From a virus: a stretch of 42,832 bases of DNA. Positions 1 to 42,832 of this stretch are shown piece by piece. Positions within the stretch are counted from its first letter, which is position 1, and the number at the start of each line of letters is the position of its first letter. The translations under genes were made by a program, and so were the position numbers. A model generated the notes under the pieces. It did not search any database. It had not been told where the DNA came from and worked only from the letters and a program-made list of their open reading frames with translations. The DNA lies in IMG/VR virus record IMGVR_UViG_3300047380_001867, positions 1 through 42,832 of that record; one strand, written 5' to 3'.

Positions 1-302
1 TTAGTTAAATCATAATGACCGTGACCTACAAAACCCATAGTGCATTTAACTCTATCGTTCGTAATGTTTTCCTCGTAACATTTAAAGTGTGGTTCGTCGC
101 ATTCGTAAGATAATACTTGAGATGCTCCCATATCGAGTGCATACTGAGTAAATACACCTACGTTACCACCACAATCCAATACCACATCACCTTCCTTAAT
201 CCCCATTCCAAACCTATTATATTCGTTTTCCGAATAGATTTCATGTTGGAAGTTTGTTGTTAATTCTTCTTGTCCTGGAGGACATTTAAATGTTTTGTCC
301 AT
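1..302 (-). CDS. FkbM-like SAM methyltransferase, C-terminus cut off by window edge
   Basis: About 100 codons are visible from an ATG at 302; the rest lies beyond the window. Residues around 38-50 read VVLDCGGNVGVF, a class I methyltransferase motif I (SAM-binding loop), followed about 20 residues later by an acidic strand end (LSYECDEP) that would hold the ribose. This layout is typical of FkbM-family O-methyltransferases, which methylate sugars or other small groups. Two further FkbM-like genes occur in the window (24985-25821 and 32261-32935), so the phage carries several. The substrate is unknown. The gene follows a run of tiny membrane-protein genes and its ATG lies next to the stop codon of the gene before it. 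Confidence 0.72.
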   Translation of the reverse strand, partial: MDKTFKCPPGQEELTTNFQHEIYSENEYNRFGMGIKEGDVVLDCGGNVGVFTQYALDMGASQVLSYECDEPHFKCYEENITNDRVKCTMGFVGHGHYDLT

Positions 303-431
303 TTATTTTTTACGTCGTTTATTCTCTTTATCTGATCTGTCTGCTGCTCTTAATAACGTAAATCCACCTGCAAAAACACCCATACAATATACTACATAGT
401 AAAGAGTAGTTATGGATTCAATTTCATTCAT
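303..431 (-). CDS. Small single-pass membrane protein (42 aa)
   Basis: Unrecognised. It begins MNEIESITTLYYVV and has one hydrophobic stretch (about residues 9-27) followed by a strongly basic tail ending KRRKK, which predicts one membrane helix with a cytoplasmic C-terminus. The ATG overlaps the end of the preceding gene by 8 bases and the stop codon abuts the methyltransferase start, so it fits the coupled packing of this operon. A holin-like, anti-host or scaffold role is possible, but nothing in the sequence decides between them. Confidence 0.55.
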   Translation of the reverse strand: MNEIESITTLYYVVYCMGVFAGGFTLLRAADRSDKENKRRKK

Positions 432-528
432 CTTTATCTGTTATTTTAGCTATAAATAACCCACTCATTGCTCCTAAAGCAAATACTATTGTAGTATACA
501 ATATTATAGCATCTCCACTTATATCCAT
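424..528 (-). CDS. Small single-pass membrane protein (34 aa)
   Basis: Unrecognised 34-residue protein starting MDISGDAIILYTT. Residues about 8-27 form one hydrophobic helix, followed by a short charged tail (KITDKDE). It starts one base before the stop codon of the Nudix gene and overlaps the next small gene by 8 bases. The tight spacing on both sides is the main support for it being real. Confidence 0.5.
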   Translation of the reverse strand: MDISGDAIILYTTIVFALGAMSGLFIAKITDKDE

Positions 529-957
529 TTACTTATATTTACTAAGTACTTTACTCATCATTACTCTATTGGTGGCGTTCATTTTAGGAACCCATTGCCC
601 AAGCATTTCTTCTTGTATTTCATCTAAATTAAAATACTTTACCTCAACGTGTTCTTTAGCTATTGGTTCTTGGTTACCTGATGCTTCGTCTACATCTACT
701 TCATAGAACCAAATATCAAACATACCATTTCTGGCATGTCCAAAACGATTATCATCCATAGTAACATTTACACCTAATTCCTCCATCCATTCTCGCTCCA
801 TTGCTTGTGAATGTGATTCGGTGTTTTCAATTTTACCGCCTGGAAATTCCCAATGACCATGCGTTTTTAAGCCAAGTAAAACATGAGGTATACCATCTAT
901 GTGTTTTACGTTTACACCTGCAACTACTTGAATTAAATGTTTGTTAGTCTCATCCAT
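529..957 (-). CDS. Nudix hydrolase (MutT-like)
   Basis: A 142-residue protein with a complete Nudix box at residues 41-63: G41, five residues, E47, seven residues, R55-E56, then E59-E60 and G62. These are the metal-binding and catalytic residues of enzymes that cleave a nucleoside diphosphate linked to another group. The length is that of a single Nudix domain. The substrate could be an oxidised dNTP, a nucleotide sugar or an mRNA cap-like end; a WEFPGGK segment just before the box is common in MutT-type enzymes. Phages often use such enzymes for nucleotide-pool sanitation. It sits among tiny membrane-protein genes that give no hint of the substrate. Confidence 0.88.
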   Translation of the reverse strand: MDETNKHLIQVVAGVNVKHIDGIPHVLLGLKTHGHWEFPGGKIENTESHSQAMEREWMEELGVNVTMDDNRFGHARNGMFDIWFYEVDVDEASGNQEPIAKEHVEVKYFNLDEIQEEMLGQWVPKMNATNRVMMSKVLSKYK

Positions 958-960
958 AAA

Positions 961-1056
961 TTATTCTGTTAATATATTAGTATAGACATAAAGGAAAATG
1001 GAAGCATAGACAATTATTAATCCTAACCATGACATCCATTGATCTTTATTTTTCAT
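961..1056 (-). CDS. Small single-pass membrane protein (31 aa)
   Basis: Unrecognised. A charged start (MKNKDQW) is followed by one hydrophobic segment (about residues 8-26, WMSWLGLIIVYASIFLYVY) and a short polar tail. It lies two bases downstream of the stop of the gene before it and three bases from the Nudix start, in the same direction. Its placement in a run of similar micro-genes supports it. Confidence 0.45.
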   Translation of the reverse strand: MKNKDQWMSWLGLIIVYASIFLYVYTNILTE

Positions 1057-1058
1057 TA

Positions 1059-1136
1059 TTATTCATCTCCAATAGTTCCAAGACATGCGAACAGTAAGAT
1101 AACGAAAAAGAAGAATATAAATATGTTACCTATCAT
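1059..1136 (-). CDS. Putative 25-aa membrane peptide
   Basis: A very short hydrophobic reading frame (MIGNIFIFFFFVILLFACLG, then a polar end). Its ATG overlaps the stop of the preceding 46-codon gene in an ATGA, the coupling used throughout this genome, and it ends just before the next start. The single helix and phenylalanine-rich core predict membrane insertion. It is short enough that chance cannot be excluded. Confidence 0.38.
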   Translation of the reverse strand: MIGNIFIFFFFVILLFACLGTIGDE

Positions 1137-1273
1137 GAGTGCCCCATTTGTAACCATTCATCTTCTTCATATTCAATTTCTTCATTTGCCTTTCTTTCAT
1201 ACCATGTTGGGTTTGGAAGCCCGCTATAATAATCCCATTCGTCATCTGGGAGTTGATTGTTAATTATATTCAT
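1133..1273 (-). CDS. Small acidic protein (46 aa), unknown
   Basis: Unrecognised. It starts MNIINNQLPDDEWDYY and is rich in acidic residues and tryptophan, with an acidic run (EEIEYEEDEW) near the C-terminus. No membrane segment or known motif is seen. It overlaps the next gene by 4 bases (ATGA). Small acidic phage proteins can mimic DNA or bind host enzymes, but that is only a possibility here. Confidence 0.5.
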   Translation of the reverse strand: MNIINNQLPDDEWDYYSGLPNPTWYERKANEEIEYEEDEWLQMGHS

Positions 1274-1327
1274 AACTAATTGATTATATATACATATTAT
1301 TTTATTACAAACTGTCTATAAAGCTTT

Positions 1328-1480
1328 CTAAAATATTTTCTCACATGCTCCTATTAACAGTAAAGGTATTGCCCAACCCCCATTTACGATTATTAGTATT
1401 AATAGCCAAACCCAATCATTATTTGGTTTATTAGGATCTTGTCTTAACATCCAACCCTTTCCTCTTAGTGGTGGTGGCAT
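1328..1480 (-). CDS. Small membrane protein (50 aa)
   Basis: Unrecognised. The N-terminus is proline-rich and basic (MPPPLRGKGWMLRQ), and a hydrophobic segment from about residue 25 to 45 predicts one membrane helix; it ends in a short charged tail. It lies 19 bases after the flavodoxin stop codon. About 54 bases without a gene follow it. Confidence 0.5.
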   Translation of the reverse strand: MPPPLRGKGWMLRQDPNKPNNDWVWLLILIIVNGGWAIPLLLIGACEKIF

Positions 1481-1499
1481 TTCTATATTGTTTAACTAT

Positions 1500-2021
1500 T
1501 TAAATGAATTCTTCTTTTAATTGCTTAACCCACTCTTTAGTTCTTTCTTCTGTGAGTTCATCTTGGTTATCTTCATCAATACACAAACCATAAAAAGTAT
1601 CTTCATCAACTAGAGACTTAGGACTTTCATCTAATTCATACGAATCATCGTTTTCAGTATAACCAATTACTTTACCTCCATTTTTAAGAACAACTTGAGC
1701 TAATATTCCTATCCCATCACAAAACCATTCTTCGTATCCTAATTGATCTCCTAAACCAAATATAGCTACTGTTTTACCTGTGAAATCTATTTCTTTAAAC
1801 ATACTAAAGTAGTCTTCCCAACTGCTTTGTAATTCTCCATCATACCAAGTAGGTATACCTAAAATAAAATTATCATTATCTTTCCAGGTATCTTCAAATA
1901 CTACATCCACTTGAATAGCTTCAATGTTAAATCCATTATCTTCTAGTAGTGGAGATAATAATGTATCAACAAAGGTTTCAGTGTTACCTGTATCAGATCC
2001 GTAGATTAATTGTATATTCAT
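1500..2021 (-). CDS. Flavodoxin
   Basis: A 173-residue flavodoxin, an FMN-binding one-electron carrier. The phosphate-binding loop GSDTGNTE is at residues 8-15. Further on are the loops that flank the flavin: GIPTWYDGELQSSWEDY (around 55-71) and GLGDQLGYEEWFCDGIG (around 90-106). The length and an extra C-terminal segment match long-chain flavodoxins (FldA/NifF type). In bacteria these feed electrons to ribonucleotide reductase activation, radical-SAM enzymes, desaturases or oxygenases. No partner reductase is seen nearby, so host ferredoxin/flavodoxin reductase may be used. The start overlaps the stop of the gene before it (ATGA). Confidence 0.93.
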   Translation of the reverse strand: MNIQLIYGSDTGNTETFVDTLLSPLLEDNGFNIEAIQVDVVFEDTWKDNDNFILGIPTWYDGELQSSWEDYFSMFKEIDFTGKTVAIFGLGDQLGYEEWFCDGIGILAQVVLKNGGKVIGYTENDDSYELDESPKSLVDEDTFYGLCIDEDNQDELTEERTKEWVKQLKEEFI

Positions 2022-2314
2022 TTATCGGTATTAAGATGTTCACTACTTAATATGTAATTCACTACTGAGGAGGAAGTACCTGCATTTATAAAGGGCTCTA
2101 GTCTGCTCATTGCATCAGTAATATCTTTAGCTATAATTTGAGTATCCTTTATTTTACCTCCATGCAAATAAATACAGTGGTAAATTAAATGCCCCTTTAT
2201 CTTAGAGGTTTCTAATACTCTGAGTTCTAATACAGCAGTTGTTCTACCATTTTCCTCCAATGTTTCTATTAATTCAGATTGTTCTCGTCTGTATTTTGAT
2301 TTTAATTTAGCCAT
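2018..2314 (-). CDS. Hypothetical protein (98 aa)
   Basis: Not recognised. It begins with a basic stretch (MAKLKSKYRREQ), then a predicted mixed alpha/beta region with no metal or nucleotide motif. It overlaps the preceding gene by 8 bases and is coupled to the flavodoxin by an ATGA overlap. Co-translation with flavodoxin is the only clue to its role. Confidence 0.7.
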   Translation of the reverse strand: MAKLKSKYRREQSELIETLEENGRTTAVLELRVLETSKIKGHLIYHCIYLHGGKIKDTQIIAKDITDAMSRLEPFINAGTSSSVVNYILSSEHLNTDK

Positions 2315-2561
2315 TGATTTGTATTTGGTGAGACGAGTCTGAAGTTATAAATTCACCTCCAATTTTGTTTAGGATATTATGTATTTCTTCTTTTGTTTCT
2401 ATTACATTAAGAGTATTTCCACTTGAAAACTGGATGGTGCTAAAATGATTTGGTCCATCATTTGTATCATCTATTTTTTCAAATGAAAATGAAACTATAG
2501 CATTTATAGGAATTAAATGGAGTTTATGATTTCCATATCCTGTTAATTCAATATATTTCAT
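2307..2561 (-). CDS. Hypothetical protein (84 aa)
   Basis: Not recognised. Alternating hydrophobic and polar residues (for example KLHLIPINAIVSFSFEK) suggest a small beta-rich fold, followed by a helix near the C-terminus. No catalytic motif is visible. It is coupled at both ends to its neighbours by short overlaps. Confidence 0.65.
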   Translation of the reverse strand: MKYIELTGYGNHKLHLIPINAIVSFSFEKIDDTNDGPNHFSTIQFSSGNTLNVIETKEEIHNILNKIGGEFITSDSSHQIQING

Positions 2562-2788
2562 GTGCGTGGGTTAGGTATTAATTTTCCGTTACTAAAATGT
2601 TCTATAGCACCACCTGCTATCATCTTACCATGCCTACCTTTCTTAATGCCAACAGCGTAAACCATATCATTTAATTTATGACATACACTATAAAGAATAC
2701 CATCATAGATGAATTCCTCATTGTATTGGTTATCTAGCAAGAATGAATTCTTATTAGATTGTCTTTTACGTCTGCGTTTTGACATCAT
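2558..2788 (-). CDS. Hypothetical basic protein (76 aa)
   Basis: Not recognised. The first dozen residues are strongly basic (MMSKRRRKRQSNK), which could bind nucleic acid or ribosomes; the rest looks like a small beta domain. The start codon shares a base with the stop of the upstream membrane-protein gene (TAATG) and the stop overlaps the next start (ATGA). Confidence 0.65.
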   Translation of the reverse strand: MMSKRRRKRQSNKNSFLLDNQYNEEFIYDGILYSVCHKLNDMVYAVGIKKGRHGKMIAGGAIEHFSNGKLIPNPRT

Positions 2789-2940
2789 TACTTTTTAGGG
2801 GTATCAGATGGGTTAGGTTGTTTATGTCTTTGGTAATAATCTTCTTCCATTTTTTTAGAACCATTGTTAATGTTCCAAATAGTAAAATACATATACAGAA
2901 CAAAAATTACAAAACCTACAAAATACATTGCAAAACTCAT
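2788..2940 (-). CDS. Small single-pass membrane protein (50 aa)
   Basis: Unrecognised. An N-terminal hydrophobic helix (about residues 2-22, rich in F, V and Y) is followed by a polar, charged tail. This predicts a signal-anchor protein with its tail in the cytoplasm. Its stop shares a base with the next start codon (TAATG), a re-initiation arrangement. Confidence 0.55.
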   Translation of the reverse strand: MSFAMYFVGFVIFVLYMYFTIWNINNGSKKMEEDYYQRHKQPNPSDTPKK

Positions 2941-2945
2941 AACTA

Positions 2946-3125
2946 TTATATTTTCGTGTTTTTAATTTTGTCTATTAGTAGATAGAATAAGATTAAAGTA
3001 CCTGGCCAATGAGATGAATATTGTGCTTCTTCTATTTCACCTGTTAAACCCAATCCTACTGAGTAAACTAATGCTACTAAAGCAATTAATACTGGTAGCC
3101 ATTTTCTTACATTAAATTTTTTCAT
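2946..3125 (-). CDS. Small two-helix membrane protein (59 aa)
   Basis: Unrecognised. A basic start (MKKFNVRKW) precedes a first hydrophobic helix (about residues 10-28). A short acidic loop (GEIEEAQYSS) leads to a second hydrophobic segment (about 41-52) and a basic end. The small two-helix layout recalls holins or membrane anchors, but no family is recognised. Confidence 0.55.
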   Translation of the reverse strand: MKKFNVRKWLPVLIALVALVYSVGLGLTGEIEEAQYSSHWPGTLILFYLLIDKIKNTKI

Positions 3126-3144
3126 GTTTATTTATTTTTATTTA

Positions 3145-3681
3145 TTATTCTGTTGTATTAATTATACCTCCTATAATCTTAGTATCAGCTAAATGGTCAA
3201 ACTCTCCATATGTTTCAATCAAGTATCCCGTATCAACTCTTTTGAATGAACTGATACACAATCCCTTTAACTCTTCACTGTCAAAGCGTTCTCCTAAGTT
3301 TGTATGAGTACTGAGGTAAGGACCTCCGCTTGGATCAACCATATTAACAGTCTTAGTATCTGAGTATACTAACTGTCCATATTGAGCTGTGATGGGTCCG
3401 GGACCTACATACTCATCATTCTCGTTGTATAACATCTCATGTACCTGCTCTTTAAAGCTTTCAATGTGCATTGGATGACCACCTTGAGAACCTACATCCT
3501 TACAGTACTGCTGGTAAGCATGTTTGTATACATTAGGCCATCCAAATCTGCAATGCTTGAATTCACCTTCCCACAATACATTACCATCCTCTTGTTTAGT
3601 GAATGTGTAAACGTCTCCGTATCTGTTTGATAATCTTATTGGGTTGTTAGGCATTTCTTTTGATTCTTGAGTTATATTCAT
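3145..3681 (-). CDS. Hypothetical protein (178 aa)
   Basis: Not recognised. It is a soluble protein of mixed composition with several tryptophan, histidine and cysteine residues (for example EFKHCRFGWPNVYKHAYQQY) but no arrangement I can match to a known metal site or enzyme. The start overlaps the stop of the gene before it in an ATGA. Its length and clean reading frame leave little doubt that it is coding. Confidence 0.75.
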   Translation of the reverse strand: MNITQESKEMPNNPIRLSNRYGDVYTFTKQEDGNVLWEGEFKHCRFGWPNVYKHAYQQYCKDVGSQGGHPMHIESFKEQVHEMLYNENDEYVGPGPITAQYGQLVYSDTKTVNMVDPSGGPYLSTHTNLGERFDSEELKGLCISSFKRVDTGYLIETYGEFDHLADTKIIGGIINTTE

Positions 3682-3857
3682 ACTAAAGTTAATTGATTTA
3701 CTTTTGCAAGCATTCTATATTTGGTATTTTGTATACCACAGGTATCATCACCTTCTTGGTACCAAACTAATTCCCATGTTCCTGGTTCTTTAGTACAGGT
3801 AACTTTATCACCTACTTTAAATTGACTTGGTTTCTTTTTCCTACCTCTTTTAGCCAT
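3678..3857 (-). CDS. Hypothetical protein (59 aa)
   Basis: Not recognised. It has a basic N-terminus (MAKRGRKKKPSQF) followed by a likely small beta barrel of KOW/SH3-like character (FKVGDKVTCTKEPGTWELVW). That pattern is common in proteins that bind nucleic acid or ribosomes, but the match is only by general look. It is coupled to the next gene by ATGA. Confidence 0.6.
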   Translation of the reverse strand: MAKRGRKKKPSQFKVGDKVTCTKEPGTWELVWYQEGDDTCGIQNTKYRMLAKVNQLTLV

Positions 3858-3860
3858 AAC

Positions 3861-4034
3861 TTATTTATGTTTAGTAACTTTTCCAGTTTTACGATCATAA
3901 GTAATTTTATCATCACCAAATTTCATAGTGACTTTACTTTTACGTTTTGGGAAAATATCTTCCCAATCCCCAAATAAAAGGGAAAAAACAAAAACTGCAG
4001 CTACAACTAATATCATTGGAAGTATTTGTGGCAT
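3861..4034 (-). CDS. Small single-pass membrane protein (57 aa), first gene after a promoter
   Basis: Unrecognised. It has an N-terminal hydrophobic helix (about residues 4-22) and a basic cytoplasmic-type tail. It is the first gene downstream of the promoter at 4060-4091, with a predicted leader of roughly 20 bases. It therefore heads the transcription unit that carries the flavodoxin and Nudix genes. Confidence 0.6.
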   Translation of the reverse strand: MPQILPMILVVAAVFVFSLLFGDWEDIFPKRKSKVTMKFGDDKITYDRKTGKVTKHK

Positions 4035-4059
4035 AACTTTAATTATTATTATTAATATG

Positions 4060-4091
4060 TAAATATACGAAAAATATTTAGGGAATCCAAA
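4060..4091 (-). promoter_or_regulatory. Bacteroidota-type promoter
   Basis: On the minus strand TTTG (4091-4088) is followed by 20 bases, then TATATTTA (4067-4060) preceded directly by TTCG. This is the same layout as seven other intergenic sites in the window. It lies just upstream of the 57-codon membrane gene. Confidence 0.75.
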
Positions 4092-4097
4092 TAAGTT

Positions 4098-4316
4098 TTA
4101 CTTATTTTTTCCTCTTTTTGTTTTACGTCTATCCCAAGTTGAATATTCTTTATCACTCATCATTATGAGTTGATTTCCTTTATTATTACGTGCTCTAGCT
4201 TCCATTACTGCCATAGCATCATCAAATGAACCCATTTTAAGGTGTTCATCATTATCAATTACATACCAACTTTTAAATGCTGTTCTAATATCTAAACTCA
4301 CGTATTTTCTATTCAA
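4098..4316 (-). CDS. Hypothetical protein (72 aa)
   Basis: Not recognised. It is a small soluble protein with a basic C-terminal tail (RRKTKRGKNK) and a probable beta-strand N-terminus. It is the last gene of its unit before the promoter at 4060-4091 and overlaps the preceding gene by 8 bases. Confidence 0.6.
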   Translation of the reverse strand: MNRKYVSLDIRTAFKSWYVIDNDEHLKMGSFDDAMAVMEARARNNKGNQLIMMSDKEYSTWDRRKTKRGKNK

Positions 4317-4464
4317 TCAATTTATAAGAACGTTCAGCTAATTCACTACTAGGTAAATGAGGAAAAATTTCCCTCAGTTGAGCTTGAACGTTTTGCCACT
4401 CATTAAATTTACCTAAATCAGAAGCCTTAAAACCATAATATTCTATTGTTTCTCCTTCCCTCAT
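4309..4464 (-). CDS. Hypothetical protein (51 aa)
   Basis: Not recognised. It starts MREGETIEYYGFKASDLGKF, is mostly helical and charged, and has no membrane segment. Its ATG overlaps the stop of the four-helix membrane protein gene (ATGA) and its end overlaps the next gene. Those couplings are the main evidence. Confidence 0.5.
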   Translation of the reverse strand: MREGETIEYYGFKASDLGKFNEWQNVQAQLREIFPHLPSSELAERSYKLIE

Positions 4465-4814
4465 TTCCAAAATACTTGAATTAATACAATTGCGAATGCT
4501 AATAATAAAGTAACTAAAGTTTTTGTTGTAACTGTTTCACCTAAATGTGCATAAGCCAAAAAGGTAAATGCTACCACCCCCATAGCAAATCCAAGTAGAC
4601 GAGATGGCCATAATTCTCCATTAAAAGCTGATACTATATAGGTTGTACCTAAAATATAAGAATATCCTACTGGTATACCTCCTATTAATGCTACAAGGAG
4701 TGGATTTTCCTTAATCCAGGAAGAAATAAATTGCCCATTGGTTTGATACCAAGCTAATATTTGTCCTATTAAAAATAAAACTAAACCAATACTTAATGAC
4801 TTTAAATTAATCAT
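4461..4814 (-). CDS. Polytopic membrane protein (117 aa, about 4 helices)
   Basis: Four hydrophobic segments are visible at about residues 6-23, 40-62, 72-90 and 97-115, so nearly the whole protein is membrane-embedded. The glycine/proline turn between the second strand of helices (LIGGIPVGYSY) resembles small transporter or channel folds, but I do not recognise the family. It is coupled to a second membrane-protein gene upstream (8-base overlap), so the two products may work together in the host inner membrane. Confidence 0.7.
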   Translation of the reverse strand: MINLKSLSIGLVLFLIGQILAWYQTNGQFISSWIKENPLLVALIGGIPVGYSYILGTTYIVSAFNGELWPSRLLGFAMGVVAFTFLAYAHLGETVTTKTLVTLLLAFAIVLIQVFWK

Positions 4815-4995
4815 TTTTTATATAACTTTTAATGAAGTGATACAGAAATATACTAACAACAATTGGCCAAGCCAAGAGTGAAAATGTTCTTTCTGAAGTA
4901 CTTAATTTATATTCAGTGTTAACTTTATCAACAATGTGATTATAAAGGATATCCCAAATTATCCCTACTAATAAATATGCAGTAAGGGTTTCCAT
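4807..4995 (-). CDS. Small two-helix membrane protein (62 aa)
   Basis: Unrecognised. Hydrophobic segments at about residues 3-16 and 39-56 are separated by a charged loop (HIVDKVNTEYKLSTSER). The start shares one base with the stop codon of the upstream gene, and the end overlaps the four-helix membrane gene by 8 bases. Confidence 0.6.
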   Translation of the reverse strand: METLTAYLLVGIIWDILYNHIVDKVNTEYKLSTSERTFSLLAWPIVVSIFLYHFIKSYIKND

Positions 4996-5237
4996 TAGGC
5001 TAATAATAAATTATTATTTTCTAAAATATCAACCCAGAAACGTTTTAACCATACTTTAATAGTAACGTTATCTAATTTATCGTTTGCTGCAGCATCATTT
5101 TCCCAACGCTCCATTCCAATTACTGCTATACAATAATCAGCTGTATCACGGGCTTTATCTAATTCGCCTTCATCTATATATTGACGACACCTGTTAAAAC
5201 CTTTTTCTAATAAACCTTCTTTATAAGTAAAATTCAT
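4995..5237 (-). CDS. Hypothetical soluble protein (80 aa)
   Basis: Not recognised. I place the start at the ATG at 5237 (MNFTYKEGLLEKGFNRCRQY), because a longer in-frame start would run through the end of the upstream gene (stop at 5254). A typical AT-rich leader precedes 5237. The protein is helical and looks TPR-like in its first half (DEGELDKARDTADYCIAVI), a guess only. Confidence 0.6.
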   Translation of the reverse strand: MNFTYKEGLLEKGFNRCRQYIDEGELDKARDTADYCIAVIGMERWENDAAANDKLDNVTIKVWLKRFWVDILENNNLLLA

Positions 5238-5253
5238 GTTATTATTTTTATTA

Positions 5254-5421
5254 TTAAACTTTGCCTGTTTTAAACCCAATTTGGGGTTTGTAACCAACTA
5301 GATCAACTCTACGATATTCAATCATATTTCTAGTCATTGTTAATGTTTCAACATCAACTTCATTTTTTACCCAATCGGTAAATAAGTACGTTAATAATTT
5401 AGACTTTAATTTCTTTTTCAT
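5254..5421 (-). CDS. Hypothetical basic protein (55 aa)
   Basis: Not recognised. It begins MKKKLKSKLLTYLFTDWV and has a helical, basic first half and a short strand-rich end. It lies three bases after the stop of the 248-residue gene in the same unit, driven from the promoter at 6206-6237. Confidence 0.55.
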   Translation of the reverse strand: MKKKLKSKLLTYLFTDWVKNEVDVETLTMTRNMIEYRRVDLVGYKPQIGFKTGKV

Positions 5422-5423
5422 GA

Positions 5424-6170
5424 TTATTTATTTTGATTTGTAAAGAATTCCATTACTTGATCACTCTTCATTGTAGCTAATGCAGCATCGTATTTTTTAG
5501 CAATTTTGTAATCACCATTACTATGAACATTAAGTATAATGTAACTACCATTATCAAATTGACCTTTAACACGTTGAGTACTAACAAACTTTCTACTGTA
5601 ACGATCATAATCAGTAAAGATATGAAATTTAGCTGTTGGGAATTTTTTACGTAAAGTTTTTAAAGCAATCTCAAAACCTCTATTACTTCTACGAGTTTCT
5701 TCCATGTCGTATTCAGCACGATCACGTTTAAAATTTAATTTAGCAAGTAAAGTAGCTGGTTTAACTTTACGGTAACTACCCATTAAGCTCTCACATTCAA
5801 ATTTACCATTAGCAAAATCAAACCAATTAATTTCAATATCAACTATTTTATCATCTTCACGGCTGTAACGCTTACTTAAAAAACTAATACCACCACGCTT
5901 ACCTGTGTAGCTAACATCATTAACTAGGAAATTAGAATTATTAAAGCTGTAACCTAATTCAACATCTTCAACTACATTATATATTTCAAAATTATTGTTA
6001 AAATCAACACCTTTAACAAAACCTGCATCAATTAATGCAATTTCTGTTTCCTCATTTTTAATTTTAGCACTTTGTGCTCTAACTACTTGATTATTAATAA
6101 ATTCTTCTAGTTGAGTTTGTTGTTTTGTATTTAAAACAACTCCTTGAAACAAATCTAACTGCATTTCCAT
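5424..6170 (-). CDS. Hypothetical protein (248 aa)
   Basis: Not recognised despite its good length. The N-terminal 35 residues look like a helical lead (MEMQLDLFQG onward). The centre is rich in aromatic and acidic residues, and the last third alternates basic helices with strands (IALKTLRKKFPTAKFHIFTDYDRYSRKF). No catalytic motif, membrane segment or metal site is obvious. It is the first gene after the promoter at 6206-6237, with a leader of about 30 bases. Confidence 0.75.
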   Translation of the reverse strand: MEMQLDLFQGVVLNTKQQTQLEEFINNQVVRAQSAKIKNEETEIALIDAGFVKGVDFNNNFEIYNVVEDVELGYSFNNSNFLVNDVSYTGKRGGISFLSKRYSREDDKIVDIEINWFDFANGKFECESLMGSYRKVKPATLLAKLNFKRDRAEYDMEETRRSNRGFEIALKTLRKKFPTAKFHIFTDYDRYSRKFVSTQRVKGQFDNGSYIILNVHSNGDYKIAKKYDAALATMKSDQVMEFFTNQNK

Positions 6171-6205
6171 AACCTTTATTTTATAATTTATCCTTATTTA
6201 CCCTG

Positions 6206-6237
6206 TAAATATACGAACTATTCTTCAGGTAACCAAA
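6206..6237 (-). promoter_or_regulatory. Bacteroidota-type promoter, upstream half inside a gene
   Basis: TTTG (6237-6234), 20 bases, TATATTTA (6213-6206), preceded by TTCG, on the minus strand. The upstream element lies within the last codons of the 43-codon gene 6218-6349, so the unit 6170-downward can be transcribed separately. Confidence 0.78.
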
Positions 6238-6349
6238 TATTTCGCGCTTTTTCTTTGCGAGTATATTTCTTTTTATTACGGTAGATATTAGGACGGGTTG
6301 CCATCTTAATTTCTTCATGTGTTACTATGATTTTTTCTACCTTTTTCAT
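6218..6349 (-). CDS. Small basic protein (43 aa)
   Basis: Not recognised. It is very basic (MKKVEKIIVTHEEIK at the start, YRNKKKYTRKEKAR later) with no membrane segment, so it could bind nucleic acid. The start codon falls at or within a base or two of the start site expected from the promoter at 6355-6386, suggesting a leaderless or nearly leaderless mRNA. Its last codons contain the TTTG element of the next promoter. Confidence 0.55.
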   Translation of the reverse strand: MKKVEKIIVTHEEIKMATRPNIYRNKKKYTRKEKARNIWLPEE

Positions 6350-6354
6350 ATACA

Positions 6355-6386
6355 TAAATATACGAATAATTTTTACGATAACCACA
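6355..6386 (-). promoter_or_regulatory. Bacteroidota-type promoter (weaker -33)
   Basis: TGTG (6386-6383), 20 bases, TATATTTA (6362-6355), preceded by TTCG, on the minus strand. The upstream box departs from TTTG by one base. It lies directly before the ATG at 6349 and after the terminator at 6395-6422. Confidence 0.68.
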
Positions 6387-6394
6387 TGTCCCAT

Positions 6395-6422
6395 AAAAAA
6401 AAGCCCCGCTTTCGCGAGGCTT
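6395..6422 (-). terminator. Rho-independent terminator after the 76-aa membrane gene
   Basis: On the minus strand a 9-pair stem (6422-6414 with 6409-6401, one G-T pair) encloses a GAAA tetraloop and is followed by a run of eight T. It sits 24 bases past the stop of 6446-6676. Confidence 0.88.
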
Positions 6423-6445
6423 CTTAATTTTTAATTAATCCTTAC

Positions 6446-6676
6446 TTACTTTTTCAGGATATTAAATAATACAAACGCACCCACTAATCCAAGTAAGCCT
6501 GCTGCGTCTAAATTGCCTAAAATTCCCATGATATTATCTACAACAGATATATCTTTCCAGAAGGGAATATTGGCTCCGCCAAATAGTACTTCTAATACTA
6601 TTCCTAAAGAGATTACTGAAATACCTATCTCAGTAAGTTTGTTGGCCCAAGAGCCAATTTTGCTTAAAATTTCCAT
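6446..6676 (-). CDS. Small two-helix membrane protein (76 aa), separately terminated
   Basis: It begins MEILSKIGSWANKLTEIGIS, with hydrophobic segments at about residues 17-33 and 55-74 and a glycine-rich loop between them (LEVLFGGANIPFW). The C-terminus is basic (KK). Two short helices and small size are compatible with a holin or pore protein, but the sequence does not prove it. It has its own terminator directly downstream, and the receptor gene upstream ends at another terminator, so this gene is probably transcribed alone. Leader sequence upstream of 6676 is AT-rich, and no clear copy of the window's promoter motif is present. Confidence 0.68.
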   Translation of the reverse strand: MEILSKIGSWANKLTEIGISVISLGIVLEVLFGGANIPFWKDISVVDNIMGILGNLDAAGLLGLVGAFVLFNILKK

Positions 6677-6777
6677 TTAATAAAATTTAAGGTTAAACTT
6701 ATATAACTACCGATCGAGTTTTGGTAACTATAGCAGTAGAGCAAGTACTGCGCGTTGTGTATTCATACATATAGAAA

Positions 6778-6798
6778 GGGGGTTGAAAAACAACCCCC
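6778..6798 (-). terminator. Hairpin terminator downstream of the TonB-dependent receptor
   Basis: A perfect 8-pair stem (GGGGGTTG with CAACCCCC) around a 5-base loop lies 23 bases past the receptor stop codon. The minus-strand tail is only TTT then mixed, so termination may be weaker than at the two neighbouring sites. Confidence 0.7.
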
Positions 6799-6820
6799 TC
6801 CACTATATTTGTTGGTTAAC

Positions 6821-9385
6821 TTAGAAGTTATACTTCAAAGAAGCATTCCAAGTACGTCCAAATCCAAACCAAACTGAATTACGAACATCAACACCGTTCC
6901 AGGTAGTTGAAGTTTCATCAGCATGAATACTTGTATTTGATTCTGCAATATAAACAGCATCTAACAAGTTATTTACGTTAAGACGTAATGTCCAGTTTTT
7001 AAAACGAGACGTTAAACCTAAATCAACTAAACCATAAGAAGGTAATTTAACAGCACCTCTATTATCAGGAGTGTAAAATTCTTCATCTACAATTGAATAG
7101 TCAGCATATAGACCATCTACTAAACGAAGACCTAAATCAATACTAGTAGATTTAATTAGCTTATAATCAGCAGTAAAATAAGCAGTAGTTTGAGCTGCAT
7201 CACCTACTTTAGCACCTTTTAAGTACAATGTACCTTCACCAATTTGAACTTGATTATCATCAAACAATGCTGCTGTGAAATCTTTAGTATATCTCCAGTC
7301 ACCTAAAGAAACCATACCTTTCAATCTCAACTTACTAGTAGCAAAGTAATCTGCTTCAAGCTCTATACCATTATGACGAACATCAATATCTGTAAATTGA
7401 GCTGAACCATCAACACCTTGAGAATTACTCAATGATACTGTTTGGAAACGATTTCCCCATATAGTAGAATAAGCATTAACATTAACAGTTAAATTCTTAG
7501 CATTATAACCATAACCTACTTCAAATGAAATAATTTCTTCATTTTCTAGATCTGGGTTAATTGTGTTTCCATAATTAGGGAATACAGCACCAAATTGAGC
7601 TTGACGTGAAATGTATCCTGTATTTACAAATATATTATGTACATCAGAAACGTTGTAGTTAACACCACCTTTTGCATATCCACCTAATTGATTATGAACA
7701 TCTGAGATAGGCATTTCTGGTTGGTCGAAATAATCTTTACGTTGGAAAGATTGATTTGATAAACCACCTTGAATTACTGCATTGTACTTACCGTCTTTAT
7801 TATACTCAACTAAACCATTCAAACCTTGCCATCCTACAACACCTACGTTATAATAGTCAATTTTTGGACCGTTTAATCCTGTATTATTAAATGGACTTGC
7901 ATTAACTGTAGTGTTAATAATTTGACCATTTGAATTCTTATTTCCTGTTGAATAATATCCATCAAGACCCATCAAGTTATTTACTACACGATAGTGATAA
8001 CCTGTATAAGAACGTAAATCAACACCAATTGATGTTTTAAAATTACCAAATTGTCCTTCTAAATTAGATATAGCACCAACCCAGTCATGTGAATTCATAG
8101 AAGCTCTACGTATAAGTACAACTCTATTAACATTACTATCGCGGAAACCATTTGATCCTATCATTTGACCATCAAATCCTGAAATATCACCAGTATAACC
8201 ATCTGTTGAGCTTTGATTTGCTGCAACAATTGCATCGAAATCAATAGCACCAGTAATAGAATCACGTGCACCTTTACCATCTTCAAGGTAGTGCTCTGTT
8301 AAATCCTTTCTAAAAGGTAAAATGTCAGTTGCAGATCCTCTATAGTTATTACCTCTTGGACCTGTTCCTCCACCTCTACCAGCTGAACCATACAATGAGG
8401 TAACTAGTTTAAGGTTGTCTGAAATTTCCCAATCCCAGTTGAATGTTGCTAATGGCTTATTATAGAAATTTCTACGCATAGAAAACTCTTCACCATTTAA
8501 CATACCACCATTTGAATTCCATCTACGATTAATATCGCCAGTTTCTAGATCATCTCTATCTCCATGGAAATTTTGATAATCACGAATAGATACCCAAACG
8601 TCTCTTTGATGATGTTGTTGTCCTGCACCTAAAAAGGTAAAGTTTAAGCTATGATCTGAACCTTCTGGAGCATAACCTACAGCAGCAAAGTAGTTATAAC
8701 CTTCACCTGCAGTACTGTTAATGTATCCATTACCTAACCATCTACTTAGAAGGAAAGATGTTGCCCATCCACTCTTATTTTTACCACTATTCCAAACAGC
8801 TGATGTTTTAAAGTAACCATCGTTACCTGCCATTTGAGTCAATGATCCACCTGCTTTTTTATCAGCAGCTTTTGTATAGATACTTACCGTACCACCTACA
8901 GAAGGGACTGCTAATTTAGAAGCACCAAGACCTCTCTGAATCTGGATACCAGAAGCAACGTCTGTAAGACCTTGCCAGTTGGACCAGTACAATCTACCAT
9001 TTTCCATATCATTAACAGGTTGCCCGTTAATAAGGAATGAAGTGTTGGTTTGATCAAATCCTCTTAAAGAGATCCTTGAATCACCATACCCACCACCTTG
9101 CTTGGTAGCGTACACACCTGGAGTTGTGTTCATAATTTCTGGGAACTCTAAGTTACCAGTCTTTAAAGAAATCTCTGCCATAGAGATTGTTGATACTGCT
9201 ATTGGAGTTTCTCTCACTTTAGCAAGATCAATGACTCCTGATGAAACTACTATCTCTTCGAGCATAGTTGCATTCATTACAGAATCAATGGCATTAATGT
9301 CAGCGTCTGTACTTGTTTGACCAAGAGCAACGTTAACAGAAAATAGCATACCAATTAATAGGAATGCGAATTTACCTTTTTTCAT
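6821..9385 (-). CDS. TonB-dependent outer-membrane receptor
   Basis: An intact 854-residue receptor. I place the start at 9385 (MKKGKFAFLLIGMLFSVNVA), which gives a lipophilic signal peptide cut before Gln-23. A TonB-box-like EEIVVSSG follows the signal peptide, then a plug domain with the usual landmarks (NTTPGVYATKQGGGYGDSRI, SLRGFDQTNTSFLINGQPVN, GGTVSIYT). The rest is a beta barrel ending in WNASLKYNF, the usual C-terminal aromatic strand. Such receptors import siderophores, vitamins or glycans across the outer membrane using TonB, and serve as phage receptors in Bacteroidota. No SusD partner or carboxypeptidase-like N-terminal domain is present; the substrate is unknown. By eye its GC content is a little higher than that of its neighbours, in line with acquisition from a host. 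Terminators lie on both sides. Confidence 0.95.
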   Translation of the reverse strand: MKKGKFAFLLIGMLFSVNVALGQTSTDADINAIDSVMNATMLEEIVVSSGVIDLAKVRETPIAVSTISMAEISLKTGNLEFPEIMNTTPGVYATKQGGGYGDSRISLRGFDQTNTSFLINGQPVNDMENGRLYWSNWQGLTDVASGIQIQRGLGASKLAVPSVGGTVSIYTKAADKKAGGSLTQMAGNDGYFKTSAVWNSGKNKSGWATSFLLSRWLGNGYINSTAGEGYNYFAAVGYAPEGSDHSLNFTFLGAGQQHHQRDVWVSIRDYQNFHGDRDDLETGDINRRWNSNGGMLNGEEFSMRRNFYNKPLATFNWDWEISDNLKLVTSLYGSAGRGGGTGPRGNNYRGSATDILPFRKDLTEHYLEDGKGARDSITGAIDFDAIVAANQSSTDGYTGDISGFDGQMIGSNGFRDSNVNRVVLIRRASMNSHDWVGAISNLEGQFGNFKTSIGVDLRSYTGYHYRVVNNLMGLDGYYSTGNKNSNGQIINTTVNASPFNNTGLNGPKIDYYNVGVVGWQGLNGLVEYNKDGKYNAVIQGGLSNQSFQRKDYFDQPEMPISDVHNQLGGYAKGGVNYNVSDVHNIFVNTGYISRQAQFGAVFPNYGNTINPDLENEEIISFEVGYGYNAKNLTVNVNAYSTIWGNRFQTVSLSNSQGVDGSAQFTDIDVRHNGIELEADYFATSKLRLKGMVSLGDWRYTKDFTAALFDDNQVQIGEGTLYLKGAKVGDAAQTTAYFTADYKLIKSTSIDLGLRLVDGLYADYSIVDEEFYTPDNRGAVKLPSYGLVDLGLTSRFKNWTLRLNVNNLLDAVYIAESNTSIHADETSTTWNGVDVRNSVWFGFGRTWNASLKYNF

Positions 9386-9426
9386 TGTTTTGAATTTAGT
9401 TAATATTAATGAATTGTGAATATAAT

Positions 9427-9451
9427 AAAAAAAGGCGGCCAAGGCCACCTT
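9427..9451 (-). terminator. Strong rho-independent terminator before the receptor gene
   Basis: On the minus strand a 9-pair stem (9451-9443 with 9440-9432, one G-T pair, very short loop) is followed by seven T. It ends the unit that starts at the promoter 12462-12493 and lies 42 bases before the receptor ATG. An in-frame upstream ATG for the receptor would have to be read through this hairpin, which argues for the start at 9385. Confidence 0.9.
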
Positions 9452-9572
9452 CAATTATTCTTTTTGAATAAAAAGTCAAATTATTATTTATATAAAAGTA
9501 AGTACTATTCATATTTTTTATAATTATCTTAACATACATATTATAAAACTTTTGTTAATTAATTCTAATTTT

Positions 9573-10211
9573 TTATGATATATAAGAATTTAAAAACTTA
9601 TCGAGTCCCATTATATGTTTAATATAACCCCCCATGTTATGATCTGCAGTATTAAAAGGAAGCATCTTTACGTTAGGCATATCTTTTATATGATCAAATT
9701 GATTTACATCAAAAGAATTAAGTACTGGGACACATACATCAATTTTAGTAGAATAATTAATACTACTTAAATGATATTTTAAATCTACACAATACATATC
9801 ACCTTTGTATAAATTATCTAATTCCTTCATCCAGGGGAAATCTTTTAGATCTTTACTTAATAAAGTTTGGGGTGAAAAAGCAACTACTTGATTAACATTT
9901 AATAAAGTTCCAAATAAAATTGCAGCAAAGGCTCCAGCTGAGTTTCCTATGCATATTGTTGTTTGGTATTTAGAAGAATAGCTTTTAATTAATTCTACTG
10001 TACTTTCTACACTATTATGTTTTTGTGAAATCCCATTTTGATACCAAATTCTTTTAGGATCTTTTACGAATAAAGAATCAACTTTAAGATTTTTTACTGA
10101 TGAGTTAAATTCAAACATAGACATACCCATCTTTTGATGGAGCCCTCCAAAAGATACTAATAAGGTTTTATTTCCTTTTGGATTATACTGTATATTTTCG
10201 TCTTCAATCAC
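9573..10211 (-). CDS. Alpha/beta-hydrolase-like protein
   Basis: A 212-residue protein with the hydrolase layout: a strand with an oxyanion-type turn (LLVSFGGLHQ, about 17-26), a nucleophile elbow GNSAGA at 89-94 (Ser-91 as nucleophile) and a late histidine in TADHNMGG (His-191). The acid could be one of the aspartates in SFDVNQFDH. Related small hydrolases occur in polysaccharide and glycoprotein clusters, where some remove or transfer acyl groups. It is the last gene before the strong terminator and lies 3 bases after a 2OG oxygenase gene, so it may act on the same product. The precise reaction is not determined. Confidence 0.65.
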   Translation of the reverse strand: MIEDENIQYNPKGNKTLLVSFGGLHQKMGMSMFEFNSSVKNLKVDSLFVKDPKRIWYQNGISQKHNSVESTVELIKSYSSKYQTTICIGNSAGAFAAILFGTLLNVNQVVAFSPQTLLSKDLKDFPWMKELDNLYKGDMYCVDLKYHLSSINYSTKIDVCVPVLNSFDVNQFDHIKDMPNVKMLPFNTADHNMGGYIKHIMGLDKFLNSYIS

Positions 10212-10214
10212 AAT

Positions 10215-10808
10215 TTATGATATATTCCATGAGATAGCTATCCTAGATTCCGTACTATCATTTGGTAATACTGCATGCCTCACATAAGGTGGGAAAACGG
10301 TGTAATAACCTGTAGCCGGGTAAAGATATGTGTTAGTCCAATTTAAAGGATTTGTACTATCTTTTTTAGGGATTTGAGTTAATAAAGCTGGAAATACTGG
10401 AGTTTCAAATTCTAATGGAGAACTATTTTCTGGTACTTGAAGATACCAAACACCTGAAAGTAAACAATTATAATGAGTATGGGATTTATGAAAACTACCT
10501 TTTTCTAAAGCATTTGCAATTAAAAATATCTCACCCTTTAAGAAATCTGAATCATAACCCAATTGATCAAGATATTGTTTGCTTACATTAAAAACAAACT
10601 CTTTCATCAAGTCCATTTCTGGGTGTTCTGCTAATCTAAAGTCATCTTGGTTATGAGTTGTTTTACCTTTCCAAAAAAACTCAGTATCTGCTTGTTCTTC
10701 TAAAATTTTATTAATGATAGGTAAGTAATGATTTGCTAATTCTGTGTTCCATCCATAACCCATTGATGTTGGGAAATATGATTCAATTTTTACGTCTGTC
10801 TCTACCAT
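10215..10808 (-). CDS. 2-oxoglutarate/Fe(II) oxygenase
   Basis: A 197-residue protein resembling the small 2OG-Fe(II) oxygenases of the 2OG-FeII_Oxy_5 type. The segment HKSHTHYNCLLSGVWYLQVP (from 107) holds the metal-binding His-x-H pair (His-110 and His-112). The C-terminal strand VFPPYVRHAVLPND has His-178, and Arg-189 in SRIAISW would bind 2-oxoglutarate. These enzymes hydroxylate proteins, nucleotides or small molecules; many are found in phages without a known substrate. It is adjacent to a second 2OG oxygenase (10811-11749), with 2 bases between them. Confidence 0.82.
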   Translation of the reverse strand: MVETDVKIESYFPTSMGYGWNTELANHYLPIINKILEEQADTEFFWKGKTTHNQDDFRLAEHPEMDLMKEFVFNVSKQYLDQLGYDSDFLKGEIFLIANALEKGSFHKSHTHYNCLLSGVWYLQVPENSSPLEFETPVFPALLTQIPKKDSTNPLNWTNTYLYPATGYYTVFPPYVRHAVLPNDSTESRIAISWNIS

Positions 10809-10810
10809 AA

Positions 10811-11749
10811 TTACTTATACCAACCTGTATAGCTGATCCTTTTATTATTTATTCCTTGTGCTACTTCACTTACTAAATGTGGCGCACCTTCTTTATTTTC
10901 CCATTTTGTATCAAAAATAGATAAAGTATTAAATGGAGGTGATATTGTTTTGTTTATAGTTTTCCAATCCCAATCCATTCTCATAAACAAACCTCCCATT
11001 TCAGGTTTCCAACCTTTTGACATGTGAAAAACAAATGCAATTCTTCCATTTGAACCATCAGTATGAGGACCATTATAATGACCTGGACCATAATTAGAAA
11101 TAAAGGTACTACCTTCACTGTATTCTAAATTTTCATATCCAGTAATGCTGGACAAGTAGTCTAGAAATCTTTTATCTTGAAATATTTTTAAATATGAATG
11201 TAGTTGAACACTTAAATCACTAGTTCTTCTATAAATGTAACTAAAAATACCTTGATTATTTAAATCATGGCAATGGGCTATTCTTTGAGGTATACTAGGA
11301 TCATTAGATTTAGCCCTATACATATGGTAATATGAAGGATTATCTATAGCAGATTGTTCATAATCAAAATCAGGATCGGGGTATAAGATTAAATCCCACC
11401 AATCATCAGGTTGGTTAAAATAATAATTATGAAGTGTATTTATTTGAGTCTCAGGGAATAAATTAGTAATATTTACTGCTTGATTTTTATTCCATTGTTG
11501 TTTATAATCCTCTAGATTATTTAACTGTAAATTAAAGTTACCAGTATCAGTATCAGGATTCATTCCAAGGTCCATACGTTGCCTACTATCTGAAGGGATT
11601 TCAGGATGAATTTGGTTGGTTTGAGGGTGAAATTGAGATGTAGTTTTATCTATAGATTGAACAGGTGTTGATACTAAACCTGCTTGTTCATCTATTGTTT
11701 GTTGATAACCATTTTGGGAGAAATCACCTCCCTGTTGTCCTTTGATCAT
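10811..11749 (-). CDS. 2-oxoglutarate/Fe(II) oxygenase with Q/N/T-rich N-terminal extension
   Basis: A 312-residue protein with a C-terminal prolyl-4-hydroxylase-like domain. The iron triad is His-229 and Asp-231 (GPHTDGSNGRIAFVFHM) plus His-291 (APHLVSEV), and Arg-304 is placed to bind 2-oxoglutarate. The first 80 residues are low in complexity, rich in Gln, Thr, Asn and Pro, and look disordered. Such a tail is unusual for this family and may be a docking region for a virion protein. Substrates of related enzymes include protein prolines and sugars. The gene is packed against the second oxygenase, suggesting consecutive or complementary steps. Confidence 0.8.
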   Translation of the reverse strand: MIKGQQGGDFSQNGYQQTIDEQAGLVSTPVQSIDKTTSQFHPQTNQIHPEIPSDSRQRMDLGMNPDTDTGNFNLQLNNLEDYKQQWNKNQAVNITNLFPETQINTLHNYYFNQPDDWWDLILYPDPDFDYEQSAIDNPSYYHMYRAKSNDPSIPQRIAHCHDLNNQGIFSYIYRRTSDLSVQLHSYLKIFQDKRFLDYLSSITGYENLEYSEGSTFISNYGPGHYNGPHTDGSNGRIAFVFHMSKGWKPEMGGLFMRMDWDWKTINKTISPPFNTLSIFDTKWENKEGAPHLVSEVAQGINNKRISYTGWYK

Positions 11750-11769
11750 AACTAATTAGTTTTTTTTTA

Positions 11770-12438
11770 TCAAATATCTGTGTTGTCAAAAAATTCGAAA
11801 AATTCATTTTCCCAATTCGAAGAATTATCAACTGTCATTTCCATATCATCATCTCTTGATGCATCTATAAATGAATCGCTTTTTAGATAAGTTTCAATTT
11901 CATCATCTGAGTATTTATCTCCTAATATAGTATTAAAGAAATTAAATTCAGTTTCATCAACTACGTTTTCACTTAGGAAATTTTTCCATTTAGTTGTATA
12001 CCCTTCTTCCATACTATCAATTGAATCCATATCTGCTAAATCGTCTTCATCTTGAAAATCTATACCTAAAGCAAAATTATCTACAAAATCTTCCATTTTC
12101 ATAGAAGGTCTTGCATACATCCAATCTCCAGTTTGTGGAGCCCAAAGATAAGCATAATCAGTTCCATCCGCTGAATCTCTAAAATATTGTAAGGAAGAAA
12201 CTAAATCACTATCACCAACTGTTCTTGGTGCTTCTTGATTATTAGCTTCTATATCTCCTGTTTCTGGGTCAACAAATGAAACATATCCCATATTAGCTAT
12301 TTCTTTAGCTTTTTCATCTGTAGAATAGTGTTTATTTAATGCAACTCCTAAATTTTCAGGGTAACCATCATAATGGTTATATGTTGTAGTAATTGTATTG
12401 TCTGGATTTAGATAACCAATAAGTGCTCTTGTAGCCAT
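11770..12438 (-). CDS. Hypothetical protein with acidic C-terminus (222 aa)
   Basis: Not assigned to a named family. The N-terminal part (MATRALIGYLNPDNTITTTY, then NHYDGYPENLG) looks like a beta domain of a type I have seen in other phage proteins without a function. From about residue 125 it becomes strongly acidic (FQDEDDLADMDSIDSMEEG and a DDDMEMT stretch). It is the first gene after the promoter at 12462-12493. An acidic phage protein made early could act on host DNA-binding proteins, but this is a guess. Confidence 0.72.
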   Translation of the reverse strand: MATRALIGYLNPDNTITTTYNHYDGYPENLGVALNKHYSTDEKAKEIANMGYVSFVDPETGDIEANNQEAPRTVGDSDLVSSLQYFRDSADGTDYAYLWAPQTGDWMYARPSMKMEDFVDNFALGIDFQDEDDLADMDSIDSMEEGYTTKWKNFLSENVVDETEFNFFNTILGDKYSDDEIETYLKSDSFIDASRDDDMEMTVDNSSNWENEFFEFFDNTDI

Positions 12439-12461
12439 AATCTAATTTTATTTATATGTTA

Positions 12462-12493
12462 TAAATATACGAAAAATAACTTAGGAAAACAAA
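12462..12493 (-). promoter_or_regulatory. Bacteroidota-type promoter
   Basis: TTTG (12493-12490), 20 bases, TATATTTA (12469-12462), preceded by TTCG, on the minus strand. It should drive 12438 down to the terminator at 9427-9451 (acidic protein, two oxygenases and hydrolase). Confidence 0.75.
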
Positions 12494-12494
12494 T

Positions 12495-13037
12495 CTATTG
12501 CCATTTTTCTGCATTAAAATCTTTAGAAGATATTGTTAATTCTTCAGCTCTAAATCTAGGATCTACTCTTTCTATTGTTTCCAAAATGTCTGGTATTGAG
12601 TTCCAAAATATAGAATTTTCAGATTCTTTATTATATTCATTATCTACAAAATATTGAATTATAGTATTAGTATCTAAAGTAATAAAACCATGAGCATAAC
12701 CAACAGGACAGTAAACTGCATTACCAGCTTCAATAGCATAATAATGCATTTTACCATACTCTTTACTTTCAGGTTTTATGTTAACCATAAAATCAATAAT
12801 AGCCCCTTGTATTACTTGAATGAATTTTGATTGTTGGTATGGTTGTTTTTGGTAATGTAAACCTCTTAAAGTCCATTTTTTTGGATTAATGCTAATATTA
12901 GATTGAATCCATTTTTTATTTAATACACCTTCACCTTCAGTTAATTGGGATGGATAAAATATACCTCTTTCATCTGTAAAAACATCTGTATAAAAATGTT
13001 GAGGGTTTTCCTTTTCTAAACAAGGTATACAAGCCAT
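12495..13037 (-). CDS. rmlC: dTDP-4-dehydrorhamnose 3,5-epimerase-like (RmlC family)
   Basis: A 180-residue cupin of the RmlC family, which epimerises C3 and C5 of dTDP-4-keto-6-deoxyglucose on the way to dTDP-rhamnose. Landmarks in order: DERGIFYPS (22-30), WIQSNIS (43-49), the catalytic LRGLHYQ (58-63) with His-61, a second strand IDFMVNIKPES, and PVGYAHGF (111-118), followed by Tyr-129 in IIQYFVD. The length and order are those of RmlC. RmlA, RmlB and RmlD are not seen in the window, so the substrate would come from the host or another part of the phage. It could also act on a related 4-keto sugar. Confidence 0.88.
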   Translation of the reverse strand: MACIPCLEKENPQHFYTDVFTDERGIFYPSQLTEGEGVLNKKWIQSNISINPKKWTLRGLHYQKQPYQQSKFIQVIQGAIIDFMVNIKPESKEYGKMHYYAIEAGNAVYCPVGYAHGFITLDTNTIIQYFVDNEYNKESENSIFWNSIPDILETIERVDPRFRAEELTISSKDFNAEKWQ

Positions 13038-13066
13038 AATAGTAGGTTTTTTATCTTAAATAAATA

Positions 13067-13477
13067 TTATAAATTATACTTAGACTTATATTTTTCTATA
13101 AATGAAGATCCAACACTTAATTCTAATATTTCTGCAGTACTAGGAACTCCAGCAAGTTTATCTTGAGTTATAATCCAGTCAATACTTTCGTTTCTCCAAA
13201 CTTTCATTTTAGTTTTAGCATTTGAACGATTTGACGTTTTAAAGACCATTACTACTGGTTGTTTATTGTATGCTTTACCTTTTTCAGGTTTAACAACTGG
13301 GAATTTTTCACCTTTAGCTGGGAAATGGTCTACTCTATATGCACCATTAGGGTATTTATCAAGATCAAAATGATAAACTAATTTATAACCTAATTCTGGT
13401 TTGGTTGGTGTTTCATAACACGTTTGAACATATTTAGTTCTCCTTACTGCTTCTTCTGATGGTCTACCTCTACTCAT
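13067..13477 (-). CDS. Hypothetical protein (136 aa)
   Basis: Not recognised. It starts with a basic segment (MSRGRPSEEAVRRTKYVQTC) that resembles an AT-hook-like or ribosome-style tail, followed by a beta-rich body. It is coupled to the preceding gene by an ATGA overlap. The basic lead hints at nucleic-acid binding, but no known domain is seen. Confidence 0.65.
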   Translation of the reverse strand: MSRGRPSEEAVRRTKYVQTCYETPTKPELGYKLVYHFDLDKYPNGAYRVDHFPAKGEKFPVVKPEKGKAYNKQPVVMVFKTSNRSNAKTKMKVWRNESIDWIITQDKLAGVPSTAEILELSVGSSFIEKYKSKYNL

Positions 13478-13653
13478 AGATCATTAATTAAATCGTTAAT
13501 ATCACTTACTGCTAACTCACATTCGTGATCTTCGCTTTCACCATCTTCAACTTCCATATTGGCTAAAGCGTAAAATTCCATAATTTCACTTCCTAATGAA
13601 GGGTGTTTTTCAACTACTTCTTGACAGTACTGGTATAAATCTCTTAGTGTCAT
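13474..13653 (-). CDS. Small acidic protein (59 aa)
   Basis: Not recognised. MTLRDLYQYCQEVVEKHPSL begins a helical protein that becomes very acidic (EVEDGESEDHECE) near the C-terminus. Phages often carry a related small protein with an initial TLRDLY-like helix, but I cannot name it. ATGA overlaps at both ends show tight coupling to its neighbours. Confidence 0.6.
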   Translation of the reverse strand: MTLRDLYQYCQEVVEKHPSLGSEIMEFYALANMEVEDGESEDHECELAVSDINDLINDL

Positions 13654-13820
13654 AGCTTACCTGTTTCAAATGGATCAAAATTAACATCTTCCTCAATTGC
13701 GATTTGAGTATCTAAGTACTCTGTAATTCGCTCTTGAGTTGACTCATTTAATACCTCAAACTCATTTGATATTTCAGTAAGCCTTTTTAACATTTTTAGC
13801 ACATCAATATTATCTAACAT
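13650..13820 (-). CDS. Small helical protein (56 aa)
   Basis: Not recognised. I place the start at the ATG at 13820 (MLDNIDVLKMLKRL), since an upstream in-frame ATG at 13889 falls inside the promoter at 13859-13890. The product is helical and acidic at its C-terminus (IEEDVNFDPFETGKL). It is the first gene of its unit, with a leader of about 30 bases. Confidence 0.58.
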   Translation of the reverse strand: MLDNIDVLKMLKRLTEISNEFEVLNESTQERITEYLDTQIAIEEDVNFDPFETGKL

Positions 13821-13858
13821 AACTCTTATTTTACGGCTTCTTGCCTTATTCAACACCG

Positions 13859-13890
13859 TGAATATACGAACCCTATCTTGGGTAACCAAG
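13859..13890 (-). promoter_or_regulatory. Bacteroidota-type promoter (variant)
   Basis: CTTG (13890-13887), 20 bases, TATATTCA (13866-13859), preceded by TTCG, on the minus strand. It differs by one base in each box from the consensus and lies between the GIY-YIG gene and the 56-codon gene. Confidence 0.7.
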
Positions 13891-13901
13891 CATTTTATTG
13901 A

Positions 13902-14228
13902 TTATTTATATCTTTTATATTTAATAGATGAGCGTACAGGGTTTTTATCTATGTTATATAGTGGGGTTAATTCATTGATAAATGCTCCCTCAATTGTTTC
14001 AATTGTTTTTTTATCACAATTAAAAGGTTTTATAACCCACTTAAATGTCCAATTGCTACCTTCTTCTCTTAGGGTTTTTCTAAATACACTTTCGTATCCA
14101 TTTTCATATTTGAAATAATTTCTATGATTGGATTCTAATCTATCTATAGTAACACCTGATGAACCTATGTAGGCTATTTCTCCGTTTTCAGTAATACACT
14201 TGTAGATACCATTCATATTATACTGCAA
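13902..14228 (-). CDS. GIY-YIG nuclease-like protein
   Basis: A 108-residue single GIY-YIG domain. GIY is at 7-9 and YIG at 20-22; Arg-30, Glu-80 (in ETIEGAFI) and Asn-92 (in LYNIDKNP) complete the catalytic set known for this fold. No separate DNA-binding domain is attached, as in Seg-like and UvrC-like stand-alone forms. In T4-like phages such proteins are often homing endonucleases or act on host DNA. It is embedded in an ordinary operon, overlapping the preceding gene by 11 bases. A homing role would need a target site in a relative that lacks the gene. Confidence 0.82.
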   Translation of the reverse strand: MQYNMNGIYKCITENGEIAYIGSSGVTIDRLESNHRNYFKYENGYESVFRKTLREEGSNWTFKWVIKPFNCDKKTIETIEGAFINELTPLYNIDKNPVRSSIKYKRYK

Positions 14229-14586
14229 ATATTTTATTTAAACGAGCACTACCTACAAAACCATATGTTTGTAGTTTTTCATGTAAATCAAAATCAAGAT
14301 ATGAATTCCATTCATCTACCATCCGTTTGCTTAAATTGGCATTATTAATAGCATCAATAACAGCACCTCTAATTTCAATTGGTAAGTGATGATTTTCACG
14401 TTCGTGTTCTGTTGAATTTAACCATTTAGCGTATTCTTCTTGACTCATACCACTATTTAATATTTTAGCTAATACATCAATTTCATCAATATAATGATCT
14501 CCAGTAACTTCATCACCATCATCAAATGCTTGATTCATTAATACTCTTAAACGTTTGATTTCTATTTCTAATTCTAATCTATGCAT
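14218..14586 (-). CDS. Hypothetical protein (122 aa)
   Basis: Not recognised. It starts with a heptad-like helix (MHRLELEIEIKRLRVLMNQA) that could form a coiled coil, followed by a helical body. It lies 3 bases after the SWIM-type gene in the same unit. The ATG at 14586 is preceded by the AT-rich leader typical of this window. Confidence 0.65.
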   Translation of the reverse strand: MHRLELEIEIKRLRVLMNQAFDDGDEVTGDHYIDEIDVLAKILNSGMSQEEYAKWLNSTEHERENHHLPIEIRGAVIDAINNANLSKRMVDEWNSYLDFDLHEKLQTYGFVGSARLNKIFAV

Positions 14587-14589
14587 AAT

Positions 14590-15054
14590 TTATTTAATAT
14601 TTAATTCTTCCATCACTTCTTTCATGTGACGGCATTTACGGTCTTTTGCTCTATATTGACCCATACAATTACAAGTTACTTTAAATTCACTAACCTGCTT
14701 TACTACATACCAGCTATCTGGATCTGATTTTGATTCAAATTTCCATTCTCTTGGATTTTCAATTTTAGTACTACCTTTTTTTCTCCCACGAGTTTCCTCT
14801 TCAGCTACCTTAATATCAGCAAGAGTAGTTTGTGGTAATACTTCAATCCAATCTGGTGTAAGATATGTTTTACCATCTGCTGGAGATGTCATTAAGCCAT
14901 GATATGGGGTTCTTGATTCATAATGGAATCTACTTACACCTACAAATGAACCTAATCCTTTAGGCTTGTATGTAAATTGTGAATCTTCAGTGTACATAAT
15001 ACGGGTTCTAAGATGACCGTATTTATTTAAATTTTTAAATTTCCAAAGTGGCAT
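14590..15054 (-). CDS. SWIM zinc-finger-like protein (154 aa)
   Basis: The last third has CNCMGQYRAKDRKCRHMKE, which is the C-x-C ... C-x-H pattern of the SWIM zinc finger (nucleic-acid or protein binding). A basic linker (RGRKKGSTK) precedes it. The first 80 residues are a separate beta-rich region that I do not recognise. It heads the unit driven from the promoter at 15078-15109. SWIM proteins take part in transcription or recombination, but which one applies here is unknown. Confidence 0.75.
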   Translation of the reverse strand: MPLWKFKNLNKYGHLRTRIMYTEDSQFTYKPKGLGSFVGVSRFHYESRTPYHGLMTSPADGKTYLTPDWIEVLPQTTLADIKVAEEETRGRKKGSTKIENPREWKFESKSDPDSWYVVKQVSEFKVTCNCMGQYRAKDRKCRHMKEVMEELNIK

Positions 15055-15077
15055 ATGTATAACCTTTATTTATAATG

Positions 15078-15109
15078 TAAATATACGAACAATTTTTGGA
15101 ATAACCAAA
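15078..15109 (-). promoter_or_regulatory. Bacteroidota-type promoter
   Basis: TTTG (15109-15106), 20 bases, TATATTTA (15085-15078), preceded by TTCG, on the minus strand. It lies between the glycosyltransferase-like gene and the SWIM protein gene and should drive the latter. Confidence 0.77.
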
Positions 15110-15111
15110 TA

Positions 15112-16098
15112 TTATGGCATATTTCTTATTTTAAATACTCCCCAATATAAATCCGTAAATTCAGGATCTAATACTTCATTAATAACCTCACCATTAATTT
15201 CAACTATTTCACATTTAGTAGGTTTATAATCTAAGTTAAATTCAAAGGTTGAAGCTTTATCTAATATTATATGTTTATTATTTCCAAAATTAAATGTTAT
15301 ACTATAGATATGTTGTTTTAATTCCCAAATAAATACGTTAACATTATTATTATCTTCGTCCCAACCAATATTACAATATGTTATATATTGTAAAGTTTTT
15401 GGAAAATCTTTTGGTATATCACCATGTTTTCTTAACCCTGTTGATGTTAAGGTAGCTGGTAGGTTGGGTTTGGTTTTTAAGATATGATAGTTTAATTCAC
15501 TTACTTTAAAACATTCTTGCATAAAATCTTCAGAAATAAAATTATCACGCCTAGTAATTAAGTCACGATAAAAAGTTTCTGTCATTACACCCTTTAATTT
15601 GGTAAAACTAGGATTAATTTTAAAACCTATAGAAGTTCCATCAAGCCCTTTTTCAGGTTGATGTTTAACAGGAGTAAATTTATGACATATTACTTCGTGG
15701 TCAATTAATTTATCTAAACATACTTCTCTAAATGGTTGAAAATTAGTTAAATCTACATCATAAACTAACCAATAAGCTATTTCATAACCTAAATTTCTAA
15801 CAAAACCTAATGATTTTACTATTTGTTCTAAAGCAGCATACCCATAATCAGGAAACCAATTTGAAATATATTTCCCTTCAGCTATTGACCAATGATTTAA
15901 TGTTCGTTCTTGTATAATTGGGTTTGATTTATCATAAATCCAATAATCACACATTTTTTGTGTTGACTCTGGGATAGGATATCTACCAAATACTAAAACA
16001 TCTAATCCTAATTTTTTTGCTTTTTTAATACTAGTTTCTAAAGCATTTAATTTAGCTTTTGTATTACAATATGAACCAAATATAACTATTTCTTTCAT
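15112..16098 (-). CDS. Glycosyltransferase-like protein, paralogue of 26407-27339
   Basis: A 328-residue protein. The first 230 residues look like a GT-A nucleotide-sugar fold (start MKEIVIFGSYCNTKAKL; acidic strand end WLVYDVDLTNF, a DxD-like site). The last 90 residues form a separate beta-rich domain. Shared landmarks with 26407-27339 (a YP..S.TQK segment, a short YD/YN..NP strand, then a LGY...YD segment) suggest a divergent pair of paralogues. It overlaps the kinase gene upstream by ATGA, so the two are likely made together. The sugar donor and acceptor are unknown. Confidence 0.65.
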   Translation of the reverse strand: MKEIVIFGSYCNTKAKLNALETSIKKAKKLGLDVLVFGRYPIPESTQKMCDYWIYDKSNPIIQERTLNHWSIAEGKYISNWFPDYGYAALEQIVKSLGFVRNLGYEIAYWLVYDVDLTNFQPFREVCLDKLIDHEVICHKFTPVKHQPEKGLDGTSIGFKINPSFTKLKGVMTETFYRDLITRRDNFISEDFMQECFKVSELNYHILKTKPNLPATLTSTGLRKHGDIPKDFPKTLQYITYCNIGWDEDNNNVNVFIWELKQHIYSITFNFGNNKHIILDKASTFEFNLDYKPTKCEIVEINGEVINEVLDPEFTDLYWGVFKIRNMP

Positions 16099-16838
16099 TC
16101 GAATTCTGGGGTTACTACACCTCTTTGTGAGACTACTTCTGAGGACTTACGATTAGCAAATTTAATTGCTGCGCTTTCATCTTTTAATTGATAGTATTTT
16201 ACTATAAAAGCAGCTGTAAATGTATCACCAGCACCTGAAACATCAATAGTATCTTGGGGGTTAGGTGATTCAAATAATATATTTTTATATTCAGCACCTT
16301 TTTTACCTAAAGTAGTAATAATATTATCTTTAGTTAAATTTGGGTTATTTAATTTTTCAGATTCGTTTAATTTAACAAATGTAAAACCTTCAATAATATC
16401 ATCAGTTAACTTACGTTTACTATCTAGAATAGATAAAGTTGATTTACGAGCAATTTCTTTTAAATCAGCGTTTGATAAAAACCCCTTATTATAATCACTA
16501 ACTATTACAATATCAGCTTCAGCAATAGAAGAATCAATAAACATACTCCATTGGAGATGGTCATCAAATTTTTCACCCTTATCTACTCTAAGAAACATAT
16601 GATTTGATTTTTCTTCTACGTAGCGTGTTTTAACAATTTTTTTCTTTTGAGTAATATTAGCCATTATAGCTTCAGGTGATAATGCTTTCACATTAGCAAA
16701 TGTATTACCTGCCATTCCTGGGTTTTCAGTCGATTTAATTGGGTTTAAAACAGGTACTGGTGCCTCTGGTGATAATCGTTTAGCATCGCAGTAAACGAAT
16801 TCATCAACACAAGTTTCTCCTATTACTAATACTTTCAT
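16095..16838 (-). CDS. PfkB-family sugar kinase, heptose-7-phosphate kinase-like (HldE/RfaE N-domain)
   Basis: A 247-residue ribokinase-family enzyme with a start at 16838 (MKVLVIGETCVDEF). The motif RLSPEAPVPV at 21-30 is the characteristic opening of D-glycero-D-manno-heptose-7-phosphate kinases (HldE N-domain). GMAGNTFANV then binds the sugar, and DVSGAGDTFTAAF (199-211) holds the catalytic Asp-205. HldE kinases make heptose-1,7-bisphosphate, the precursor for ADP- or GDP-heptose. The protein is shorter than the usual 310 residues of that domain and has no attached nucleotidyltransferase, although separate nucleotidyltransferase and HAD phosphatase enzymes are encoded at 29166-31938. Confidence 0.8.
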   Translation of the reverse strand: MKVLVIGETCVDEFVYCDAKRLSPEAPVPVLNPIKSTENPGMAGNTFANVKALSPEAIMANITQKKKIVKTRYVEEKSNHMFLRVDKGEKFDDHLQWSMFIDSSIAEADIVIVSDYNKGFLSNADLKEIARKSTLSILDSKRKLTDDIIEGFTFVKLNESEKLNNPNLTKDNIITTLGKKGAEYKNILFESPNPQDTIDVSGAGDTFTAAFIVKYYQLKDESAAIKFANRKSSEVVSQRGVVTPEFE

Positions 16839-16977
16839 TTTCTTTTGATTCTTGAAGTTCAATACTTAAAGCATTACATAATGATATTATAGTACCAGGT
16901 TCATACTCCATCATATAAACAAAGTCATTATCTGACATAATCTGCATTACTTGTAGGACAGATAATTTACTTACCAT
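16804..16977 (-). CDS. Hypothetical protein (57 aa)
   Basis: Not recognised. I place the start at the ATG at 16977 (MVSKLSVLQVMQIMSDNDFV), because a longer frame would run through the preceding gene. The product is helical with a short acidic tail. It overlaps the kinase gene by about 35 bases, more than is usual in this window, and the preceding small gene by 11. Confidence 0.45.
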   Translation of the reverse strand: MVSKLSVLQVMQIMSDNDFVYMMEYEPGTIISLCNALSIELQESKENESISNRRNLC

Positions 16978-17107
16978 AGTCACTAAAACGTGGCTGTGAG
17001 GGTTTTTTCTTTTTAACAGCATTTTTAAAGTTTGGATAGTTAGATTTAGCCCAACTATGCCATTCCATAAATGTTTCGTAACGTTGTTTTGCGCTTGTAT
17101 TACTCAT
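16967..17107 (-). CDS. Small basic protein (46 aa)
   Basis: Not recognised. It begins MSNTSAKQRYETFMEWHSWA, followed by a lysine-rich segment (VKKKKPSQPR). It has no membrane segment and could bind nucleic acid. It overlaps the lysozyme-like gene by 8 bases and the following gene by 11. The start has the AT-rich upstream sequence typical here. Confidence 0.5.
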   Translation of the reverse strand: MSNTSAKQRYETFMEWHSWAKSNYPNFKNAVKKKKPSQPRFSDYGK

Positions 17108-17585
17108 TATTTAATTGTTTTTCTATTTTATTCCAATATTTTTCGGTTCTTTTTATTTTATAACCTTTAGGACCACCATTCCAATTACGAGCAATAACTT
17201 CATTATTACTATCTTTATGATGGAAATTTTTCCAAACCATAAACATACGTATTGATTGTTGACGATCAAACCTATCTTTTAAATTGAATAGGTTTGTTTT
17301 ACCTTGAATTTTTAAGATTCTATTAACTTCTCTAACCATTATAGGTCTAATTTGTAATACACCTATGGCTTCATTTCCTATAAGATGCCTGTCGCCAATA
17401 GCAGAATCATCACCATTAGACTCAACAAAAATAAGGGCATTGAGAAGGTCTCCATCTGTAATAACAGGTTGAATGTTCTTAGGCTTAATTTCGATAATAG
17501 TTTCTTCATAACATACTTCTAATGTTTCTATATTACCACTATTAATAAATAATGGTAAGAGACTTAATAACATAACCTTTTTCAT
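17100..17585 (-). CDS. Secreted lysozyme-like lytic transglycosylase
   Basis: A 161-residue protein with an N-terminal hydrophobic signal-like stretch (MKKVMLLSLLPLFINSGN). The SLT/goose-lysozyme-like core follows: ALIFVESNGDD with the catalytic Glu-55, IGVLQIRP (74-81) and NWNGGPKGY (134-142). Such enzymes cleave peptidoglycan glycan strands during infection or release. The signal peptide would let it reach the periplasm without a holin, as with some phage exolysins. Neighbouring genes are not lysis genes: it sits between the sugar-kinase region and small basic proteins. Confidence 0.78.
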   Translation of the reverse strand: MKKVMLLSLLPLFINSGNIETLEVCYEETIIEIKPKNIQPVITDGDLLNALIFVESNGDDSAIGDRHLIGNEAIGVLQIRPIMVREVNRILKIQGKTNLFNLKDRFDRQQSIRMFMVWKNFHHKDSNNEVIARNWNGGPKGYKIKRTEKYWNKIEKQLNNE

Positions 17586-17589
17586 ACAA

Positions 17590-17886
17590 TTATTTTTTTA
17601 ATTCTTGTATTGCTTTAGCAATTCGAGCACAACCTTCATAATCTTCGTTACGCTCATGAATTTCTAAATTCTGCTGTAATGTACTAAGAATATCTCGCCT
17701 ATCCAAGGTTATATCAAAAATTTGTCCTTCTTCTTCAACATGAATTTCTAAAACAGGTATAAAACGTTTTTTACTTTTTAAATTTTTTAATGCCACTTCA
17801 GTTATAGCTTTGGAAATTTTAAGATCTTGATCTTGAAGCATCATTTCAAATTCTTCTATACTTTTTATTCTAATTCGTTTTACCAT
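17590..17886 (-). CDS. Hypothetical protein with UVR-like C-terminal motif (98 aa)
   Basis: The last 35 residues (LQQNLEIHERNEDYEGCARI, continuing AKAIQEL) look like the UVR helical hairpin found at the end of UvrB and in ClpE/McsA-type proteins, where it binds a partner. The first 60 residues are of mixed alpha/beta type with no known domain. The similarity is only by pattern. It could bind a host UvrC or Clp-type protein. Confidence 0.55.
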   Translation of the reverse strand: MVKRIRIKSIEEFEMMLQDQDLKISKAITEVALKNLKSKKRFIPVLEIHVEEEGQIFDITLDRRDILSTLQQNLEIHERNEDYEGCARIAKAIQELKK

Positions 17887-18069
17887 TTAAAATAGGTCTA
17901 AAAATTTACCGTCTGATTTCTTATCCCGTAATTTACTAAGTTTTTCTTGGTCTTCCAACATTTTATCAGCTAGTTTTTCTAAATGTTTAGACTTTTGATT
18001 GTCATAATCATTAACTAACTTATCATGTTTACGTTTTTTACGTGCTAATTTACTTTTACGTTTTTTCAT
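17887..18069 (-). CDS. Small basic coiled-coil protein (60 aa)
   Basis: Not recognised. It is lysine- and arginine-rich (MKKRKSKLARKKRKHDKL), with a helical middle of heptad-like leucines (HLEKLADKMLEDQEKLSKL). A nucleic-acid-binding coiled coil is the likeliest shape. It directly abuts the next gene and overlaps the preceding one by ATGA. Confidence 0.6.
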   Translation of the reverse strand: MKKRKSKLARKKRKHDKLVNDYDNQKSKHLEKLADKMLEDQEKLSKLRDKKSDGKFLDLF

Positions 18070-18704
18070 CGTCTGGATACTAAGGAATAAGGGTCATCGC
18101 TTTCATCTTGATCGCTTAAACCTAGTTTTTCTAATTGTTGTTTTTGGTAATCATCTAATTCCCATTCTACCTCACTTTGATATGTTGGGACATGGTCTTC
18201 TATACCCTTAATCTGTTTGTCGCTAAATATATCTCCTACTTGTAGGAAATAATGATTGTAACAAAGTAATTCTATGTTTTCTTTTCGATAATTATTTTTA
18301 TTATTATCTTTAAAATTAAGTAATAATGGTATCTTATAATCGTTTACTCTACGTTCATGAAAACCACATACTGAACATTCTTCTTTTAAATATCCCTCAG
18401 TTATTAATCTATATTTTAATTTATCAGGACTAAATGATGAAGCATCTATTCTGCCTTCAATAATATCTAATAAAGCAGGTTCGGGTCCATCTGCTCTTAA
18501 AAATTTAGGTATACCTTTACCTGCCTGATTTAAATGTTGGTCAAATAAATTACTGTAACCCTCTTCCGTTGCATCATATGTTTTAGCCCATTTTTTATAG
18601 TGTGTATAAGAAACATGCAAATAGCGAGCAGCAGCTTTATTACTCAATGTTTGAGACATAGCTGCCAATATTAATTCTTTATTAAGTGGTTTCGCGCTTG
18701 GCAT
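18066..18704 (-). CDS. Degenerate HNH-like protein with N-terminal helix-turn-helix
   Basis: A 212-residue protein. Residues 18-40 (TLSNKAAARYLHVSYTHYKK) look like a helix-turn-helix of the resolvase/AraC kind. A later segment has an HNH-like zinc frame: CSVCG, then a hydrophobic strand (IPLLLNFKDNNKNN) and ENIELLCYNHYF. In active HNH nucleases the strand carries a histidine (as in DH); here that position reads NF, so the enzyme may have lost cutting activity and act only in DNA binding. An alternative is a new metal-binding domain. The adjacent 60-codon gene also encodes a zinc-binding protein. Confidence 0.6.
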   Translation of the reverse strand: MPSAKPLNKELILAAMSQTLSNKAAARYLHVSYTHYKKWAKTYDATEEGYSNLFDQHLNQAGKGIPKFLRADGPEPALLDIIEGRIDASSFSPDKLKYRLITEGYLKEECSVCGFHERRVNDYKIPLLLNFKDNNKNNYRKENIELLCYNHYFLQVGDIFSDKQIKGIEDHVPTYQSEVEWELDDYQKQQLEKLGLSDQDESDDPYSLVSRR

Positions 18705-18886
18705 TAATCTTCAATAAATACTATTTCATTAAATGTGTGATCACCTTCTCCAAATTGAGCATTAATTGCTTTTTTAGGTTTAGTTTCACTACAGTTAACA
18801 CAAAAACTATAATTAAACTTAGTTAGTCTAAGTTCAGGCATTGGTTCTTGACAAACCGAACAATTTATATATTTTATGTCTTTCAT
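18704..18886 (-). CDS. Small zinc-ribbon protein (60 aa)
   Basis: Two CxxC pairs (CSVC at about 9-12 and CVNC at about 29-32) suggest a four-cysteine zinc ribbon like those in DksA/TraR-type proteins. It lacks the long coiled-coil that DksA uses to reach RNA polymerase. The C-terminus is acidic and hydrophobic (GDHTFNEIVFIED). Its start lies 29 bases after the stop of the preceding gene and its stop shares a base with the next start. Confidence 0.58.
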   Translation of the reverse strand: MKDIKYINCSVCQEPMPELRLTKFNYSFCVNCSETKPKKAINAQFGEGDHTFNEIVFIED

Positions 18887-18915
18887 ATCGAGTTTTATTG
18901 GTTACTCAATACATA

Positions 18916-19284
18916 TCACAATTTTTGTAAAAACTTCCACAAATCTAGAGGGGTTTTTAATGTATAAACTTTTCCATTTTTATCTTCTACTCCTAATAAC
19001 TTACCATCTTCAGCAAATCTGTCTAAAACCCACCACCAAATTATATCAGCTTTATTATAACCATATTTAGCTATAATTAAATTTTCTATTGCATGATAAT
19101 AATATTGACTAAAACTAATTAAATCAACTCCATAATCATTATTCAATTCATGCTCAGCATGCCAAATATGTTCTAACGTTTCTATTGTGTCAATAAATAA
19201 TGTTATTTCACGTTCAGCTTCGGTTTTAGGTGATTCTTTTATATTTAAACCATTTCCATATTTATTTTGAAGGATTTTTTTCAT
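18916..19284 (-). CDS. Hypothetical protein (122 aa)
   Basis: Not recognised. A largely helical protein with aromatic-rich helices (IIWWWVLDRF) and no membrane-length hydrophobic run. It overlaps the glycosyltransferase gene upstream in an ATGA. About 29 bases without a gene follow it. Confidence 0.65.
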   Translation of the reverse strand: MKKILQNKYGNGLNIKESPKTEAEREITLFIDTIETLEHIWHAEHELNNDYGVDLISFSQYYYHAIENLIIAKYGYNKADIIWWWVLDRFAEDGKLLGVEDKNGKVYTLKTPLDLWKFLQKL

Positions 19285-20054
19285 TTAAATTTAGTTAATA
19301 ATTTAGAATTGGTTTGTGGATCATGTTCTATTGTTTGACCCCATTTATTTGAAAAAAAGTAATGTGCTTGTTTTTCTTTTTCACTACTAATTTGATTCAT
19401 TAAAGGATCTCTTCTAGTTGCTATACTACCAAAATGATATAAATGTAAATCATAAACTCTAACCATTTCAAAACCTACATATTCACACTTTAACATAAAA
19501 TCCCAATCAACAACATGAGGTGAAGGATAATAAACATCTAACCCCCCAACAGCCATATAATCAGGTTTATACATTAAGAAAGGCCATTGTGATCCTGATT
19601 TTTCATGAGGTGGGATAGGAAGTGATGCTTCGTATTCCCAGAAAGTTTTTAAATTGAAAGATTCTGGAGTCCCTAAATTTTTAATATGGGTTTGTTTAAA
19701 CATTGAAGGTTGAGCTTCAATCTGGTTGATTGTAATTACTTTACCTTTTTGACAATATGGTTTTAATTTTGTATCCCAATGTTCAGGAAAAACATTATCA
19801 TCATTTACTATTAAAATAAAATCATTAGATGCATTATAAACTCCCCAATTTGTGGATGTAATAGCACCCTTATTATCATTAAAATTTACTATTTTAGTTT
19901 TAGGGTATTTATCTAATACTTGTTGGTTTAAATCTTTAAATCCATCAACTACCACAATAATTTCATTATCACCATCTTGACCCTTAAATATTGAATTTAA
20001 ACAAATATCAAGTACATCTGGTTCTTTATATGTTGGGATTATAACTGAAATCAT
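19281..20054 (-). CDS. Family 2-type glycosyltransferase (GT-A)
   Basis: A 257-residue protein with the standard GT2 opening (MISVIIPTYKEPDVLDICLN) and a DxD-like metal site at 85-86 (LIVNDDNVFPEHW). A later aromatic segment (VVDWDFMLKCEYVGFEM) would hold the acceptor side and catalytic base. GT2 enzymes transfer sugars from UDP-, GDP- or dTDP-sugars with inversion. It is coupled (ATGA) to a second GT2 gene and followed by other transferases, so it is part of an assembly line. Donor and acceptor cannot be told from the sequence. Confidence 0.88.
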   Translation of the reverse strand: MISVIIPTYKEPDVLDICLNSIFKGQDGDNEIIVVVDGFKDLNQQVLDKYPKTKIVNFNDNKGAITSTNWGVYNASNDFILIVNDDNVFPEHWDTKLKPYCQKGKVITINQIEAQPSMFKQTHIKNLGTPESFNLKTFWEYEASLPIPPHEKSGSQWPFLMYKPDYMAVGGLDVYYPSPHVVDWDFMLKCEYVGFEMVRVYDLHLYHFGSIATRRDPLMNQISSEKEKQAHYFFSNKWGQTIEHDPQTNSKLLTKFK

Positions 20055-20677
20055 AAAGTATCGTAGTAAGCATTTTGTTTTTCTTGGCGTTCGATTGTTT
20101 TATTATGAATTAAAGCAAAATCTTCTTTTATAGGTAAAACAGCATGTGTAGCATGCCCAATAATTTTTTCATGTACCTCACCATGCCATCTAATACGTGG
20201 ATCATTTCTATATAATCTCCACTGCATATCAGGCCAATTTACTCTACCTTTTTCATCAACTTTCCAACCCCATTTTTGAATATGGGCCTCAGTCAATCCT
20301 TCTACTTTATTAATACGTGGAACTCTCATTAAATCTACCCCTTGATTAATCTCTAACACTTGAGGGATTATCTTTATCATGTATTCATTAAGCATTTCGT
20401 CAGCATCAATCTGGAATATGTAATCGCCTTCACACATTCCATTTAAACGATTTTTCATGTCTGAAAAATTGCCATTGAATTTAAAAGGTTTCCATCTAAA
20501 TAAGGTCCTTTCAACATTCATTTTACGTAAATAAGTTTCTACTCCAGGATCTCCATTTTTTGAATCATATAATACTACAATTTCATCTTCGGGGCGTTTG
20601 TTATCTAGTAAAAATTTAATTAAATGTTGAATTTCTACTAATTCATTACAAACAGGGATTGCATAACTTAATTTCAT
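20051..20677 (-). CDS. Family 2-type glycosyltransferase (GT-A, short)
   Basis: A 208-residue protein opening MKLSYAIPVCNELVEIQHLI, with a DxD site IDADEM at 90-95. The later segment MQWRLYRNDPRIRWHGEVHE is typical of the small GT2 enzymes of the WaaE/KdtX type, which act on lipopolysaccharide cores. It is shorter than most GT2 proteins but has the full donor-binding half. The stop and start overlap with the next GT2 gene (ATGA). Confidence 0.87.
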   Translation of the reverse strand: MKLSYAIPVCNELVEIQHLIKFLLDNKRPEDEIVVLYDSKNGDPGVETYLRKMNVERTLFRWKPFKFNGNFSDMKNRLNGMCEGDYIFQIDADEMLNEYMIKIIPQVLEINQGVDLMRVPRINKVEGLTEAHIQKWGWKVDEKGRVNWPDMQWRLYRNDPRIRWHGEVHEKIIGHATHAVLPIKEDFALIHNKTIERQEKQNAYYDTL

Positions 20678-20680
20678 ATT

Positions 20681-21136
20681 TTAATTTTCAAAAACACCAA
20701 TATATTCTAAAGCATCCATAAAATCACTTTCAGGGTAATATTTTATAGTAGTCATATCCATTTTAAATTCATAATCTTTACCTTTAGCTTTAAATGATTC
20801 TTTCTCTTCTTTAGGCATAGGAACTGCTTTTACAGCGGACCACATCCACTTTTCAGCACTTTGACCCTCAGCAAATACCATTCCCTTATTTGGGATATTT
20901 ACAGTATTGGGCATCCAAATTAAACCTGTTTTTTCATCTTCACCTGATATTTCTTTATAAAGTTTAGGTAAAAGAGCAAATTGTTCTTCAAAAAATTGTT
21001 CATCTTTTTTCATTAATGAATTTGTAATGAAACCACAACCATAACACATATAGTTTTTAATCTCATTATTTACTTCTTGTACATAGCATGCGTCACTTCC
21101 ACATCTATCACATATTGTTAAATTATCTACACTCAT
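20681..21136 (-). CDS. Zinc-ribbon protein (151 aa), unknown function
   Basis: An N-terminal four-cysteine ribbon (CDRCGSDACY and CYGCGF within the first 40 residues) is followed by about 110 residues of unrecognised alpha/beta sequence. It resembles phage proteins of unknown function that I have seen in other marine T4-like genomes, but I cannot name one. It lies 3 bases before a glycosyltransferase gene and is coupled to another upstream. Confidence 0.62.
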   Translation of the reverse strand: MSVDNLTICDRCGSDACYVQEVNNEIKNYMCYGCGFITNSLMKKDEQFFEEQFALLPKLYKEISGEDEKTGLIWMPNTVNIPNKGMVFAEGQSAEKWMWSAVKAVPMPKEEKESFKAKGKDYEFKMDMTTIKYYPESDFMDALEYIGVFEN

Positions 21137-22392
21137 AATGTTGGTAAGGTTAATTCTGGGATTGCTAATTCGATTTGTTTTGGGAATTCTGGGGCAAAAG
21201 CAGTAAGAAGATTATCTAATTTATCTTTCATACTTTCCCAATCAAAATTTGTTTTACTATAATGGGCCTGACGTTTTGCTAGTTCAGAATATTTTTTATA
21301 ATTTTCAAATACAGATTTTAATGATTTTGAAATATCCTTGTGGTCTGGGGAGAACCATTGGCTTTCTTTTAATAACATTGGGTTAGCAGCACTAGGATGG
21401 ACATTTTCTAGTTTACCATTAATTAATGTAGTAAATTTAGGATTAAGAAAATCCATATGACCACTCCATTTTGTTGCAATTAATGGTTTTTTAGTTAAAG
21501 TAAATTCTAATAAAGGTCTACCGAATCCCTCACCTTTAGTTAAACTAACCATAGCTTTAACTTTAGAATGATTATAAAGAGAATTCATTTCTTTATCTGT
21601 AAAATCACCGTGAAGTAAATATATGTTAGGAAGATTTCCCTTACAACTCTGTTTAATTACATGAATTTTTCTAAGAATCTCATTTTTATCCATGTAAGAA
21701 CTATTAGCACCCGATGTTTTAAGAATTAATGCTGGTTGTTTAGATTTATTTTTAAAAGTCTCTAAAAAGGCCTTAACTAATAACCCAACATTTTTTCTAT
21801 CTTGGCCTATTTCCCCTTGTAACCAATGACCTACAAATAAGAAAGCAAATGATTCCTTAATATCAAAATCAATCATACATGGTTTATTATCTGGGAAGTA
21901 GGTGTCTAAATTAACTCCTTCAAATAACACTTCAATAGGTTTTTCAAGGCGAATAGAACTTATAGTTTTACCTGCTTTATCTTTCTTTTCCCAAACGGCA
22001 TTCTTAAATGAGGTTTTAGAGTGTTCTGATGATACCAAATTTAAATTCATTCTGTTCATACCTTCAACCCATGCTCCATTTGCTAATGTAGTTTCAATAC
22101 CTGCTGTAATTCCAATATTAAATTTTCCCATAGGTTGAAATTCATTAGGTACGGTTATCTGAGCCCAAAATTCAGGTTTATCGATTAATTCTTCATTTAA
22201 AATATGGTTATTTAAAAATTCCCATTCTGGATGATCATCGCAAAATCCAAATCTAGTGTTTCCCCAAGGTTGGGAAATTAATTTAACTTTATATTTATCT
22301 GTTTTAATAATAGCTTTAACAACATCTCTACTACGAGCTCCATAACCAGAGTAAGTATCAAAAGGACAACTAATTAAAAATAAGGGTTTCAT
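21133..22392 (-). CDS. Family 4-type glycosyltransferase (GT-B)
   Basis: A 419-residue GT-B enzyme. The N-terminal half binds the acceptor (MKPLFLISCPFDTYSGYGAR). The C-terminal half has the nucleotide-sugar motif EGFGRPLLEF (288-297), the E-x7-E site of GT4 enzymes (Glu-288 and Glu-296). It is paired with a second GT4-type gene directly upstream (1-base overlap). Such pairs build linear glycans; the sugar is unknown. Confidence 0.85.
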   Translation of the reverse strand: MKPLFLISCPFDTYSGYGARSRDVVKAIIKTDKYKVKLISQPWGNTRFGFCDDHPEWEFLNNHILNEELIDKPEFWAQITVPNEFQPMGKFNIGITAGIETTLANGAWVEGMNRMNLNLVSSEHSKTSFKNAVWEKKDKAGKTISSIRLEKPIEVLFEGVNLDTYFPDNKPCMIDFDIKESFAFLFVGHWLQGEIGQDRKNVGLLVKAFLETFKNKSKQPALILKTSGANSSYMDKNEILRKIHVIKQSCKGNLPNIYLLHGDFTDKEMNSLYNHSKVKAMVSLTKGEGFGRPLLEFTLTKKPLIATKWSGHMDFLNPKFTTLINGKLENVHPSAANPMLLKESQWFSPDHKDISKSLKSVFENYKKYSELAKRQAHYSKTNFDWESMKDKLDNLLTAFAPEFPKQIELAIPELTLPTL

Positions 22393-23819
22393 TAATATAA
22401 TAATTTATGTGGAACAGTTTCTATTTTATACTCATTAGTATTAATAAATTCAAATTTTTCTCTTGGTTGGAAATCTTCAAATGTTTTATCAATACTTTTG
22501 ATTACACGTTGAGCTTGATGTTTAGCAGTAAAACCTGCTTCATCTCCTATTGCCCATTTATAACCTTTCATCCCTGATTTTTTTCGTTGTTCAGGGGACA
22601 TTTTATAAAGCTTCATAATTTGTTTAGAAGCATCTTCGGGATCACAAGTATCATCCCAAATATAAGGAGTTTTAGGAGAACCTTTTAAAGAACGTGATGA
22701 GGGGTAAACAGGATAAGCCCATTTACCATGTTTTTTATAAGTACCTCTATGATTAGAAGGAAAATTAGAATCAAAGTCAATCCAATTTCCATTTTTATCT
22801 TCAAATCTCATTTGATCTTGCATACCACCTGTTACATTAGCAATTATAGGAGTGCCTGTTAGTAAGGCTTCAGTAAGAGATAAACCCCAACCTTCGTTTG
22901 AGGTTAATAAAATCTGAGCATCTGCTAAATTATATAGGTAATTTAGATGTTGAGCTGATAATTTATTAGTAGAAAATCTAATATGAGGGCTATTCTCTCC
23001 AAAAATTAAGTTAGCTATTGCAGAAAGATCTGTACCATGATCACTAACTAATTCTGTATGAAGTATGAATACACATTTATCTGCTTTTTCTTTAGGTAAT
23101 TCATCTAAAAAATACTTCCAAGATAACATTGTATCTGGGATGTTTTTACGTCTGATGTTTCTAGAATTAAAGAATAAAATAAAATCTTTATCTTCAACAT
23201 TTAATTGTTTTTTAAATGTAGTAAATTCTAAATCTTCTACTATAATAGGATGAAAAACTTCGGTATTCATACCATGAGGTACATAATCAATAATTTTAGT
23301 TTTAGCTTTATCCCCCAAAACCATTTTATTGATGTTAACTGTTTGCTTAGAAATACCTAATAGTGTATCAACGGATTCATAAAATCCCTTATTATACATA
23401 GGAGCAGGTAAATCATCCCAAATATTTAAATAGATAATAGGAATTTCATTTCTAACCTCATTTTCAATTTGGAACAACCACTCAAAGTAACGTGGATCTG
23501 TAATTAAAAATATAGCATCAATTTTATGTTGCTTTCTTAAGTTACGTAAAATTTTAGGATCCCCATAACCATCATTTGGTTGAATTTTAACACTAGCATC
23601 TTTAATTCCTGCTAATTTATTAGTTTCTTCCGAAATATCAATTATTTTACCTTTATCAGGGTGATTCATTGCTGCCCCTAAGTTAAACCAATTATAACGG
23701 TGGGATGTATGTAAAACTATTTCTTTACCTACATTGCCTACACCTGATGGGAATCTGATATCATCAGTAAGCAACAAAATATTTTTCCGTTGCTCTTTAG
23801 GAATATAACCTTCTTTCAT
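22392..23819 (-). CDS. Family 4-type glycosyltransferase (GT-B)
   Basis: A 475-residue GT-B enzyme. A glycine-rich loop (RFPSGVGNVGKE, 22-33) opens the N-domain. The C-domain has NSRNIRRKNIPDTM (218-231), a phosphate-binding region, and EGWGLSLTEALL (309-320) with the E-x7-E site (Glu-309, Glu-317). The length is a little above the usual 380-420, with a tail of about 60 residues after the fold. It starts the run of transferases towards 15112, and an RHH regulator gene lies just upstream. Confidence 0.86.
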   Translation of the reverse strand: MKEGYIPKEQRKNILLLTDDIRFPSGVGNVGKEIVLHTSHRYNWFNLGAAMNHPDKGKIIDISEETNKLAGIKDASVKIQPNDGYGDPKILRNLRKQHKIDAIFLITDPRYFEWLFQIENEVRNEIPIIYLNIWDDLPAPMYNKGFYESVDTLLGISKQTVNINKMVLGDKAKTKIIDYVPHGMNTEVFHPIIVEDLEFTTFKKQLNVEDKDFILFFNSRNIRRKNIPDTMLSWKYFLDELPKEKADKCVFILHTELVSDHGTDLSAIANLIFGENSPHIRFSTNKLSAQHLNYLYNLADAQILLTSNEGWGLSLTEALLTGTPIIANVTGGMQDQMRFEDKNGNWIDFDSNFPSNHRGTYKKHGKWAYPVYPSSRSLKGSPKTPYIWDDTCDPEDASKQIMKLYKMSPEQRKKSGMKGYKWAIGDEAGFTAKHQAQRVIKSIDKTFEDFQPREKFEFINTNEYKIETVPHKLLY

Positions 23820-23823
23820 TTAC

Positions 23824-24012
23824 TTAAAGTTCTAAGTTGTTGTGATTATTTATTTTTTTTCTAAAATCTTCATTTGTAAGATATAAATGAATAGCGCGGT
23901 CGGCAAGTTTCTGGAAAGAGAACTTACGTTTTACACACTCAATTTTAAATTCGTTGAATAAATCACTTTTGATTTTAACACTTGTAAGTGTTTTTTTATC
24001 TGTACTAGCCAT
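23824..24012 (-). CDS. Ribbon-helix-helix-like DNA-binding protein (62 aa)
   Basis: The segment LTSVKIKSDLFNEFKIECVK, followed by RKFSFQKLADRAIHLYL, has the order of an RHH (CopG/Arc type) repressor: one basic strand, then two helices. It is a candidate regulator, though its target is not visible. An AT-rich leader with CGTATAT-like sequence at about 24027-24040 upstream might be a weaker copy of the window's promoter. Confidence 0.65.
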   Translation of the reverse strand: MASTDKKTLTSVKIKSDLFNEFKIECVKRKFSFQKLADRAIHLYLTNEDFRKKINNHNNLEL

Positions 24013-24047
24013 AACGTTATTTATTATATTTTTATATACGTATATTA

Positions 24048-24992
24048 TTATCCTTCAAAAGTCGCAGAACATAAATGTGTTTTGAAGTAAGAACACCATT
24101 TACAATTATTATTAATTAGAGCAGGCATATTCTTCTCATTATACCCCTCAGATGTAAAACAATTATCTAAAAATTCATTTAGTGATTTTGTTGCTCTATT
24201 AATTGAAGTTTTACCTGAGGGGGGTCTGAATTGTTGGATACGTTTTATTACAAAATCTTGTGATTCATATAACTTACGTTTTACAATAAAGAACTCAATA
24301 TCAATATCATCTATTGGGATATTATATTGTTGAGAAAAGAATTTTTTATATAGAACTAACTGATGTTGCTTTGATTTGTCTTTTTTAGCTTTATCATTCC
24401 ACCCTCGTGTCGAGGTTTTTATATCGATTATAATGAATTTATTTGTATTTTCATTATACATCACGACATCAAGGAAGCCCATGTATTTAACGCGTGGTAA
24501 ATGCGGATTTGGCGCCAATACAATTGGTATTTCACAACCTACTAACCACCAACCACGTTTAGAAAAATAATTTCTTCTATTTTTTCTAATATAATTTATA
24601 ATTTCAACACCGTCGGAATAGAATTCTCGAAGTGTTTGGGCGTCAGTAAAATGCTCTCCTTTATTTTGTTTATAAGCTTCTGCATAACAATCTCTTAATC
24701 GGGTTTCAAAATCTGTTTCTAAATCTAACTCATCAGCTTTTACTGCACTTTGATTATACATAACATCAAGGTACATTTGCAATGTCTCATGTAATGCAGT
24801 CCCAAAAGTCATATGAATGCTTTGTTCCTTTATTTTATGACCATCTCTATATTGTAGAGCCCATTTTTTAGGACACTGTGTATACATTGATAGCTGGGAG
24901 TATGAGATATTTTTCTCATAAGCAAAATCAACCGGTTTAGGTGGATTATTTTTTATATTCCTAACTATTTGAGGAGCTTTTTTCTTAGCCAT
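24048..24992 (-). CDS. RecB/Cas4-like PD-(D/E)XK nuclease with likely iron-sulfur cluster
   Basis: A 314-residue nuclease. The nuclease core is GTALHE (64-69, His-68), GFLDVV (172-177, Asp-175) and IIDIKTS (188-194, Asp-190 and Lys-192), then Gln-211. Cys-40, Cys-297, Cys-300 and Cys-308 have the spacing of the 4Fe-4S cluster of Cas4 and AddB nucleases. Phage proteins of this kind act as single-strand exonucleases in recombination, or in removing host DNA. No helicase is attached. It is coupled to the FkbM gene upstream by an 8-base overlap. Confidence 0.9.
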   Translation of the reverse strand: MAKKKAPQIVRNIKNNPPKPVDFAYEKNISYSQLSMYTQCPKKWALQYRDGHKIKEQSIHMTFGTALHETLQMYLDVMYNQSAVKADELDLETDFETRLRDCYAEAYKQNKGEHFTDAQTLREFYSDGVEIINYIRKNRRNYFSKRGWWLVGCEIPIVLAPNPHLPRVKYMGFLDVVMYNENTNKFIIIDIKTSTRGWNDKAKKDKSKQHQLVLYKKFFSQQYNIPIDDIDIEFFIVKRKLYESQDFVIKRIQQFRPPSGKTSINRATKSLNEFLDNCFTSEGYNEKNMPALINNNCKWCSYFKTHLCSATFEG

Positions 24993-25821
24993 TATCTTTA
25001 ATTACTAAATAAGACACTGGGTCTTCGTTATAAAGAGTATAATTTAGATCAGTAAAATATTTTTCTATACTTGTTTTATCTTTATTAGATAAGTTGTTAT
25101 GTTCAAATATAATAAAATTAGGTAATAACTCCACGTTTATTGCTTTAAGTATTTCAGCATCATACCCTTCAATATCTAAATGTAGCCAATCTAATTTTTT
25201 ATTTGGGGTAATTTGATTTATTAAATCATTAATTGAAATAGAGTCACGTAAATTGGAATTAATTTCTTCTTTTTCCCAACTTCTAATTACATTTTCTTTA
25301 ACAGAATTAGTATAACCCTTACCTCCTTCAAAAAATTCTACTTTAGAACCATCTGTAGTAACTAGATTTTGAATCAAATTTACGTTAGAGAGATTTTGGT
25401 AATTTTTTTTAAGTTTTTTAAATTGAGGGGTTGATGCTTCTACTAAAGTTGTTTTAGTAAAATTACCTAAAGTAGGTAAAACCCATTCTCCAAACTCACC
25501 ATCATGAGAGCCTATTGCTAAACCTTGGGGGTTATTTAAGTTTTGGCAGTACATCTGTAGTGCTTTGTCTAAATAACTTCCATCTTCTAAAATATTAAAT
25601 TCCCTATTAATAACAATTTTACCTTTAGAATCCTTTATTTCAATATCAAAAATAGAATCATTAGAAAAAGTTGCCCAGCTGTAGTCCCCCAATTGACAGT
25701 TCCATGTAGTTTCTTTACTAACATGAGATTTAACATTTAAAGTTAAAGGTAAATTATGTAGCATAGAAACTTGTTTAGTTTCTACTCTTATATTTGGGTG
25801 ATTATATTGAATATTAATCAT
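24985..25821 (-). CDS. FkbM-family methyltransferase (with N-terminal beta domain)
   Basis: A 278-residue protein. The first 95 residues form a beta-rich region not usual for FkbM, then comes a methyltransferase domain: LAIGSHDGEFGEW (101-113, SAM-binding loop), an acidic strand end TTLVEAS (124-130), and LDWLHLDIEGYDAEIL (about 205-220), the FkbM signature carrying an aspartate. FkbM enzymes O-methylate sugars. It is the first gene after the promoter at 25838-25869, so it and the nuclease may be expressed together. Confidence 0.82.
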   Translation of the reverse strand: MINIQYNHPNIRVETKQVSMLHNLPLTLNVKSHVSKETTWNCQLGDYSWATFSNDSIFDIEIKDSKGKIVINREFNILEDGSYLDKALQMYCQNLNNPQGLAIGSHDGEFGEWVLPTLGNFTKTTLVEASTPQFKKLKKNYQNLSNVNLIQNLVTTDGSKVEFFEGGKGYTNSVKENVIRSWEKEEINSNLRDSISINDLINQITPNKKLDWLHLDIEGYDAEILKAINVELLPNFIIFEHNNLSNKDKTSIEKYFTDLNYTLYNEDPVSYLVIKDNG

Positions 25822-25837
25822 TAAATTATTTAATCGG

Positions 25838-25869
25838 TAAATATACGAAAGGATTCTCGGGTAACCAAA
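25838..25869 (-). promoter_or_regulatory. Bacteroidota-type promoter
   Basis: TTTG (25869-25866), 20 bases, TATATTTA (25845-25838), preceded by TTCG, on the minus strand. It is one of the best copies in the window and divides the glycan island into two transcription units. The predicted leader is about 10 bases. Confidence 0.8.
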
Positions 25870-25870
25870 T

Positions 25871-26410
25871 TTATAATTGTATTTGTTTTACTCCAAAATC
25901 TTTTCTTTGAGTTTTTGAAATAAAACCTTTTGTTTCTTTTAAAATAGAGTATGGAATATCTAAATAATCTGTTTTTAAATTTTGTTTTTGAATATTCCAA
26001 TAATGTTTTTTCATTAATGAATTTCTTTCAAATTTATCAACTTCATCACCATATATAGTTCTGTATTTGTTTTTTTCAACATTAAACCAATGAGGATGCC
26101 AATCAATTCTATCTTCACTTTTAGCAATATCTTCATTATCTCTATCCATCCACAAAATGATAGTATTTTGGGATTGGATTTGGTCTAAAACATGGGATAC
26201 AGCAGGACATTGTACTACAATATTTTCTTGAGAAAGAACATTTAAAAATCCTTCTGCAGTATGAGTACCAAATTCTTGTTCATCAATATGTTTATATTCT
26301 AAATCTTGAGATAAAGTAAAAGCTGCATAAGTAGTACCTGATCTTTGAGGTCCTGAGACTATTATTCTTGAGTAGGAATGTAATTTGGATATTAAGTCAT
26401 TATAGGTCAT
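25871..26410 (-). CDS. P-loop sulfotransferase-like protein
   Basis: A 179-residue protein with a P-loop-like start IIVSGPQRSGTTYAAFTL (16-33) that resembles the 5'-phosphosulfate-binding loop of sulfotransferases. A later TIILWMDRDNEDIAKSEDRI has the position of the 3'-phosphate-binding part. The size is below a typical full sulfotransferase (about 250), so a P-loop kinase is an alternative. It overlaps the next transferase by ATGA and lies in the sugar island, favouring action on a glycan. Confidence 0.62.
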   Translation of the reverse strand: MTYNDLISKLHSYSRIIVSGPQRSGTTYAAFTLSQDLEYKHIDEQEFGTHTAEGFLNVLSQENIVVQCPAVSHVLDQIQSQNTIILWMDRDNEDIAKSEDRIDWHPHWFNVEKNKYRTIYGDEVDKFERNSLMKKHYWNIQKQNLKTDYLDIPYSILKETKGFISKTQRKDFGVKQIQL

Positions 26411-27339
26411 AGGTCTTCAAAATAATTTAAATTTCTCCATTCAGGAGTATTAATAAATAAAAGTTCATCATCTACATAATATTTTTCATCTTCTATAGAT
26501 TCAAGTTTATATGCAGTTAATTCTTTAGGAAAATATTCTGATTTAAGATTAGAACTTAAAAAATTATGTGGAATTATATTTGAATTTTTATCTTGAATAC
26601 TTAAGGTTAAGTTATCTGTGATTATTAGAATATTATTAGAAGATTTATCAAACCCTAAATAGTAGTTTCCAGATTTAAATTTATAGTTAGAACTAGCACT
26701 ATCAAATGTAGTAGGGATTGCATCAGATTTAGGGAGGATTTGGACTTGCTTTAAATATAGAGATAAAGATGAGTACCAATACTGTTCACATAGTGTAGGA
26801 AGTTCTCTTTTTAAATATAATTCTAAACTATTTTCAAATACTTCTATAAAGAAGTCTATTTCACTAGCACAATTAGTACTACTTAAAGAATCTTCCCACC
26901 CTAACTCATACTCAGTAAATGTAGCTTTTTTATCTTTTAATATTGATAAACTTTTATCTATATAATTTTTAATAAGATCATAATCTGGGAGAGAATCATA
27001 TCCTAAATAGATAAAATGGGTATAACCTAAATTTTTTAAGTTTTTAACACCGTTTAATAATAATAACATAAAGGAATAAGTCCAATTTGGGATAATTTGA
27101 TGATGTGTCTTTCTAATTGGGGGAAAGGTTAGCCATACGTTACCTAAAAAAGGACCAGGTGGATTATTATTATAAAAAAATGAACCTTTAAACTTTTTTT
27201 GAGTATCTGATTTAGGAGGATAGTTAGTAACTAAGTAATGGTCTATTTTATACTGAGAAATAAAGTTTCCAAAATTTTGTAAAATTTGTTCTTTTTCATC
27301 TGTATTAGGATGAGATGTAATTAAAATTGCTGGTTTCAT
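26407..27339 (-). CDS. Glycosyltransferase-like protein, paralogue of 15112-16098
   Basis: A 310-residue protein with a GT-A-like first part: MKPAILITSHPNTDEKEQIL at the start and a later acidic strand end (FIYLGYDSLPDYD) as the DxD-like site. A C-terminal beta-rich domain of about 90 residues follows. Landmarks shared with 15112-16098 (segments YP..SDTQK, FFYNNNPP and LGYTHFIY) indicate a common origin. I cannot name the family. It is coupled to a GT2 gene upstream (1-base overlap) and to the P-loop gene downstream. Confidence 0.62.
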   Translation of the reverse strand: MKPAILITSHPNTDEKEQILQNFGNFISQYKIDHYLVTNYPPKSDTQKKFKGSFFYNNNPPGPFLGNVWLTFPPIRKTHHQIIPNWTYSFMLLLLNGVKNLKNLGYTHFIYLGYDSLPDYDLIKNYIDKSLSILKDKKATFTEYELGWEDSLSSTNCASEIDFFIEVFENSLELYLKRELPTLCEQYWYSSLSLYLKQVQILPKSDAIPTTFDSASSNYKFKSGNYYLGFDKSSNNILIITDNLTLSIQDKNSNIIPHNFLSSNLKSEYFPKELTAYKLESIEDEKYYVDDELLFINTPEWRNLNYFEDL

Positions 27340-28121
27340 TATGTGTTAGTTTTACTATACCCTTCATCTATATTAGCACACGTAATATGGTCTATAAATA
27401 AAGCAGGTTTATATTTACCTTCTATCATTTCTTCTCTAATTCTTAACCACCAATCAGCATCTCCCACAGAACTTTTTCCAGTTTCTTCTAAACAATCTCT
27501 CATTCTTAACTTAATTAACCTACAATCTAAACAAACTGAGGTTTTAAGGAAAATACATTCATAAGGAAAGCAAGCATACCCGTTAAAACCATAATTTAAT
27601 TTAATAGGATTATCTACATTAACACGTAATTGTTCGAATTTTTCAGATTCATACCCATGGTAAGGTATACCTACACTTATTCCATTAGAAACTTCATAAA
27701 ATCCTCTAGTAAAGATAAATGGGGATTTAGTTTTTTTAATTCCTTCATTTATTAATTGTAAATGGTCAGGATACCAAAGATCATCATGATCTAATAGAGC
27801 TATATAATCAAAACCTTCTTCTAAAGCACGTTCTATACCTATGTTTACAGGGGTAATTCCACTAACATGCCATCTATCAGTGCCTGGAGGGTATTTTTCA
27901 CGTTCTATACTTACTGGGAGGTTTTCTGTATAAATTTTATTAGAAGGTAGAAGATTAGAAAAAGAATTAAATTCATTTTGATCTGCATAAGCATCTCCTA
28001 TAAGGAAAAACTTCCAATCAGTGTGGGCTTGTTTTTTTAAAGATTCAATAGCTCGAGTTAATACTAATGGGGTATTACCGTCACCTCGTTGATAAGTAGC
28101 TGTTACAACTGCTATTTTCAT
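27339..28121 (-). CDS. Family 2-type glycosyltransferase (GT-A)
   Basis: A 260-residue GT2 enzyme. It opens MKIAVVTATYQRGDGNTPLV and has a metal site LLDHDDLWYP (109-118, Asp-111 and Asp-113). The later region DWWLRIREE (about 225-233) fits the catalytic base helix of GT2 proteins. Its ATG overlaps the stop of the sulfotransferase gene. Together with its neighbours it forms an uninterrupted run of sugar-modifying genes. Confidence 0.86.
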   Translation of the reverse strand: MKIAVVTATYQRGDGNTPLVLTRAIESLKKQAHTDWKFFLIGDAYADQNEFNSFSNLLPSNKIYTENLPVSIEREKYPPGTDRWHVSGITPVNIGIERALEEGFDYIALLDHDDLWYPDHLQLINEGIKKTKSPFIFTRGFYEVSNGISVGIPYHGYESEKFEQLRVNVDNPIKLNYGFNGYACFPYECIFLKTSVCLDCRLIKLRMRDCLEETGKSSVGDADWWLRIREEMIEGKYKPALFIDHITCANIDEGYSKTNT

Positions 28122-28729
28122 ATCATATCGTAATTAAACCTTTTAAAATCTTCTTCATATAACGTATTAATTAGATTAATATTTTTCGAAGATAAATTAT
28201 TTAAAATTTGGTTACTATTAGTTTTATTATCATGTTGGCCTTTATATTTTATAGCAATATTATATTTAGTTAGAAAGTTAGTAAAATCTTCTTTAAAGTT
28301 TTCTACTTTACCTATAAAGTCATAATCACAATCAAAATAAAAACTTTGAGGTAATTTATGTGATGAGTCTAGTTTTGAGATAAAACTTACTAAAAAATTT
28401 TCAAATTCTCTATTAGTAAATTTATTATCAAATTTAGGTTTATAATAATTCTGTTTTAAATTCCAATTAAATAAAGAAATAGTTCTAGAATAAGGATTTC
28501 TAACAAAGGTAAACTTAATCATTTTAGAAAAGTCTATATTAGTATAATACTTATTAAGTAAACTATAATTTAAATGTTGGGGGGCAAAATTACCCTCATC
28601 TAAAACTAATTCACTTCCTGACCATAAGCTGCTAGGATTACTATACATAGAGAAAATATTTTCAATAGTTGTACCAGCATTTTTAGGAATATGGATAAAT
28701 AGTAAATTATATTTTTGGTTTATAGGCAT
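28118..28729 (-). CDS. Sulfotransferase (sulfotransfer_2-like)
   Basis: A 203-residue protein with the PAPS-binding loop FIHIPKNAGTTIE (11-23), typical of the carbohydrate sulfotransferase group, and the 3'-phosphate loop FVRNPYSRTISLF (75-87, with Arg-77 and Ser-81). These transfer sulfate from PAPS to a sugar hydroxyl. The start shares a base with the preceding gene's stop, and the stop overlaps the GT2 gene. PAPS would have to come from the host. Confidence 0.85.
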   Translation of the reverse strand: MPINQKYNLLFIHIPKNAGTTIENIFSMYSNPSSLWSGSELVLDEGNFAPQHLNYSLLNKYYTNIDFSKMIKFTFVRNPYSRTISLFNWNLKQNYYKPKFDNKFTNREFENFLVSFISKLDSSHKLPQSFYFDCDYDFIGKVENFKEDFTNFLTKYNIAIKYKGQHDNKTNSNQILNNLSSKNINLINTLYEEDFKRFNYDMI

Positions 28730-29169
28730 TATTTATAGTTTACTACATAATCGCTACAAACCCCAAATGTTTTTTCATTTGGTTCTTGATTAAAGGTTTC
28801 AGGCATTACTAAAACCGCTCGTTCACATTGGTTTGTTGACCAAATATACCCTTTTGAAGTTAAAACTCCAAGGTCACCTTCATGAAAAAAATAATTTAAT
28901 TTAGAGCCATTACTATCTAAGTTATTTAATTGAGAAAGAGATTCTAAGTTTTTACAATGAATCCAGAGTTTAGTATAAAAATTACTAAATAAATCAAAAG
29001 GAAAATCATATTGAGGTTCATCATGACCCAATTTAAATTTCCCATCTACAAACCAAATATCAATTTCTACGTCATACCCAGCTTGGATAGCTTCATAAAT
29101 ATAATCTGGGTGGTTTTCTCTTTCTGGATTAGGACCTTCTAGGTTTCCTCTATGTGATATTAATTTCAT
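28729..29169 (-). CDS. GDPD-like (glycerophosphodiester phosphodiesterase) domain protein
   Basis: A 146-residue protein. SHRGNLEGPN (4-13) and YDVEIDIWFVDGKFKLGHDEP (32-52) match the metal- and phosphate-binding HRG, E-x-D and GHD segments of the PLC-like phosphodiesterase fold. It is much shorter than normal GDPD (about 250 residues), so the C-terminal half of the barrel is reduced. Short relatives occur in polysaccharide clusters, perhaps cleaving glycerol-phosphate from a glycan or lipid. The start overlaps the stop of the nucleotidyltransferase gene (ATGA). Confidence 0.72.
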   Translation of the reverse strand: MKLISHRGNLEGPNPERENHPDYIYEAIQAGYDVEIDIWFVDGKFKLGHDEPQYDFPFDLFSNFYTKLWIHCKNLESLSQLNNLDSNGSKLNYFFHEGDLGVLTSKGYIWSTNQCERAVLVMPETFNQEPNEKTFGVCSDYVVNYK

Positions 29170-30251
29170 AATTCTATATTTTTAAAACCTTCGTTGGTTA
29201 TAACGTTGATTCCTATTGCTCTATCAGTATGTGCTACATTTAATTTATCGTTAATTAAAACGCGTTGTCCACTAGTAACTCCCATAATTAATATGTCCCA
29301 ACATAACCCTAACATTTGTAAATGGGATTCAGTCATTTCACGAGCAGATTCTTTACGAGCAGTACACAAAATAATTTTATGGCCTTGAGAATCCCATTGA
29401 TTAAATTTCTCTCTAACATCTGGAAGTAATACAGGTTTAGTATCTTTTAAATCACTAAATCTATGAGCGTGTTTTACTAAGGTACCATCTATATCACAGA
29501 ATATAGTTTTAGGTTTTTCAGTATGGAATTCTTTTACTTTACCCTCATAAATTTTTAGATCATAGGGAGTACCTAATGGAATATATTCATTAGCTGAGAT
29601 ATGATAGTTTTTAATATTAGCTCCTTTATAAAGTAAGTAGTTATATGTTTCTGATATATAACATTCAGGTCTGCCTTCTTCTTCAAAATCCCCTAAGAGC
29701 ATTTCAGCTGTTTCTACAAACATATACCCTTCTCTCCAATAGTGGACTCCAATTAAAGCTATATCTGATACTGCTTTCTTTTCAACTAGTTTTACAACTT
29801 GATCATCTTCTACTATAGCAAAACTATTTTTAGGATTAGTAGAAGGGTAGGTAACTATTACTCCTTCAATAGTAGGGTTAGAAATAAATTCATTAAATTT
29901 AGAAGCATCCCAATCTGTAATTTGGTCACAATTAGTAATAATAAGAGGTTCATTATTATTAATATATTGTTTAGCTGCTAAAGCAGTTTCAGTAGCACCC
30001 TTAGTAGGTTCGTTTAATTGGATTTCAATACTATTAGGTTGAATTTCATTTAAACGTTTAGTTAAAAGTACATTATGCTCAGGGTTATCATATTTACGAG
30101 TTATAAAAATATATTTTCCTTGAACCCCTAATGTTGAAATTGAATGTTCAATAAGTGTTTTACCATTAGTTTCAATTAATGGTTTAGGTAATGTAAAACC
30201 TTCATTAAAAAATCGAGTTCCTAAACCCGCCATTGGTATAACTATATTCAT
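29166..30251 (-). CDS. Fusion: sugar nucleotidyltransferase (N) + HAD phosphatase (C)
   Basis: A 361-residue two-domain protein. Residues 1-235 are an NTP_transferase (GlmU/RmlA/HddC-like) fold with the signature VIPMAGLGTRFFNEGFTLPK (4-23). From about residue 245 a HAD phosphatase domain starts (TIFCDIDGTLVKHAHRF) and includes ILCTARKE. The pair could dephosphorylate a sugar bisphosphate and then attach a nucleotide, as in heptose activation. The order NT then HAD is opposite to the fusion at 30571-31938. A small cupin gene lies between the two. Substrates are inferred, not seen. Confidence 0.85.
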   Translation of the reverse strand: MNIVIPMAGLGTRFFNEGFTLPKPLIETNGKTLIEHSISTLGVQGKYIFITRKYDNPEHNVLLTKRLNEIQPNSIEIQLNEPTKGATETALAAKQYINNNEPLIITNCDQITDWDASKFNEFISNPTIEGVIVTYPSTNPKNSFAIVEDDQVVKLVEKKAVSDIALIGVHYWREGYMFVETAEMLLGDFEEEGRPECYISETYNYLLYKGANIKNYHISANEYIPLGTPYDLKIYEGKVKEFHTEKPKTIFCDIDGTLVKHAHRFSDLKDTKPVLLPDVREKFNQWDSQGHKIILCTARKESAREMTESHLQMLGLCWDILIMGVTSGQRVLINDKLNVAHTDRAIGINVITNEGFKNIEL

Positions 30252-30571
30252 TCTACTATATATTTATCTCCTTTTACACTTGCTGTTTTAACACAGACTA
30301 TTTCACAATCTGTTAAGAATTCAGGAACAGCTATTTCCTCTGGGTGTAGTATGAATATATCACCTTCTTTTAGGTGAGTCCCACTTAGATTCATATTACC
30401 GCGAACTAGATAGTTAATTTCTGTAGCTATTTTATGATAATGATTATCCCATACTTCTCCTTTAGGGTGGGTTTTATAACTTACTTCAAAATCTTTAGTT
30501 TTATAAGCTGTAGGTTCAAAATCACCTACAAACCAACCACCAACCATATCTTTTAGTTTTAAAATATCCAT
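30248..30571 (-). CDS. Cupin-fold protein (107 aa)
   Basis: A small single-domain cupin. EVWDNHYHKIATEINYLVRG (about 39-58) is the first cupin motif with histidines, and LKEGDIFILHPEE (about 67-79) is the second. These folds act as isomerases, epimerases or binding proteins, often in sugar-nucleotide pathways. Its ATG shares a base with the stop of one fusion gene and its stop overlaps the other, so it is probably made with both. It may be an isomerase for the same sugar. Confidence 0.7.
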   Translation of the reverse strand: MDILKLKDMVGGWFVGDFEPTAYKTKDFEVSYKTHPKGEVWDNHYHKIATEINYLVRGNMNLSGTHLKEGDIFILHPEEIAVPEFLTDCEIVCVKTASVKGDKYIVE

Positions 30572-31938
30572 TATTTATAATTTTCTAAAAAATACTTTAA
30601 ATCTTCAGGAGTACCTAATCCCCGCATTTTGGGAATATTAAAGGTTATAATTTTTTTGTTGTCTTGAATAGCTTCATTATATACGGGGCAAACGTAAAAT
30701 TCACCATTTACTCTAATATTATTATTAATCATTTGTTCAGCATATTTAACAAAATCAGAACCATGTTTCCAATAATAAAAACCTACTGTTGCTAAATCAG
30801 ATATAGGGTTTTTTTCTGCAACTTCTGTTACAAATCCTTGATCATCAGTTTTGGCAAATGACCATTTTGGATGAGTTGATTTAAATGTAACAATTCCCCC
30901 ATCAACTTCAGTTTCATTCATTTTATAAAAAAATTCATTTGAATCCCATTCTACAAATTGATCTGAGTTAGCAAAGAATAAGGGTGAATTGTTATCAATA
31001 AAATTTTTAGCTAATAATGCGGTACACGCTGCTCCCTCAGTTAATTCATCAACTTCTACAACTTTACAATTTGGTGTAACTAAATTAAGTAAAGTATCTA
31101 AATTATATTTTAATCTATGTTCTTTTTGTACTATGTAAATAAAGTTAGCTTTAATATTTAAATTTTCAGCTACTACTTGGATCATTGGTTTTCCTTGAAC
31201 ATCAATAAGAGGTTTTGGGAAGGTATACCCTGCTTGCGTAAATCTAGAACCAGCACCCGCCATTGGAATTAATACATTTAGTTTATTATCTCTCCATGCT
31301 GGGGATTTCATAATTTGGCCTTTTTCTATTTCTGTTAATTTATTAAAAATATTATCATAAGTAACATCCTGAGGTTTAGTAACTCTTAATACATGAGATT
31401 TAGAACGAGATGCTGCTAACAAACCATAAGGTGAATCTTCTACGATTAATGTCTCCTCAGGTAAACAACTCATCATTGATATTGCTTTCCAGTACATTTC
31501 AGGGTGAGGTTTGGAATTTTTTACATCTTCATTAGATATAACTAAATCCATAAACTCCATTATCCCTAATTTAGATAGAACTGTTAATACAGTTTTTCGT
31601 ATTGAATTAGAACATACAGCAATTTTATAACCACACTCAACTAGAGAATTCATTACAGATTGTAATGTTTCATCCGGCTGAAGTTCTTTAAGCATTTGAA
31701 GTGTATATTTTTGTTTACTTTCCCAAATTTTAGAATGTAATTCTGTAGGTAAACCCTTACGTTCAGTAAGCATTTCTAATTTTTGGTTAGTCTTTAACCC
31801 ATCATAAACTGATAGATGTTCATTCCAACTAATAGTATAGTCTTTACCTAACGCCTGGTTTAGAGCATCATAATGGATGGTTTTAGCTTCAACTAAAACA
31901 CCATCTAAATCAAATATAACTAATTTTATTTTTTCCAT
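30571..31938 (-). CDS. Fusion: HAD phosphatase/phosphoglucomutase-like (N) + sugar nucleotidyltransferase (C)
   Basis: A 455-residue two-domain protein. Residues 1-205 are a HAD domain of the beta-phosphoglucomutase type: VIFDLDGVLVEAK (7-19, Asp-10 and Asp-12), CSNSIRKTV, NSKPHPEMY and IVEDSPYGLLAA. From about 218 an NTP_transferase domain begins (NVLIPMAGAGSRF, then FPKPLIDVQGKP). HAD first and nucleotidyltransferase second is the reverse of 29166-30251, and the two nucleotidyltransferase domains look like paralogues. The gene overlaps the preceding DUF1599 gene by 13 bases. Confidence 0.87.
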   Translation of the reverse strand: MEKIKLVIFDLDGVLVEAKTIHYDALNQALGKDYTISWNEHLSVYDGLKTNQKLEMLTERKGLPTELHSKIWESKQKYTLQMLKELQPDETLQSVMNSLVECGYKIAVCSNSIRKTVLTVLSKLGIMEFMDLVISNEDVKNSKPHPEMYWKAISMMSCLPEETLIVEDSPYGLLAASRSKSHVLRVTKPQDVTYDNIFNKLTEIEKGQIMKSPAWRDNKLNVLIPMAGAGSRFTQAGYTFPKPLIDVQGKPMIQVVAENLNIKANFIYIVQKEHRLKYNLDTLLNLVTPNCKVVEVDELTEGAACTALLAKNFIDNNSPLFFANSDQFVEWDSNEFFYKMNETEVDGGIVTFKSTHPKWSFAKTDDQGFVTEVAEKNPISDLATVGFYYWKHGSDFVKYAEQMINNNIRVNGEFYVCPVYNEAIQDNKKIITFNIPKMRGLGTPEDLKYFLENYK

Positions 31939-32261
31939 AAACCACGCTCAACTAATTGAGCAATGATACCATAATTTACAATATCTTGGTAAGTATCTGT
32001 TAGAGGTTCGTTATTAATAACTTTATTAGTAATTAATAAATTTTTCCATCTACTAATTTTATCACTTATTCTATACCAAAGTCCTGTAAGAGCAAAAGCC
32101 CTTTCTTCTTTAGTAGAAAGTAAAGTCCCAGCACTGATATTAGCCATACCATAGTCCAGATGTTTTTTACTGAATAACTCCAGCTGCTCTTCCATGATAT
32201 CCATATAACCATTGTAAATATGAGGATATTCTTTTTTAATAATTTCACTTGATTTCATCAT
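31926..32261 (-). CDS. DUF1599 / Nmad1-like protein (111 aa)
   Basis: The segment LFSKKHLDYGMANISAGTLL, followed by GLWYRISDKISRWKNLLI and NEPLTDTYQDIVNYGIIAQL, has the helices and conserved K-DYG, R-DKISR and DT--D--NY features of DUF1599. That family is also called nucleotide modification associated domain 1 because of its association with phage genes for modified DNA bases. It is likely an all-alpha nucleotide-binding protein. In this window the presence of GTP cyclohydrolase and MazG-like genes near 42 kb fits a role with unusual nucleotides. Confidence 0.72.
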   Translation of the reverse strand: MMKSSEIIKKEYPHIYNGYMDIMEEQLELFSKKHLDYGMANISAGTLLSTKEERAFALTGLWYRISDKISRWKNLLITNKVINNEPLTDTYQDIVNYGIIAQLVERGLWKK

Positions 32262-32935
32262 TATCTATTATCTATATAAATTATTACTTCGTTATAATAT
32301 TCAATAAAATGTTCATTCCATAAATCCCATTTAATGTCTACACCATTAACCGAATTAACCTCATGATTAGGAAATAATCTTAAATATGTATCTCTAAAAA
32401 TCCTAAATTTTGATTTTAATTCTGGTGTTGATAGATGCCATTCACCTACTATTTTTTTTATATTTTCTTTTACCCAAAAAATATTTTCAGGTTTAAAAAT
32501 TTCATATTCTCCTCCTTCACAATCAGTTTTTACAAAATCAATTTTATTTAAATGATTAGATTTTAAAAAAGTATCCCAAGTAATATTATTTTTATTATCA
32601 ATACTAGACATAAATTTTTCAATAATAAAACAATTTGGAATTTGAGATGTATTCTCTTTTAAGAGAGGAAGAGATTTTTGAGAATCTGCACCGGGTTCAA
32701 AACAGTATATAGCTTGGGGTTTATTATTTCTAATACTCCAAGTAAAATCACCAATACCAGCACCTAAATCAATAACAATATCTCCTTCTTCAACCTCAAA
32801 TATTTTTTCATATAATTTATTTACCCAAACTTCTTGGTATACCTGACGTCTAGCGTTAATATTTTCTATAGAGCCCCAATTAAAGCCTTCTTCTTTAACT
32901 ATTTCCCATCCATTGGGGGTATTTAAATAATTCAT
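32261..32935 (-). CDS. FkbM-family methyltransferase
   Basis: A 224-residue protein. VIDLGAGIGDFTWSI (54-68) is the SAM-binding loop, YCFEPGAD (77-84) has the acidic ribose ligand Glu-80, and KIDFVKTDCEGGEYEIF (about 130-146) is the FkbM signature. FkbM enzymes O-methylate sugars and polyketides. It starts 9 bases after the gp62-like gene, so the replication operon reads straight into the sugar island. The three FkbM genes in the window are not close copies. Confidence 0.85.
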   Translation of the reverse strand: MNYLNTPNGWEIVKEEGFNWGSIENINARRQVYQEVWVNKLYEKIFEVEEGDIVIDLGAGIGDFTWSIRNNKPQAIYCFEPGADSQKSLPLLKENTSQIPNCFIIEKFMSSIDNKNNITWDTFLKSNHLNKIDFVKTDCEGGEYEIFKPENIFWVKENIKKIVGEWHLSTPELKSKFRIFRDTYLRLFPNHEVNSVNGVDIKWDLWNEHFIEYYNEVIIYIDNR

Positions 32936-32944
32936 ATAACTTGT

Positions 32945-33376
32945 TTATAATAATGCTTTTTTTATTAATTTTTCAGTTTCATCCTCTTCTACTCCCATTT
33001 TCCATAAAATACTTCTAACACTAATGCCTAAAATATCAATATAATAATCAGCTTCACCTAAGGAGCATTCATAATAATCAGCAACATATTCAGCTAGTTC
33101 TTGGTAATTTTTTTTATTTTGGTTTTTTACATATTTGAGGTAAACTTTCTTCTTTGGTAACATTTCGCGATAGATGGAATAAATTTGTTTTTTGTTTTGT
33201 GGATTAATCTTTTGAACATAATTTACTATATCAATGTAGCCTATGTTCATAGATACATATCTATGTATCATGTAAGAATTCCATTTATCCCACGATTCTT
33301 GCGAAATTTCTTCAGGAGCTGTTTTATAGAGAGTTATCTCATTCAACCACTCGAAGAGGGTTGTCACCTGTTTCAT
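32945..33376 (-). CDS. 62: Clamp loader small subunit (T4 gp62-like)
   Basis: A 143-residue protein. It opens with LFEWLNEITLYK (7-18) and has the aromatic NSYMIHRYVSM and LPKKKVYLKYVKNQN segments seen in the T4 gp62 clamp loader small subunit, then the C-terminal helices EYVADYYECSLGEADYYI. gp62 joins four gp44 subunits to open and load the sliding clamp onto DNA. It is diverged, so the call rests on segment order and on the gp44-like gene being three genes upstream. The start overlaps the preceding gene by 38 bases; the strong opening motif supports this start. Confidence 0.75.
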   Translation of the reverse strand: MKQVTTLFEWLNEITLYKTAPEEISQESWDKWNSYMIHRYVSMNIGYIDIVNYVQKINPQNKKQIYSIYREMLPKKKVYLKYVKNQNKKNYQELAEYVADYYECSLGEADYYIDILGISVRSILWKMGVEEDETEKLIKKALL

Positions 33377-33587
33377 CTCTTAATTCTTTTGGTAGGGTTT
33401 CTTGAAAAATTTCACCATCAGCTGGGTTATAAAAGACTGGGATAGGCATAAAAGCGTCTTCAGGAGTACCTGCTACGAATTTAGAGATTTTCCTAATAAC
33501 GAACCCTTGAGCCCATACTTTTCCATTTTTGTGTTCTACTGACTCTGTATTTTTAAGGTCAATATTTGGCATTTGTTGTTGATCCAT
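33339..33587 (-). CDS. Hypothetical protein (82 aa)
   Basis: Not recognised. It starts MDQQQMPNIDLKNTESVEHK, is polar and looks beta-rich (KVWAQGFVIRKISKFVAG), and ends with an acidic, proline-containing tail. It lies in the clamp-loader operon between two T4-like subunit genes, which is unlike the T4 order where they are adjacent. Its end overlaps the gp62-like gene by 38 bases. Confidence 0.62.
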   Translation of the reverse strand: MDQQQMPNIDLKNTESVEHKNGKVWAQGFVIRKISKFVAGTPEDAFMPIPVFYNPADGEIFQETLPKELRDETGDNPLRVVE

Positions 33588-33589
33588 GA

Positions 33590-33775
33590 CTATTTGTTTT
33601 GTTTATAATCTAAATAAAATCCAATCGCTACTAAAATATTCATCCCTACACTAGCGATTATCTCGTGTAAGTCTTGATATATATTTAAACTTAAATGAAC
33701 GTGTCCTATCATCCAAAAAGGTATAGCCATATTTTGACTAATCCAAATTATAAGAAATTTTAGGAATTTTTTCAT
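33590..33775 (-). CDS. Small two-helix membrane protein (61 aa)
   Basis: Unrecognised. Hydrophobic segments at about residues 4-25 and 38-55 suggest two membrane helices; a basic start (MKKFLKFL) and basic end (DYKQNK) flank them. It overlaps the clamp-loader ATPase gene upstream by ATGA, a membrane gene inserted within a replication operon. Its presence there could tie replication to the membrane, but this is only a guess. Confidence 0.58.
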   Translation of the reverse strand: MKKFLKFLIIWISQNMAIPFWMIGHVHLSLNIYQDLHEIIASVGMNILVAIGFYLDYKQNK

Positions 33776-34692
33776 TTTAATTCAACTAATTTTTGTATGA
33801 GTGCCATACAGTTGATTTCTTTATCAATACGGAAGTTGGATTGGTAACTATATTCGTTGATATAAATTGCAACCATTCCTTCACGACCACTTGCATATAC
33901 ATTAGCGTTATCATAAAGATAACGATAAAGCTCTTCAAAATCACTAACGTTTGCGTTAGCAATGATTTGACGAATTTCACGCCATTTTGGTTTTGCATTA
34001 CTTAATTCTTTAAGTATTGATGTCATGTAATTAGATGACACTAATACTGATTTATCTATAACTAATTTTTGGTTTTGAGTCGATAACTGTATTGTGTTAA
34101 GACATTTACGTAGATCTGGGTAGTATTGGTTTACAATGGTTTTTAGATCTTCCATTTCATACGCTGTATCTTCAGTTGTCATTACACTAGCGAGGTGTAC
34201 TGCTACCTCTTTTTTACTAGGAGGGATAACTTTAAGTACTTGACAACGTGATTGAAGTGGATCAATAATACGCTCAACATAATTACACGTCATAATAAAA
34301 CGTGTAGTACGTGAAAATGTCTCAATTACATTTCGAAGTGAAGCTTGTGCCTGTATCGTAAGAAAATCTGCCTCATCCAAAATAACCACTTTGAGTGGTT
34401 TAAATGAAGCTGTTGAAGCAAACCCGGAAACCTTGTCTCTAATAGTTTCGATACCCCTTTCATCACTTGCGTTGATATAAAGGTAATCACAATCAAGGTT
34501 ATTAACAATAAGCTTAGCCAGAGTCGTTTTACCTGTACCAGCGGGACCGTAGAAAATAAGGTTTTGGATATCATTTTGACCGAGATATTGTTTAATGGTC
34601 TTTTTGATGTGTTCATTTCCAACATAACTATCTAAATCTTTAGAACGATACTTTTCAACTAATAAAGTGTGATCTTTAGTCGCGGTCACCAT
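33772..34692 (-). CDS. 44: Clamp loader large subunit, AAA+ ATPase (T4 gp44-like)
   Basis: A 306-residue AAA+ ATPase, close in length to T4 gp44 (319). Walker A is GPAGTGKT (49-56), Walker B VVILDEAD (102-109), and the SRC motif with the arginine finger is at 148-150 (SRCQVLKV). An early segment VEKYRSKDLDSYVGNEHIKK is the usual clamp-loader lead. It forms the ATP-driven ring that opens the gp45-like clamp (37703-38443) with help from gp62. GroEL lies two genes upstream in the same operon. Confidence 0.92.
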   Translation of the reverse strand: MVTATKDHTLLVEKYRSKDLDSYVGNEHIKKTIKQYLGQNDIQNLIFYGPAGTGKTTLAKLIVNNLDCDYLYINASDERGIETIRDKVSGFASTASFKPLKVVILDEADFLTIQAQASLRNVIETFSRTTRFIMTCNYVERIIDPLQSRCQVLKVIPPSKKEVAVHLASVMTTEDTAYEMEDLKTIVNQYYPDLRKCLNTIQLSTQNQKLVIDKSVLVSSNYMTSILKELSNAKPKWREIRQIIANANVSDFEELYRYLYDNANVYASGREGMVAIYINEYSYQSNFRIDKEINCMALIQKLVELK

Positions 34693-34932
34693 ATAGGTTA
34701 TATTTTTTAACTGGAGGTGGTTTAATTTCTACCTCTTTATTACGTATAACATACAACTTACTTTCTAGAGGAGCAAGTCTAAACTCAGCTTTTTCACCAG
34801 TTTTAGCAAACCAAGCTTCTAAAGCATCTGTAATTGTTTTATGGACTGTTGAATCATCAACTAGAGACCACCTGTCACCAGGTGGAACTCTAATTGCGAT
34901 TAGCTCATTATGTTCTTTGATTTCTTTTTTCA

Positions 34933-34933
<1 letters not shown>
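34676..34933 (-). CDS. Hypothetical protein (85 aa)
   Basis: Not recognised. It is charged, with a proline-rich segment (EIKPPPVKKYNLYG) near the C-terminus and mostly helical character before it. The start shares a base with the GroEL stop (TAATG) and the end overlaps the clamp-loader ATPase gene by 17 bases. Being between GroEL and the clamp loader, it may be a chaperone or replication accessory. Confidence 0.62.
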
Positions 34934-36841
<1,908 letters not shown>

Positions 36842-36845
<4 letters not shown>

Positions 36846-37123
36846 AATTTAATAATATTTTTAAGTTCGTGTGATTTTGCCTCAAAACGTTCTATAAATT
36901 CTCTTAATGAATCATAACTTTTGGATTTAACACTATCACGAGCAATTGCTTCAAGACATGCTCCTAATCTACCATAATGGCCAATAGTGTTTTGATATTC
37001 CTTACCTGACTCAGAAAATGAGGATTTTTGAGCAATGTAACAATGATCATCTAATTGAATATAATAAGGAGCTAATGCTGGATCCTTAATAAAACGTAAA
37101 TTTGATTTGCTGGGTTTAGCCAT
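36842..37123 (-). CDS. Hypothetical protein (93 aa), first gene of the chaperonin unit
   Basis: Not recognised. It begins MAKPSKSNLRFIKDPALAPY, with strands and then a C-terminal amphipathic helix (LREFIERFEAKSHELKNIIK). It is the first gene after the promoter at 37148-37179 and overlaps the GroES start (ATGA), so it is co-expressed with GroES and GroEL. Confidence 0.65.
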
Positions 37124-37147
37124 AACTATTTTTTTATTTATTTAATG

Positions 37148-37179
37148 TAAATATACGAATAAAATTGCGCTAGGACACG
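37148..37179 (-). promoter_or_regulatory. Bacteroidota-type promoter (weak -33)
   Basis: CGTG (37179-37176), 20 bases, TATATTTA (37155-37148), preceded by TTCG, on the minus strand. The downstream box is perfect; the upstream box differs at two positions. It should drive the 93-codon gene, GroES, GroEL and clamp loader unit. Confidence 0.65.
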
Positions 37180-37196
37180 CTTATTTTATATAACTT

Positions 37197-37613
37197 TTAT
37201 TTGATTTTTATTGCTTTTGGTTTTGATTCTTCTGAAATTGGGATTAAAAGGTTTAATAACCCATTCTCCATTTCCGCACTTATTTTAGTTAAGTTGTATT
37301 TTGGAGAGATTTTATATCCTAAATCAAATGATTTTTTTGATAAACCATGATAAATATAACCTGAAAGATCTATATCTTCTTTTGGTTTTTCATAACTAAT
37401 TTTAAGTAAATCTCCTTCAACACTAATATCAAGATCTTCTTTAGTAAGTCCTGTACAAGCGACTTCAAAGTGTAAACCTTCGTCGTTGTAATAAATGTTT
37501 AAAGGATGTGGTTGTTTTGAATTTAACGCCGGAGCGAATTGATCTTCAGAATTGAAGAAATTCCTAAATAGGATGTCGAACGGTGAACGTTCTAAGTGTT
37601 CTAATGTACTCAT
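37197..37613 (-). CDS. Small heat shock protein, Hsp20 / alpha-crystallin
   Basis: A 138-residue sHsp. The alpha-crystallin domain spans about residues 38-128, with GLTKEDLDISVEGDLLKISY in its first half and MENGLLNLLIPI near the end, which has the conserved (A)-x-x-x-x-G-x-L spacing. Small Hsps bind unfolding proteins and pass them to other chaperones. T4-like phages of cyanobacteria carry similar genes. Together with GroEL and GroES nearby, the phage has three chaperone genes. It lies upstream of the promoter of that operon and downstream of the clamp gene. Confidence 0.92.
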   Translation of the reverse strand: MSTLEHLERSPFDILFRNFFNSEDQFAPALNSKQPHPLNIYYNDEGLHFEVACTGLTKEDLDISVEGDLLKISYEKPKEDIDLSGYIYHGLSKKSFDLGYKISPKYNLTKISAEMENGLLNLLIPISEESKPKAIKIK

Positions 37614-37640
37614 ATCATTTATTTTGTGAGTGCCTAAGCT

Positions 37641-37681
37641 ACTCGATTAATTAAAAATATAACAGCGCGCCCTAGCTACAA
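37641..37681 (-). promoter_or_regulatory. Possible promoter before Hsp20
   Basis: A TATATTTT (37661-37654) and an upstream TTG (37681-37679) lie in the gap before the Hsp20 ATG. The spacing is 17 rather than 20 bases and no TTCG precedes the box, so this is weaker evidence than at the eight main sites. Confidence 0.35.
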
Positions 37682-37702
37682 TGTTATTTTAGTATACATA
37701 TA

Positions 37703-38443
37703 TTAAATATCTGCCTTCCGCACAACATAATAATAACTGCTCCAATTTTCACCTTCAAATTCAAATTTTACATACCCTTTAGTATTAACTTTCATAGTTG
37801 CTTTGGTAGCATCTTTATTATTATTAAGGATAGTTTTAAACATTGATGAATTGAAGGGTAATTCAGTTCCATAAGGAACATCTTTTAATGTTGTATTAGG
37901 TACTTGATAATCGATTTTATTTGTGTGATTAGAGACATCACCAAATGATAAAACTAACACATCTTGTAAATCTAAATCTTTATCAATATTAATTATTACA
38001 TTATCGCTTTCAAGTGCGTTATGGGCTTTAATAATAGCATTAATACTTTCTGAGTCTAATTCACTAATAATTTCATATTCACCTGATTCTGTAATTTCAC
38101 CTACACTTGAGATAAGTAATAAATCTGTTAGTGAAAAATTCAGAGTATAATTCATATCTGAGATGATGAGTTTAGTAAACACTTTTTGTGTTTTTTCTAA
38201 CTCTAAAAATAATTCACCACTAGTAACCCCTAATAATTTATTTAATTTTGAGGTATCATATACCGCCATTTCGCCATTTTCTAACGGGAAATTTGCGTGA
38301 TTAACGCGTCCAATCATATCCTTATTAGGTGATTGGAAATCAATATTTAATGCGTTATTTTCAATAGTCCATTTAACAGATTCTACTAATCCATTTAAAT
38401 GATATTTTCCAATAACTGATTGTAAGTCGTGTTTATTTATCAT
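37703..38443 (-). CDS. 45: DNA polymerase sliding clamp (T4 gp45-like)
   Basis: A 246-residue protein, slightly longer than T4 gp45 (228). The repeated two-domain beta pattern is visible: a first half ending near LNFSLTDLLLIS and a second from SESINAIIKAHNAL, with a C-terminal strand KFEFEGENWSSYYYVVRKAD. It forms a trimeric ring that holds the polymerase on DNA. Its position directly after the polymerase C-part and the presence of gp44- and gp62-like loaders support the call. It is diverged, so motif-level certainty is moderate. Confidence 0.78.
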   Translation of the reverse strand: MINKHDLQSVIGKYHLNGLVESVKWTIENNALNIDFQSPNKDMIGRVNHANFPLENGEMAVYDTSKLNKLLGVTSGELFLELEKTQKVFTKLIISDMNYTLNFSLTDLLLISSVGEITESGEYEIISELDSESINAIIKAHNALESDNVIINIDKDLDLQDVLVLSFGDVSNHTNKIDYQVPNTTLKDVPYGTELPFNSSMFKTILNNNKDATKATMKVNTKGYVKFEFEGENWSSYYYVVRKADI

Positions 38444-38444
38444 A

Positions 38445-39371
38445 TTAAAAACTAAAAATTAGATTTCGGTAGGGGTTCATATTTAATTCCCATTCTAAAT
38501 CGTTATAAAACCCTTGTAATTTACTTTCTAAAATAGACTCAAATGCTCTATTTTTATCAGCATATTTATCCAGTAATGTAATAATTTTTTCTGGGAGATC
38601 AAAATCTAAAAATGCAAGTGCATCAATTTTGTATGGATTTTCTTTAAAATAAATCCATTTAACTTTATCACCTTGAGTAATTTTAGAATGTTGTTTATCT
38701 AACTTCCAAAATGTAAGTAAATCATTATATTTAATTGCTGCTTTTACAGGAGCAGGAGCACCTTGGTTGATTGAAGAAAACATTTCTCCGGGACGAGGAG
38801 ATGATGCTAAATATTTATCTAATGTTTTTACACGAGTAGGGTTACCTAATATAGTAATATTAGTATCTATAAGGATTTTAGTCCTAAAGTTTTTTAGTAG
38901 GGTATCTATTTCGTTTTGGGGAGCTCCTTTAATAACTCTTTGCAACACATCTTTAAAAAAGTCTCCAAATATTTTAGGATAATTGGATTTCATAAATTCT
39001 AATCCTTTAATATCTAAATCATCTGTTGGTACACCTTCTTTTTTAGTAATCCATTGAGCATACCTACGGGTAGCTCTAAAATACCCAGCACGAATCATAC
39101 ACTCTGTTTTCATCTCAAGTCTATGTTTAGGGACATTAAATGCTTCTAATGCTAACGTATCGTAAGACTTAGTAATTAAATCCTGATATTTAAGAGCAAT
39201 ATCCTCTAACTTTTCATCTCTTTCTTCCTCTGACATATTATCAAAGTTGGGATAGAGTTTTCTAAGCATAGGTTCTGCATTGTAATAATTAGAATCTGTA
39301 TCTACATAAACGCAGTAATTTTCATCTTCTTTATCACAGATAAACCAAGGTGTACTTTCTAATTGCTTCAT
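38445..39371 (-). CDS. 43B: Family B DNA polymerase, C-terminal part (motif C and thumb)
   Basis: A 308-residue protein with CVYVDTDSNYYNAEPM at 20-35: the Y-x-DTDS motif C with both metal-binding aspartates (Asp-24 and Asp-26), missing from 40193-41983. The thumb region follows, with FRATRRYAQWITKKEG (about 104-119) like the KKRY segment of T4 gp43. With the 596-residue part it adds up to about 904 residues, compared with 898 in T4 gp43. Both would have to associate to give one active palm. The ATG overlaps the DUF2452-like gene's stop (ATGA), and the clamp gene starts 1 base past its stop. Confidence 0.9.
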   Translation of the reverse strand: MKQLESTPWFICDKEDENYCVYVDTDSNYYNAEPMLRKLYPNFDNMSEEERDEKLEDIALKYQDLITKSYDTLALEAFNVPKHRLEMKTECMIRAGYFRATRRYAQWITKKEGVPTDDLDIKGLEFMKSNYPKIFGDFFKDVLQRVIKGAPQNEIDTLLKNFRTKILIDTNITILGNPTRVKTLDKYLASSPRPGEMFSSINQGAPAPVKAAIKYNDLLTFWKLDKQHSKITQGDKVKWIYFKENPYKIDALAFLDFDLPEKIITLLDKYADKNRAFESILESKLQGFYNDLEWELNMNPYRNLIFSF

Positions 39372-39739
39372 ACTTTAATCCACTTTTGTTCACTATTTAA
39401 TTTAAATGAACCAATATGTTCTTTATTCCATTCATTTGGTGCTATTAAAGATAAGAAAGGATTTCCATCCTTCCCAAGGTAAAGGTGATAAGTTTCACCT
39501 ATTATAGGTTCATAACTAAATTTAGATTGATATACAAGTTCATTCCATTGATATTCTTTTAAAAGTTGTTTGAATTCTTCTTTTAATTCATCAAACTTAG
39601 TTTTAAATTGTTTGTTTACTTTATCAACTCCTCTAAGTTTCCAATCATCTATATTTTCAGGACGAATTACAGGAGCAGCAACACTATCCCCATAAGGAAG
39701 TAATGCTTTATTTTCTGCAAAATTGTCCGGTTTTTTCAT
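39368..39739 (-). CDS. DUF2452-like protein between the polymerase halves (123 aa)
   Basis: The C-terminal segment GETYHLYLGKDGNPFLSLIA, followed by PNEWNKEHIGSFKLNSEQKW, matches what I remember of the DUF2452 family of phage and bacterial proteins of unknown function; the N-terminal half is helical and charged (FKTKFDELKEEFKQLLKEYQ). It has no nuclease motif. It is translated from an ATGA overlap with the Smr-like gene, and its own stop overlaps the start of the polymerase C-part. So it lies physically inside the split polymerase locus. Confidence 0.68.
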   Translation of the reverse strand: MKKPDNFAENKALLPYGDSVAAPVIRPENIDDWKLRGVDKVNKQFKTKFDELKEEFKQLLKEYQWNELVYQSKFSYEPIIGETYHLYLGKDGNPFLSLIAPNEWNKEHIGSFKLNSEQKWIKV

Positions 39740-39951
39740 TCGCTTACTTGTATTTCACCTAAATTATGGGATGGTATAAAATAATTATATTCATATTTAT
39801 TGAGCCATTCAAATACTATACCTTTCATTTTAGTAGAATTTCCAGTAATAATAGTATATTGTTTATGTCCTGGTTGTTCCCAGAAAAAATAACTAGTTAA
39901 CTTTTCTTCTACCTCAGCATGTTTGACCCCATGTAAATCTAAAGTGCTCAT
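39736..39951 (-). CDS. Smr-domain-like protein (71 aa)
   Basis: The start LDLHGVKHAEVEEKLTSYFF has the LDLHG motif of the Smr domain (also at the end of MutS2), followed by a helix and the strand ITGNSTKMKGIVFEWL, which resembles the G-x-G-x turn of that fold. Smr domains nick DNA or cleave RNA in some proteins and only bind in others. At 71 residues it is a bare domain. It is one of three coupled genes between the two polymerase parts. Confidence 0.72.
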   Translation of the reverse strand: MSTLDLHGVKHAEVEEKLTSYFFWEQPGHKQYTIITGNSTKMKGIVFEWLNKYEYNYFIPSHNLGEIQVSE

Positions 39952-40196
39952 TCTTCATCATTAGTAGATAAGGTGGTTTCAATTTCTCCTTTATTATTAT
40001 AAATTAAGTCTGGAGTGGTGATATGAAAATTTTGTTTTTTTAAAGTAAATCTTCCACCTTGTTTTAGCATTTTTCTAAAAAACATTTCTTGGTTTTCATT
40101 CCAATTTTCACTTAATGCTATAATTTCTTCTTTAGATAGTAGTTCACCTTCACATTTAATTACTACTCCCCTTCTTAGTGTTTGTTTTTTTATCAT
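39948..40196 (-). CDS. Hypothetical protein directly after polymerase N-part (82 aa)
   Basis: Not recognised. It begins MIKKQTLRRGVVIKCEGELL and has a basic first half, a helical centre (KEEIIALSENWNENQEMFFR) and a polar acidic tail. Its ATG overlaps the stop codon of the polymerase N-terminal part in an ATGA, and its stop overlaps the Smr-like start. No homing endonuclease motif (GIY-YIG, HNH, LAGLIDADG) is visible. Confidence 0.62.
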   Translation of the reverse strand: MIKKQTLRRGVVIKCEGELLSKEEIIALSENWNENQEMFFRKMLKQGGRFTLKKQNFHITTPDLIYNNKGEIETTLSTNDEE

Positions 40197-41983
40197 AATT
40201 CTATTTCTCCTCTCATTACTTGGTTCATATGTTTGTTGGCAAAAGCCGCTGATTCTTGGATAATACGTTGACCTGTAAGGGTAATACTTTCACTTAGGAT
40301 TACATTACCATACCTAAATGAACCTAATGCTGTAGCACCGTAAAGTGAATTAAGAAGGATCTTCATTGTATGTTGTTTTAAATGCATTAATTCTCCTAAT
40401 TCCTTATTACCAGCTTTATAAGCTTCTTTCATTTTATTTTTAAATACAAGCCTTTCTTGAAACCATTTATTCAAAATAGTAGATAGTACTGAATCAAAAT
40501 CAGTTCTATACATTACACCATTAGCTGAAATTGCTAGATTTTCACTTTCAATTAGCTCAATTAAATCTTTAATTTTAATTTCAGTAGTTTGACGTTTAGC
40601 ATTTTGAACCGAAACTGGTAGGTTTTGATCCATTTTTTTTAGATCATTTAAAGCATATCTACAATTAAATATTTCTTTTCCTTCAACATTTATTTTTTCA
40701 TCCGAAAATAGTATTTTTCCTACTAAAGTTTCTTTACCAATATTAAGAGACATAATAATTGATGGGTAGAGTGATGTTAAATCTTCATCAAACATATAAT
40801 TAAAAATACCTGCTGTAGGACAAAATAAATATCCCCCAGCATAATTTTTCTTATTAATTGGGTTGGGGTCACGAGCAGGAGGAGCAATTCCTTGACTTAA
40901 TAAATAAGCTGAGATAGCACCATCTTGGGTTTTAGTATTAGCATATACTTCACTGTAGTTATGTTTACCTTTATGTGATAAGTTTTTAGTAAGAGCTAAA
41001 TAGTCTAGTTTTTCATCTAATAATTTAAGAATTTCGACATCACGAAAATTATATTGAATAAATTTATGAATATCATCTTCAAACAATCGATCTAAATTAC
41101 CATCATATTCAATCTTTGCTAACCCCGTATATTTTTCACCAATAACATCTAGTTTATATGAAGGTTCATCTCTAAAGCTAAACTTTTTATGTAAGCGCAT
41201 ATAATCTAAAGATTCTACACCTATAATATCTACATACATATCTTGTTTATACCATCTAGCTTTTACTTCACCTGTAACTTGATCTTTATATTTAGCAGAT
41301 TTACGTGTTTTAACAATCCCAAGAGGAGATAAACTAGTAGCAATTTTTTTAGATAATACTCTTTCAATTCTGTAGTAAAGATAAGGAATATCGAAATAAT
41401 CACTATTCCACCCAACTATAATATCAGGATTTAATTCTTTAAAACGTTTTACAAAAGTTTGTAATAATTCTACTTCAGTTTTAACAGGAATTATTTCTTT
41501 GTTTTTAGCTTTAGTATGATTTAATTGACCTTTTTTATCTAAAATAATGATTGCCCAGAGATCTGTTTGTTTATCCCACCAAGCAATAGAAGTTATTGGT
41601 TTAGGAGCATCTTCAATATATTCTTCAGTAAGTGCACCTCCCATTTCACACTCTATATCAAAAAATATTTCCTTATGTCCTGTAGAGGGGTCATCATTAA
41701 TTCCATATCTTTCAATAAGAAATTTTTGATAAGGGGGCATATCGTGAAAATGGAGACCTAAAGTATTTTTATATTTATATTCAGCATTCTTAGTAAAATA
41801 CCAATTTGTAATAGGTTTTACAAATTCACCATTTAGACCTTTTAAAGTGTGTTCTTTTTTGGGGCAGTTAACATAAGCTGTGTTTTTATATTCTGCAACT
41901 TGATGTTTACCATCGCTTTCCCATAAATGCATTTCAAAATGGTTTGGGCCTAATTTTTCACCTTGATAACATTTTTTATACAT
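40193..41983 (-). CDS. 43A: Family B DNA polymerase, N-terminal part (exonuclease, motifs A and B)
   Basis: A 596-residue protein. The 3'-5' exonuclease residues are all present: FFDIE (Asp-109, Glu-111), GWNSDYFD (191-198) and YNFRD (311-315). Motif A is DLTSLYPSII (401-410, Asp-401 catalytic), and motif B is KILLNSLYGA (541-550). The protein then stops at MRGEIEL, before motif C. That motif is in a separate gene 820 bases downstream (38445-39371). The cut lies in the loop between the helix after motif B and the motif C strand. The stop is a true ATGA overlap with the next gene, and no frameshift would restore a full-length polymerase because three other genes lie between. Confidence 0.95.
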   Translation of the reverse strand: MYKKCYQGEKLGPNHFEMHLWESDGKHQVAEYKNTAYVNCPKKEHTLKGLNGEFVKPITNWYFTKNAEYKYKNTLGLHFHDMPPYQKFLIERYGINDDPSTGHKEIFFDIECEMGGALTEEYIEDAPKPITSIAWWDKQTDLWAIIILDKKGQLNHTKAKNKEIIPVKTEVELLQTFVKRFKELNPDIIVGWNSDYFDIPYLYYRIERVLSKKIATSLSPLGIVKTRKSAKYKDQVTGEVKARWYKQDMYVDIIGVESLDYMRLHKKFSFRDEPSYKLDVIGEKYTGLAKIEYDGNLDRLFEDDIHKFIQYNFRDVEILKLLDEKLDYLALTKNLSHKGKHNYSEVYANTKTQDGAISAYLLSQGIAPPARDPNPINKKNYAGGYLFCPTAGIFNYMFDEDLTSLYPSIIMSLNIGKETLVGKILFSDEKINVEGKEIFNCRYALNDLKKMDQNLPVSVQNAKRQTTEIKIKDLIELIESENLAISANGVMYRTDFDSVLSTILNKWFQERLVFKNKMKEAYKAGNKELGELMHLKQHTMKILLNSLYGATALGSFRYGNVILSESITLTGQRIIQESAAFANKHMNQVMRGEIEL

Positions 41984-42597
41984 TAAAAGAATTGTTTTAG
42001 ATCAGGTCTGAAATAATTAATATTCTTCATTACTTTTTTGTCACGACTTCTATAGACAATATAATAGTCTCCAACCTTTTCGTAGTGACATGGTTCATTT
42101 TGCTCTTTGGAACGAACTTTAACCGTTTCTTGTGCTTCTTCTTCACTTGAGCAAGCTTTAGACATATTCGACGCTTGTACTTCTTGATAGGCATCCCATA
42201 ATTTATCCTTAAGACCATGAAGCATAGTTCCGTTACCAATCGAGACGTAGGCAATGTCACATAAAGCATCAAGTACCTCAACAATATCACCTGCTTCGCA
42301 GGCAGCTTTGTATTCTTCAAGTTCTTCGAGAATGAAGTCATAAACAAACATCCATTCAGCTTTGTTTTCAGGTATATTAGGCTCATAATTATTAGGTTTT
42401 CCCATTGTTGCATTAAATTCTTCTACTTCGCTTACAAAAGGAACGTACCTACCCTTAAATTTATCAGCTATACGCTGTGCTGTTAACTCAGCCCATTCAT
42501 GTTCTGGGGTCATTGATAATTGGTCTCGGTCTCTAAGTGAATTTAGCAAACCTAAACTATTACGTAGTTCTAATTCTACTTCTTCTTTAAAATTCAT
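41983..42597 (-). CDS. MazG-like all-alpha nucleotide pyrophosphohydrolase
   Basis: A 204-residue protein with the helical NTP-PPase core: DFILEELEEYKAA (87-99, metal-binding glutamates 91, 92 and 95) and EVLDALCDIAYVSIGNGT (107-124, Glu-107, Asp-110 and Asp-114). Such enzymes split NTPs or dNTPs into NMP and PPi. A C-terminal extension of about 50 residues is basic and unlike known family members. Its start lies 3 bases past the GTP cyclohydrolase stop, so the two genes are linked in nucleotide metabolism. In phages this type can lower (p)ppGpp or clear unwanted dNTPs. Confidence 0.83.
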   Translation of the reverse strand: MNFKEEVELELRNSLGLLNSLRDRDQLSMTPEHEWAELTAQRIADKFKGRYVPFVSEVEEFNATMGKPNNYEPNIPENKAEWMFVYDFILEELEEYKAACEAGDIVEVLDALCDIAYVSIGNGTMLHGLKDKLWDAYQEVQASNMSKACSSEEEAQETVKVRSKEQNEPCHYEKVGDYYIVYRSRDKKVMKNINYFRPDLKQFF

Positions 42598-42600
42598 AAA

Positions 42601-42832
42601 TTAAATGTTATGTCCTCCGTTATTAATTTTTAAACTATCAAAAAACTCTTTACGAGCATTATTTTGATCATCTCTAAATGCTCCTGATGCTTTAGTGGTA
42701 ACCATTGCTGCTCCTTGATGTTTTACTCCGCGACACGAAACACAATTATGAGTTCCGACAATAGTAACAATTACACCTAAATTACCTTCTGTAATTTTAG
42801 ATACAGCATTGTGTATTGCTGATGTTAATTGT
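42601..42832 (-). CDS. folE: GTP cyclohydrolase I, N-terminus cut off by window edge
   Basis: The last 76 codons are visible. GTHNCVSCRGVKHQGAAMVT is the conserved FolE active-site segment, with a His and a zinc-ligand Cys in the HNC part; the preceding strand (GNLGVIVTIV) and the following AFRDDQNNARKEFFDSL are those of FolE. The enzyme makes dihydroneopterin triphosphate from GTP, the first step to folate, and also to preQ0 and 7-deazaguanine bases. In phages a lone copy often feeds deazaguanine DNA modification; QueD, QueE and QueC are not seen in the window but could lie beyond its edge. Confidence 0.9.
   Translation of the reverse strand, partial: QLTSAIHNAVSKITEGNLGVIVTIVGTHNCVSCRGVKHQGAAMVTTKASGAFRDDQNNARKEFFDSLKINNGGHNI

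Follow-up and report, generated by a model that had tools for sequence, protein, structure and literature searches.

A host-type TonB-dependent receptor encoded by T4-like phages: predicted structure, host origin and candidate roles

Known phage auxiliary genes act mostly inside the cell. A gene for a complete outer-membrane receptor on a phage contig raises the question of whether it belongs to the phage and, if so, what it would do there. The window analysed here, that is, the whole stretch of 42,832 bases, is a complete IMG/VR record (IMGVR_UViG_3300047380_001867) and a linear fragment, and the gene lies at 6821–9385 on its minus strand, as do the parts of the receptor, the leader, the two hairpins and the 76-aa gene described below. 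The original prediction was of an intact host-type TonB-dependent receptor (TBDR), very unusual in a phage, carried in a moron-like cassette between terminators and possibly serving superinfection exclusion, receptor replacement or nutrient uptake.

The receptor and its locus

The open reading frame starts with ATG and runs uninterrupted to its stop codon in a single frame, encoding 854 aa. Pfam matches above the gathering cut-off were obtained for Plug (PF07715, residues 57–165, window 8891–9217, E = 2.7e-12) and TonB_dep_Rec_b-barrel (residues 300–807, E = 1.6e-12). By inspection of the translation, the N-terminus (MKKGKFAFLLIGMLFSVNVALG|Q) is signal-peptide-like (predicted signal peptide, residues 1–22, 9320–9385) and is followed by a TonB-box-like LEEIVVSSG (residues 42–50, 9236–9262), in which L42 and E44 are at least 90% conserved among 73 homologues; the C-terminus is -NF, with the terminal Phe present. 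Alignment-based AlphaFold2 modelling (pLDDT 80, pTM 0.80) placed the plug inside a 22-strand β-barrel (residues 178–854, 6824–8854), and Foldseek matched the model to the solved TBDRs PqqU, FhuA, FecA and OprC (TM about 0.73–0.80 normalised by target, 13–15% identity), with which it shares both plug and 22-strand barrel. With this N-terminal plug and barrel, the modelled product is a TonB-dependent receptor/transporter, and the predicted intact protein was borne out by open frame, Pfam and model, its signal peptide and TonB box remaining putative.

Assignment of a ligand by sequence or fold was rejected: the receptor had no sequence match in the PDB, NCBIfam gave weak sub-threshold matches alone (to B12, MxcH and TOL_0244 receptors), and the fold matches of the model, spanning PQQ, siderophore and copper receptors, are too broad for a ligand to be transferred from FhuA, FecA, PqqU or OprC. 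The sole PHROG matched was phrog_5687, for which no function is given (partial and weak, E = 1.4e-19), so that TBDR-like proteins are already present, unannotated, in phage catalogues.

The receptor and its neighbours occupy a variable slot of the phage backbone (5298–10214, unstranded), which in a collinear relative (G042/L145) holds other genes. This relative, G042 (130 kb), has a polymerase 87% identical to that of the window and collinear receptor-flanking genes, and lacks 9573–10211, the receptor, 6446–6676 and 5424–6170, with other small genes, about 1.5 kb in all, in their place. Since a collinear 130-kb relative does without it, the receptor is accessory cargo in the window lineage. 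A Plug domain was found in none of 50 records retrieved with the window polymerase, many of them short; in one of these, G029, the receptor (L067) is truncated before the plug. Absence from close collinear relatives, in the G042 slot and among these 50 records, is the mark of a moron.

Upstream, an intrinsic terminator (9431–9452, hairpin with T-run, fold z −4.1) lies 46 nt 5′ of the start codon and persists in phage L003 with different stem bases; the leader between terminator and ATG (9386–9430) is near-identical in L003, and the sequence further upstream is unrelated. By eye, a hairpin-like stretch also directly precedes the receptor start codon in L004, L006 and L076. Past the stop codon, a strong hairpin (6769–6808, z −4.0) is a probable terminator, with a poor T-tract and no call by the terminator scan, and is followed by a gene for a 76-aa hydrophobic protein (6446–6676) without Pfam or PHROG match that accompanies the receptor in L003. 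No strong promoter was recognised in the roughly 45 nt between upstream terminator and start codon: the promoter-like motif TTCGTATATTTAC, which precedes at least six other window genes, is present before the receptor in a weak three-mismatch form only, and the T4 late promoter TATAAATA, considered as a candidate, was rejected as missing from the window copy. Of the predicted moron-like cassette, the hairpins on both sides and the receptor-free slot in a collinear relative stand; no convincing promoter of its own was recognised. The recurrent motif TTTGGTTACC-N-TTCGTATATTTAC was seen on the window minus strand near 4071, 6217, 6366, 12473, 15089, 25849 and 37159; it resembles Bacteroidota promoters and is enriched 5′ of genes in G042, which also has a second motif, ATATTTATA.

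Phage residence, host origin and distribution

IMG/VR consists of metagenome contigs, and some short loci of the set could be host, so an assembly chimera, or host DNA binned as viral by mistake, was considered. The window encodes a clamp loader and a DNA polymerase of T4 type. It is collinear with, and essentially identical to, L002 (74,938 b), whose receptor differs by 2 nt; in L003 (47,041 b) the receptor is 98% and the next gene (6446–6676) 100% identical, against 45–94% for most other shared genes. Both receptor junctions recur in these two independently assembled contigs of 75 and 47 kb, which makes chimerism untenable. Comparison of composition and codon usage gave a receptor GC3 of 0.185, within 0.170 ± 0.041 for the other window genes and unlike the 0.33–0.41 of Schleiferiaceae homologues, with codon usage closer to phage than to host; GC3 is thus ameliorated toward phage values. 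The T4-type major capsid gene gp23 was found on four receptor-bearing contigs (297, 253, 184 and 75 kb) and terminase on four, and the host neighbours of the gene, either pgi/M23 or the TPR lipoprotein/GDPD pair, which stand at most genome loci, were found at no viral locus. On these sequence grounds chimerism and host contamination were rejected, their probability being close to negligible, and carriage by a phage is upheld by the T4-type genes of the window and by the near-identical and related receptor-bearing contigs.

The phylogeny of the receptor against Bacteroidota homologues placed its nearest cellular homologues in Schleiferiaceae, at about 80% identity and with the gene adjoining recA. 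Across a 98-receptor tree, labels had to switch 11 times between viral and genome, with at least eight switches forced by well-supported branches, and a 38-row tree built under a mixture model rejected monophyly of the viral copies (dlnL 539, p-AU 8e-73). A single viral origin is thus rejected, and the receptor was captured repeatedly. Receptors of Schleiferiaceae/Cryomorphaceae and of phage L004 formed a group with those of the window, L002 and L003 (support 99–100). Most genome copies lie in one of two cellular arrangements, M23–pgi–receptor or recA–receptor–TPR lipoprotein–GDPD, and viral copies never do, which makes the cellular locus the donor for the most part. For the recA-linked clade, which branches from among phage copies, transfer from phage to host is possible. 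The phylogeny therefore supports a host-type acquisition from Bacteroidota, nearest Schleiferiaceae. The host receptors (recA-side in Schleiferiaceae, M23–pgi-side in Flavobacteriales) belong to the same orthogroup, with 63–81% full-length identity and the same plug and loops, but sit on the chromosome as single genes in a conserved neighbourhood and have a higher GC3, whereas phage copies lack those neighbours. The idea that the gene is a universal host core gene at high identity was rejected, as 31 of 146 Flavobacteriales had a match at E < 1e-100 and three at 57% identity or more.

A scan of viral contigs recovered the orthogroup on at least 77 in IMG/VR, at 61–100% identity, so the view of such a receptor as very unusual in a phage did not hold. 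The carriers include records of 75–297 kb with a T4-type capsid gene and represent several T4-like lineages. A second T4-like lineage offered 39 loci with 8 kb or more of sequence downstream of the polymerase; in 12 of these, a 276-kb contig included, the receptor follows that gene at a distance of about 3–8 kb. In the jumbo phages L004, L006, L014 and L076, which are collinear with most flanking genes 54–92% identical, the receptor stands at one locus between conserved genes and is fixed in that lineage. In its flanks L004 shares up to 92% identity with L006, yet its receptor falls among those of hosts, which indicates replacement in place.

Capture appears to be directed at one family. The host SAG of L082 gave 18 Plug hits, and three of its other TBDRs, used as queries and searched likewise by a pattern search that favours strongly conserved proteins, returned no viral locus. 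In a panel of 50 T4-like phage records, which included known receptor carriers, 13 of 14 Plug hits were the receptor orthogroup, the exception being a BtuB-like second receptor in L005 (about 641 aa; L406, at 233192–233494 of the same jumbo-phage record), for which three further viral relatives were found.

Selection and candidate roles

Between the window and L003, dN/dS was 0.034 outside predicted extracellular loop L4 (residues 345–424, 8114–8353), and it was about 0.06–0.15 in other close phage receptor pairs; no complete receptor copy had a disrupted frame. These values indicate strongly purifying selection and maintenance in the phage. Taken together, a host phylogenetic origin and maintenance by selection in the phage characterise the gene as a probable auxiliary metabolic gene. 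With loop boundaries taken from the secondary structure of the model, conservation across phage and host proteins was 0.795 in predicted extracellular loops vs 0.804 in plug and strands. L4 is mosaic between the sister phages: of the 20 residues at which the window and L003 receptors differ, 15 fall inside it (naive p about 1e-12). The block is high in dS as well (dS 0.65, dN/dS 0.20), so positive selection on L4 found no support and one recombination event is the simplest reading; in a search for the donor of the block, no sequence of the set came closer to it than the sister phage.

We consider the best explanation, held with middling confidence, to be that the receptor is a working transporter, made during infection, that imports a ligand via the host TonB system. 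Expression, export, TonB coupling, transport and benefit to the phage, we infer, would run as follows: during infection, host machinery would synthesise, export and fold a functional outer-membrane active transporter that the phage had taken from a marine Bacteroidota host resembling Schleiferiaceae; host TonB–ExbBD would energise it, and it would bring in a specific small ligand whose supply limits the phage yield. We propose that one orthogroup has been repeatedly captured and kept because its ligand matters during infection. Consistent with this, the receptor retains every expected part, from the predicted signal peptide and TonB box through plug and barrel to the terminal Phe, dN/dS is purifying and GC3 ameliorated, and the 77 viral loci stand against none for three other TBDRs of the SAG. 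Loops as conserved as plug and strands are expected if the loops bind one ligand, although loop conservation alone cannot separate ligand binding from general structural constraint. Phage L044, whose contig has T4-type baseplate genes among other phage genes, also encodes TonB (PF03544, E = 1.8e-22) at 2955–3602, some 3 kb away from the receptor; together with the conserved loops this TonB favours energised transport over a mere decoy. No SusD partner (PF07980) was found in 33 receptor-bearing records, and in hosts the receptor is a lone gene next to pgi or recA, so that a single polypeptide would be enough. Against uptake, sequence and fold point to no particular ligand, TonB is encoded in one of 83 receptor-bearing records, the receptor is missing from most relatives and hence dispensable, no strong phage promoter was recognised before it, and a role in surface recognition would also account for the L4 mosaic and the replaced allele.

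That surface role is the basis of the main rival to uptake, in which a host receptor bound by other phages or the same phage is supplanted or diluted by the phage copy, its altered surface loops being unusable by competitors while transport is secondary and the cell stays viable. Such receptor swapping against superinfection is possible, at a probability clearly short of that given to uptake. It would account for window and L003 receptors that differ almost solely in L4, and for the L004 receptor, replaced in place by a host-grouping allele within otherwise phage-like flanks; TBDRs such as FhuA are also classical phage receptors, and PMC9586334 describes exclusion of superinfection by T5 via FhuA. 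Family-wide, however, variability in the loops does not exceed that of the barrel, the share of changes in L4 is in modest excess in other pairs (0.03–0.30 vs 0.10 expected), and the high-dS block resembles a single recombination rather than ongoing positive selection. The known exclusion proteins of this type are, moreover, small lipoproteins and not entire receptors: T5 Llp (PMC9586334; PDB 8a60) likewise acts at a phage-used TBDR but is a small lipoprotein that blocks the host receptor, whereas the window encodes the whole receptor, an 854-aa product outside the Llp/Cor type. Among the roles originally proposed, uptake is on balance somewhat better supported than superinfection exclusion, by the conserved loops and the TonB of L044; for replacement of a lost receptor, the evidence points neither way.

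A fresh receptor copy made after host shut-off could sustain uptake in general, with no specific ligand limiting the phage; T4-like phages do shut down host transcription, and the same capture pattern and purifying selection would be expected. This maintenance of the outer membrane is improbable, as it leaves the capture of one orthogroup among about 18 SAG receptors unexplained and existing outer-membrane proteins are stable through a lytic cycle. Very improbable is a neutral hitchhiker that arrived by transduction or recombination and from which the phage gains nothing: the patchy occurrence in the clade of the window, with no Plug among the polymerase-related records, would fit, but the hitchhiker is disfavoured by the signature of purifying selection (dN/dS 0.034, complete copies without a disrupted frame), by retention of 2.6 kb in compact genomes and by recurrent capture of one family.

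The repeated capture of the same one of the host's many receptors suggests that outer-membrane remodelling is a recurrent phage strategy. A broader reading, put forward tentatively and at somewhat less than even confidence, is convergence on one host receptor orthogroup by the T4-like phages that infect marine Bacteroidota: kept as cargo or core, with alleles exchanged in place with hosts and TonB added in at least one lineage, it would let the phage rebuild, on the infected cell, energised import of a key ligand or phage-receptor identity. If true, phages control the imports of the infected cell, or which phages can still attach. The recurrence makes this open to test, with a single orthogroup in many phages and pgi- or recA-linked host loci already known: the identity of the ligand would show a nutrient that limits phage production in abundant marine Bacteroidota, and if the protein proves to be a phage receptor, a new mode of superinfection exclusion would follow.

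Known counterparts and other genes of the window

The nearest counterpart is a putative TBDR, "SusC", of the marine megaphage Mar_Mega_1 and the related genome LR745206, likewise large marine phage genomes, for which raised carbohydrate uptake during infection was proposed (PMC9723777). This was the only phage TBDR in the literature searched, which gave no account of T4-like phages taking up one orthogroup again and again nor, by exact phrase, of phage-encoded TonB (most subscription literature and preprints lie outside that search). Among predicted viral proteins, the sole whole TBDR-like match to the receptor model was BFVD A0A8D9FQQ5 (uncultured marine phage 'SusC'; TM about 0.6, 11% identity), and LR745206 matches 24% of the receptor query at 30%. 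The megaphage SusC is a different family, whereas the orthogroup of the window is non-SusC and common to many T4-like phages and hosts at 61–98%. TIGR04056 (SusC/RagA) does not match the window receptor and matches only the N-terminal part of longer homologues, far below cut-off; with no SusD in the 33 records, a SusC/PUL-type glycan transporter was rejected.

Several other genes of the window were recorded. A phage flavodoxin lies at 1500–2021 (PF00258, E = 6.6e-20; phrog_883) and two 2OG-Fe(II) oxygenases at 10215–11749. Flavodoxin is an iron-sparing electron carrier, and the three genes give a weak hint of an iron theme; an iron role for the receptor drawn from them was set aside as too weak, a lead only. 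Two separate polypeptides make up the family B DNA polymerase (38445–41983), an N-terminal part at 40193–41983 (phrog_262 positions 20–566) and a C-terminal part at 38445–39371 (positions 565–842), separated by three small ORFs, and the parts are also apart in G042. GroEL and an adjacent GroES-like ORF occupy 34933–36845, and GroEL homologues recur in many receptor-bearing phages. A large block of glycosyltransferase, sugar-nucleotide and methyltransferase-like genes extends over 15112–32935 and is partly replaced between close relatives.
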